Shown: positions 1 through 64,000 of the stretch, one piece after another
How the letters are laid out: each line of letters opens with the position of its first letter
Numbering within the stretch: position 1 is the stretch's first letter
Assembly: GCA_963920665.1 (NCBI GenBank)
Contig: OY987265.1
Location: forward strand, 45,079,001 to 45,143,000
Source of the DNA: Straminergon stramineum
Taxonomy: Eukaryota; Streptophyta; Bryopsida; Hypnales; Calliergonaceae
DNA length: 64,000 nt
Reading direction: 5' to 3'
The notes under the pieces: generated by a model
Seen by the model: only the letters and a program-made list of their open reading frames with translations
What the model was told of the DNA's origin: nothing
Databases searched by the model: none
Position numbers and translations under genes: made by a program

Positions 1-476
1 AATGATTGAATGAATATGAAATTCAAAATGTAGGTTCCTCTAGCACTGATGAATGAACACAAATTAATCTGAATTTTTCAAAATTATTTTAGGGTGTGAA
101 ATTGAATTTCATTTACATGTCACATTTGCGGTTTTGATAGTTTTTAGTACTATTGAGTACCTTTTTTGAAGGATTACATCGTCAAAACTGGACAGTGAGT
201 TGCTGTAGTGGAATTACAACTTTTGTGGAGAGGGATTTGCAAAATCATGTTTCAATTGCCTTTGGCATTGCTTCGATGTGTACGACGTTTACACAACATT
301 TTCTAAGTAATACAAAATGTTTTCCAATTTCTTCTTGCTCCATTCAGTAGTTCTTTTAGTTGTCAATAATGGCCACTTTTAAATTTATTTTTCCAAAATC
401 ATTAACTATTTTTCAAAAATGGGAATGTTCCAACTTCATTTTTTGGGGTAAATCGAAGACACTGTCAGAAAATAGT
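1..476 (+). repeat. Left subterminal region of the large transposon
   Basis: This stretch is AT-rich and has no gene. It is diverged but colinear with about 51975-52400 inside the MITE in the dynein intron: a TTCA.AATT..AAAATTA block, then ATGTCACA, then TTTTTAGTACTATT, then a GGAT..ATCGTC block, then CTCCAT followed by GTTGT and CACTTTT. Two short open frames here (153-350 and 360-578) show no recognisable product and I regard them as chance. Confidence 0.5.
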
Positions 477-776
477 AGTCCAGGGTATTGTGTAGGACTC
501 CTTAGTATTGGGCGGGGCCCACTACGCCTGCAAATTTGCCAACGTGGACTGCTTTCACGGCGACGTCTTTATGGCTGAGTTTCTAGTGGCTACGCGTTTC
601 GGCGGTTGAACGCTGCCGCCAGTTTCAGTTGCACACTACTGTCTACCTTCGGTCCCCAAGCTGTCATGGGAAGGCGGAATGATTTCCATGGGTTCTCTGC
701 AATTTGTCGTAGGTGGGTTTAGGGTATGTTGTTGTTTTGGATTACGTGTGCAGATACTTGGATTTGAAATGCTGGC
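477..776 (+). promoter_or_regulatory. GC-rich 5' flank of the transposase gene
   Basis: Base composition switches here from AT-rich to GC-rich, with a run GGGCGGGGCCC near 509-520. No clear TATA box was seen. The segment sits directly upstream of the first ATG of the transposase gene (777), so it probably holds its promoter and 5' UTR. The assignment rests on position only. Confidence 0.3.
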
Positions 777-3700
777 ATGGATGGTATCCGTCGTGACGGT
801 CGTCCAGGTCCGCGGACTCGACAGCGACTGCTGGCTGTTGCGTTGGAACATCAACGAAGTCGTTGGAGGGATCGTCAACGGCGCAGCCGAGCGAACCGTG
901 CGACCGCGCAACGAGGTGTAGAAGCAGGGGAGCCGGTAGATGGAATCGACACTATTACACTTCGATGGGGCTCCAGGAGGCACCGGACAAGTGTCTGGAG
1001 AAGTGCTCAACAAATCGCGAGTTCTCTGACGAGATTACTGGCACGAATTCGGAATCCTGCTTTTAGAGCGGAAGTTCTCAACAAGGTTTTCAGTAGTCGC
1101 CATGTTCGTCCTTTACTTCCTGATTACTACCCTACTCCTGAAGAAGCACGGGCCCAAAGGGAAATACTGCAGAACATTCGTGCCGATTTGCAGGCCCTGA
1201 AGATCCCACATTCTTTTGGAATGTTGGCTCGGAAGCGCGCCATCCTGGAAGTAGTGGTCGGCGAATTAGATTCAGACCTCACGAACTTCCACAGCATTCT
1301 TGGTACACGAAAGGAGAATTTGGTGGCAGCTGTGGAGCGCCTCCGATCTGCTACAGAGTCTACGTCTACCCGATACCAAGTCCCAACACAGAAGAAACGA
1401 GAAGGGGGGATTGACGACGCTGTCAAGGCTCTTGTGTTGCAGTGGTGGATAGAAGAAACTCGAGTTAGTCCAGGACGTCGGGACGTTCGTAGGAAACGCC
1501 TCGGACGGAGTTTGTATGATACACATGCAGCTCATCTTCTCTTGGAAAGCCAGGTTCCTCTTTCCCCATTCACTTTCATGTTCCTCAAAGTTCAATGCAG
1601 TGTGTTTCGTAGTTACAGTTCAACTTGCATATGTGGAGGATTATGCCTTCCTCCGCAATGTAGACATTTTGAGCGCTTATGATTATGTGCAGAACAGTTT
1701 AACATACACCACATCGGCAATTGACCCAAGGTTATTACCGAGTAACTTAGTCCTCGGACGTCCTGCATCATCCCTTTCTACACCTCGTTTCATGATGAAA
1801 CTGTACTCAGTTGTCTTCCTATATCCAATATGTACCTAGTCTTCCACGCATGAGGTACTTTCAGGACACGTCCTCACTATTATATAGTTCCCCATCTTAC
1901 CCATAGGACCTCCTTTGATTTTCGTAGTCTGCCCAGCCTTTCCAGATTACAACGTCATACTCCTCTGTAGTGCATAATGTATTACACACACGGCTGACAG
2001 TACTTTTGAAGTAAGCGAGAGTCCTTTCAGCCAGTGGCAACACGCAAATGACTGCACGCCTCTTAGTAAGTAGTACTTGCTTTCCGTGAGGTAGTCATTC
2101 ATACACGTCACTAATGACATGACCTGATGAACATTACTAGGCATTGCTTGCGGAGTACCCTGTACATGCCAAAGCGGCACCTCCTAATGCTTTGCTACAG
2201 CCGATGTCCTCTTTGGACTGCGTATGCAATCCTAAGACGGCAGTGATGCATGAGTGGATGACACTGTACTACACGGACCGCCTGCACTCCTTTCTTTGCC
2301 TTTCTGGTTCCTGAGGAGTACGTTGCAGTATTAAGTTCACTTATGCCTTATTGCGTAATGTACTTCTAGTTACTTCTTACGCACTTGGACGGCATGAGCT
2401 TGTCGTGCTTTGCAATGATTTAGTCCTTCCGAATCACTATTCCGTGATCACTGAGTCCTCTGGAGTGCACGGGTCATCCACTGCCTATCCTCTTCGAGTC
2501 CCCATAACTCTTGAACGTCATGTGCTGTCTTTGAGAGGTACTACTGCAATCCTCCTCTGTACAACATGAGTGACCTGAATATTACTTTCTTTTCATGCGA
2601 GTACTATATAGTACTATCAGTGACCTTGCAGTGCTTGTTTGAGTACTTAATGTAGTGACACTAGTACTTTAGAAGTACTGTGACAGGACTACTTCTTGGG
2701 CTCACAGTTTCATGTGAGTTGAAGTTGACATCCCTAACTTCTATTCTGTGAATGTCTTCTAGATGCAGTTATACACACGATTCATTGAGAAGCACCCAGA
2801 GTGTGCCATCCATCACTGGGCTTTCATCAACCTTCGTCCTTTTTTCGTTATCAAGTGCAAAGAGCGAAATGTCTGCTGTTGTCGATACCACATTCAAGTG
2901 CTTTATCTTCTGGAGGCCTTGAACGCCTTCCGCGATCCTTCTAGAGGGGCGCATGTCATCTTCCTCTGTGATTGCCAATGCACTGTTTGCGACACCAACC
3001 AGGAAGGAGTCTGTAATGTTGGACGAAGTCGATTTCCTTCTATCACCACACTATGGGAAGCGCTCATGTGTCCGAAGACGGAGGATGAGGAATTCCATCA
3101 CCCTAAATGCTTGCTAGGAGCTTGCAGTAGATGTGGTCTGCAATTCTTTGACGTTTGTCCACGAGAAAGGGTGATCGACGCTACTCGCACCATTCTATGG
3201 AAGTAGTTTCAATACGAGGTTGTCGGCACATCAGCGGATGGTCAGCCGAAGAAGCGCATCAAAGAGGTGCTGAGGACGACTTCATTTTCTGAGTTCCTCG
3301 ACTTCTTCTGTCCTTCACTTCAGCAGTTCATTCGCCATAATTTCATAGCCAAGTGGCAAACACAGCAAGCCAAGCTCCTCCAAGCGTGCTTGCAAGCAGG
3401 CGCTGTCTTGACACACATCGATTTCTCTGAGAATTACACATTCGAACCTCAGAATGAGATTCAGTCCATGTACTACCATTCTGACCAAATCACTATTCTT
3501 GTGCAAGTGACGTACTTACCGGATGTTGGGGAAGATGTGGGGCAAGGGGGGGTGCAGATGATGAGAGAGACGCACTACTACATCTCTGATGACAAAACGC
3601 ATGATACGGACTTTGCGCAACATTGCCTCATGCTCCACTGGAGGTGGATGCAATCAAAAGGACTGACCCCATCCATTCACTACGTCTTTAGTGATGGATG

Positions 3701-5332
3701 TGTAGGTCAGTTCAAGAGTGCCAAGGCCATGTACTTCGTAGCCAGGTGATGCTTCCCTCTATAATGCTTCATGTTCAAAAAAAAGTCGGAAGGAACTCGT
3801 TCGCCATGTCCTGTTGCTCTGCGAAGTCCTCAGTAGTACTCACAGTACAGTTTGAGTCCTATACGTATAGCTAATTTCCAAGGCGTCGTCTGGCACGTAT
3901 AATGGTTCATGCCACGTTCATGTACGAACCCATTCCCAGAAATCACTGACGGGGTCAAGTACCCTATACTTCACTCACATTGTGTTTCTTCTAAGTGGAT
4001 GTAGATATCCAGCCCTTACGGGCGGCTGCAAGATGCTTTGGAACTATTATGGGACGGGCCATGGAAAAGGTGAATGGGACGGTGCTGGGGCAGTCATCAA
4101 AAGGTCTCTTCGCAATGAGCAGCTCGTCAATCCTCACAGACGCCTCCAAAATGCACAAGATTGTGTTCAGTTCCTTAATGCTACTATGGCAGGACGAGTT
4201 CCTAATCAACACGGGGGCATGAGGTTCCTCATTCCATGCTTTCCTTTTCTCCGTTGTTTTACATGTCTATTCAGAAGCTATTGTTGTCTCACATTATATA
4301 TGCAGTACCAGCTTCCTCTGTTTCCCAAAAACGCCTCTTAAATTAAGTTATGTATACCTCATAGTACTCTCTAGCACAATAGTTTTTTTACAGTGAGCTC
4401 TATGTACTGCATAGTACTGAATGGCGCAGTAGTCTTCGTAAAGTAAGCTATGGGTGCCGCATAGTACTCATCGCCTTAGCGAAGGATCTGTACGTGTATT
4501 GTGAGATGCTCCATCTTCCTCGAAGGCTGTCGTTGACGATTATGCAATTCTACGCATTCTTGTAGTTTCACAGTAAAGACTAGTGCATTCGTTACTGACT
4601 GACTCCTTCTCACGTGCATGCAAGTCATACCGATATTTCCATCATGTACGGCTACATGAGGTTGACCGTGGGAATTCCCAATCTTGTGATCTAATCCCTG
4701 GATCCTCAAAACTGCACTCCATCTTTGCTCCAGATAAGCACAATCCCACGAAACTGTTACTACGGCCGTTGTCATGCTTCTGCGGCCCTTGCGTGGAGGA
4801 AGATTTCAGTCATTGCGAGAAGAAATCCTACATAAAGGCTTGGAAGGTCACTAAGATACAACCACGAAATGTGGAATTCGCAGTTGTGCTCATGGTCCCA
4901 GAGGATGACGATGACAGTTGGGAGTACGAATACAACGATGAAAGCATGGGTGACTTAGTGCAGGCAGGAGACAATTTCGCTATCCCAGCCACTGAAAATA
5001 ACGACGAAGGGGTGTCATTCTACATTTTACAATGTCAGAGGCCAAAACACATTGTCGAAGAAGATTTTGACTGCATATGGGGGGGGCATTTTCAAGCGGG
5101 AGACTCCGTCATTTCCGCAACGTACTATCAGAAATGGGGACGGAGAAATGCTAACAACTATGTGTTCTTACGTAATTCCAGGGAGGCCTTTGTGGACGTC
5201 GACTCAGTCTAGGCCTATAAGTTCCAAATGATTCCTAGAAACCACCGAGTGAAGGGGGGAGATGCAGTGTATACTCTCTCAAATGAGACTGTGGACGTCA
5301 TCAACACAGCCCTAGAAGAAATGGATGCATAA
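777..5332 (+). pseudogene. DDE-type transposase-like gene, four exons, two in-frame TAG codons
   Basis: Predicted exons are 777-1553, 2769-3745, 4005-4197 and 4625-5332 with GT-AG introns and consistent phases, about 884 codons. The N-terminal part is Arg-rich and basic, followed by a helical segment (WWIEETRVSPGRRDVRR). Exon 2 has a Cys-rich part (VCCCRYHIQVLYLLEAL, later CDCQCTVCD). The core has IDFSENYTF, SDGCVGQFKS and, in exon 3, GTGHGKGEWDGAG. These resemble a family of transposon proteins I know from animal and algal genomes. The Asp of IDFSEN, the Asp of SDGC and the Asp or Glu of GEWDG are plausible DDE/D catalytic residues of an RNase-H fold (inference). A late Cys-rich motif (LSCFCGPC) follows. 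TAG at 3204-3206 and TAG at 5210-5212 interrupt an otherwise open frame that runs to TAA at 5330-5332, so this copy is probably dead. I cannot assign a named superfamily. The junction between exons 3 and 4 is the least certain. Confidence 0.7.
4341..4470. repeat. Three diverged 50-base tandem repeats
   Basis: ATAGTACT recurs at 4361, 4411 and 4461, exactly 50 bases apart, each preceded by a related AAGT(T/A)..CTATG segment and followed by a GC.CA.TAGT segment. The array lies in the last intron of the transposase gene. Confidence 0.6.
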
Positions 5333-5789
5333 ATGACGGAACTTGATGTCTCATGGAACAGAACTTCTTAGACTCTTAACATAGCGCTAGTAGGGTATAA
5401 GAATATGACAGTCTGCCGGCACACTTGCAAGTGCAATGCATTGCCGCTTGCAGTTCTCTTCTTCAAAACAGTTTTGAGAAGTCAATATAAGAAGGCCCCG
5501 GTTTTATTAAATAGTGTGAAGGCATTACCTGAGCCGTCCACACTTGTATCTACAGTGATCATTGTTTTCATTGCTACAGATGTAATTACATGCATTGTTT
5601 TTATTGTTGCTCTCAGAAGCTTCCTTTGCTGGACCACAATGATTCGCCTGTACTGAAGTTAGTCATTCACAGAAAATCACTACTATGTTGTATTATGAGT
5701 ACTACGAATCATCCTATTCGGTAAAATGAAATGCTCACTATGTAATGTTTGAGGGTACAATAGTCCCCTGGGGTGTACATAGGACAGTC
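5333..5789. other. Spacer between two convergent genes
   Basis: The transposase frame ends at 5332 on + and the SET-domain gene ends at 5790 on -, so this 457-base spacer should hold both 3' ends. An 83-codon open frame on + (5405-5656) shows nothing recognisable and is not called. One AGTACT lies at 5698. Confidence 0.4.
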
Positions 5790-7007
5790 CTAATCCGCAA
5801 GCGTTCTACACAGGTCACTGCCGCAAGTACATTTGAATGGGACATGTCTTCCATCTTTTCTCTGAAATCGGCATCCATAATCCCATGTTAATTCCTCCCC
5901 CTCCGCTACTTCCCGGACGGTAAAATAGGCCACCTGCATTAACAAGGACGGTACAACTTATTACATGATACAGACCTGTATGGTGGCCAGCGGTTACATA
6001 CTATGTAACCAAACACTATCTACAATCACATGTAGTACTTACATGGTATAGTGTGGGGATGTTGTGCTCCACAAAGACTGGAATATCCATCAGGTTTGCA
6101 TCGCCACATCTGCAATGGCAAAATCAAACAAGAAAGTTGAATTCCTTCAACAAAAGCCCCTGAAGCTATTCAACGGTTGTATGGGGAAGTCCAAAGTAAA
6201 ATTAATACAGAATCAACGATGCACCTGTGGTTCAGCCACCTAGCGACGTTTGTGATTGTGGATGCATCAATGGTCAGCAGTGAGTCATCTCTCTGGTTCA
6301 TCTCAAAATGCCAATGCGCATCTAGAGCAACACAATACTTCTGACATATTTTACGAGCCAGAAGCTCTGCATTTGTCACTATTTCTCCGCCGTATTCAAA
6401 CACAAAAGAACCGCGGCTGAGCCGTTGCAGTGTACGAATGCCCCAACCCTTCGTAGCAGAGACGGAGAAAACCTGCTACCATCCCACGGCATTGATGACT
6501 GAAAACATAATTACATTGTGCGTGCACAGGTTATCATGCACGAATCTGGAAAGCAAGTTACCTGGAACATCCGATATGTTCTGCCGCTGAAAATGAGAGA
6601 TGCTTGCATGTCATTCGTCGAACAGAATTGCAAGTGCGGATTTCTTGCCCGTCCTCCACTAACACAGCTACTTCAAATCTTACCGAATTCAAGTTCCCTT
6701 CGAGGCCCTCACCATTGCTAATCATTTATCAGCCACGTTTTCATTGTTTCCATCTTGAGCATGTACAAGCAAGCAAAGGAACCTTGCGTACCTCCAGTCT
6801 GTGTGTAACACCTCTTTGCACCACTTTATTCTTGCAGGGTAGGCCGCAACCACACACACGGAAGCATTCTCTAATGTACTGTCGTTGCACATGCCCTGCG
6901 TAGCGACGTCCTCGCAATTCAGGGCAGGCATTTTGCCCATGACAACGAACTAGACCTCCATTCGCCAAAGTGCGGGTCATCTGGAACTGGCACTTGCTAC
7001 TAGTCAA
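5790..7007 (-). CDS. SUVR-like histone-lysine methyltransferase (pre-SET, SET, post-SET), 5' end incomplete
   Basis: Four exons on - join in phase: 7007(approx.)-6792, 6472-6225, 6109-6043 and 5933-5790 (TAG stop). Exon A is the end of a pre-SET zinc cluster (IRECFRVCGCGLPCKNKVVQ). Exon B starts the SET domain with KGWGIRTLQRLSRG, then EYGGEIVTNAELLAR and IDASTITNVARWLNHR. Exon C completes NHRC and adds DANLMDIPV. Exon D has EELTWDYG and a post-SET Cys cluster CTCGSDLCR. The NHRC variant and the DAN.MDIP segment are typical of plant SUVR proteins, which methylate histone H3 lysine 9 in the nucleus. The SAM-binding (GWG, NHRC) and catalytic (WDYG) motifs are all present, so this part looks functional. 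I see no WIYLD domain, and the first pre-SET cysteines must lie in upstream exons not firmly placed. It lies within the large transposon, converging on the transposase gene. Its introns contain AGTACT, including at the donor near 6034-6042. Confidence 0.82.
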
Positions 7008-7050
7008 GAAAATAGGACAGCGGGTTCAGTTTCCGGATGGATCTTCATTT

Positions 7051-7200
7051 CACTGTACTCTATGCCAGAGCTCATGAGTACTATAGGACTACGCGGATTT
7101 CACATACTATACTGCATGGCACAACTAATGAGTACTATAGGACTACGAGGATGTCACTGTACTACATGGCACAACTAATGAGTACTATACAACTCCGTAG
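7051..7200. repeat. Three tandem repeats of about 50-55 bases
   Basis: Copies begin near 7051, 7101 and 7154. Each contains a CATGGCACAACTAATG-like segment followed by AGTACTATAGGACTAC (AGTACT at 7077, 7131 and 7181). The array probably sits in an intron of the SET-domain gene, next to its pre-SET exon. Confidence 0.75.
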
Positions 7201-7250
7201 TCCTAGGAAGTAATGACATGAGGGATAGGCAAGGAGAAGCCCGCACTCAC

Positions 7251-7400
7251 CTGCTTGATGTACCACAGGTGAAGGGTACTGTCGTCCAAGTATGTTGACC
7301 CTGCATTCTCCTCCCACGAGGAAATAACTCCGCCAGGAAGACCGGAGTTCCTTCCAGAAGTGCATAAGGGAAACATATGTACATAATATGCTGCAGCTAG
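7251..7400 (-). CDS. Candidate upstream pre-SET exon of the SUVR-like gene
   Basis: On -, an open frame ends at a strong splice donor (CAAGCAG then GTGAGTGC) with its last exon base at 7251. The frame is open upstream to about 7667. Its final residues (ENAGSTYLDDSTLHLWYIKQ) could correspond to the E.SG..Y segment before the second cysteine group in plant SUVR proteins, and the junction could join in phase to TTC or ATG codons near 6990. The diagnostic cysteines of the pre-SET nine-Cys cluster are not evident, so the call is tentative and the 5' limit is arbitrary. Confidence 0.3.
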
Positions 7401-7800
7401 AGTTTCAACACTCACTAATTGATGCAATATGGGACTGCAAACATATGTATAGTCCGTGTCCAAGGGCGACATGGAAAGCAGTGTACAGGATCCCGCAAAC
7501 AGTATGGGGACCTTTTCCATGCCATGTGACAAATCACACAGAGTCGTTGACCGTGCCTCCTGTTGAGACCAACACATTATACAACAAACACAAAGCCGTC
7601 TGAAACTATATATTGCATAAGCATGAAGTACATGGATACCAAAAAAAGGGCGAAGTGCTCCACCCACTACTATCCACAGGCCCAGAGGCCTTCCCTGGAC
7701 TACCCCCTTTTACTTCTGAGATGCGGCCCAAGAACTACATGGAAAGCGAACACTCATTGCTGCTTGAAATTCCTGTGCTCCAAGCCAGCGTCTCTCAAAA

Positions 7801-8101
7801 GTGGCGGAGGCAGTCCCCCCTCTGAAGTCTGAACGCACAATCCACCACAGTGCCTTGTGCTTGCAGTCGCGCAATAGTGTCACTTTTTACCCACCTCTCC
7901 GGAACTCGGAGTTTCTGCAGGACCTGTCGAAGGAGGACTGGACACCGAAATTGGGGAACCCCCAGCTGGCCGAGGTCACAACTGCCTGTGGAATTCATCA
8001 GGCGGCTTACCAAACTTCAACGCACGACGACTTCCTCCTTTACCTAGCACAGCATAGTCCACAGGAATGGAAGGTGTATTACTTCAGATGTAGCGCGCAT
8101 A
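7801..8101 (+). other. Unassigned open frame on +, possible exon
   Basis: A + frame of about 130 codons runs through here and meets a possible donor (TGGAAG then GTGTATTAC) near 8071. The composition is protein-like (for example NSEFLQDLSKEDWTPKLGNP), but I recognise no domain. The opposite strand is also partly open. It may be an exon of a fourth cargo gene or an artefact of GC-rich sequence. The surrounding 7401-8318 otherwise shows only AGTACT-bearing spacer. Confidence 0.25.
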
Positions 8102-8318
8102 ATGTGCATTGTGACCGCAAAGGCAGTATATGGTCAACATTAGAATACATACAGCCATACATAAAGTACTCATGTGAGTGCTCCCTAGTACTAAAATAGT
8201 ACATGCAAGTACATCGTGTATACTGCTTGCAAGTATTGAGAGTACTAGGAGTCCTTTTTACTGACTGAAATGTCGGCCAATACACTTACTTTCGTAAATG
8301 ACTCCACATGTATTAGGA

Positions 8319-11300
8319 CTAGTCATTCTTGTTGCGTGGCGTACCTGACGAGGTGTTTCTAATGACGCCTTTCACTGGGCTGCAAGCCTGGTCGGCCTCT
8401 ACGGATGGTGACGGTTTCTCCTTTGGTTCTCTAGACGCCAATGGTAAAACATTGGCCACAACAGCGGCGGTTGAACCCATGAGTGCAACATCTTCTTTCA
8501 CCGTCAAATCCCAGGGGTCATCTTCATCGGCACTAGCACTTTCTTCGCGCGTCACCTCCTGCATTCACCCACGGTGATCAAATTACATGTATTACTCTGG
8601 AAGCCGCTGAAGTCCTACATCGACAACAGAAAAGGTTTCTTTGTCTTCAAATACAGAAAAGGATCACAAACTACATCCGGAATTCATAAGACTCGACTAT
8701 GTATTGAATGATCAGGTAGAGAAGAGCAGATTTCATTATAAGGCCACATACCATAGGAACGTGGAACTCCGTAGTGCACATAGGTGCACTGGGATGACTG
8801 TCGTCTGTGTCGCTGAATCCCAGGGACTGCAAATCCAGTTGCTGTAACTCCAGGTCCAGAGCATTGGGCGTCTTGTCTTTCTGGCTGAACTGCAGCTTCA
8901 AAATGTCCACCTCCGTTGCTGGTGAATCCGGAAGAGCTATGGGTTCCACTTGTACTACCGCTGGGGAAGAAGTTCGAAAGAGCTTTGTTGCAGCCGATGA
9001 TGCTAAGGACTCACGGGTAGGAAGAACTTTGTCTTTCTTTTTGTCCGCCAACATAGTCTCCACTGGTGGACATTGTGGTGAGGTAATTGGTGCTCCTGAG
9101 GCGGGAGTAACTACAACAACATCTTCCACATTCTCCGTGGTAATGTGAGTCCCTAATGGAAACTCCTGTGCATCTGATGAAGACAGTGGAAGAGGCGTGT
9201 TGCAACGACTATGTTTGATTCCTGCAGAGACAACGGAGCATTTAGATTCAAAAGGATTAGACGTGGCATCGCCGTCTGGAGTGCCCGCTACACGACTGTC
9301 ATCCCGTAGTCGTTTGCCTGAAAGAACGATATTTCCACGCAAGGAGTACTTGTCCCCACCGAAACACTTCGTGAATGTGCTGTCAGAAGCGGACACGCTA
9401 GGTGCCCCAGTTCCAATGGAGGAAAGGCCTGCACATGCAATCCACAGTGTTCGTGGTCAGGGTGAGTCGCGGTTTGCTTCTCTGTTCTCATGAATGCAGT
9501 GAGCACGAAAGAAGAGAGAGACATTCAAGAAGAGCACCAACAATGTACCAATTTCCAAACCAGGACTAGTACTTTTACATACAGGAAACAGGGAAGGGAG
9601 TACTGCAGTCCTACTGCTGTACATCCTATTACATTTGTACTATTGGACTAGTCCTGAAGGCAGTAAAGAGAATGCGTTAATGATTGAAAAATAATGTTAT
9701 GTGGTGCTGCTATGCTGAACACTATGAATTGGAAGTACAAGATAGCCTTCTCTGAGTGCAGGGAGAAGCAGTCACGTACCCATGACATGTCCCGGTAGGT
9801 GTTCCTGGGTAGAGGGATCCCGACCGAGAACAGTAGAGACGCCTTGGACTACCGCAGGCTCCTCTGTTTTTCTAGCTTTGTCAAGTGAGGCAGGGAAACC
9901 CCAGCTTTTCAACCACATTGGATGAACCACGCCGCAATTACTATGAGCGCATAGGGATGTCGCCTCGAACCACTGTGCCGCGCACCATGGGTGATACACA
10001 TGCCTGCAAGCACAGACAAGCACATCTGCATAAGGGAAGCCCTCCGAGTATGCAGCACAGCGCTGAAGCTCCAGACTGAAGGTAGTGGATACGTCCGTAA
10101 AAATCGCTTCAACGTGATTGGGCTGCGGATGGGGGTGGAGTATTTCTCCTTCTCCACCCCGCACTAGGTCTTCGAGGTGCTCTTCCAGTGCTGCAAGGCG
10201 AGATTGAGTACCCAATATTTTCCCTATCACATCATTAAGAGCTCTGCGCATGTCACTTTCCACGCTTGTCAATTCCTTCATCTTCTTCGAGTGGCTGTCT
10301 AGTAAGCGCTTCAGAAATTCGGAGCCGCCTTCCTCTGCCATCTCCGTCATTGTGTCTTGCACTTGGTGAATTCCAAGTAGACTAGCTCGCTGTTGCTTTG
10401 TTACAGAATCCGCCTTGGTTTGCAATGCCTCAACATCGCATTCGAGTTTCCTCAAGTTCCCAGTGACAAATTTCACCAGGTCCTCAACCTCGGCCTTCCT
10501 GCGACCCATGGAACATAAAGTAGGTGGTTAGTACTCAGACAAGCGGACCTCCTCATAGTACAATAAAGCACTCATCAAAGTCCTAAAAGTACTTCATATC
10601 ACTTCTCCTGTGCACACAAGTACAGTGATGTATGTTCCGAGGAACATGTAGTACTGTAGTACTCTAAGTATAATGCAAGACCTCACTAAAGTCCTGAAGG
10701 AAATACGAGCAGCTGCCTTCGTCCCAACGAAGTCCACAGTGCACGGGTTCGGATGGTTTAAGTACTGAATATGTGCATCATGTTTGTTATTAGTCCTGTG
10801 AGCACCGCGGTGGTCACATCATCGTGTCGTTGAGGACGTTGACAGTACGTTATGGAAGTACAAGGAATGATTAGTACAGAAGATTGTTTCTGTAGTATTA
10901 TTTCTTACCGGTGAGTCACTTCTTCCTCACAGATTACAACCGACAATCCGTGGGAGTACATTGCGTAGGACAAGAAGGACACAAGTGTAGTATGTCGAAC
11001 TCAGCATGTGGAAGAGAAGTGCATCACTAACGAAGGATAGGAGGTAGTCAGTGGTAGAAGTCCTACTGGACAGTACTGTAAGCATGGATGAGGCATTAAG
11101 GAAGAAGCTGGCATGACTTTGCAGAGTTGCCTTATCTAGAAGGACAACCCCAAGTGCAGAAGTACAGGAGCGTTACTCCATGAAATTCCACGTGCTAGTG
11201 CACTGAAGTAGTATGAGGACTCCGAGGGATACAGTCCTGTAGACGAGAGGACAAGGGGCATTGACGATGAACTAATGCACTGAGTAGTACTACCCTAGTA

Positions 11301-12406
11301 GTAGTCATCCATTGCCCGATGCAGTGACACAAAGTTCATCGGAATGCACTGCAGTACTGCATGGCTTACGACCATGCCAGTTCGTAAGGGTGAAGTAGCA
11401 AACTTTGAGAAGAGAGGATGAACGTACCTTTCAGCCCGGCAAGTGTTGGTCATAGACGGAAGACGCTGATGCACCTGCTCAGGTTTCACATTCCGGGGAA
11501 GAATGTCCTGTCCATCTCCGAATAGCTGTAAGACTGGCTTATTGTCGTCGTTGACATCCAAGTACTTCGAAATTGCCTCTTCCTGGACGACCTCAGCGAG
11601 TGGTCTATTTTGCGCTTCGGCAATCCTTGCCAACCACGTCTTCACACGTTGGGCATATTGTTTCCGCTGTCCCAAATTGGTTTCAGCAGCGAAGCCTGCC
11701 CAATTGATGGCATGGCCTTGTGTCTGCAGAGTCCACCCCATGGCCAACTCCTTCCCTACATGAGTGCTAGAGTGCGTCTTTTGGTAAATCCGGCAATACA
11801 ATGACTCCACCTCTTTCCGCAAAGCGGGAGTCAACCTTTCTGTGATAAGGAACCCATTCCGCCCCTTCTCTTCGCCAAACAAGGCCTGCACATCAGCTAG
11901 GGGCACGTCTTTATCCATGCAAAGCCTATGCGGATTCTGTCCATCTTGGGAGAGCTTGCATGAAGTGTGGAAAATGTCTTCCGGCATGGCTGTGGGAGGG
12001 CACTTGGATGGGTGGCTGAGGAGATTGAGCTGGTGGCGGCATTCGTCCTCCGTGTACTCTCTGTCAGTGGGGGCAAGTTTCTTGCGCTTGGCCGGTTTCC
12101 TCTTCGGCTGCTGCTCCAAGGCTTCGCTATCTGAAGCGTCGTCACTACTTCCTGAGGATGGGGATGGCAAAGCTACCCGCTTATGCTTCTTCTTTGGACT
12201 AGGTCCTGCCCTTCCACCCTTTTTGTTACTGTTGCTTCCACCTTCTCCTACAGTAAAAGCCCCACCGAGCCCCCCTTTGTTCAAGTCAGACTGAACTGGA
12301 CGTGATGCTGTTCTTCTCTTCCCCTTCTTCTCGTATGTAATGGCATTGCCGTCGTCAGCGCCACTGCTGTCCTCGGCACGTGCATGCTGAGTTGGTTGAG
12401 GTCGGC
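8319..12406 (-). CDS. Spliced four-exon transposon gene with coiled coil and RING-like Cys/His cluster
   Basis: Exons on - are 12406-11428, 10498-9780, 9428-8752 and 8558-8319 (TAG stop). Donors (GTACGT, GTACGT, GTATGT) and acceptors (CGCAG, TGCAG, TGCAG) fit, and the phases agree across all three junctions, giving about 870 codons. Exon 1 is basic and low-complexity at first (KKKHKR, then PSPSSGSSDDASDSE), then ordered. Exon 2 begins with a heptad-rich coiled coil (KLECDVEALQTKADS), then a zinc-binding-like cluster: VCACRHVYHPWCAAQWF and LCAHSNCGVVHPMW. I remember similar C..H.YHPWC proteins as uncharacterised products in bryophyte-grade genomes. Exons 3 and 4 are Ser/Thr/Asp-rich and probably disordered. 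The reading frame has no Met near the start of exon 1 and a stop just upstream, so a 5' exon is missing. Function unknown; a DNA- or ubiquitin-related accessory role would be speculation. Confidence 0.68.
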
Positions 12407-13700
12407 CTCAGTTATCCACCGTCGTACTCTTCATTTTCGCCATTGCGCACACTGCTTTCAGCTGTGTACATGCAGAAAACATGCAATTGGCAGCTTAATG
12501 TCACATTCAGTAGTTCCTATAGTACTTATGTAAGACTAGATGTATGCCATAGTACTAATGCAGTACTAAATGGAGTCTGTAGGACGGAGCGGAAGTTGTA
12601 GAGGACTGCACAGTCCGCACAGAGGGACGACGACTATACGTGCAAGACCCGCAAGGAAAGAAGCTCAAGTGCTGGGAGAAAAAATGCTAGGTCAATTCAA
12701 TAACAGAAATGAATGTGGCTGCCTACGAGGAAGGATAATTGAACAAGAAGGGGAAGGCTGGACGCCGGACGGGAAACAACTTGCATCACGAGGCGCGCTA
12801 CACCACCCTAGCACAAACTGCCCTAAGTGACAGTAGGTGCATCGATTTCAAGCGTGAATTGATAATGCAGGTGAAACTTGAACCCTATGTCGTAGTTAAT
12901 CTAGAGAAGCTGGAATTGGACAGGAAAGCAATCAACAAGTACATCCACAAGCGACATTTCATATCATTGAACCCTGAACCCTAACATGCTACGCTTTAAC
13001 CCCATGAGAGAACGAAGCTATGCTGATGGGGCAAGAACTTCTGCCAACAGATGACGACCCAAAACCCGGATTCCTAATGGAATTGATAATGGAATTCAAA
13101 ACAGAAGTATGAAAGTGTCACTGACCTACGCAGCCGTCCAAAACTGTGATTTGTAGTGCCCTCGCAGCAACAGCGACTGTAGTAGACGCACGCCTTGACA
13201 ACCTCCACCAATCAGCGAACTCCACATTGATCCACTCCGTGAACTTCATGAATTGTATGCACTGTCTCTCAGTCGTCTGAACCGCCCTTCACACCACAAC
13301 TACGGATACACAATGTCGGGCAAGAACAGCAACAGAAGCCTCGCGGTCAACACTCTTGCGATGAAACGGTCAGATTGGGAGGCGGTTGGGAGCGCGATGA
13401 TTATCGAGCACGGGCTACGTCGACAACATAGAATTCTGCATTTCGCAGGAAACCCTAGGTAATCGTGTTTGGCGAATTAAAGTAGAACACCAAATTGAAG
13501 GAGAAGACGGAATTGCAGATGACGGGGACTGTCCCAAAACATCATCCTTCCCTGACATCTCCTATTGTCATCCACTACCATGCGTCCACGTGTCTTCCCA
13601 GTATTTCATCTCGATTCCAATCGACGGTCCACGTTTCATCTCCCGTACCCTTCATAGTACTCGCAGGACTCGTAGTACTAATAGGACTGACGCAGCGAAA
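12407..13700. other. Right-hand non-coding part of the large transposon
   Basis: No gene could be supported. Short + frames (12570-12830, 12739-12984, 13253-13462, 13495-13848) lack recognisable motifs. AGTACT occurs at 12531, 12551, 12562, 13656 and 13674, together with AGGACT/AGTCCT. A missing 5' exon of the minus-strand gene (8319-12406) may lie here. Confidence 0.4.
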
Positions 13701-13704
13701 ACCG

Positions 13705-13744
13705 AAAACGCAACAAATAGGACAAGTGTTTCTTGCAATCACCC
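13705..13744. repeat. Right terminal inverted repeat of the large transposon
   Basis: The sequence AACGCAACAAATAGGAC, GTGTTTCTTGC, AATCACCC matches the right end of the MITE at 52580-52619 with about one mismatch in 40 bases, and is the reverse complement of that MITE's left end at 51898. Immediately outside is TAAT, a plausible 4-base target duplication. Confidence 0.75.
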
Positions 13745-14460
13745 TAATAGTCAGAAGTCTTTCCGAACGGTCAACTGCCCAAACTTGTGATGGGAAATTT
13801 TTAGAAATTCCCCACGTGGCAGTAAATTCCCACCAGAAATTATTTTAGCTTCTTTTATGTCAATAAGCTATCTCGACAAGTTTCAAGACATTCCAATAGT
13901 TAGAAGTACTCGAACCTACAAGATTTCCCAACAATTAACGGAATTTAAAGTCCATAGCGAAGTTGACCTGCGGTGCAAGAGCATACAAAAGCAAAATGGG
14001 TCTCAAGATAGGTCTTTTTTCACACACACACACACACACACACACACCGTACCTACTTAGGAGCCTAGGCTAATTACTTTTGCTAGAAAAATCACCCCCC
14101 CAAAGTTGGGATTTTTTCCGATTTTAGCATTAAGTTGGCACTAGGTTTCGTTGTGAGTTTGAAGATAGAAAAGGGGGAGTTCCTCTACTCTAAAAATAGC
14201 CTTTTAAAGCCAATGGCACTGTTACAAACCTCTCACAATAGACTCCAACTAATGACACAAAATATACTCATTAACAAAATGTTTTACAAAGAACTCAAAC
14301 CACCCGACCATAGAGAGAGATCAATCTCAAAAAGATAGTCTCCTCACCCCCGAGCTCTTCTTATATACTAGAGACTATCAATAAAGACTATTGGTCTTTA
14401 AAATAGACTAAGACCTCTTTTCTATCTTTAAACTTCTTTTCTATCTTTAGCTTTCTATTC
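13745..14460. other. Gene-free DNA to the right of the transposon
   Basis: Composition drops back towards AT-rich. It contains a (CA)n microsatellite at 14021-14047 and polypyrimidine-rich DNA. No coding signal seen. Confidence 0.4.
14021..14047. repeat. (CA)n microsatellite
   Basis: An uninterrupted run of about 13 CA units. Confidence 0.95.
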
Positions 14461-14552
14461 TTGGTTCCATCTAGAACCATCCATTAAAGTAAAGGTCTTA
14501 GTTGTACTTCTCTAGATCATATTTCATGCAATCTATTTCTTATCCACATCTT

Positions 14553-14795
14553 GATCTTCTACTTGGAGTTATCTAACTCCAAGTTCCATCACACTTATCA
14601 TCCTTTGGGAATTGTCTAAATCCAGTGCACTAATCATCCAAATGGAGTTGTCTAACTCCACTACATAAATCCATCATTTGGAGATATCTATCTCCAAGCA
14701 ATCCAGTGTCCTTGTCATCCAATTGGAGTTGTTTGACTCCAGCACACAAATCCACCATTTGGAGAAATCTATCTCTAAGCAATCTCTGCTTGTCT
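14553..14795. repeat. Array of six short hairpin palindromes
   Basis: Six imperfect palindromes with the form TTGGAGTT-N4-AACTCCAA occur at about 14559, 14603, 14641, 14676, 14720 and 14756. Two stem types alternate (GGAGTT..AACTCC and GGAGATAT..ATCTCC). Flanks such as AATCCAGTG and CACAAATCCA also recur, so the array looks like decayed tandem copies of a ~80-base dimer. Confidence 0.7.
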
Positions 14796-15087
14796 ACTAG
14801 TGCACATTTCATCATGGATTAGTTATCCATCAATGCATTGATCCATCAAAGGTCACGACATGAAAATCATGACACAATCATCAAACTTATCTCATCCATC
14901 AATGCATTCATCCATCAAAGAGTTGTGACAAGGGTCATGATAGGTGCAATCCGTTTGCAATTCGGAGTTAATCTCCCAAAGTTAGCTTAGCGGGCCAGTA
15001 TAGGATGAAAACCTTGAGTTTGGATGAAAATCCACGAAGATAAGGGTAACTTAGATGAACGAGAGGAGGTGGGTGCCCGAGAAAGAG

Positions 15088-15095
15088 TATAAAAG
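15088..15095 (+). promoter_or_regulatory. TATA box of LTR-like segment
   Basis: TATAAAAG is followed 20-35 bases later by a CT-rich stretch, as in plant LTR promoters. Confidence 0.45.
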
Positions 15096-15587
15096 GGCAC
15101 CCCTTCTCTCTCACCACCCTTTTTTGTGTAATTGGATCTGTTAGGTACAATTTATATTGGAAATTGTGGCATTTTAGCTACAAGCCTTGCAATGGTGTTT
15201 TTTAGGCACTTTTGGCCGTTGTTGTTGTTTTTTGAGCTTGCAAGGTCTTTGTGGGTCCCTTGCATCTTGAATGTACGTAGTACTAACCCTTCCAAGTTTG
15301 AACTTGGAGTCTTTTCTAACTTACCGTGGTACTAGAAGTTGTGTGTGTTTATCTTTGAGAGATCCTTTTGTCACTCTCCTTGCTTTGTTGTGTACTAATT
15401 CTAAAGTAACCCCCCATATGACTGGCGATGCCACTTTGGGGGCCTTTAGTTCAAGTCAATATTAATATTAACCCTGTGTAGCTAGTTTTTTGAGTGTCTA
15501 AGGTCCCTTCCTTTTGTCCCTAACATTGACGTGGTATTCCTTGGTGAGAGATATAAGGGTCTGAGGGTAGTAGGTTCTGCCTGCACA

Positions 15588-15775
15588 ACGAAGCTTTGAA
15601 CCCCCAAAGGATAAAAAGTCTCAATGGTGTGTTAAAAAGGGGAACATCGGCGAAGCTTTGAACCCCTGTGGGATAAAAAGTTTTAGCGGTGTATTAAAAG
15701 AGGGAACAACGGCGAAGCTTTGACCCCCCTTGGGATGAAAAGTCTTCGCAATGCATTAAAACCACCTCACGAGAG
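15588..15775. repeat. Three 62-base tandem repeats
   Basis: CGAAGCTTTGAACCCC recurs at about 15589, 15651 and 15713 (the third copy reads GACCCC), each followed by GGATAAAAAGT (GATGAAAAGT in copy 3), a GTGTATTAAAA-like segment and GGGAACA. The period is 62 bases. Confidence 0.85.
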
Positions 15776-16639
15776 AACCATGAGACCACATGGTCCCTCT
15801 CCTTAGAAGGTTTAGTTCCCAAAACTTGTTGGGAACAAACCAAGGTTTAGGTCCCGAAAAGTAGGAATTAGAGTTTAGCAAGAGAGTGAGGAGTGACTAA
15901 CATGAGATAGGAAGGGGCCTTTGTCTCTATGAGCCTAACCCACCACCTACTAGTATAGACATGACCACCAAGCCTCCCATAGGAAGTAGCACCAAAATTT
16001 GCCAAAGAAAAGGTCACAACCAGTACCCTAGCTAGACCAACACCCTAGTCCAACACCCCAATACTTGGGAGGGGGCCAGGGCGAGTACCATTGGTAGGTC
16101 AACACGTTAGAACCGGGCATAGGGAAGATTAAGGTTAGCGCATTGGGCTCTAGGGGGGGTAGGTTACAGTATCAAGCTAGGTAGGTCGGGATTATAGTAT
16201 CGATGTTGGGGGGTCGGAGTTACAAGAAGGGCCTAGGAAGTCGGGGTGTTACAGTAAGGGCTCTGGGGGGTTCAGGGTCACAATAAGGGCTCTGGGAGTT
16301 GGGGTTACAATATAAAGGCTGGAGGTTGGGGGTTCTATAGCAGCTACTGGAGAGAGGAGGGATTAGGGAAAAGAGGAGGGGGAAGAAGCAGAGTGTGGCC
16401 CTTGCACTAATACCATAAACGGAGCAGGGAATCCAACACCCCCTCTCCTACAACCAACACAAGGACAAGAAGGACAAACAAAATTGAGATGGTGAAAGGC
16501 CGGAAGAATGGGAGAATGATGAAGGGGAAGGCAATTTTCAAGAAGGTGGGAAGAGTAGATAAGGTAGGGGTGAAATCCTCAAAGACTTACTTAAGCCCTT
16601 AGATTAGAGTTAGGTAATTCCCATGAGATTAAGTATGAG
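15776..16639. other. Gene-free retroelement-like internal DNA
   Basis: No open frame of note. It includes a degenerate G-rich minisatellite from about 16150 to 16345, with repeats of the form GGG-TTACAGTA-AGGGCTCTGG. It may be the decayed interior of an LTR element. Confidence 0.35.
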
Positions 16640-16710
16640 ACATAAGAACATAAGATGTAAGATGTAGGACGTAAGACATAGGACGTTAGACGTAGGACGT
16701 AAGAAGTAGC
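16640..16710. repeat. Short tandem array, 7-11 base units
   Basis: Units of the type GTAGGACGTAAGA / ACATAAGATGT recur about seven times. Confidence 0.7.
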
Positions 16711-17461
16711 TCAACTTGGAGGATATGACGCGCCCTTAGGAATAGCCTCATAGGTAGAGGTGGGGTTATTTGGGCACCATAGTACGTAGGGAGAATAGAG
16801 TAGAAAGAAAAGAAGGAAGGAGGAAAGAAATAGGATAAAGCCAACAATTAAACCTTTGTGTTAAATTATCTTATGATTAGAACAGTGGTTCATTGTATCA
16901 CGGCACATGAGTTCATGGCGGAGGAGGGAGAGCATCCGGTAGGCACGATCAGCAACTCAAGTTTTGAGGTATGAATTAAACATTTCCAAACTTTCCTTAG
17001 GTCCCTAATTAGAGATTAGTAACTTAGGCCGAGGCCTACCCCTAAGTCAGACCCTTAGGATTGTAGGTCATATCATTTCAAGGGACATAAACTTAAAGAG
17101 GAAGGCCGTAGCTTTTCCAAACCCTAAGGCACGCCCAAATCAGGCCAAAATGATAAAGTTATCGCTGGATGAAGATTAGGGTCAAATTGGATGAAGAATA
17201 GGTAAATTCCGGATTTGATAGAGTATTAAGTAGATTAGGGGGAGGCTACCAATTAGGGTCCAGGGCTGAAGAGAGAAGTTAATTCCGAATTATAGGTTAG
17301 GAGAAATTAGCGGATGAAGTTTAGGAAAGGCTTGGATGAAAATTTCGTAGGAACCCCTGATCAGGGCCCAACTTCAGATCTAGATATTATCAATTCCTAT
17401 GAACCATCCCTAAAAATTTTGGATCTTTCTGAATTGGGGAGCTAGGTGCAATCAATGGATG
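16711..17461. other. Gene-free repeat-rich DNA
   Basis: No coding signal. There are repeated short GGATGAA phrases and purine-rich runs. Confidence 0.35.
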
Positions 17462-17836
17462 AAGTTTGAATAACGAAGTAGCAGTCAAACTTCATCCACC
17501 CATAACTTTGGCTAGGAAGGTCGGATAGAGTCGAGTTTTATGTTTTTAGAAATCGCACAAGATGAACTAGAGGTTTCTTAGGTTAGTTCTTCCTTGGCGT
17601 AGGTTCCATCCAGATCATACAACAAGCCATCCATTCAGTCGGCCAAAACATTGGAAGTGGATTAAGCGAATCTTGCAAATTTGGGGTCACTTAGGCACTT
17701 AGTAAGAAGATCCATTTCTTGGAAGTCACAATGGACCACGCTTAGACACCCAAAGGTAGGAGTCACTTAGCCAAAATCTAGAACCTGATTGTGTTCGTGA
17801 ATTACTAAGGGTGGATAATTTGGTGCTCACAAGTAG
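17462..17836 (+). repeat. Direct repeat, copy 1
   Basis: This segment is matched by 22190-22576 in the same orientation. Shared landmarks in order are TCAAACTTCATCCA, CATAACTTTGG / CATAACATTAG, ATTCTTGGAAG / ATTGCTTGGAAG, GCTTAGACACC, GTAGGAGT, and GGGTGG.TAATTTGGTGCTC / GGGTGGGTAAATTAGTGCTC. The two copies flank the SWIM-domain pseudogene. Confidence 0.7.
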
Positions 17837-17844
17837 GTAGGTAA

Positions 17845-20495
17845 CACAAGCACTCTGTTTCATGTTGGACACATTCCTCCAAAAGAATCTACTTTAGCTC
17901 TCAAGGTTTGTAAAGTATCTCCTTCTTGTATTAATTTTTACAAGGGCAAAATTTATTATGTCTCTAGTGGCCTAAACATGACAAAAGCTTGCATTCATCT
18001 AGGTAGTCATATGCACCCTATTGCAAATGTTCTATATAGAGAGTACCTAGACACCATATCAAGTCTTATTGCACAAGAGGTGGATAAGACACCTACTGCT
18101 GAAGTATCAACCATTGCTTTAGCAACTAGCAAGGAATTCCTAGACACATTTCTCATCCACATAGGTGATGGACCTCAAGAGATGCTTCAGGGTAAGACTC
18201 TAGATGATGTTATGGATAAGTTTCAAATCTTGAGCTCTCTAAATGTTTGAAATATCATTGCTCCTTTTCGTAGTAGCAAGAATGAAGGGGAAGAGGTTGA
18301 CCGTCTATTTGCAATGAAGAAACAAGCAAAGATTGAATTCATTTACGACAACATATTTCCTAGACAAGGACAAGAGAAAGTATACCTTTCCAAAATACTA
18401 GTCAACGGACCTGGAAGCAATGTAGATCTTCTTCAAAAAATGAAACCAAGTAGAGATCTTAAGAACTGTTGGATCATGTGTGACCATGTCAAACGTGTGA
18501 AGAATTGGACCACTATTGCCTGTCATATTTACAATTCTATCTATTGCAAGGTCATGACTATTGCAGTGTGCAATATGCAATCAGATGGCACTGAAAGACA
18601 AGTCATCACGTGGAGATGTCTCAACAAAATAATGGAGAAAAATGGTGTGCCTCACCCAAATTTCAAAGGCTTCATGCCAGACTATGCTAAAGCCAATTGG
18701 AATGTTGTTTGAATTATTTATGGCTCTGGCAATCTGTCCATCAAGATGGACCATTGCGAACACACATGCCTCTTTCATAGGGATACATCAATGAAGCAAC
18801 ATATGGAGAGGCTCATCAAATGAGAGTTCCAAAGTCAACACATGAAGCTCTGTAGAGACTACAAAGATACAAAGAATTTAGAAGAAGCAAAGAGTAGATA
18901 CTTATAGATCAAGGCATGGTCGTACTCCTCTAATGCAACAACAGTGGAATCTCTTTGCAAACTTGAGTTGTAGTTGGCATTTTGGCACTTCAGATATCGT
19001 CACTAGGGTGATATTATGGAAATTGTAAGTATTCAAAACTTTTGCCTTTTAATTCATATTGTAATGGGAATTGTGTTGAATGCTACTTTCATCAATTCTA
19101 GCTAATACTGCAATTTCTCAAGATCTATCATTGGAAGAGTTGGTAGATATCTCGTCTTGCAACCTCTCAAAAACCATTCACAAGAAGTGGCTTCAAGCTT
19201 TTGGGAAACATGGCACAAATTTACATGTGGCAACATGCAATGATTGGGTTCAAGCTTTTATGTAGATGACAAACTATCCGATATATCTCAATGGCAGCCC
19301 CTCGGGATTTGGACCATCTTGTCATGACTTGAAACTAAAGAGAGTAGTGGCTTTAATGGATGGCAAGAAAATCACGGATGGCCTCTATAGCATGCCTGGT
19401 GTTGAAGATGTTTGTTCCAAAATTCCCCACTTAGAAGGAGAGGAAGTTTTTGGTTCATCAAAGCGGAAGCTTGACCTACCCATTGGTTCTGAAGGTGATT
19501 CACATTGCCCAGACAAGGTACACTTCTCACATCCACAAGTGCAAATCAAATGTACCAAAATTCTAGTTTCCAATATAGTAGATGCAACTCTACCATCAAC
19601 AGATGTGAAGCACGTTTTAGAGACAAATTGTGACACCTCCGAATGGCACATTGCCTGTATTTTTGTGAAGTCAAGGAGAAAGTGCCACGCCCTTCAAGCC
19701 CAAACAGAATTGAAGTACTCAATGTTCATAGCTAGGGGCTTGAAAGCCACTACTGCTCCAACATATAAGGGCTAGAAGCGTGAATTCGAAGGCTTGAGAG
19801 TAGAAATAGACAAGTTTTGGTTTTGTCCAGATGACATCCAACATTGTGTGATGGGTTCAAAAAGGTCTCACGTTCTTAGTTGGCCCCAAATTCATGATCT
19901 ATAGCTTATGCTTGTTGGTACAAAGCTTACTGCTAAAGAAATTATACTTTTTGAAGAAGCAGGGTTCCACCTCTTAGAACGACCATCCTTATCTCCACGG
20001 TGCCTATTTACATCCTCTAAACGTTTTGAACCGCTACTTTGGACTCACCCAAGACCGTCTCATGCTGATAAACCTCCATATATTCGCAATAGAAAAGCCA
20101 TTTGTAGGAACGAGAAGGCACCCCCAAATGATCACAACAACCAATGGGAAAGTGCCTGAGATGTGACAAGAACAATTCTTGGAGTAAATATCTTGCCATA
20201 CCTAGGACTTGGAGTTGTCATCACCCTACAATCTAGTGTAGAACCTCACCACATAGTATATCACATCACTCTTTGTAATTTTCATACTTACACATGCCTA
20301 CACTTCGCTAGTATGGCATCTGCATCCCTTGGGAAGCGAGGGAAATATGTCAATTGCAAACATCTATATTATATTTTTCATTTTTTGTGCAAGGTGGACT
20401 TTAAGAAGAACAAGTTGATTCACACCCCAAGTCTGAGCATGGATGAAATGATGATACTTCTTAAACACACATGGATGATTAAAAGTAATGTCTAG
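17845..20495 (+). pseudogene. SWIM-domain transposon protein, decayed
   Basis: One protein can be followed through two frames separated by a probable intron at about 19026-19100 (donor GTAAGT, acceptor TTCTAG). Landmarks in order are KIYYVSSGL..KACIHLGSH, FIYDNIFP.QGQEKVYLSK, KNCWIMCDHVKRVKNWTT, SCNLSKTIHKKWLQ, GSSKRKLDLP..SHCPDKV, FWFCPDD, EAGFHLLERPSLSPRCLF, and a C-terminal CxC...CKH cluster (YTCLHF to GKRGKYVNCKHLYYIF) that fits a SWIM zinc finger. I recognise the family from uncharacterised plant transposon proteins, possibly Mutator-related. The frame has about ten internal stops, including TGA at 18248 and 18710 and TAG at 19263, mostly explicable as CGA to TGA, CAG to TAG or TGG to TAG. 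No open frame survives, so it is dead. Confidence 0.72.
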
Positions 20496-20499
20496 TATT

Positions 20500-20683
20500 C
20501 ACTACAAGAAATTCTTGTTCTTCAATTTGATGTATTTTTGTTAGAAAACACAAAACTACGTTGGAAAAAAAGCAATTTTGATGTTTTTTGACTAAAAAAT
20601 TGCAAAACTGCATTTTCTCCAACATAGTTTTGTATTTTCTAACAAAAACACATCATGTTGATGAACAAGAATTTCTTCTAGTG
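20500..20683. mobile_element. CACTA-type MITE
   Basis: The 184-base element starts CACTACAAGAA and ends TTCTTCTAGTG. About 65-75 bases at each end are inverted complements (for example TGTATTTTTGTTAGAAAA on the left, TTTTCTAACAAAAACACA on the right). A 3-base ATT lies on both sides, which is the usual CACTA target duplication length. It inserted four bases after the last stop of the SWIM pseudogene. Confidence 0.88.
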
Positions 20684-20689
20684 ATTGCA

Positions 20690-22189
20690 ATATGAGTTGT
20701 GAATAGCACTCAAATGAAATATTCAAATTTTCTATCCATATATGTATCCAATTAGCAGTAAATGTGTTTCATTTAGGAGCTCTCACTTCAATTTGTATTT
20801 TTTCCAAGTAATACATGTATATCTAGATTCAATGAATTGTTTTTTCTTCAAGCATTGTGGATATTCCATAGAGTATGTCAAATGCTTCATTTGCGTACAT
20901 TAATGTACTCTAAACCTTGGATGACATTGAAATGGATTTTTGTGGAGTCTCTATGTAGAAGCTTGTATCTAGAATTCAAAACACGAGTTGAAATTGCTAT
21001 GTGCTCGAGTTTTTTCATCACTTATTCCTAGAGTATTTTTTAGCTTGTGCCAAAGTTTTTCGCACTCATTTGGTGTCTCAATACTAAGAGAAAATTTGGG
21101 GCTAAATATTGTCACGTTAGAAAAATATATGAGGCTCCTCTAAATCAAAAAAAATGAACTACACTTTGGGAGGGGGGGCTACAGACTTATGATTGCTATG
21201 GGCTTATTGGTTATCCGAAACATATAAAAATAGGGTATAGGTTATACTAATAATAATGCCTAAGGGATTGTGGGTTATTCCATTTTTAGAATTTATCCCT
21301 ATCTAGTAAACAAATGACTATTATATTTGAATTAGTTCTACATGTTTTGCAAATAGTTTCAATCTCTTTTTCTAATATGAGTTATATTTTTTCAAAATGT
21401 AAAGGTAAGATTTGATGATTTTTTAACTTTTGAATTTTCATACAAATAGAAAAAATAAAATAATCCAAGATTGCCCCCTACATATTGATAGGGTTTGCCC
21501 ATGACCTGAATTTTTAATACACATAAAACATGAAAATAGATCACATCATCAAAAATAATTTTTAAAGTTGAAATAAAATAGAAAACCTACTTAAAGATAT
21601 AATAGGTCCAAGCACACTAATAAAGTAATAGGAGCCAACTTGGGCATAACCACTACTTTTTTTGAAGAATCTTCATTCTAACTCTTGAATATGACTCAAA
21701 GTATGAAAAAACATTGTAGTGCATAGCTTTTAAGTTATGGCTCTTTGACATAATACAAAGAAAAAATAAGTGTATTAAGTTTTTAAGTGTTAAAAGGACA
21801 AAAAAGTACTTGTAACCACTACTTAATGGGATAAAGTAAGGACCCATTATGGATTACTTATGGACTATTTGGGATGAATAAACAACATTTTTTGGTAGAA
21901 CATTCCAATACTAATTCATTATAGATGACATATGGGCTATTTTGGATAAATAAGCAACATTTTGTAAATAGAATATTCCAATAAGGAACTCCATAAGCAC
22001 CTCACTAACGTCTCCATGTGGCTCCTATTAGCATGCTTGGACCCTAATTGTCTATCATATTAATTCATGGTAGTGAAGTCAAGGTCATCTATAGGTTGTC
22101 TAATGTAGTTGTACAATTCTAAAAATAAGAAAGGTGATGTCCTAACCCAATCATATATCCATGGCAATAGGCCCATAAATGTGGCTGAA
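20690..22189. other. AT-rich gene-free DNA
   Basis: No gene supported. Two diverged copies of a ~75-base unit (GGATTACTTATGGACTATTTGG...ATTCCAATA and GATGACATATGGGCTATTTTGG...ATTCCAATA) lie head to tail at about 21849-21985. Confidence 0.4.
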
Positions 22190-22576
22190 GTTTGAAGCAT
22201 TGATTAGTGGTCAAACTTCATCCATCCATAACATTAGTTAGGAATCTTGGAATGGGATGAACTTTATATTTATGAAATTGGCATGAATTGATTTGCAAAC
22301 TATAATAGAAAAATTTTAGACTATAGGTTTTCCTTCTAAATCCATAGTGGCATTAGTTAGTTTAGTTGACTATAGTTAGGCAAGGTTTAGGACTCCGTTG
22401 TGGAATTATTTCAAAGGAAATTATCTCTATTAGGAATTAGAAAAGATCAATTGCTTGGAAGGCATAAATGGACGATGCTTAGACACCTAGAGTAGGAGTA
22501 GTTTGATCAAAACCAAGAACCTAGTTGTGCTCGCAAATTAACCAAGGGTGGGTAAATTAGTGCTCGCAAGTTGCAA
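22190..22576 (+). repeat. Direct repeat, copy 2
   Basis: This is the second copy of the sequence at 17462-17836, about 4.7 kb downstream and in the same orientation. The pair could be old terminal repeats of an element or two insertions of one repeat family. Confidence 0.7.
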
Positions 22577-24358
22577 AGTAGATTCATCAATACAAAAACT
22601 AATTGAACCCTACATGTCATCATTGATTACTAAAATATCTATTAAACTTAAAAAAATCTTCATTTGAATATTTCCAACTCAATTTAAAAGTTTGGATTTC
22701 GACTTCAAAATGAGAAGGTTTAGATTTGATCTAAATTTAGATCTTTCTATATTTTACAATTTTGGGTTTGTGAGATTAGGATTTCTCTATCTTATAGTCA
22801 ATTTTAGGACAAATGCATAAATCAAGCAAAAAAAAACACAAAAAACTATTGTGGCCCAATTTGTAAACATCAAATTTGCAAGAATTTATATTCATTATAT
22901 AATCACGTTTCAATGTTTATAATATGTAATCGAGCCCTAATCTATTAGTTGTTTATCTTCATTTACAAGTTCTTCAACCCAATATGTGCTTTTGTATTTA
23001 ACTTCGTACTTCATTAAAATGTGTAAATTATATCTACATTTGCTATGTTGGAAGTTAAATGGTGAAAACCCTAATATAACATTTCATCTCTATTTTTGCA
23101 TGTGCATACATGCAAATGAGCAATTTGAGCAATTTTTTGTGAAAATTAGTAAAAAATCATTCAAAAAATAATAATTCCCAAACTTACATGTGAATTTGGT
23201 ATTCTTTAATTCACAAGAAGACACTCAAGTGTTGGATCAAACAAGGTGAAAATGACAACAATCAATTCAAAAAGGTTCTATTATCTAAATAGGAATATGT
23301 GAATGAATTTGAAATTTGTATTTACAAAATAACATGAAAACATCCCCAATCCAACATTGAAGCCTTGATTATCAAATTAATCTCATTCTACAAAATCAAA
23401 AGTCCTCTAATATTGTATACCATTCATTATATATAATAATGTTTTGTTATTAAAAATCTCATTTATAAAATCTAAGCTTGAGTATTGATCACAAGGGAAT
23501 AGAAGTCTAAAATCAAAGTATTAGTGGCCATTTGAAAAGTATTCAACGTGTTTTATTAATTTGAAGCTATCGATTTGTGTAATGATCTTAGATCACAGTA
23601 GTGAACCTTTATCATTGACTTAATTATATAAGTCTAAAAATTGATATATATTAGATACAAGCAACATTTGTATGTACACGTTGAAGTTAAAAACAAATAT
23701 AGCAATCAATTTTTCAAACTTTATCCAAATATAATGCAATTATTTTCTAAAAGATTCATCTTTGAAGACATTTGTTGCAAATTTTGCATATTTAGGTTTA
23801 AATTTCAAGCTCAATTGATGTTGCAACAATTTTTATTAACTAAAGTAGACTTTCAAAGGTATGAACTTTTTCTCTAATTTTGTTCCAAAAAAATTTGACT
23901 ATAAATATTTTGGAATTTTATTCACTATCAGATTTTTTTAATTCCTACATTTTTAAAAATATTTTTAATATTATTGATAAAAAAAAGTCAAAAACTAGTT
24001 TATATATTTTGAAATGATACATGAGTATTATAGATGATGATGAGTTTAACTTATTTAAAGTATAACCATGTATCTAATATTTCAATATAAAATCAAGATT
24101 GATATTTCAAGTGTGTTGATGGATGATTGTAGGAAAAGAATTGTGGAGATTATTTATTAATTGCTTGATGGCAAAGTTGTAAAAAAAAAAGATATATACA
24201 TTAATATGCAATAAAATGGCTCAAAATTCTAAGGTTAAATGCTTCAATTACATTCATCTTGATATATGTATTCAAAGAAGAAAAGAAAAATTTGGAATGA
24301 TTATTGGAAGTTTGGGTTTTAGTTTAATAATAATTGTAAGAAATTCGTTTTGATGCAG
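22577..24358. other. AT-rich DNA upstream of the first placed dynein exon
   Basis: The first exon or exons and the promoter of the dynein gene should be here or further upstream, but the N-terminus is poorly conserved and I could not place them. A weak exon candidate at about 23797-23859 was not accepted. Confidence 0.4.
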
Positions 24359-27300
24359 ATTAATGTTTTGGAACCCACAGTTATGGCCTTGTTTGAACCA
24401 AAAGTAGGCGATATGACAAGAGAAGAAGCCATTGAAAGGTTCGACTATGTGAATATATATAAATATCATAAGGCATTGGCATCACAACAAATGGTCATTA
24501 TAATTGCAATTACGTAACCACCAATGACATTAGAAATCATTTTTTTTCAAAACTTATAAAACAAGTATGAAGTATATATGGTATGTCAACAAATGTAACT
24601 AAATGTTGTACATTTTTCCTATTGTTGGAATTTTGCAAGAACTTATTTGGTATAAAATCAATCATCATCTTTTTTTATTTTTTAGCAGGATAAAGCGTTA
24701 TTATTTACTACAAGATCTTGCAAAATTATTTGATGAAAAAGATTTTGATTCAAATGAATTTATATTAGAAACTTTAGATGAAGAAAAAGGACACTTACCT
24801 TTGTTTTTATTTGACAACGAAGACTTTGAAACTCGAACTCCATCTCAATGGTAATTATAAAATTATGCAATTTTTAATTGAAATTATAACCTCTACCATC
24901 GTTTTTTAATTCTTTCTTTTTTCAATTTTCAATTCACAGATTGGTTCAAGGTATTTAATCTTGCCATAAAATATTATAATTTCTTCAAATATAATTTCTA
25001 AAATTATCTACATTTAAAAAAATTTGGTACTATTTTTCTTTACCTCAAAGCACTCACAACCCTTTTTAATATATACATCTTGAAAAAAATTAGAAAGAAC
25101 CATTAAAAAAATTAGAAAAATTTCATTATTTGTTGTGTTGTTATATATATAAGTTTTTTCTTGAGGATGGCTAATAAAAAAATTGAATCCATACTTAACA
25201 TAATAATAGAGTAATAAATCCAAACTAAAATGCGATTGATTTTTATAAAATTATATCACTCATTCATTTTCGTGTCTAACAAAACTTATGTCACTTTACA
25301 CCATTTATTTATTTTCAATACAATTTGAATATGTAATATTCAATTTATACTTGACACTATCAAGCTGACCATCTTTCAAATGCAGGGTTGATAAAACTAT
25401 TCCTATTCCTGCAAAAGCATTGTATATAAAAACTGATGGCACAATAGAATGGAAAATAGCAAATATTGTAGATTATCGTGAGGAGAATAATACCTATTTG
25501 GTGAAGTGGAATGACATTGAAGAAAAAAAATGGTTGCAAAGGTAATTACCTTCATTATCTCTGTATTTTTCAATTGATTGGTATATTTTATTTCTAAATA
25601 TCTATTTATTTTCCAAAATTTTAGCATGGTTAGGATAAATCATATTCTAAAGTTAATTTATTTATCAATTTTAAAAAAAATTCTTTATTTCATATTTAAA
25701 AGTGTCAAAGATAAACATACTTGACCAAGTTCATTTCTTAAATTTTATATTAGCCATCTATTCTTGATTAGAAACATTTGGATTTTAAAAGTTTATTAAG
25801 TTATCAAATGATTAAAAGTGTAATAATAGATTTTATTCTAAAAATTCATATTTTTTATTTGAACTCATGGCATTTCACCTCTTAAGGATTTGAGGGTAGT
25901 TTAACCCCTAAATGCCTAAGGCACCACATTCTAGTGTTTAGAAAACTTTGAAGTTAAGTAGAACCCAACCAAATTGCTATTATTATTAGTTATATTTTTG
26001 GAGAACTCTTTTTGAAGTCTAATTTCATGATTAAGAAGCCGATCTTCAAAATGAAGGATTGTGATTTTTCTATTCAAGATTTTGTGCAAGGATGCTCATT
26101 GCAATCTTGACCTCCCATAGTCTTGAGGGCTCTTGGAAATGAGCTTCAAATACACTAGATCTTGGAGGAAAAATCACATTAGAAATTCATTTAAAAAAAT
26201 TGTAGAATAGATTTTGAAAAACCGTAAATTGATTGGGGTTGTGCATGCTAAGCCCTACAACCTCATATTTTTTTAGTGACCAACTTTTTAGAGTTCACAT
26301 GCAAAAAGAGAATTGAAAAATTTTCATTCTTTTAACACCATCATGATCAAACATTATAATCTTTCAATCCGTATGTGATATTGTTCAATTTTCTTTTCCT
26401 ATGTGATCTCTAACATGTCTAGTTTGAATTTGTATGGTTACAATTCAAAAGAAATTGGTATAACTTATGAAAATGTTTACTTTTTGTTCAATTTAGAACA
26501 AACTTCAAGAAGCTCCAAACAAGCCTTGGGCATCTAGGGGTTAAACTCCACAAATTGTAAAGATGTATAATAAAATGAAACTGAGAGTAATAATTAATGA
26601 TGACTTTCAAACTTGTAAATTGTGATCTATAAATTACATCCATATGATTAGATCACTTGCTACACTACTTAATACTTTCCAATAAAACTTGAAACTATGG
26701 GTTGAAAATACTTTCTATAATTGATTCTAAATTGAATATTTGTAATTTTTTTTAATTCTTTGAGTTCAAAATGTTAAATTGTAGTTATATAGATCTTTTA
26801 AGATTACAGTTTTTCTTATTTATTCAAATCAATTTGAGGGATGAACTTTGGAACTAAATAAGTGAGATAGTTTCCAAGGTTAGACATACTTATATCCCTT
26901 GAATTGTAGAGGATTTGCTAAAGAAAGTTGTGAAATCTATACCATATAAGTGTAGAAGAATTTACAAAAGAATTTTGATGGAGGAAAATATGAAGATTGT
27001 TTGTGCTCAAGACATGTTTGTGTTCATGTGTTATTTGAAATTGAATATGTCATCTTTTAGGGGGTTTGAAATAACTTCATTTATTAAAAAATATTATATA
27101 TAATGATACTCATTTGAAATTCAACACCAATTGATTTGAAATCTAATTGTAAAGATTTATATTAATTTTATAAATAAATATTGATTAATGATTACTTGAG
27201 CCACTTGCAAGCCTCCAAAAGGACTAGTTTAAGAAAAAAAAATTATACATATTACCTTGGTTTCTATTTTTATTTACAATAAATTTCATTTATTTTTTTT

Positions 27301-30300
27301 AGTAACAAAATTTCAACCTAATGAGATTCTATAATCATTCTTGAAGTTTGTATTGATTTAATGAAATTCTTATACAATTTTAAAACCTTGATTTATGTAA
27401 TTATTTTCAGATTTTTTAGTATATTTTTCCTTGTAAAAGGTTGGAGGAAATAATTTCAAAAATAAATCAATGAAAATTTCAAAAAACAATTTTTTTTTCA
27501 TACATCAAATATATAGGGAAATGTTACAATTTTGATTTTTACTAATGCATGTCTTCTCAAAAACACATTTGGTAGAAATCTATCAAAAAAATTTATAGTT
27601 ATACTGCGTAAATTTCACATGTGACCTAATAATAATACAAACTTATGCTTGGAATGTAAATGTTGCAGAATATATGTGTGCTTCTCAGCTGAAAATCCAT
27701 TTCGTTTTGTAGATCGAATTGTTTATGCTGCAAAATCACGTAGAGTAGCTAAAGTGAAGATGGTAATCAATTTTAAAATTCATTACATATTGTAGAGATT
27801 CTTATCTTTGAACTTTGAATAGATGTGATTCTTTATGAATGCTTAAAGTGATATTTCTATGAATGTAGAAATTTCAAAAATACATTAATTGTATGCCCAT
27901 TGAAGATATTCCAACACTTAATGACAACCAAGTTAAGCATATAAAAGAATATGTTTACAATACAAAGGCTATGATAGAGCGCAATGAGGATTTAACTCAA
28001 CTTCTACGGGAAGCTAATCTAGATTATGCTCGTGTTATGAATAAATTGGTGTTTGTAGAGAATTTAAAACAACAAGATGATCTTTCACAAGAGTTTACTG
28101 TGGATTTAGATGAACCACTATTTATTGATACATCTAAGTTTGAAGTACCAAGGTAGAATTATTGAATCTTTTTTAAATTGTATACCATTCAATTCTTCAC
28201 TACTTTAAATATAATATTTCTTATGTAGTGTTTAATATCTTGGCTTAATGAATATGTAGGTATGGCACTCTACAAATTCCAAAATATGCATTTGAAGAAA
28301 AGAAAAATGAATTTTTTTTCACTTCTAATCTTACAAGAAGAGAAGTAGTTTTTGCTACAATAAAAGTAACAACTGAGTGCCATAAAATTTTGAAGTTGAC
28401 AATCTTACAAACTCATTACACAAAAAGTTTAAAGCTAGAAGAATTTGAGCAAATGCAAACTACAACAGCTGATCAAGCAGCTGCACATCTAAAAGAAAGG
28501 TAAGAAAAAAATATAACTTTCATTCTAATTTTTGGTGTGTATATACACATACATGTACTTATTTTTCGAATGTTTGGAAAAGACAGTTGGATAACTATTC
28601 TCAAGAACATATTAAAATCTACTTTCAAAGATGTTGGCAAAGGGTGGTTTAACATCAAGGAGACAAACATCGATGCTTACAACTTTAGCAAAATGAAAAG
28701 GTATTTAACTATGATTAAATTTTTGATGGAAGATTCTTTACGATTTTTGACCGAAGACATGCTACACAGATACACTCACTTTATTGAACGACATTGTGAT
28801 GCACCTCTTATTGAAGTGAAATCTATAAACAATGTTACATGCAAATGGTCAGACATTGATTTTTCTGCAGTAAGTATTCATTTAATATCCATACAAATTT
28901 TCCTTATTTATAATTTGAATACTCATATGTTTGAAAATTTTAGTCATAGGAATAGTTTATTCATTGGATTTTTATAATATTTCAAAGTAGTGTATAATAT
29001 ATACAGGTTATACTTATTCTACTTCTAAACATCAAAAGGTGCTTGAGTTTTTGGAAGTATAAATTGTTTTTTGAATGATGATTGATGTGTAAAAGAATGT
29101 AATATCTGTTGTAACACTTTTAGAAATGCTCCAAAATTATTTCTTATTTCTTATTTCTTAATTTGAATTGAAAATATTGTGAAAAAATCTTTACTATCAA
29201 ATTGTATCAAAATTTTCATAATTTGGTGTACTAACCTTCAAAATAATCTATAAATTTATTTTATCTAAGTGATTGAAATGAATTCCTATGATATTGTAAT
29301 TAAAATATTGAAACCATTGTATTTAAAACAATATTCAAATTGTGTTAATGATGTAACATTTTTCCTAATTGTAGATGGTTAAAAAACCACCACTTTTCTC
29401 TTTAGAGGTAATAATTGTTGACAATAAAAGTTTTGATTATAGTACCCGAATTTCAAGATTTGAAGAAGTGACAAATGGTGCAATAGATCATTGCATAAAT
29501 TCATTGCAAGAAATACCTCAAATTCATACATACGTAATGGATAAATTAAAATGGAGTACACGTCCTAATATTGTAGCAGTGGCACTAGATGAACCATTAG
29601 TTCAAAAACTTAAACTTAAAGTCCAGGTTCCATTTTTATGCATTACAAACATTTTTTGTATTAAATTCAAAATCCTAAGTCTTATTATAATACTTGATTC
29701 AAAATCAATATTTTATATATGTAATTGAAATTCATGACACTCAAATATTTCTTACATGATTTTTTTAATACAAAAGGAAGCTACAAAAAAGGCAATGCAC
29801 CATATAACTTTGTACTTGGAACTTTGGGCAATTTACGAAGAACAATTACAAGTGGATGTTAAAGCTTATAAAGCTGATTTGGAACATAAGAAAGTAGAAT
29901 TAAAGCAATTGCTTGTAGAAGTTGAAACTCATAGAAAAGATTTGGATGAATTGGATAGATGGTTTGTCATTATTTTATTTAGTATTTATGAAATGAATTT
30001 CAAAATATTATTTAAAAAGTTAGTAAATTTTTTGATGCAACTGGAATATAGTTTTTATTGAAATGTATATAAACTATATGTTTTCTTGCAGCATTCCAAA
30101 TGCCATAGAATTTGGATGTTTTGTGATCAATAATCAAAAAGTACGAAAATTTTTGATGACCAAAAAACAACAACTTATAGACTTAGGTTTTTCTTCTTTT
30201 CTCTTGAAATTTAAATATAGTTTATGAATTTATTTTTTAATCCATAAAATAATTCTTGAATTCTATTTAAGTTGGAAATAATATTGAGTTAGTTATAAGT

Positions 30301-31436
30301 GTGTTCTTCATTTGCAAACTGTAGTTCTCTTGATGATTTCAAAAACTCCAAAAGACTTGGGCTTTAAAATTGGACACAAATTTGAGGCCATTGAAACACA
30401 ACTAAAGACAAAAACAAATACTCCAGAAGATGTTGATGCTTTGAAACAAGCAATGGTGACTATGCCAATGAAAATACATGAGCTTAGTGGAGAAATTGAA
30501 TCTACTGAGGTATAAATGTACATGTTAAAGCTCTTTATCATTTTTTTAATCATTTTTTTCATTGCTTCATAAATTTATATTGAAACACTACCTGTAATCC
30601 TAATTTAGAAGTTAACTACCAAAACATTAAAAATCATCATTGTTTTGTTCACTTTTTATGTTTTCAACATTTATTTTTAAATAAAATATTGATATATCAA
30701 CAAAATTATTGAAATTAATATTAAGCAATTTAATTGAATAGAATATTATTTTATTTGGTTTTTTGTTTCAAACACACAATTTTTGAAAAGTTATTGCAAT
30801 TGTACAAGCGAATAATTTGTTCATTGATATCTAATTTTAATTAAATCAAATAAACCAAAGAAAAAATTATATTTCAAATGACTATTTATACCTTTTGAAT
30901 TTTTCACCCTTATTTGAGTCTTTGTTAACATTATTCTCCTCCCACCTATACAATCAATTTATATGTTTGTATTTCAAATTTCCTTACAATGATCTACATT
31001 TATCTTATTAGAATTTAGATATATGCAAATGGGAAAAAATCCTTAAATTGAAAAAATATATGTATTTAACAATCAAATAAGTCAACAAGAATTTGAAAAG
31101 AAATGTACTTTAATTCTATTCATAGAACTAAATATAAAAATGTTGAATATTATATATATATATATAATTGTAAATGATATTTGGTTTCAGATTTACTATC
31201 AATCTCTCGAAGGATTACAATTTTCACTAAATGATAACGATTTCACTCAAAAGTGGACTCTCTTAACTTGGCCTTTAAAGATTGAAAAACAAATGGAAAA
31301 AACTTTAAAGGTTCTAGCTAATGATAATGAGCGCTACCAAAAAGAAATGGAAGGAGAACAAGCATTATTTGGCAATCAGATGGAAAGTCTTGATACTGCT
31401 GTTACAAATTTTGTATCATTTGTTGATATGGAAAAT
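24359..31436 (+). CDS. Dynein exons 1-12: N-terminal tail
   Basis: The tail carries DNAH1-specific landmarks: [19 protein letters not shown] in exon 2, IPAKAL in exon 3, [14 protein letters not shown] in exon 4, YINCMP and [12 protein letters not shown] in exon 5, LEEFEQMQ in exon 6, and [26 protein letters not shown] in exon 7. The exon 6/7 join uses the acceptor GACAG before TTGG at 28587. This part binds partners and fixes the dynein to its A-tubule site. Upstream exons are missing. Confidence 0.9.
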
Positions 31437-34400
31437 GTAAGTTTTTAATCACTTCTATAACATTTGAAAGAAATAGTCGCTAATAGTAACACAAAGAAAT
31501 TTTCAAAAATAGTCCAAAATAAATGAAAACATATACATATACATAGTTCAATTTATTGACTTTCAAGTTAAAGGAAGCCAAAAAAAAGACCGTTTGTCCT
31601 AATCTTATGATATTGATGTTAGTAAAGTACATAATATATAAAATTATAAGTTTAAACTACATGCAATTTTTTTATATCATTGTGTATTCCTTAACCAATA
31701 ATTTTTCTTTATTAATCTTGATTAGGTCGATAGAATTGCCACTGATGCTCGTAATCTTAATAATCGGCTTAAAAAGGCTCAAGAACTAACACGTCAATTT
31801 AATTCAAGAGAACTTTTATTTGGAGTTGAAACAACCGACTATAGCCGATTGAAAGCAATTGTTGAACAATTTGCACCTTTTTTCTACTTGTGGGATACAG
31901 CTGAATCTTGGAAATCATCATACCAAAGTTGGATGAATGATCCCTTTGATACTTTGAATGCTGAAGAAATAGATGAAAAAGTCAATGGTTGGTTCAAGGG
32001 ACTATTTAAAACACTTCATGATTTTCAAAAGCGTGAAATTGTATCTCAAGCTACATCTTGTGAACTCATCCGACAACAGGTGCACACAATGATTGATTCA
32101 TGTTAATGATAAGAAAAGTGTAACCATGAGGCTCTCTCGTAGATTACTTTATTGCCCAATCAGACCCCACATCCCCACTCCAACCAAACACTAACTACGT
32201 TGAGCAGTGAGAATGTGGTTGTAGATAGGATTTAGAAACTCAAATTCTGAAACCAAATTCAATGTCACAATGACAATGACAACAAGCTCAAAAGAGGTGA
32301 ATGCAGCCTTATGACTTAGCACATGCTTGGCTTCCCCCTCAAAAATCCACAACTGTCAAATCTAGCAATAAAAAATTCAACACCCCCTCGTGAATCCCTC
32401 CATCCATTGATAAAAAAATTTCTTGAAGAACCTGAGTCATCAATCTTGAAGTGGAAAAAGTTAGACCCCACTTTCTAGCTGCTAATTTTGATGTAGATAC
32501 AATTATAGAATACATACAAAAATATATGGAAATTATATGGAAGTTATATGGAATACACACAAAATACAGATATGAAATACATTTAGCAATCCCATATATC
32601 CCATATTGAATGGAGTCCTAGTTGCTTCTTGAAAAATACAAATATGGGGCAAACGGGTGGGTGGGGTATTAAATTATTAAGCACATTTCTTGATTCCAAA
32701 GCTCTTTAGTTTAAGCTTAAATGAAAATTTATTTTGAGCTCATTGTGACACTTATGCCAATGAACTCAAAAGAGGGAGTAACTAACTTAAGTTACCTTAC
32801 ACTAGGTAAACTTCCCCATTCCATACCAAATGGGAGCAAACCCATTGTTGGCTAAACTATGTTAGACAATGGTGTACATTTTACAACTTGAATGTACACC
32901 ACTAACATAATTTAGCCTAGCCCACAATGGGCTTGCTCCCATTTGATCCCGACATACCGTGAGAATTTTTTCTTATGTTGTTGTAATATTGTATTTGTGT
33001 TGTCAACTCCAGGTTGGTGATTTTAAGCCCTATTTACCATTGATTCATGGATTGCGGCAAGAAGGTATGCGAGAACGTCATTGGAAGACAATTTCAGATA
33101 ACTTGAATTTACCTGTTCAACCTTCTCCAGAATTTACATTGACAAAAGCCTTAGACATGGGATTGCTCCATCACATAGATATCATTCAAGAAGTTTCGGA
33201 ATTAGCTAGTAAAGAATTTGGTATAGAAATGGCTTTAAGAAAAATGCAACAAGAATGGATCCCTCTTGAAATGAAGGTTGATTTTGATTTTGATTTTGAT
33301 TTTATTACTCAAATAGACCAATGAACAAAAAAATTCATTTCTTATTTGTTTTACAAAATCTTTGGACTAAATTATAATTTATGTTTTTGTAATTTATATT
33401 TTTAGAATTATTTATTTATTATTTATATATATTTTTAATTTAGAAAAACTTGTATTTTTGAATTTTGTAATTTCCATTTCTAAAATTATTGGGATTTTTT
33501 TAATTATAGTTCCTTTTTTTCAACTAACTCAATAATGTGATATTGCTATAGATATCACCATACAAAGAAACAGGAACATATATTATGAAGATTGAAGAAT
33601 CCTATCTTCAACAATTAGATGATCATATAGTTTTAACACAATCAATAAGTTTTTCACCCTTTAAAAAACCTTTTGAAGATGAAATTGATAAATGGGAGGA
33701 AAATTTGGTTTTGGTATCTAATACTATCGAAGAATGGTTGAAAGTACAAAGACAATGGATGTACTTGGAACCTATTTTTAGTAGTGAAGACATCAAAACA
33801 CAATTACCTATTGAAAGCAAAAGATTTGATAACGTAGACATGGTCTATCGCAAGGCTCTTAGTTCGGCCTTTTCAGCACCACAAATCATCAATTTTTGTT
33901 CTAATAAAAGGTTGCTTGATCAATTTATTGAATCAAATAGAGTATGGCATTAACTTCTATTGTGTTTGTTTTTCATTTTCTGTAAATTATGCAAAAATAA
34001 TACCATTCAATAAATTTGAAGCATCTTTAGAAATTTAATGGTTGCATGGCATTATTGTATCATATTATTTTTATTGAAAACTTTATATTTGCAGTCTTTT
34101 TCTTAATATCTAATCATTGATGTTTATTTGCTTTGTATATAGCTTTTAGATTTAATACAGAAAGGACTTTCAGATTACTTAGAAACAAAGCGTTTGGCAT
34201 TTAGTCGTTTTTTTTTCCTTTCAAATGATGAATTGCTTCAAATTTTATCACAAGCCAAAAATCCATTAGCTGTACAACCTCATTTACGTAAATGCTTTGA
34301 GGCCATTGATCGATTGGACTTTATGGAAGATTTAACAATTACATCTATGAATTCTGGGGAAGGAGAAAAGGTATATAATATTAATTTATTTTTTAGTAAT

Positions 34401-37400
34401 GTCTCTTGAGAGATTGTTAATGTGTAGTTTAATGTTTATTGTTTGAAATAGTACATTTATCAAATTTTAAAATTTTGAATCCTATTTATAAAGATTAGAA
34501 ATGGTATGAATTAATGCCCATGAATCATTCAATCTTTGAAATGTAGATTCCATTTCCAACAACAATGAGACCTCTTGGAAATGTTGAACATTGGTTATGT
34601 GAAGTTGAAATCAAAATGAGACAAAGTGTACATAGGCAGGTATTTAAATTTTGATATTATGAGATTCAATATTTTGATATTTTAATTTATTACAAGATCA
34701 TGCATTCAAAAACAATTTGTGCTAAATTTATTCTTTTGTATAGTGTAAACATGCACTAGTGGCATATAAAGACACTCAAAGAACAATATGGGTCCAAAAT
34801 TGGCCGGGCCAAATAGTTCTTGCTGGAAGTTCCACTTATTGGACAGAGGGTGTAGAAAATGGCATAAATACAAACACAATGCAAGATTTCTTTGATAATG
34901 TGCAGGTTGGTGCTTGAAACTTAAAAGACACTTGTCACAATTTATTAAGGAAGGCATGTTTTAAGGTTTATAGCATTATTATACATTTCGCTTATTATAT
35001 TTTTTATGATGGAAGTATATAGTTGATAATTTTTTTAATAATAAATCATGATTATTTGTAAATAGAAAAATGAGACAATCTTGCCAATCGAAATACTTCA
35101 ATGTCAATGTTTCAAAAATATTTTGGTCATGGAAGAAATTTTCAAACGTCATAAAATATTCAAAATATATTATTATCATTTGAAATTTTAAAATTTTGAG
35201 ATTTGATTTTGTATTTCACATGATCTAATTATTTTGGATAATATATCCACAGGTAGCTCAATTATTGGATTTAACTGATCTTGTTAGAAAACCTCTCACT
35301 ATTCTTGCTCGCTTAACTTTAGGAGCTCTTATTGTCATAGATGTACATGCACGAGACGTAGTACAACAACTTATTAACGAAAAGGTACAAAATAGAATAT
35401 TGCAAGTAAGACTTTCATACTCTAGATTGTCAAGTACAATTTGTTGAGTATAATTATAATTTTTATTATTGCAATTAGATGAATTTGGTACAATATGGTA
35501 TGGATTATAATTTCTAATAGTTATATAATGTGAAAATTACAGACAAAAGCAGTTACGGATTTTGAATGGGTTAGTCAATTGCGATACTATTGGGAAAATG
35601 ATGGCCTTTGGGTGAAGATGGTCCAAGCATCTCTTTTATATGGCTATGAATATCTTGGAAATACCCCTCGATTAGTAATTACTCCTCTTACTGATCGTTG
35701 TTATATGACACTTATAGGTGCTCTTCATCTAAATTTAGGAGGGGCTCCAGCTGGTCCAGCTGGAACTGGAAAGACTGAAACAACAAAAGACTTAGCAAAG
35801 GCTCTAGCTAAACAATGTGTAGTATTTAATTGCTCTGATGGATTAGATTACCTTGCCATGGGAAAGTTTTTTAAAGGATTAGCTAGTAGTGGAGCATGGG
35901 CTTGTTTCGACGAATTTAATCGAATTGATCTTGAAGTTTTGTCAGTTATTGCACAACAAATTTTAACTATACAACTTGCTATTCAACAGAAATTAAAACG
36001 ATTTATTTTTGAGGACACTGAAATTTCATTGGACCCTTCATGCTCTGTCTATATTACCATGAATCCTGGGTTTGTCAAATTCTTTCATCTTTTACATACA
36101 AAATAAACTCTTTCATCTTTAATATATGTAAATTCCACACCTACATAAACTCATAAATTGCAATTGATTCAGTTATGCAGGACGATCTGAATTACCAGAT
36201 AATTTAAAAGCTTTGTTTAGGCCATGTGCAATGATGGTCCCTGATTATGCACTTATTGGAGAAATTAGTTTGTTTTCATTTGGTTTTCGTAATGCCAAAC
36301 CTTTAGCAGCTAAGATGGTTACTACTTTCAAATTGTGCTCAGAACAATTGTCTTCACAAGTAAAATAATTCACTCAATTTTACAAACCAAAAAACACATC
36401 CAATTTGTATAAATATATAGACATATTTAAAATAGGAATCTTTGCACCAATCAAAATTTTAAGTTTTAAAGTTTTCATTATCAGATCAAATGCTTATTTT
36501 CAAGGATCATTCTTCAATGGATTTGAATCAAATATCAAATAATAAATGATTCTATAATGTAAATTTCTATTTAAAAATTGTGGAAGCATTCTTCTTCTAT
36601 TATAATATTTATTTGTTGGAGCAAAAATTGAATTGTTTTTTACTTGTAGGATCATTATGATTACGGAATGAGAGCTGTAAAGAGTGTCATTACAGCAGCA
36701 GGAAACTTAAAACGTGCATATCCTGATGAAAATGAAGATGTTTTGCTACTCCGAGGACTTAGAGACATCAATGTTCCAAAGTTCTTGACTCAAGATCTAC
36801 CTTTGTTTGCTGGAATCATCACTGATTTATTTCCAGGAGTAGTGCCTCCAGCAATTGTTTATGATGATCTTTTAGATGCTCTTTCAAGGTGTTGCCTTAA
36901 AGTCTATATTCAACCTGTAGCAACGTTTACAGACAAGGTGATTTACAATTTCAAAGTATCAAATATTTTTTTCATCCCTATTTGCTAAATCATGTCAATT
37001 ACTAGTAGCACATAATTTGCACTTTTGAAAATGCTTCATTAAAAAAAAGTGTGTTGTTGCTTCATGCTATACTTGGATGTAAATTCTAAATGCATTACAA
37101 AGAATTATTTTAAGGCCTCTCTATATAACAAATATAAACTATGTTATTTGAAATTTAACTAGATTTTACATTCAAAACTTCAAACATATAACAAATAAAA
37201 ACATAAGATTCTAATTGTATTAAAAAGTGGTACCATTTCTTCAAATATTTTAAATTTTAATTGAAAACATATGTGCAGATTATTCAATTGTACGAAACAA
37301 CCTTGGTAAGGCATGGGCTCATGCTTGTAGGTCCTACAGGAGGTGGAAAGACTTGTAATTATAGGGCTCTTGCAGGAGCCATGTCTTTGTTGAATGTGGA

Positions 37401-40400
37401 AGGTTCAATAAAATATGAAAGGGTTCATATTCTAAACTATTGATGGTTGTGGTTTAAATAATGTAGATTGAGACATCATGTAACTCCATATTTATCAAGC
37501 ATTTTAGTCTTAGGTTCAAGTAATAGCATGGTTAAAATTAAACATTCTTGTATACATTTGGTTTGATTTATACTTATATATGTTAAGTGAATTTTTTTCA
37601 AAAATAAAACAAAAGATAATTGAACAATATGTTGTAAACACCACCAAACTAATTATTACTAATATTTTTAGGTTAGAATTGCTTGCTTGAATCCAAAATC
37701 TATTTCTATGGGTCAATTATATGGAGACTTTGATGAAAATACCCATGAATGGACTGACGGAGTCCTTGCTTGCTATATGAGAGAATTAGTTGAAGATACC
37801 TCATCAGCAAAGAAGTGGTTGATGTTTGATGGGCCTGTAGATGCTATTTGGATTGAAAATATGGTAAAGTGATATCTTTCAATTTAAGTTAAAATTTACT
37901 GAAATTATTTATGATTTTTGCATAAATTTATAATACTATAAGAAAATGGTTTCTTTTATATAATCAAATAAGATTGTGGTAGTTGCAATACAATTTTTTT
38001 TCACAAACTTTTAAACATTTTCTTTTCATATATTTTGTCTACATAATATAATATTAAAGAAATAATTTCTTACGTAGTTCTAAAAACAACTAATATGTCG
38101 GATAAAGTTTTCAAAGGTATTATATAGAGTAAACTTACCATTGACCACACACATCCAAAAACCACAGAGCAACTATTGCCATTTACCGAATACTAACCAC
38201 ATGATGCAACTACTAATTCAATTGTGATGGGAACAAAATTTTGTATCACCACCCAATGACCGCACACTACGCGGTGAAGGGTTGCAAGGACTTTTTAACT
38301 AGATTTTAGCTTCATCACGCGGTGAAGGGATTTTAGCTTCTTTTTGCATCCTATTTTTTTAAGGGGAATCTTAACATGACATTTAATAATCACACCAAAT
38401 TTCAAAACATAAAATTCTCTATATTTAGGTAGGTAAGTATTTGAATTGTATCTGTGTAGTGATTGGCAAGTTTACTATATATTTTTATTCAGATTTGAAA
38501 ATTTCTAATTTTAATATTTTCAAAACCAAAAGGGGAAAATTTTAAATTATCCCAAATTTTCAAATTATTATATGTTTTTATTTTTATTAAATATTTTGAA
38601 AGGAAAAAAACCAATAAGCCCAAGTGATAATACTTTAATCTTTTTTTTACATTTTAGAAGTCGTTAAGACACTACTTAAGCCCTTAACCCCTAAATTTTC
38701 AAGGCACCATATTATGGTGTCAACTAAACTTTGAAATTAAATGAAATATTTGAAAAGTATTATTTTTGAAATTTATATTTTTCTGAAATACGTTTCAAAA
38801 TCTGAATTAAGTGTCAAAAATTTGATTTTGAAAAAAATGTTTTTGATTTTTCTATTGAAGATTTTGTGCAAAGGTATCTATTGCAAATCTTGATTTTTGA
38901 GTGATAGAGGCTCTTAGAGATAAGTACCAATCAACCCTTTTATTTTACTTTATGAGAAAGTGCCAAGATGGCAATTACTTAAAATTTGGTGAAGCATTGT
39001 ATTTCAATATTCATCCATCTTCCAAACCAAAAAAACACTTTTCAATCATATTTATACACTTCTTCGTCTGAATTTGGTGAATTCATCCATATTTTTTAAA
39101 GAAATGGAAAAAAATTTAGTGAAAAAAGATTACTTTCCATTGGCAAAGAGTAGACATTTATTTTGAGATGGTGCAATTTGTCCCCATGGTGCCCAAATAA
39201 AAGGGCACATACCAACTAAATTGGATCTTGGGGGGATAATTACATTGGAAATTCATTAGAAAAAATTGTAAAGTAGATTTTGAGAAGTTGTAAATTGATT
39301 ATGGTTATATACATCATGTCCTTTGACCTCATATTTATTTTATGACCTCAATTTCAAATTTGACATGAAAAAAAGGGGATACTAGATTTCAAATAATTTT
39401 TTAAGTTTTAATATTCTCTTGATCAAACATTCTAATCTTTCAATCTATAAAGGATAACATTAAATGAAATCCACCTACTCTAAGGGTTGCAAGTTCCTAT
39501 GAATTCCCCCAAGTTCTCAGACTGTGGGAACTCAGCCACAACATTCAGCCACATCAGATAATAATAATAAAATGAAAATTTTCAAAATATTCTTTTGGTT
39601 TTTCATATTTTAAAATGAATATTTTTTAAATTGTGGCCTGAACTAGTTGGTTCCCAGCATGGAGAACCAACCTGAAACGGCCCTTCAGTGTTGCTAAAAA
39701 ACATCTAATGTGTTGTATTTTCTTATCTTGTATGATCTACAACACATCTTCACTGAATTTGTGTAGTTACAATTTCAGAAAAATTGATAAAACTTGTCAA
39801 AATTAGGTTTCTTTGTTAAGTTTTGAGTCAACTCTATGAAGCTCAAAAAAGGTCTTGGGCTTTTAGGGGTTTAGGACCATAACATTGTTCAAATTTCTAA
39901 AATTTCAAAGAATATTTCAATGATGACTTTTTGAAATATGATTTATAGGATCATATATATTTTTTAATTGTTGAATAACTACCTAAAATGAAAATTCCTT
40001 CTAAACTTAATTTTGCAATGAATGTAAGTTAAATGTTGTACGATATTTCTCTTCTAAGTTTAAAATGATAAATTACAATTATTGTTTTTTTATTAAAAAA
40101 ATGATTTCAATTATTCATTATGTTCGATTCGGAGCTGAAAAAGTTACTTTCTGAGTTGAAACATCTTGTGTTCTTTATACTGTCTAAAGAAAAATTGCAA
40201 ATCAAAAACTTGATTTTTTTGATTTGGTTGCCTTGATCTCCTGTTCGTAATTAGAACATCTGGTCCTAACTCCATAACTCCATAAGGTGTTAAATACCTT
40301 CATTTTGTAATGTTTTGAAAACTAAAAAGGAGAGTTGATATATGAAAATTTTCACAGTGATTTCATTTCAAAATTACCCTTCAACAAACAAGAAATTTTC

Positions 40401-43400
40401 AAAATTTTACCATTGATGTGAAATTTTAATTCTGATTTTTTTTATAATAGAAAATTATAACATATTGTTGTGAAATTCTTATTACAAGATTTTGAGAAAT
40501 ATTAAAAAAATTGGTATATCATTTTCCTAGTATGTATAATGTAAGTTTTAAAATTTTGAGAGTTTAATATATAAATATTCAATTCAACATATTATTGAAT
40601 TGAATTCATTGATTTGGCATAATTTGGTATTATAATTTCTATTTCTATTACAGAATACCGTATTAGATGACAACAAAAAGCTTTGTTTGGTGAGTGGCGA
40701 AATTATTCAAATGTCCAACACCATGACCATGATGTTTGAAGTTGAAGATTTGGCTGTAGCATCCCCAGCCACTGTAAGCCGTTGTGGCATGATTTATATG
40801 GAACCTCATGCCCGTGGATTTCAACCCCTTTTAGATTCCTATATTCAAAAACTTTCAAAAGATTTGAAGCAAGTTGGAGAGCAAACTGTACGAGAATTAT
40901 TTTGGAAAGTGTGTGAACCAGCAATTAGACACGTCAAAAGACAACTGAAACAAACAGTAACAACAACGGAGGATAATATGGTCCTGGCCACATTCAATAT
41001 AATGGATTCTCTAATTGTTGGCTTCGTAAAAAATGATGGAAGCAATCTAAGTAATGAGGACAAGATGCAAGCTAAGCAGGTAAACAATTATCCATACCTT
41101 AAGTGATTAAGTTGTTTGTTTGTTTGTTTGTTTGTTTGTTTGTTTTATTTAGTTTGTTAACCCCTAAAATACCCAAGGCCTATTTGGAGCTTCTTGAAAT
41201 TTGCTCTAAATTGAACAAAAAGTCAACATTTTCAAAAGTTGTACCAATTTTTTTTGAATTGTAACCGTACAAATTCAAACTAGACATGTTAGAGATCACA
41301 TAGGAAAAGAAACCATAACAATATCACTTACAGATTGAAAGATTATAATGTTTGATCACAAGGGTGTAAAAACTATGAAAAATTTTCAATTCACTTTTTG
41401 TATGTCAACTCTAAAAATTTGGTCACTAAAAAAATATGAGGTTGTAGGGCCTAGCATGCACAACCCTAATCAATTTATGGTTTTTCAAAATCTATTCTAC
41501 AATTTTTTTTAAATGAATTTCTAATGTGATTTTGCCTCCAAGATCTAGTGTATTTGAAGCTCATTTCCAAGAGCCCGCAACACTATGGGAAGTCAAGATT
41601 GCACTAGGTATCCTTGCACAAAATCTTCAATAGAAAAATCATAATCCTTTATTTTTAAGATCAGCTTTTTAATCCTAAAACTAGACTTCAAAAAGAATTC
41701 TCCAAAAATATAAACTACTAATAATAGCAATTTGGTTGGATTTTACTTAACTTCAAAGTTTTCAAAACACTACATTTGGATGCCTTGGGCATTTAGAGGT
41801 TAAGGTGAAATCTTTGAAGCCCCCAATTGTGTTCTTTGTACTATCAAAAAGCTCTCATCAAGGAGGGCTAAGGTAGACCAACCTATTACCATCCTGATTC
41901 GCAATCTGAGTGTATTAGAACCAACTCTAGGAGGGGCACATATTTTTTAGAGGTGTGCGCATGTTTCACGAATCAAGTGGAATTATAATTTTGTGATAAA
42001 AATTATAATTTCTATGAATTTCTAAAGTAGTCTGTCCTAAATTACAAAACCGCCACTAGACTAGAGTCATAAATGTCCTATCCTAAACCTATAACTGCCA
42101 TTACATGTACCTATTAGCACTTGAGTATCCACCAATCAAAAGCTAACACGTTACCCAAGTTGGAATTAATGCACTGAAATTGTCAAAATAGTGAATGGAT
42201 TTGGGTCAGTTTTATGGTGGAGATGGGACCAAAAATAGGATGGTGGTTATAGGGAGCTGGTGGAAATGGGCTAGTCTAACTTATATGGGCTTTGTTTTGT
42301 GGCGTTTTGACTCATAGAAGAAAATATATTGAATTTCAAAGTTTTTTATGAATGAAAAAATGAGATAATTATTTTTACTTTTGTTTTATTATACTATGGC
42401 AACATCACAAGGCATACTAGTTTTGTTTTGTGGTGTTTGAACCTATGGTGTGAAAGTTATAGATTTTTGAGTTGTTTTTGGATCTTAAATTATAAAGAAA
42501 TACTTTCACTTTTATTTTGATTGTAGCAATGGCACATGGCACACTAAATCTTTTATGCCTTCAATTAGGTCATTTGTTTGTTTTGCATTCTTGGCATAGT
42601 TGTTCATCCAAACCATTCGACAATATGACGAACATGACGTCCAACATGTCTAGTAGACCCCCTTGTCCTACTAATAAAGTTGATTTTAAGGTTGATTTTC
42701 AAATAAAGCACTCTCTATTTTTAATCTTGACAAGTAGAAGTTTCATTTTATTCTAGTGTTTCAATTTACTAAACACTTATTACATTCTAAATTTTGGGTC
42801 ATAATTAAAACATAATTATAAAATTGTCTCACCTATCTTACAGAACAAATATGTCTAATAAGAGCTATACTCGCCTTATATGACATGTGTCATCAGACGA
42901 ACAACACAACACTTGGACCCTAAATTGTGTGCAATGGAATAACACTAATTCTTGGTACGGATAAAAAAACTCTTTGCAAAGAGGGATGCATGAACTTTGT
43001 TTTGTGACATTTGGACATAGTGTGAAAGTCATAAAATTTTGTGTTATGGCCAGCCAACATCACAAGGCTACACAAGTATATATTGAAGCATTGGTTGTTG
43101 ATATTAGTTGTAAATGTTTGTCTAGATGCTTTCAGGCTACAAATATTCTAAAAATCCAATCACTATTTTTGTAACTTGTACACTTTGCTATGAAGTATAG
43201 GCTTTGTGAAATGTTTCATCTTTATAGATTATATATTTAGATTTTAGTTTCTATGAAATTTTGTATTTAGATAATTAAATTGAATTTTTAATGTTAATTA
43301 CTTTTCTTCTAATTTGTGAGAAAATTAGAACTCATAATTGTAATAATCAATTTTAACTTTTAACTAATAAAAAAAACTTCGAACCCTTTTTTGGAATGTT

Positions 43401-46400
43401 GAATCAATATTTAGATTTTTCAAAAAATAGAAATCTAAAAGTAATCTAAAAACATAAGGTCTATGCGTAAGAAAATTCATTGCATATACATTTTGTTTAA
43501 GTATTTATGATGTAATCCTTGTTCATCGTCTAGCCAAAATCTATCTCGAAACAATTTTCAAAGAAGATTTTCAAATCCCTAAATCTTCACAATACAACTT
43601 TTTTAGATTAAAAAACCAACCACTGTAACTTATGCACACATTAAAATTAACATTATCATACTCATATATTTCATTACAAAACATGTTTAAAGATGATAAT
43701 TGAAGCAATAATTTCTCCAAGGTATATATACACAACATGCACTAAAATTCTAGTCCTAATTCTAAAGCCATTGAAGTATCTATAGCTTGAAAATGTCCAT
43801 TTACAACAATCTTACCTTATCATAATTATTAATAATCCACTATAAAATGATACTCCATTTCCAAGAGATTATTCTAGAGTTGTCCAAAATAAAGTGTTTT
43901 AAAATATTTGAATAGATTTTGTTCCAAATGTTTTATTTTTTTAAAATAGTATATTTTAGATCATTTTCAAATCAAGTTCAATAGATTTATAAGGAATTCA
44001 TCATCTTCTAGGATGCTAATCTTATACTTACTAGAATATTCAAGAAAAAATTTGAATGATTTGAATTTACTATGAGTTTTTGAAAAATAATCAATAATAG
44101 TTGTATTATAGATAACAAAGGATTATTATATTTGTGAATTATATTATTTGATATAGTTATAAATATTTGCATTACAGGTTAATTTATGGTTTTAAGATGC
44201 TTAATTTAGTTATGTATATTCTGCAAAATGCAATTAAAATAGTATCAATTGTTATATCACCATACCCAAAATTGGATATATATTTGCCATTGCATGAAGA
44301 AATTGAATTTAAGAAAGCCTCCATTTGATTTATTCATATTTAACTATAAGAATATGACATCTAATTTTGGCTTTTGGGTTCTTTAAAAAAATTCAAGAAC
44401 ATCCAAATAATTCAAATTTATTTACCTCTAGGAGTCTAGCCTACAAAATTAATTGACTAACCAAAAAATCCAAGGAATTTTATTTTATTTTATTTGAAAT
44501 GAATTATTGAATAAAATAATATAAATGAAAAAATAAATCTAAATCTAAACAAAATTGGTTGATTTTAGATCCAAAAGAATTTATCTATTTAATGGCAAAT
44601 TACAAATTACAATTTCAATTTACAATTACAATTTCCAAAGTTTAGAATCATCTTTAGAGTGAATTTAACACAACAACATGGAAACCTTAAATTTAATCTT
44701 TTCTATTAGAATTGTCTTTGTAGTAAAGAGAAATTTCAAAAATCCATGTAGTTGGCTCTTCTATTTTTCTAACCAATGTTTGATAAAGAAAATTGGAACC
44801 AAAATGATAAAATTTCCTTATAGAATTGATTGGAATTGAGTGTTTTTAATTCTTACAATGATTTAAAATAAATTCAACTTCTACTTATAAAATCTTTAAA
44901 TATTTTTATCTTATGAATTATAGAAAATTCATTGGGGTAGGGGGACATTTTTTAAATTCAAGAAGTTAGCTAACAAACAATTTTTGGTTTTAAATCTTAC
45001 TCATTTTTGCAAATATTTTGTAGTTCAAAGATTTTCTCTAAAAGAATTTTGAAAAATCTAATATACCATACAAATGTTAGAGGATAAACAAGAATCTACA
45101 AATATAGAAATGGATGAATTAAACAAATTTATGCATTTGAGACATTTATAAGCTCATTCATTATTCAAAGTTTGAATGCCAACATGCAACATGGCAAGCT
45201 AAATGGTCAAGTCCAATTTTTCAATCCATTTTTAATTCTTGATTTTCAGATATTTTTTAGAAGTTATTAATTGCACATTTTTAATTTAAATCTGGAGATT
45301 TATGAAAGGTGAAAGAAAAGTATGAATGAATCATATATAATTAAATAAAAGACATCATTTTAATTTCATATGGTGATGCATTGGTCTCATGCAATGTGAT
45401 AGTAAGGATGATTTTGAGAAGATTGTATTCACTTGGAATATAAAATCCTATAAACTAGAGAATCAAATTTGCCCTAAAACCAAAAATTGAAGTCAAATCC
45501 TCAAATTTGGATGGTTGAGTATGAATAAATGAATTACTCAAAATTCAATTGACTATTTCGCATGTATATAGGTTCTTGAACCACTCTTTATATTCTCTAT
45601 TGTATGGAGTATTGGAGCAAGTTGTGACAATGATGGACGAATAAAATATGATACATATATGCGAGACTTCATATCTCATGTTGATTTAAAGGAACCACCT
45701 CCTAATGAATGTAGTTTATTTGGAGCTCGCTACAATATTCAAACTTTTGAATGGGAGGAATGGTTTAATACGATTCCAACTTTCAAATGTGACCCCAATC
45801 AACCATTTGCAGAATTAATTGTCCCAACTGTGGATTCTATAGGTTACAAATATGTTGTGCATCACTTAATAATGATCTTTAAACACATATTGTGCGTTGG
45901 TGAAACGGGCACAGGCAAAACATTAATAGTACGAGACAAGATGCTCAAGTATCTAGATCAACAATTTATACCAATGTTCATCAATTTTTCAGCTCGGACT
46001 GGTGCAAATCAAACACAAGTAAAACATTCGTCATTCATAATTTCTTCCAAAAATTTGAAATGATCATATAATCATTCCATTAAAATAATGATAAGAGTCA
46101 TCCGTTATATTGAATTAATAAAAATAATATATAGAAAATATTTTAAAATATATAATTTATTAATAAATTGATAATTTTTCCAGGATTTAATTGATTCAAA
46201 GACAGAAAAAAGACGAAAGGGCATATTCGGTCCTCCAGCATTGAAAAAATATGTCATCTTTGTAGATGATGTGAATATGCCTCAAAGAGAAAAGTATTTT
46301 GCCCAACCACCCATTGAAATCTTACGACAATGGATGGACCACGAGGGTTGGTATGATCGCATACCTCCGTGCGCATTTCGAACTTTGGTTGATATTCAAT

Positions 46401-49400
46401 TTATTGGATGTATGGGACCTCCTGGTGGAGGTCGTAATCCTGTAACTATGCGTTTCTTGCGACACTTCAACTTCTTGTCTTTTACAGAAATGGCTAATGA
46501 AAGTTTATTTTTAATCTTCTCTACTATTTTAAGTGCAACTTTAACTAGTACATTTAATAAAGACGTTCAAAGTTGTAATGAAGGTATTGTAAATGGAACA
46601 ATAGAAATATATAATACTATTCGACAAGAACTTCTTCCAACTCCTGCAAAATCACATTATACATTCAATTTACGAGATCTTAGCAAAGTTATTCAAGGAG
46701 TACTCAGAGCAGACCCTGCAAATTGTAAAGAAAAAAGAGTGATTATTTGTCTTTGGGTGCATGAAGCTATGAGGGTCTTTCAGGTTTATGATCTTTATTA
46801 TTTCATTTTGAAACTATTTTTGGATATTTATCACAACACATTTTAATTTTTATAAATTTCGAAATTCTAATATTATTAGCTATCATCAATGCCAATAAAG
46901 TATATGAGCAAGACATTCATTTTACTTAATTTTATTGTTATTCGTCATAAAATATATTAATATCTAGTGTTCAATGTAATTATAGAATTTTGTTTCAAAA
47001 TAATTTTCTTTTTGTCTTGGAGACAGTTGACACTATAGGCAAAATCTTCACTCACCCTTTTGTCGTCAAGCGAGAATTTCTTTAATAGTCCATGCAAAAT
47101 CGAGTGCAAAATCCTCTTCATTTTTAACTATGTAAAGTCTTTACATTCTAGCTTGTTGCCAAATCCCTTGTGACTCTAGATTGGAAAGTCTAAATTTTAT
47201 TGCATATTTTTGTAAATAAAAAAACACTCAAATTTGTTCATCCTTTTAACCCCTAAAACTCCTTCATGTTTAGAGGCCCTAAATCCCTAATACTCATCTC
47301 TAGAGCAAGGTCAAAATCATCATCAATATTTATTTTAAACAAATCCAACCATAGGATCTTTTGATTAACTTGTTCATTTCAACGATACTAGCACGTGAAC
47401 ATAGAGGCATGAGCATACGAAGCCTTGAACCTAGTTGTAGATGTATACCTACAACCATTTCAAGGGGTTTATAACATATGTACCTATATTATAAGTACAC
47501 TATAATATGGAAAGAGTCTATAACATAGGTACCTCTAATATAGACACCTAGAAGCATAGAAGGTGTCTATAATATAGACTCTTAGGCTCAAAAACTCATA
47601 GATTTTATAGACACCTAGAAGCATAGAAGGTGTCTATAATATAGACTCTTAGGCTCAAAAACTCATAGATTTTATGCTCACATGCTAGCACTCCCGCTTT
47701 TCTAGCTCTTCCAAAATGTGAAATTTTGTCTTTCAACTTTTTTAGAAAGAAACAAGTATATCCTATAACTTTGTGCATTTTAGTCAATATGTTGGAAAAT
47801 GGGTTGAAAACATATAAAAAAATTTAACCAAAAAAACTTTCATATTCATTAAAAACAATCATAAAGCAAAAGGTGCCACTAAATGAAATATAAAACTAAT
47901 ATGCTAATAACTTTTGGAAGAATTTGAGAATTGTTAACCCCAATGGTGACAATGATCTAGTAAAAAATTAGTGTCCAAAGGCCATATTTGTTGAAATGAG
48001 ACAATTTGCAGTCTCTATATTATCCTTGACCCTACATTTAGATGATAATAAGTGTCCAATATTGAGAAAATTGAGAAATTAGAGACTTTAATATATTAAT
48101 ACATTTATAAACCTTTGATTTTGTACATGTCGATTTGTTTATATATATTTGATTCTTTAGAATGGTCTCCCATAGAATGGGGCTCAAATCTCCAAACATG
48201 CATTTTCTCTTAGATTAACAAATATGTCCTTTATTTTTATTTTTATTTTTAAAATTTCAAAATTGATAGAAAACTTTACATGTTCTTTCTATTTTCATCA
48301 CTTGCAAAATAAAACTCATCATTTTTACCTTACTGTTTGGAATTGAATGGTTCACATATTTTTGAGTAGATATTAATCTATACAACCTCCAAAAAATAAT
48401 TCATATTTTTTATGATGTATTTTTTGCTACTTAGTTTGACATTGAAACCAAAAAGAATTATTTCAAACTTTTGCAGTATTTACCAAAATGACATGAAACA
48501 AAGATTTACATGTATAATATGACGAGTAGCATCCATTCTAGAAAGGTTCTGCAAAAGAATTCAAATTATAAAGTGAATAGAGCCTACCCAAATTCTCACA
48601 AAGCCCAAGTGGACTCCTTGGCTCTTTAGGGGTTAAGAAATATTAAATTATTGTATTTATTTTAGAGGCAATGAATACCAAGGAATTCTCCTTGGACAAG
48701 CATCCACATCAGTCCAAAAACACTTCATTAAAAAAGAAAGACCAAATTTTCTTATTTTTTAAATTTAAATTTAATTCCCTATGCAAAGGAAAACTTTTTA
48801 TTACATAATTTTTTGCAATTTCTTTCAATTTGTTAGGCTATGAATCATATTACAATCCATTGCTAATTGACTTTCAAAATCTTATGCCAGATATCAGAAA
48901 TCAACTTATTTTGTTTCGGACATTTTGAAAATCAATCAATAATTTGGGATTATCATATTTAAGTTAGGCATTTTAACAATATGAATTGACTTTGACCTTA
49001 AAAAATGATAATCGAGTTGTTGATACTTTTCCAAAAGTATAGATGAGTCCATCTACAACTCCTTGTCCCCTTCTCTTTAGTTCCCTATTTTGAGTGTTTT
49101 TCCCCTAATTTTTATTGTCTTGAATTAATAAAGTTATTTTTCATGAAAGTTTTGGGATACAAGAATAGTGTGGGTAGGAAATTCCAGGTGAAACAATGCA
49201 GGGGTTGGTTTGCCCATTACCCCATCCTTGCTCTCGGATATAAAACAAATTTATTGGTGGTGATAAATTAATGTGTAATCATAATGCCACGTGTCAATGT
49301 TTTATTGGTTGATTATATAAATATATCAAACATGTGAAAAATGAGAAAATAAAATTGAATAGTTCTAAAGATTCTTTTAACTTGTTTATTTTAAAAATTT

Positions 49401-52400
49401 GGATGGAAAATCTTTGAGACCAAATATTTTTTGCCTTATAGGTTAGACCACTATAATACTTTGTAAGTATGCCTATTTGACTTGGGAGTTCTAAATATTT
49501 CAACTGCCATCGAATGAACCAAAAATATACCAAACCTAATAATATAGATTGAGTAGAATATTAAACATTATTTTAGAATTCTAATTAATTAAAAAATATA
49601 AATTACTAAAATGTATAAATACAAAATAATAAAACTACCTTATTTTTGTACAAAAATATGTCATTTTAATAGTTCATGTTTTTTTAAATTTATTCATATT
49701 TAATTTTTTAGTTCTATGATTAAAAGTTTTAATTATAAGATTTTGTTTGTGTATATTTGTATATATTTATTAAAATTATAATTTAATTCTTTGACTTGAA
49801 ATAGGATCGATTAATTAATAATGAAGACCGAGTGTGGTTTAGAAATAATGTAACAAAACAATTGCAAGCTAGGTTTCAATTATCATGGGAATTCATGTTT
49901 GAAAAATCAGAGCGACTTATGTTTTGTGATTTTCTAGTTCCAGGAATGGAACCACGTATTTATGAGCAAGTAATTTTTGAAATATCATAATTTAAGATGT
50001 AATTATTGATTAAAAATTTATTCAGATGAAATTCTACCAAAAAATCGCCTAGTAGTGATGGTGATTTAATAAATTCAATGTAAGAAAAATTTATAATTTC
50101 ATATCATAATTTACATGAAAAGGAAATATTAAAATTATTCAGCTATTCGTATTGATTTATAGGTTGAGGATCTTCCAGCCCTTCAAAAAGTTGCAGAGCT
50201 ATATTTAGAAGAATATAACAATGTAAGTAGTGCTCCTATGAAATTAGTTTTGTTTTTGGATGCTATTGAGCATACATCACGAATATGTCGTATTATTAGG
50301 CTACCACTTGGTAATGCTTTACTACTAGGAGTTGGAGGTAGTGGCAGACAAAGTTTAACAAGGTTAGCTGCATTTATGGAGGAATATGAATGCTTTCAAG
50401 TAAGTGTGAATAGCAACAGTAACATTTTGGGTGATATAATGATGAAATTTAATATATGATGTAAATATCCAATTTAGAGAAAAAATGAACAATGAAAATA
50501 TTATTAGAGTATCAAATTTTTAACTATAAGTTTCTTCAAATGAACACCGATGTAGGTTGAAATTGCTAAAGGTTATGGTAATAATGAATGGAAAGAGGAT
50601 TTGAAGGTAGTCTTGATGAAAGCTGGTATTGATGATAAACCAACAGTATTTTTATTCTCAGACACGCAAATTATATATGAATCATTTTTAGAAGACATCA
50701 ATAACATTTTGAATTCTGGAGAGGTAAATATATAAAATCCATATTCAATTTTTGAATTCATTTGCAAAAAATTTAGCACTTTGATTGCATATAAGTAAAG
50801 TGATTAATTGAAGTGAAAAAGAAAGTTGAATATTCAAAATTATATTTAAATACTTAAAATATAATACATTTATAAAAAATCAATAAAATAAGAAAAAAAT
50901 TACAATTTTTTTATATCTTCAATAATTTATTGTTAACAATTAAGCTAAGAATGATATTCATTGTATAAAAAATAAATCTTTTGTAAATAGACTATGCAAT
51001 TTTGCTTACTTCTCTTAGAGGTATAGTTGAATAATTAATGATAATGTATTCTTTAAATATTTATAAATCCTAATAAATATTTAAAATTTTCAGTACTATA
51101 AAATTTCAATTTTCAAGGTCACGTGTAGAATTTTGAATTACAAGTCTACTTATAGCATATAGGGAATTTGCATGGTATAGTGCACTTGTTTTTACATTGC
51201 ATTGAACTAATTTTTATTGTTTTTCAAGATTTTGAAATTTTCAAAGCATCACCTATTAAATTTTTACTTACTATTTTGTAAAGTAATTTTTATGTAGATA
51301 GAATACCTCATCAATTATTTTTTTCAAATGTAAAATTTTCTATTTTTAAATATTTTTAATGATCCATTGGATAATTGACCAATATGACATACACTACCCT
51401 TGATGCACTCCAAAATTCAAAAAAAGAACAAAGAAAGAAAGGTTGTGAATGAAAATCATAGCTCTAAATATCTATAATAGACAAATATGTAGAATGAAAC
51501 CTTCAAATATTTAGATTTTTCCCACAATGTTTTTTCATATGATTTATTTTACCTCTAAATTAAAAACTTTTTTGATGATTAATTTTTTGTTGTCCAATGT
51601 GGTTTAGGGTTAACTTTCTATATTAAAAACTCATGTACAAAATTCAATTTGGGAGTTCTTAAACCTCAAAATATTGTTAAATTAGAGGTCTCAAAACTAT
51701 ATATCTTTAGAATAATTTATTTTGGAAAATTAAAACTTTCATTTTATCTAAATTTATACATAAGCCTAAACTTGGTCTATTAAGTTTTATAAAAATGAAA
51801 TTCTAAAATTTTGTAAAAATGGTTTGAAATCAAAATTTTATCAAAATTGACAAGAGTACACGTTGAATGTGCAAGAGCACACAAAGAGTTTGTTTAGGGG
51901 TGATTGCAAGAAACACCTGTCCTATTTTGTGTCACATGGTGTGTGCTGATTAGTTTTTTGCCTACAACTTTTGTGTTTTGGCTCCAAATGACTCAAGATT
52001 TTTAAAGAAGGTACTCATGAATATGATATACCTTCCCTAATTTTTTCATAATTTCCAAAAATAATTTACTATCCAAAAATAGACCCCAATTCAATGTCAC
52101 AATTGCCAATTTGGAGGTTTTTAGTACTATTCAGAACCAAAAAAACCATATTTTGAGCTGAAATTTGGATGAGATGGTCTTCTAGTAGACTTGTAGCTTT
52201 CTGGGAGAGAAATTATTAAAATAGTTAATTTTTTGTGGTGTGGAAGTCTACAAAGTGAGCTTCTTTCTGCTTGCATTTTGTAACATATAAAATATTGTTT
52301 TGGTGGGTTTTTTGGTGAATGACCATCTCCATAGGGTTGTTGCAAATGGACACTTTTTATTTTGTGTCTTTATTTATTTTTACTATTTTTCCTTAATTAA

Positions 52401-55400
52401 AACATCAAGGTATGTATTTTCTTGAGATTGAGCACTTTTCTAGTTCTCCTATGTAGAGAATTTTTCTATGAAATTCCTTCCATGGGTACCTTCATCTTAA
52501 AGGTATATACATTAATCATATTTTTTTAATTTAAAAAAAATTAAATTTCTCATTTTAAAGTACTTCCCAAAAAATCAGCAAAACGCAACAAATAGGACAG
52601 GTGTTTCTTGCAATCACCCTTAGGAACTAAAAGGCCATAGCTTTCAAACCCCCTTCAATCTTAATTCAATAAAATGTGCTCAAATAGAACATTATTTACA
52701 ATTATACATTGCTAGATTATAAATTTACATAAAATTTTACAATTTGAATTCATCATATATTAAAGAATTAGAGTTTATAATAGCAATAATATTAGGTACC
52801 TAATTTGTGGAAAAATGAAGATCAAGATGTAATAGCAAATGCTATGAGACCTGTTCTTTTAGCTAAAGGCATGCAAGTTACGAAAATAGCAATGGCAACA
52901 GAATTTTTGAATCGAGTTCAAGCTAACTTGCATGTTTGTATAGCCATGAGCCCAATTGGAGATGCATTTCGTACACGATTACGTATGTTTCCATCCCTTG
53001 TAAATTGTTGTACCATTGATTGGTTCAGTGAATGGCCACAAGAAGCTTTACTCTCTGTTGCTATAAATTTTCTTACAGCAACAGGAATGCTTGCAGACCA
53101 TGAGGTAAACTTGTGTTTTGGCATATGAATTTCAAAGATTCTAAAAAATTCATTTTTTCCATTAAAATGTATTTGATTGAAGTAACTTCAAATAATTATA
53201 TAAGTGTTCAATGTAAATTATTGACAAATTATAATAATGTAAATCCAGTATAATTTTTTAAATCAAGTGTTTCATTAGTGTAATATTATTTTTCAACATT
53301 ATAATTTTAATATTTCTATTAAATAATCTAGTATTAAATATCTATAATAAAATAGGTAGCAAATATTATACAAGTATGTGTATTTATCCACCAATCCGTA
53401 GAAAAAAAATCAAAGGAATTCTATGAAGAACTTAGAAGATTCAATTATGTAACACCAACAAGTTACTTGGAACTTCTCATGTGTTTTATTAAGTTGTTGA
53501 GTGAAAAGCGAAAAGATCTTGAGGGATTAAAGGATAGACTATCAGTTGGTTTAGACAAACTACTTAGCACAGCAGATGAAGTTGCAGTCATGCAAGAGGA
53601 GCTAGTTTTCTTACAACCTATTTTGGTGAAAACAACAAAAGAAGCTGATGACATGATGGCTGCTATTTCCATTGACCAAGAAGATGCAGCTATTACAAAA
53701 GAGCAAGTATGTGTTTTCATAATGCCATTATAAGCAAGAACATTGAATACAAAGTAGGAGGTTCTAAAGGCACAAAGGCTCTAAAATCATCCACCTCTGT
53801 AAATGTACACTATTTGAACATGCCACTTTTTCATTGTACCAATGCTATACCAATAATGTATAGTTGAGGAGGTGAGCAATTTTAGGGCCCTAAACCATTT
53901 TAACTTAAAAAATTTAGAACGAATTCTACAAAACTCCCCAAAATATGAAATGACTTAGATTAGATGTCAAATTCATTTGTATTTCAAGGAAAATTTACAA
54001 AAAAATATTTCAAGAAATTTTACCTCTCCAAATTTTGGTTTCAGCTCTTAGATGAGCACTTTGTGGACCTCCTACCTTATACATTGTTTGAAATAAAGAA
54101 TGTTTTCATAGAAATTCGATATAACATATAAGATGTAGATATTTTCATATGAAATTTATTTCATATTTATTTCATGTATTTTAATATCATAAAAAATTTC
54201 TAATTTAATGTGGCAATAAAAAAATTCTGTCTACTACCTACATTCAATATATGGGGTATTAGGACTCTATATACCATCTTCCAATATACTTGATTTTTTT
54301 CAATAATTTGGTATGAAAAATTAGATTTTTTTTCATTAAATATTATTTATTTCACATTCATAAAAATTCATTAATTAATTTTCAAAAAATATATTAAGTG
54401 TGATGATGAGTAATTGTTTGTACCATTAAATTTACAAATATCTTTGTAAAAGAATTTGATTAAATTTTATTAGAAATATTAAAGAATAAATTTTATACAA
54501 ATATGTAATTTTGTTTTTTTCAATGTTAATTATGATTCATGCACCTTTAATTGTAGAATTTATCCAAAGAGTGAAATAAATTTATAAACTTCGAGTCAAT
54601 GTTATCAAGACTTCAATTTTTTATATATAGTAAAATTCAGAGACAAAAATATTGAAAAATATGATTTTTTTATTTTAATTATTTAGAATAGAAAACATAA
54701 ATGTTGCAAATAACACCTCTACAATAATATTCTTTAAGTGTTGTAAGAAATACTAATATGACTTGGAACAAGTTGGCTACTAATTGAAAATATTATTTTA
54801 CCATTTTCAATGGAATGAAAAATATAAGCAACTCATTAAAATTTGCAATTTTTTTTTCGAATTAATCAAATTTCATATGCATAAATCTTTTTGTGCAACT
54901 TAAACTTTGATATTGTTATTTTTGAAAATAGGTGGGAAAACAAGAAGCTGCAGCTAAGAAAATGGCTGCTGGTGCTAAAGCAATAGCTGATAGTGCTCAA
55001 GCAGAGCTTGATGTTGCACTTCCTGCCCTTGATGCAGCTTTATCATCACTTAAGAATCTTACAAGAAATGATATTGTTGAAGTAAAATCACTCCGAAATC
55101 CTCCTCAAGGAGTGAAGATGGTGATGGAGGCTACATGTATTATGTTCAACTTGGCACCAAAGATGATCAACGACCCTAACAAGGTTTTTAAGTTCAATAT
55201 ATATGAAACTAAAATCATATGCATAATGTTTTTTCAATGATAACTATTAAATTTATATTTTTTCTATTTCGCATATTTCTAACTGAAATAAAAATTTCAA
55301 AACTATTTGTATTCAAAATGTAGTTTCCATCATTGCAAAATATAACAATAGTAATCAAAATCTGTTTATTAATATTAATTTTGAAGCTTTATTGCATTAA

Positions 55401-56123
55401 TATTAGATAGTTTTAACCAGTGTAACACTATTTTAATGTGCAAGGGGTTAATAAATTAAGACATCAATAATACCTAATACTTTGAATTCATTTTTATTGA
55501 TGCATTTTGGATTAGATGGGAAAAAAAATAGCTGATTATTGGGAAGCTAGTACCAAGATATTGACAGACCCCACTGTATTTTTGGATTCATTACTCAACT
55601 TTGACAAAGAGAATATACCAGATAGTGTTATTGAAAAAATTGAACCATTCATTGTAATGGAAGCATTTACTCCAGCACAGGTTGGTATTGAGCTCTACCA
55701 GATGATTTTATTTTTATTTTTATTTTTATTTTTCTCAAATTATATATATTTCCTTTTTTTAAGGATTTTTTCAAATTTGAATGTAATAAAATATTTTCAG
55801 GTAGCATAAATTGGTATATTTATCATATTTGAAGATGTTTCAAAAGCTAAGTCTATTAAGATTGATAGTTATAATAGTAGTTGCATATTCAAATATTTTC
55901 AGGTAGCAAGAGTATCAAAGGCATGCACTTCCATTTGTATGTGGGTGAGAGCAATGCATTCCTATTATCTGGTTTGCAAAGTTGTAGCTCCTAAACGTGC
56001 ACAATTGGCAGAAGCAAATGCTCAACTTGAAGAAGTTATGGTTGAATTGAATGGTGCACGTGCAAAATTAGCAGAGGTGATATAACTTATGGTTTCAAAT
56101 GCACAAGACTATATTCACTCAAG

Positions 56124-56177
<54 letters not shown>

Positions 56178-59100
56178 AATAATATCTTTTTGTAAATCAA
56201 ATGGTTTTAAAGTATTTAAGACCACATTTTAAGAAAATCTCCATATAATTTCAGCAATAGCAATCACTGTTCAAAGGTCTTTTTATACAGTCATGAAGGA
56301 ATTGTTTGACCTCAAGAAGGTTATTATTGTTTATATGAATAAAAAAAAGTTTGAGATATTTAGTCATTCCAAATTATCATAAAGAAAACCATCTGTAATT
56401 TAAATGTAGGTGGAGGCCAAATTAGTGAGACTTGGAGAAGAACTTGATGTGGCAGTTGGAAAAAAAGAAGCACTTGTAAAGCAAGCTTGGGATTGTGAAC
56501 AAAAGCTTGATCGAGCTGGAAAACTAATAGGTGGTCTTGGAGGAGAGAGGACACGTTGGATTGCCAATATAGAAACCATTGGAGTAGAATTAGGGTTGTT
56601 GATCGGTGATGTTATCATTGCAGGAGGTCATATTGCATACACTGGACCATTTACTCCTCCTTATAGGGCCTCTCTCAATGCAGAATGGTTACATAAGCTG
56701 ATAGATCTTAAGGTACCATATTTGAGTTTTTATCACCCCTAAAGTTCCATGATTATGTTCTCACCAAAAATGCTCGAAAACTGACAGTTTAAGTACAAGT
56801 ATCAAATTTTATCCCCCCCCTCCCTTTTTTTGACACTATGCCTTATGATCTTGTAGTATTCTGAGTTGAGAACATCTAGTGAAAATTTCAGAAAATTTCA
56901 GTGCATGGATTGCAAGATATAAGCATTCAAATTCACTGGAATCATTTTTAGGGCCTTCCAAAAAACAAGGCAGCTGCACTTTACAAGCTCGTTCTTCTAT
57001 GAAAAAATGTTCAAAATGCTGGTGCTGTTTTGGATTCTTTTTCCTAGACAAGTTGCACACATGCTTGAAAAATTTCAAATCATTTGGAAAAGTAAAACAT
57101 ATAGGAAAAAAATAGTGAGTAGACAAGAGTAGAAGATGGTTCAAAATACCAAATTGTTAAGAAGAATATTATGGAATTGAAAAATGCCAATTCCAAAGGT
57201 TGCAATGTTGTAATTAGAACTCTACAACCTAGGATTTTATTTTTTTCCAAAAATATTGAAAATTGAATAAGATAAAGGACTTTGAAGTTTATTTTAGAGT
57301 AGAGAACCCATAATTGCATGTGAACAAAAAAATCCTCATAACTTTTGACTCACTAATCAAATTGGAATGATTCAAAGCTTTCTATGTATATGAAACTCTA
57401 GAAAACCAATTTCAAATTTTCGTTTCTGAAAAAATTGATGTTTTCTAATTTGCTTGGATTGCCCATTTACGAAAAAAAATAATATATCAAGCCATAAATT
57501 TTTACTCATATTTTCAAATGTCATAAAATTTTGGGCATATGAAAGATATTCCTTGTCCTTACCTTCTTTTAAAATTTGGGCCAAAAATATGAAAATCTCT
57601 AGTCACACATACTTGCCCAAAATTGCTATATAACCAAAAAAACACATGTTGGTCCTGTAGGGGGTAATTTAAAAATCTTCACATTACATTTACTTTTAGA
57701 GTTTGAAATATTTATCACCTAATCTATATTTAATACATAGGTACCTCATACTCCAAATACAACACTTCAAGCATGCTTAAGAGATCCTGTTCAAATGCGA
57801 GCATGGAACATTGCTGGGTTGCCAAGTGATTCGCTTAGTGAAGACAATGGGATTATTGTATCCAAAGCCAAAAGATGGTCCCTTATGATAGATCCTCAAG
57901 TAATTTGTCATTTAATTTTGGGTGGTATTTTCATTTCATATTACTTTTGAAAGATAAGTATGTACAATATTTGACACTATGTCTGGTACATTTTAATACT
58001 AAAAGTAACCTGGAATAGTTGAAAGAATTATACAAGATTTTGTAAATTTACATTCTTTTAGTTCTATATAGACATGTTCACTTGATAGAAATTTCTCTAA
58101 TTGCATTGTTTTCATTGCTATGGTTCGTTTTGAAATTATCAAAATTGGCTTCCAGTCATATAATTTAGTAGACTATTTTGTTGAGTTTTAGGGCCAAGCC
58201 AACAAGTGGATAAAAAATATGTTCAAAGATGTTGGTTGTGATGTTATTAAGCTCTCAGAGAAAGACTATTTAAGAACTTTAGAAAATGGAGTACGATTTG
58301 GTCGTATAGTTTTACTTGAAAATATTTTGGAAGTTTTGGATCCAGCATTAGAACCTCTACTACTTCAACAAACATTCAAACAAGGTGGACAAGAAGTGAT
58401 AAAGATTGGAGATAATATCATCCCTTACCACAAGGACTTCAAATTTTATTTGACAACCAAACTCCGAAATCCTCATTATCCTCCCGAGGTTAATTGCTTG
58501 TATCACAAATGGATTATTTAAAAAAATTCAACAATGAGAGAATTTATTGCACATAAAGTATATTTGTACTAAAACAATAATAACAATTGCACCATATTAA
58601 ATATTTATATACGATTTGGCAGGTTTGTGTAAAAGTAACATTACTCAATTTTTTTGTAACCTTGGAAGGTTTAGAAGATCAATTGTTAGGAAATGTGATT
58701 GCTACAGAGAGACCAGATCTTGCTGAGTTAAAAATTCAGCTCACAATATCAAATGCCAACATGCGTGCTCAATTAAAACACCTCGAATCTCAAATCCTGT
58801 TTCTTTTATCCAATGCCCAAGTATTGTGATTGCTTTTGATTTAATATTCAATACATTTTTTACTTTCTTCAACTTCATAGTGTGATGATAATGTCTATAA
58901 AAAAAAATATGACTAGGATTTTTAATATTTGACCAAGACTAAATTCGTTTACACAAATGCATGTAAAATCGTAGGGAAACATTTTGGATGATGAAGTTTT
59001 GATCAATACCTTAGCTGAGTCTAAGATAACTTCTGATGACATTAAGATCAAAGTGGCACAAGCTGAAAAGACAGAATTATCAATTGATGAAACTCGTGAG

Positions 59101-62100
59101 GTTGACATTTTTAAAAACTACTTTGTATAATGTTTCAAATTTGAAAAGTAACAACATTCATTTCTTTCAATTGGAGAAAAATGCTGTTGTAATTCAAATT
59201 TACTCTAGAATTTTTAATTAATTTTTTAATAAAATGCATTTGACAATTAGTGTTAATTGTTGTCCACAGGTGTATCGCCCAGTAGCTAAAAGAGGCTCTC
59301 TTCTTTATTTTTGCATTTCAGATTTGGCAACAATAGATCCAATGTATCAATATAGTTTGCCATGGTTCATACATTTGTTTATACGTGCAATGCAAAGTGC
59401 AGAGCCAGCTCCTGAAATAGAACAACGCATTATTAATGTCAATGATTGTTTTACGTATTCTTTATATATTAATGTGTGCCGATCTTTATTTGAAAAACAC
59501 AAGCTGATGTTTTCTCTTATGTTGTGCATTAAAATTCTTCAAGTAATGTCACTCTTTTGTCATTTGAATGTAAACCATATATCCTAATAGGTGTAAATCT
59601 TAAATCTAAATTGTACACCCTTAATATAATTGCATATATATGAATTTTTTTTGTTTTACATAATGTATTTTGATAATGATCCATATTTTATTTTCACAAA
59701 ATTTTAATAAGTTGATACAATTAGACAAACAACATTAATGTGAATTGAATAGGGAGATGACTTAATAAATGGATTAGAGTGGCGATTTCTTTTACAAGGA
59801 GGTACATCAACGGCTTTTACAGATCCTAATCCTGATCCAAGTTGGATTAATGAAAAGGTTTGCAAACACATTTCCTATTGAGTAAGTTATTAGTTTGACG
59901 ATTTATTGTTTCTATACACCTAATTCTTTATTTATGATTAACCTTTGAAAGGCCTTTAGGGGTCTCTCTATATGACATGTATTTTTCTCTATAATCCTTC
60001 AATTGTGAGTTATGATACATTTTTTTATTTAAAATTTTTTTTTTCTTGAAACATGGACAATTTTGATATAATACATTTTTATTTACATACTATCATAATC
60101 ATTAATTTACTTTGCATTGAAAAATATTTGGTCAATGTTTTTCTGATCATATACCACTAAACACGGTTATAATAATTAAAATTGAAAAAATTGAAATTAT
60201 GATCATTTGTATCCAAAGATTTTATTATATTTATGTTATCATCACACAAGTCTTTTTTATGATTAGATTTGGATGGAGCTTTTGAATCTCAATAAGCTTC
60301 CAGCTTTTAAAGGAATAAGTCAACACTTTGCTCAAAATCTTGCCCACTATCGTAAATATTTTGATTCAAGTGATCCACACCGTGATCCTCTGATGGGTGA
60401 ATGGGACACCAAATTGTCACAATTCCAAAAGATGTTATTTCTACGATGTATTCGTGTGGATAAGGCCCTCCTTGCCATTGCTGTAAGAAACATCATAGAT
60501 GTTGAATGTTTGAAGTTGCAAATTTTCTATTATAGTTGATCTAAGTTAATGAATTGAATTTTACATTGAACAAAAATTTATTAAAAATTTGAAATAAATA
60601 CCATAATCCATTATATAATAATCAGAACATACATAAATAAAAGTAATTAATGAATGAACAAATGAAGAATGTAATAGAGCATCATAATTTCTCTATTTTT
60701 CACCAATAAATTTTATATGAATGATTGATTATAGGACTTTGTAACAACTGAGATAGGACAACGCTTTACAGAGCCCCCTGCTTTTGATTTGGATGCTTGT
60801 TATAAAGATGGAGGACCTGCAACCCCTCTTATTTTTGTACTCTCATCGGGAGCAGATCCAATGGCTGATTTGTTGAAGCTTGCAGATGATTATCGATTTG
60901 CCAAAAAATTTGAAAAGGTAAGATAGAGGTTTATTCATACTAAGTTTACACATAAAAGTTATAGTACATCTTGACTTATGGACTGACTGGTGACCGTGGA
61001 AATCATCCCTTTCGGAACCATGTGACATCATCTATTTTAACCCTTGAACGGCCTCGGGGTCCCTCTATATGACCTGTATTTAGCTCTATAATTCTTTAAT
61101 AGATGAGTTATGATATGTTTTTATTTGCGTACTATCATGATCATTAATTTACTTTGTACTGAAAAGTAGTTGCTCAATATTTCCCTCATCAAATACCACC
61201 AAATATATAGTATACTATATGGCCACAAAGGGCTTCCAAGTCCTTCTCGGGTTAAGAAATGAAATATACTCATTAGAGGTCAAACTAGTGTGTAAGATCT
61301 CACCTTTATGCACAAAATTTTAAGGATGAACAATTGAACTTTTGTCCTAACATACCAAGATTCTTTGTCATCCATCAAACAAAAAATGTCCACAACTTCA
61401 TTTAAGGGTTAAATAATACTAGACTAGTTGTAACAACAACATTGCAATCACTTTGATGCCTTGCAATTGAAGTTGATAGCCCTATGGTTCAATCGCAGTA
61501 TTTTGAACTACGGCATTTAATGAGAAGACTCTTGTCTTGTGTCAATTTTTGTTTTCATTATCATTGTTAAATGAAATAATTGGATGAAATATTTCTAGGA
61601 CAAAAACATGATGGAATTTTTGATAGAAGTTATAATATTGCGTACTTAATAGAGTAGATGTGGGGGTTTGCAAGCTATAGAGTTCAAGTTTTTTTTGTAA
61701 CATTGTGATGTAGTTGTACCATTAGGTGGTGTTTTGATAAACTTGATAACTACTTATGGTAAATGCACATTGAACTTGGGGAAGGGGGACAATTTTGGGG
61801 AGACCATGGCTATCAAAGATACATTACCACCCCCCAGAAGATTCTTGTTAATCTTATACATTTTATGGGGTGAAAATTGTCTTTCAAACTTTTGAATAAG
61901 GTCACCAATTAGCTATGGAAAAAGGGTGGGTATTCTAGTGCAAATCTTAATGTGAATATAAATAAAATTGAGTACAAAACTAATGCAAGGTGAGCATTTT
62001 TATGTATTGTTATTGCATGACATGACTTTTATGTACCATAGTGTGAAATTGCCCATTTTCATTCTTCAATTTCAAAGTTTATTATTAAGATGATTAGTTT

Positions 62101-63016
62101 TTATAATAAGTGTAGGTTCATATTACAAATTTAAAGGTTAATGTAATTTTCAGGTTTCATTAGGGCAAGGACAAGGCCCAAAGGCTGAGAAATTATTGAC
62201 AATGGGTATGGAGCGTGGAATGTGGGTGTGCTTGCAAAATTGCCATCTTTCACAATCATGGATGCCTTCTTTAGATCGAATTGTTGATAATATTGATCCA
62301 GAAAAGGTTGTAGAGTTATCATATTGATGTTTTGTAGAATTTCATGAAATCATGCAAAAAGAGAACATAATATTCAAAATATCAAGTAAATTGAATGATA
62401 TTATTTTTCTAAACTAGGTACACAAAGACTTTCGACTTTGGCTAACTAGCATGCCTAGTCCTGATTTTCCAGTTGCAATTCTTCAAAATGGAGTAAAAAT
62501 GACATTAGAACCTCCTAAAGGTCTTCGAGCTAATCTTGTTCGAGCATATTTGCGCTACAACGATAAACATTTAGCGGATTGTGAGAAGCCAAAGGCTTGG
62601 AAGCGGCTTCTTTTTGCTACATGTCTTTTTCATGCTGTTATTCAAGAACGTCGCAAATTTGGTCCTTTGGGTTGGAACATTCGCTATGATTTCACTGATG
62701 GAGATTTAAGTGTTTGTCAAGTTCAAGTGCGGATGTTTCTCAATGAATATCCAGAAATTCCATATAAGGTAATTCAATAGTATATAAATATCAAATTTGA
62801 TTCTAAATTTATTACTTTTGTTGATTTATACATCTTCTATAATGTATTTTTTGACTATATTATACTACCATCAATTTTATTTATAAAGTTTATAAAGTTT
62901 TGATTCTATAGGTCATAAGGTTCCTTTGCGGGGAAATCAATTATGGAGGTCGAGTTATAGATGACAAAGATCGAAGGTGTATAAATACATTACTTTTGAC
63001 ATTTGTTGTCCCAGAG
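24359..63016 (+). CDS. DNAH1: Axonemal dynein heavy chain, DNAH1 class (inner arm); 3' end beyond window
   Basis: This is the motor subunit of an inner-arm axonemal dynein that drives flagellar beating with ATP. Exons: 24359-24438, 24689-24850, 25386-25541, 27669-27762, 27869-28152, 28260-28499, 28587-28869, 29375-29626, 29777-29961, 30092-30186, 30325-30509, 31191-31436, 31726-32079, 33013-33276, 33552-33941, 34143-34370, 34547-34639, 34744-34905, 35253-35384, 35543-36069, 36173-36359, 36650-36937, 37279-37422, 37672-37863, 40654-41079, 45572-46018, 46184-46783, 49805-49969, 50163-50399, 50556-50723, 52796-53104, 53356-53706, 54932-55183, 55516-55680, 55903-56076, 56410-56712, 57741-57899, 58192-58488, 58623-58820, 58975-59100, 59270-59542, 59753-59857, 60267-60482, 60735-60917, 62154-62306, 62418-62768, 62912-63016. 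All introns are GT-AG and phases agree, giving 3,662 codons without a stop. The tail motifs and the whole motor align best in my memory with animal DNAH1. The last ~350 residues (C-terminal cap) lie past the window; the start codon was not found. Confidence 0.95.
25901..26544 (+). mobile_element. TTAA-flanked MITE, family A, copy 1
   Basis: The element lies in the dynein intron 25542-27668. It runs from TTAACCCCTAAATGCC to GGGCATCTAGGGGTTAA, so the ends are inverted and TTAA lies on each side. Copies are at 41157 (inverted) and 38684. Confidence 0.82.
26545..27668. other. Rest of dynein intron 3
   Basis: AT-rich intron DNA. A 62-codon open frame at 26915-27103 shows no homology I recognise. 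Confidence 0.5.
31726..35384 (+). CDS. Dynein exons 13-19: linker (DHC_N2) region
   Basis: The linker swings across the motor ring to make the power stroke. Diagnostic phrases are [10 protein letters not shown] (exon 14), [20 protein letters not shown] and [16 protein letters not shown] (exon 15), [17 protein letters not shown] and [25 protein letters not shown] (exon 16), and [18 protein letters not shown] (exon 18). Residue SRF replaces the more usual PRF before FFLS in exon 16. Confidence 0.93.
32080..33012. other. Dynein intron 13, with foldback element
   Basis: This 933-base intron holds the foldback at 32827-32945 and a segment of higher GC (32120-32480) unlike its neighbours, probably a decayed insertion. 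Confidence 0.5.
32827..32945. repeat. Foldback palindrome
   Basis: CAAATGGGAGCAAACCCATTG on the left pairs with CAATGGGCTTGCTCCCATTTG on the right. Further in, GGCTAAACTATGTTAG pairs with CTAACATAATTTAGCC and GTGTACATT with AATGTACAC. The transcript would form a long hairpin of about 50 base pairs within the dynein intron. Confidence 0.85.
35543..36937 (+). CDS. Dynein exons 20-22: AAA1, the main ATPase site
   Basis: The P-loop GPAGTGKT lies at 35753-35776, with GGAPAG before it. Walker B is CFDEFNRID, followed by a sensor segment ending [21 protein letters not shown], whose Gly codon is split across the intron 36070-36172. All catalytic motifs of an active AAA1 are present. Exon 22 ([17 protein letters not shown]) leads to AAA2. 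Confidence 0.97.
37279..41079 (+). CDS. Dynein exons 23-25: AAA2
   Basis: The P-loop GPTGGGKT is at 37330-37353, followed by [15 protein letters not shown], the Walker B-like [16 protein letters not shown] and, in exon 25, the ending [21 protein letters not shown]2 binds nucleotide structurally. The intron between exons 24 and 25 is 2.8 kb and filled with MITEs. Confidence 0.96.
38121..38480. mobile_element. 360-base MITE with AGTAAACTT termini
   Basis: Left end TATAGAGTAAACTTACCA and right end TGGCAAGTTTACTATAT are inverted repeats of about 17 bases with two or three mismatches. The interior has two copies of ACGCGGTGAAGGG about 50 bases apart. Confidence 0.65.
38684..39873 (+). mobile_element. 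TTAA-flanked MITE, family A, copy 3, with inserts
   Basis: It runs from TTAACCCCTAAATTTTC to TTTTAGGGGTTTA and follows copy 1 along its length (GATTTTTCTATTGAAGATTTTG, GATCAAACATTCTAATCTTTC, then GAAGCTCAAAAAAGGTCTTG). Two extra blocks interrupt it, at about 38930-39220 and 39465-39705, so it is 1.19 kb rather than 0.64 kb. It is nested and older. Confidence 0.75.
41111..41146. repeat. (GTTT)n microsatellite
   Basis: About eight GTTT units lie just inside the intron after exon 25. Confidence 0.95.
41157..41803 (-). mobile_element. TTAA-flanked MITE, family A, copy 2 (inverted)
   Basis: TTAACCCCTAAAATACCC to GGGCATTTAGAGGTTAA. Read on -, it matches the element at 25901-26544 over its full length, for example GATTTTTCTATTGAAGATTTTG and TCAATCTGTAAGTGATATTG. 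Confidence 0.85.
45572..46783 (+). CDS. Dynein exons 26-27: AAA3
   Basis: The P-loop GETGTGKT is at about 45899-45922. It is followed by [12 protein letters not shown] at the exon end, then [18 protein letters not shown], Walker [23 protein letters not shown] and [17 protein letters not shown]3 is a regulatory nucleotide site in dyneins. Confidence 0.96.
47246..48636. mobile_element. TTAA-flanked element with TTAACCCCTAAA termini
   Basis: Left TTAACCCCTAAAACTCC and right GGCTCTTTAGGGGTTAA are inverted. The interior is not obviously related to the 644-base family-A copies, so it may be a relative that shares termini or a pair of separate fragments. Confidence 0.5.
47541..47674. repeat. Perfect 67-base tandem duplication
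   Basis: 47541-47607 and 47608-47674 are identical (start TAGACACCTAGAAGCATAG, end CATAGATTTTA). Identity implies a recent event or an assembly duplication. Confidence 0.92.
49805..53104 (+). CDS. Dynein exons 28-31: AAA4
   Basis: The P-loop GVGGSGRQS is at 50328-50354. Walker B-like VFLFSDTQI and [11 protein letters not shown] occur in exon 30, and [20 protein letters not shown] with [14 protein letters not shown] in exon 31. The 2.1-kb intron between exons 30 and 31 holds the 722-base MITE related to the large transposon at the left of the window. Confidence 0.96.
50724..52795. other. Dynein intron 30 (2.1 kb)
   Basis: The intron carries the 722-base MITE at 51898-52619. The remainder is AT-rich with no coding signal. 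Confidence 0.6.
51898..52619. mobile_element. 722-base MITE related to the large transposon at 1-13744
   Basis: Left end GGGTGATTGCAAGAAACAC followed by CTGTCCTATTT; right end is its reverse complement (AAATAGGACAG, GTGTTTCTTGC, AATCACCC). TTAG lies immediately outside both ends (51894-51897 and 52620-52623), a clean 4-base target duplication. The right end matches 13705-13744, and the left half is colinear with the first ~400 bases of the window. No coding capacity, so it would move only with a transposase supplied in trans. Confidence 0.9.
53356..56712 (+). CDS. Dynein exons 32-36: stalk coiled coil and microtubule-binding tip
   Basis: Coiled coil 1 runs through exons 32-33 ([19 protein letters not shown] to [15 protein letters not shown]). 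The tip has [17 protein letters not shown] and, in exon 34, [17 protein letters not shown]. Coiled coil 2 starts with [18 protein letters not shown] in exon 35 and ends RAGKLIGGL in exon 36. Stalk length is the same as in animal DNAH1. A duplicate of the exon 35 acceptor lies about 100 bases upstream. Confidence 0.95.
53707..54931. other. Dynein intron 32 (1.2 kb)
   Basis: AT-rich intron. No element with clear ends or coding signal was found. Confidence 0.5.
56129..56177. repeat. (TA)n(CA)n microsatellite
   Basis: About 20 TA units run into a few CA units, within the dynein intron between exons 35 and 36. Confidence 0.95.
56713..57740. other. Dynein intron 36 (1.0 kb)
   Basis: Contains a C8 run near 56813 and stretches of slightly higher GC. 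No gene seen; short open frames on both strands overlap each other and are not supported. Confidence 0.5.
57741..58488 (+). CDS. Dynein exons 37-38: AAA5
   Basis: AAA5 begins in exon 36 ([21 protein letters not shown]) and continues with [41 protein letters not shown] across the 57899/58192 junction, [20 protein letters not shown], and [15 protein letters not shown]. Confidence 0.95.
58623..63016 (+). CDS. Dynein exons 39-47: AAA6 and start of C-terminal region
   Basis: Typical segments are [139 protein letters not shown], and [16 protein letters not shown]. The exon ending at 63016 should be followed by the C-terminal cap, which is outside the window. Confidence 0.95.
59938..60165. mobile_element. 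TTAA MITE family B, decayed copy
   Basis: It starts TTAACCTTTGAAAGGCC and is colinear with 61037-61255 (CTCTATATGACATGTATTT, TACTATCATAATCATTAATT, ACTTTGCATTGAAAA). The right end with TTAA is lost. Confidence 0.7.
61037..61255. mobile_element. TTAA MITE family B, intact ends
   Basis: The 219-base element begins TTAACCCTTGAACGGCC and ends TCCTTCTCGGGTTAA. TTAA flanks both ends. A second copy lies 1.1 kb upstream at 59938. Confidence 0.75.
61256..62153. other. Rest of dynein intron 44
   Basis: AT-rich intron DNA with no coding signal up to the acceptor before 62154. Confidence 0.5.
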
Positions 63017-64000
63017 GTATAAATTTCAATTTATTTTTCAATGATGAAGATTTTAACTTCACAAAATATTGTTTTGCTAAATTATGTTTTGGAGTGAAAA
63101 GTAGGACAAGGTTATATATATATATAACACCTTGTGTGTGTAAGTGTGTTGGAATTTTTTATTATCAAAGATACTATGGAAAATTTTGTTTTCCTTCCAA
63201 AAAAATGAATTAACTTCTATTAGTAATTTTGTTTTATATCAAAAAAAAAATTCAAATTTTCAAAATTTTTATATATAATAAAAATTCTAAATTTGATTTT
63301 CCTTCTACAGTTAATGTTGAAATCATAGTATATTATGAAGAAAAATCTTTTCAATTATTATATTATATTGCCAAAAACTATGTTTATTGGATAATCAATA
63401 TACTTTTATAAAATTATTTTTTCTCATAAAGAATCAAGCATTAAAACTTTAATTACAAAAGTTGTAGAAGAAAAATTCACTTGTCATGACACAAAAAATA
63501 AAAATCTCAAAACATTAAAGATTTACTTCTACATATGTAGACTCATTCTTGTTTTAGATGGGACTTTGAATTTTATGAGTCCATGTTTTATTTATACAAG
63601 AACAATTTGAAGTTTCCAACTGCTATGTTACTAATTATCCAATTTGTTTCATCCTAATACAAAATAAATAATGGAAAATAATAGGATAATTTTTTTATCA
63701 AATCCTAAAGGTATTGGTTTGAAAAGTATTTTAAACACTTCATCATAAAATCAACTAAATAGGGATATAGGTATCTTCCATAGTTTTAGGATGCTCATAA
63801 TTGTAGGTGTCTATGTTGTAGATACCTATGTTATAAACAACTTCCATGCTTATAGGATGTTCATATTATAGGTGTCTATGTTGTAGGTACCTATGTTACA
63901 AGTACCTTACATGATTATAGGATATTCATATTATAAGTATCTATGTTACAAATACCTTCAATAGTTGTAGAATATCTACTTATACCTAGGCTCAAGGCTC
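63017..64000. other. Intron after the last visible dynein exon
   Basis: The donor GTATAA follows 63016. The rest of the window shows no dynein coding sequence, so this is the 5' part of an intron. The C-terminal exons must lie downstream. Confidence 0.65.
63765..64000. repeat. Degenerate tandem repeats of about 55-70 bases
   Basis: Three to four units share TATAGGAT.TTCATATTATA, GGTGTCTATGTT and TACCTATGTTA.A. Similar GTGTCTATAATATAGAC and GGTACCTATATTA phrases occur at 47460-47680 in another intron. Confidence 0.7.

What the first reader, a model, noticed from the sequence alone, without database searches (positions are those of the whole stretch)
5790..7007. A SUVR-like H3K9 methyltransferase gene apparently carried inside a DNA transposon
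The minus strand encodes, in four phase-consistent exons, the end of a pre-SET cluster, a full SET domain (KGWGIR, EYGGEIVTN, NHRC, ELTWDYG) and a post-SET Cys cluster. It lies between a transposase gene and the transposon's right terminus, and its introns share the AGTACT motif of the element's other genes. SUVR proteins deposit heterochromatin marks used to silence transposons. An element that brings its own copy could steer or titrate host silencing, or direct integration to heterochromatin. The role is inference; the domain content is seen directly.
Basis: partly seen in the sequence, partly recalled or inferred. Interest (0 to 1): 0.92.

Follow-up and report, generated by a model that had tools for sequence, protein, structure and literature searches.

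The report
Moss transposon carrying histone methyltransferase gene
A jumping gene in what looks like a moss genome carries its own copy of a plant gene of the kind that writes silencing marks on chromatin, and natural selection kept that gene in working order while the element was still moving.

Summary
Window 5790-6980 (-) encodes, in four in-phase exons, the pre-SET end, a SET domain and a post-SET of SUVR type; a fifth exon lies upstream. The gene sits inside a 13,824-bp DNA transposon with ~30-bp inverted repeats, TAAT target duplication and a DDE-type transposase; its left end lies 80 nt outside the window, its right end at 13744. All 17 other close copies fetched carry SET and transposase DNA in the same order, as do two of three diverged elements. 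Element-type SETs form one clade (98/93) apart from host-type SUVRs. Variants private to single copies are neutral (omega 1.00); differences fixed between two subfamilies are constrained (SET 0.23, p=0.0025; transposase core 0.09). So SET was a selected part of the element. Copies are scarred by C>T at CG and CHG sites, the footprint of methylation-based silencing. A palindrome, AGTACT, fills the non-coding DNA (35 against 2.9 expected), recalling VANDAL anti-silencing elements. SET-bearing transposons are reported in oomycetes, so this is a new variant of a known kind. What the SET protein does for the element is untested, and elements lacking SET could have been missed.

The parts
1..13744 (.). 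DNA transposon, 13,824 bp in all; its first 80 nt lie left of the window (C3:45078921-45079000)
   Evidence: Flank divergence of nine copies gives the left end; own left end read in L051; right end at 13744 by inverted repeat and by 10 of 17 other copies whose matches stop at window 13743-13756
13715..13744 (.). Right terminal inverted repeat
   Evidence: First 29 nt match the left end with one mismatch, 35-37 nt with a 2-nt gap; exact 19-mer hit at 13726-13744, three hits in the window against 0.01 expected
13745..13748 (.). Target-site duplication TAAT; the other copy abuts the left end outside the window
   Evidence: L051 and window flanks
771..1553 (+). Transposase, N-terminal exon (start and end inferred)
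   Evidence: Open frame; fixed subfamily differences 9 nonsynonymous/13 synonymous, p=0.002
2763..3745 (+). Transposase catalytic exon (DFSENY, SDG); one in-frame TAG at 3204-3206
   Evidence: 125 relatives at E<=1e-3; intron border shared with relatives P0007 and P0008, which end at YFVAR
4005..4230 (+). Transposase exon with HGKGEWDG (3' border inferred)
   Evidence: In-phase splice; conserved in relatives
4713..5332 (+). Transposase C-terminal exon (CFCGPC; borders approximate); one in-frame TAG at 5210-5212
   Evidence: Matches relatives and L049/L050 at 58%; fixed differences 1N/10S
7251..7559 (-). SET gene, upstream exon (5' border inferred); lacks most pre-SET zinc cysteines
   Evidence: Matches P0134; open in about 12 of 18 copies
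6792..6980 (-). SET gene exon: second half of pre-SET
6225..6472 (-). SET gene exon: SET N-terminal half to NHR
6043..6109 (-). SET gene exon CGDANLMDIPVFVEH..LYH
5790..5933 (-). SET gene last exon: ELTWDYG, post-SET CxCx4C, stop
8671..9456 (-). Open frame, function unknown; 8692-9456 shows no clear constraint (18N/10S, p=0.32)
9772..10527 (-). Open frame, coiled-coil-like plus weak RING-like match (zf-RING_2 E=0.005, under its cut-off)
11295..12407 (-). Open frame, basic protein with no Pfam match above cut-off
146..13679 (.). 37 AGTACT palindromes, 35 of them outside the coding stretches as I assign them
51898..52619 (.). 722-bp non-autonomous relative with the same terminal repeats, target duplication TTAG, in the same window

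Best explanation
Shown: a large DNA transposon of a (probably) moss genome contains, as a standing gene beside its transposase, a SET methyltransferase gene descended from the plant SUVR lineage, and that gene was conserved by selection while the elements were mobile. After insertion each copy decayed neutrally under heavy CG/CHG C>T mutation. The shared exon borders suggest that it was captured as genomic DNA with its introns. Inferred: the SET protein was made by active copies and acted in trans on chromatin of the element's own family. It was probably addressed to it through an element-coded DNA-binding protein that reads the AGTACT palindromes filling the non-coding DNA, and it shifted the silencing state in the element's favour. 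Two directions are possible: changing the H3K9 methylation state away from the form that feeds CHG methylation, or limiting its own activity. My odds: self-directed chromatin modification about 0.45, with anti-silencing somewhat likelier than self-restraint; competitor of the host SUVR/SUVH enzymes 0.25; targeting of insertion 0.1; other 0.2. The confidence below is for the shown part.
For: 18 places with the main SET exon at 80-97% identity, the window's own included; 17 of 17 others fetched have transposase and SET DNA in one order. Ends, inverted repeats and target duplications for this element and for a MITE in the same window. Order kept in diverged elements L049 and L050. P0006 (SET) and P0055 (transposase) both list a longest contig of 45,101 bp from the same source. 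One clade against host-type SUVRs, 98/93. Fixed differences: SET 6N/12S, omega 0.23, p=0.0025; transposase core 3N/14S, 0.09, p=1.5e-5; recent omega 1.00 and 1.05; two wrong-frame controls show no deficit. C>T is 2049 of 2995 variants seen in at most 2 of 18 copies; CG 0.051, CHG 0.046, CHH 0.015 against A>G 0.003. A transposase relative folds as a DDE catalytic core. AGTACT 35 against 2.9 in non-coding; 1 of 108 motif positions differs between subfamilies against 268 of 4375 others.
Against: The first half of the pre-SET zinc cluster is missing in this family and its exon shows no constraint (4N/1S), so methyltransferase activity is not assured. The fixed-difference test rests on 18 SET sites and on subfamily majorities. 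Copies were found through SET, so SET-less sister elements would be missed; of three diverged SET places fetched, L048 had no transposase match. In a first tree without host exons of this genome the element clade had 83/95 only. All 18 copies have at least one stop in the transposase core exons (L043 is masked there); nothing shows present activity or expression. Against an anagram control the motif conservation is only p=0.026, and L050 has no AGTACT excess. No call shows a protein that binds AGTACT.
Confidence: 0.88

Rival explanations
1. The SET protein is a competitor: it occupies the histone or the partners of the host SUVR/SUVH enzymes without doing their reaction, and so blunts silencing.
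For: The pre-SET zinc half is lost in this family while the four SET exons are conserved.
Against: The NHRC and DYG motifs and the post-SET cysteines are kept in the window copy and in most of the 18 copies; 6N/12S constraint across the SET exons.
Confidence: 0.25
2. Passenger capture: the transposon picked up a SUVR gene by chance and carries it without use, as Pack-type elements do.
For: Recent variants are neutral; 15 of 18 copies have stops in SET exons 1-4.
Against: Selection between subfamilies, one clade, the same gene order in diverged elements and apparently in a metagenome contig.
Confidence: 0.07
3. The SET protein steers insertion to H3K9-methylated chromatin, for example by sitting with the transposase on nucleosomes.
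For: Constant pairing with the transposase; copies carry a strong methylation scar, which could mean that they land in silenced regions.
Against: The 722-bp relative sits among exons that look like a dynein gene; the scar can arise after insertion; copy positions against heterochromatin were not tested.
Confidence: 0.1
4. A host SUVR gene amplified beside or between unrelated transposons, not part of the element.
For: None found.
Against: SET lies between matched inverted repeats with a target duplication in the window copy, and between shared ends at unlinked places in others; host-type SUVRs of this genome are separate genes.
Confidence: 0.01

Closest known systems
SET-bearing DNA transposons of oomycetes (HarbingerS and MuDR families of Phytophthora; Kojima and Jurka 2014, seen only as a sentence and references in PMC12730594)
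   Same: DNA transposon that has incorporated a SET histone methyltransferase gene
   Different: Other host kingdom; here a SUVR-type SET with introns, 4-bp target duplications and a transposase with no Pfam match above cut-off; the oomycete sequences could not be compared
VANDAL/VANC anti-silencing MuDR elements of Arabidopsis (PMC5735166, passages)
   Same: Family-specific short motifs (YAGTATTAY; AGTTGTCC/AC) concentrated in introns and intergenic DNA of the element, plus an accessory gene acting on the element's own silencing
   Different: VANC is not a methyltransferase (recalled); no binding protein for AGTACT is known here; other transposase type
TET/JBP-bearing fungal DNA transposons (PMC12730594, passages)
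   Same: Transposon carries an enzyme that edits an epigenetic mark
   Different: Acts on a DNA mark, where SET would write a histone mark
Plant SUVR1/2/4-type H3K9 methyltransferases (names recalled)
   Same: LDAxW insert, NHRC, ELTWDYG, post-SET; same borders of the main SET exon
   Different: Own clade, six-column deletion before KYxxALDA, pre-SET half lost in this family, multicopy and mobile
Sola2 DNA transposons (PMC3627910, passages)
   Same: 4-bp AT-rich target duplications; known to capture accessory genes (Fanzor1)
   Different: Transposase similarity to Sola2 not tested; no reference sequence was at hand

Membership tests
TIR (DDE) DNA transposon | Terminal inverted repeats with a target-site duplication | tested here: met
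   About 30-nt repeats, TAAT both sides; MITE with TTAG both sides
TIR (DDE) DNA transposon | Transposase with RNase-H-like DDE core | tested here: met
TIR (DDE) DNA transposon | Dispersed copies with the same ends | tested here: met
   Left end in 9 of the 9 copies compared, two of them (L033, L045) with changes in it; right end in 10 of 17 other copies
Sola2 superfamily | 4-bp AT-rich target duplications | tested here: met
   TAAT and TTAG, as described for Sola2 in PMC3627910
Sola2 superfamily | Sola2-type transposase sequence | not tested
   No Sola2 reference sequence held; no Pfam match above cut-off
Plant SUVR1/2/4 group | SET domain with NHxC and DYG, post-SET CxCx4C | tested here: met
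Plant SUVR1/2/4 group | Complete pre-SET zinc cluster | tested here: not met
   Second half mostly present (one Cys is Tyr in the window copy), first-half cysteines absent in this family's upstream exon; present in the unnamed relative P0134
Plant SUVR1/2/4 group | LDAxW insert and borders VF..NHR of the main SET exon | tested here: met
   SUVR-type exons of this genome L053 and L055
Plant SUVR1/2/4 group | Falls inside the host SUVR clade | tested here: not met
   Five host-type rows form one side of a 99/97 branch, element rows another clade. Hence 'SUVR-derived', not 'a SUVR'
SET-bearing oomycete transposons | Harbinger or MuDR transposase with SET | not tested
   Oomycete sequences not held; our transposase has no Pfam match above cut-off
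VANC-type anti-silencing system | Short motif concentrated in the element's non-coding DNA | tested here: met
   AGTACT 35 non-coding (2.9 expected) vs 2 coding (0.9 expected)
VANC-type anti-silencing system | VANC protein that binds the motif and removes methylation | not testable with these tools
   Needs binding and methylation assays

The most novel reading that the evidence does not exclude
The element is a self-addressed chromatin editor: it carries a histone methyltransferase (the writer) and spells its own address as a palindrome through all its non-coding DNA, read by an element-coded protein. Writer and address move together, and each element family has its own palindrome (AGTACT in this family and in L049; perhaps GACGTC in L050). 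This would be a VANC-like system built on histone methylation, in a plant.
Probability: 0.3. Interest if true: 0.93.

Novelty: new variant of a known kind. Interest (0 to 1): 0.82.

Why it matters
H3K9 methylation is a mark plants use to silence transposons. A transposon lineage that captured a gene of that enzyme class, kept it under selection and still bears the scars of CHG methylation puts attacker and defence enzyme in one unit. It makes a direct test possible: does a transposon use a silencing enzyme to protect itself, to restrain itself or to choose where it lands? The AGTACT arrays, if read by an element protein, would extend the VANC principle of family-specific chromatin addressing from Arabidopsis VANDALs to a different transposon of an early-branching land plant.

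Tried and rejected
Host-gene amplification rejected on element borders. Inverted-repeat search inside the window alone failed because the left end lies outside it. Viral collection: five scans found no confirmed relative. One search found no solved relative of the transposase by sequence. The first structure job was sent without an alignment and gave pLDDT 32; the second used A3. Foldseek alone gave no match at E<=0.001. One search used a wrong frame for the transposase C-terminus and, an exon D start one base off; the C-terminus is right and exon D, and one search's stop counts for the core exons are superseded. C2:40.23M, first taken for a host SUVR, reads as SUVH type (judged by eye). L048 showed SET but no transposase match in its 10 kb; its top 6-mers are not AGTACT, though it has 7 against 1.5 expected. 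Rows left out of trees: P0164 never added; P0161 under 50 columns; P0142, P0156, P0157, P0159, P0160 dropped by me; P0155 and P0163 also dropped. Motif conservation used 8 of 10 subfamily-A and 5 of 8 subfamily-B copies.

Paper searches for prior art: (listings). They gave the oomycete precedent but no plant one in this open-access library. Passages were read of PMC12730594, PMC3627910 and PMC5735166. The Sola paper (10.1093/molbev/msp013) was not held; what I think of Sola beyond PMC3627910 is recalled.

Full report
What is there. On the minus strand, exons 6980-6792, 6472-6225, 6109-6043 and 5933-5790 join in phase with GT/AG borders and no stop, and encode the end of a pre-SET, a whole SET domain and a post-SET. 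Pfam gives SET at 5.1e-15; among solved structures EHMT2/G9a is best at about 1e-32, aligned from the pre-SET end to the post-SET. A fifth exon upstream (7251 to about 7559) matches the start of P0134, an unnamed relative with more of the pre-SET. In this family that exon is open in about 12 of 18 copies but lacks most of the zinc-binding cysteines. The 5' end was not found.

Where it sits. The main SET exon occurs at 18 places at 80-97% identity, the window's own included. Ten-kilobase stretches around the 17 others were fetched. All 17 align to the window in one order through transposase and SET at 85-97%; five (L035, L038, L043, L044, L047) align only from inside the transposase gene on, because of insertions, truncation or the stretch limit. 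Comparing nine copies, unrelated flanks give way to shared sequence at GGGTGATTGCAAGAAACAC, with changes in L033 and L045. The window's own left end, 80 nt outside the window, and its right end at 13744 carry this repeat inverted, flanked by TAAT on both sides; the element is 13,824 bp, 47% GC. In 10 of the 17 other copies, matches to window 12001-15000 stop at 13743-13756; the other seven matched only about its first 733 bases in that search, so their right ends are undetermined. The same ends bound a 722-bp MITE at 51898-52619 with TTAG duplications.

The association is old. Diverged SET exons (51-66% identity) occur elsewhere in the genome. Of three fetched, two (L049, L050) have the transposase at 51-78% identity in the same order and orientation; the third (L048) has no transposase match within its stretch. 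In the protein collection, P0006 (SET) and P0055 (transposase) come from the same source with the same longest contig, 45,101 bp, which I take to be one contig; it could not be fetched. In a 43-row tree of the main SET exon, 29 element-type sequences form one clade (98/93; 83/95 for 25 rows in an earlier tree without host exons of this genome). Five host-type SUVRs (two exons of this genome, L053 and L055, one celery protein and two unnamed) lie across a 99/97 branch. A third group, 'B', seen in unnamed proteins and in a degenerate copy on C11, is sister to the element clade. Rows left out are listed under Tried and rejected. The SUVR exons of this genome have the same borders (starting at VF, ending at NHR) as the element exon, so capture was probably of genomic DNA, introns included (inference).

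Selection. I aligned the window and 17 copies, masked misaligned stretches, and took the mutation spectrum from variants seen in at most 2 of 18 copies. For SET, such recent variants are 111 nonsynonymous or stop to 52 synonymous: exactly the neutral expectation (omega 1.00). Differences fixed between the two subfamilies are 6 to 12 (omega 0.23, p=0.0025; recent against fixed p=0.0045). The catalytic transposase exons give 1.05 recent and 0.09 fixed; its N-terminal and C-terminal exons 0.27 and 0.04 for fixed differences. Reading SET or the transposase C-terminus one base out of frame shows no deficit. The upstream SET exon (4N/1S) and the open frame at 8692-9456 (18N/10S) show no constraint. 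So SET and transposase were conserved together while elements moved, and each copy decayed freely after landing. The SET count is small (18 sites).

State of the copies. In exons 1-4, 3 of 18 copies have no stop (window, L031, L045); L031 has lost a splice acceptor, and L045 has a frame-shifted upstream exon and an altered NHRC motif. The window copy alone has all five exons open with intact borders as I assign them, though one pre-SET cysteine is a tyrosine. All 18 have at least one stop in the transposase core exons (L043 is masked there and should not be counted on).

Silencing scar. Of 2995 variants seen in at most two copies 2049 are C>T; per-site rates are 0.051 in CG, 0.046 in CHG and 0.015 in CHH, against 0.003 for A>G. 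From general knowledge, CHG methylation in plants is tied to H3K9me2, so the copies have probably been targets of the pathway whose enzyme class they carry. This is a mutation footprint, not a methylation measurement.

The palindrome. AGTACT occurs 37 times in the element within the window: 35 in 7685 non-coding nt (mean 2.9 and at most 8 in 200 shuffles) and 2 in 6059 coding nt (0.9 expected); the other 50 kb of the window has 8. Between subfamily majorities 1 of 108 motif positions differs against 268 of 4375 other non-coding positions; against anagrams of the motif, 82 of 1588, p=0.026. It is also the top 6-mer in L049 (15 against 2.5), whose non-coding DNA gave no nucleotide match to the window. 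L048 has 7 against 1.5, but other top 6-mers. L050 has no excess (2 against 2.4) and another palindrome, GACGTC, on top, 7 of 8 outside its recognised coding parts, though its element borders are unknown. VANDAL elements carry VANC-binding motifs concentrated in introns and intergenic DNA, YAGTATTAY for VANC21 and AGTTGTCC/AC for VANC6 (PMC5735166, passages). The likeness is of arrangement; no binding protein is known here.

How it may work. The supported part is that SET was a working, selected gene of the element. The likeliest mechanism is that its product acts on the element's own chromatin, addressed by a protein reading AGTACT; direction unknown. Competition with host enzymes, favoured by the lost pre-SET half, and guidance of insertion are the rivals.

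Known or new. [quoted passage not shown] The kind is therefore known. A SUVR-derived, selected SET in a plant transposon with its own motif array was not found in the searches made, which cover open-access papers only.

Limits. The transposase-led genome search did not complete, so SET-less relatives are not excluded.

Noticed in passing
51898-52619: 722-bp MITE with the element's terminal repeats and TTAG duplication; apart from the ends it shows little similarity to the big element.
   Followed up: partly
G000 C11 (17.4 Mb), e.g. L054 and about ten other places: A third SET group ('B'), sister to the element clade, seems concentrated on C11; the one copy read (L054) is decayed. C11 may be a sex chromosome (guess), or this may be a second transposon-borne or amplified SET lineage. 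Only L054 was placed in the tree.
   Followed up: partly
14220-14940: A roughly 720-bp repeat with more than 15 further copies at 88-98% identity elsewhere in the genome, possibly a solo LTR.
   Followed up: no
18107-18704 and L049:8178-8772: A window open reading frame region is 65% identical to DNA close to the diverged SET element L049; possibly another mobile gene that neighbours or belongs to such elements.
   Followed up: no
L052 (C2:40230001-40231400): A long open frame that reads as an intronless SUVH-type gene of the host (judged by eye).
   Followed up: no
9772-10527: The element also codes a coiled-coil-like protein with a weak RING-like end; L050 has a weak match to it near the end of its stretch. 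It is a candidate partner or DNA-binding protein.
   Followed up: partly
about 28000-63000: Plus-strand exons that look like an axonemal dynein heavy chain (recognised by eye from the translations).
   Followed up: no
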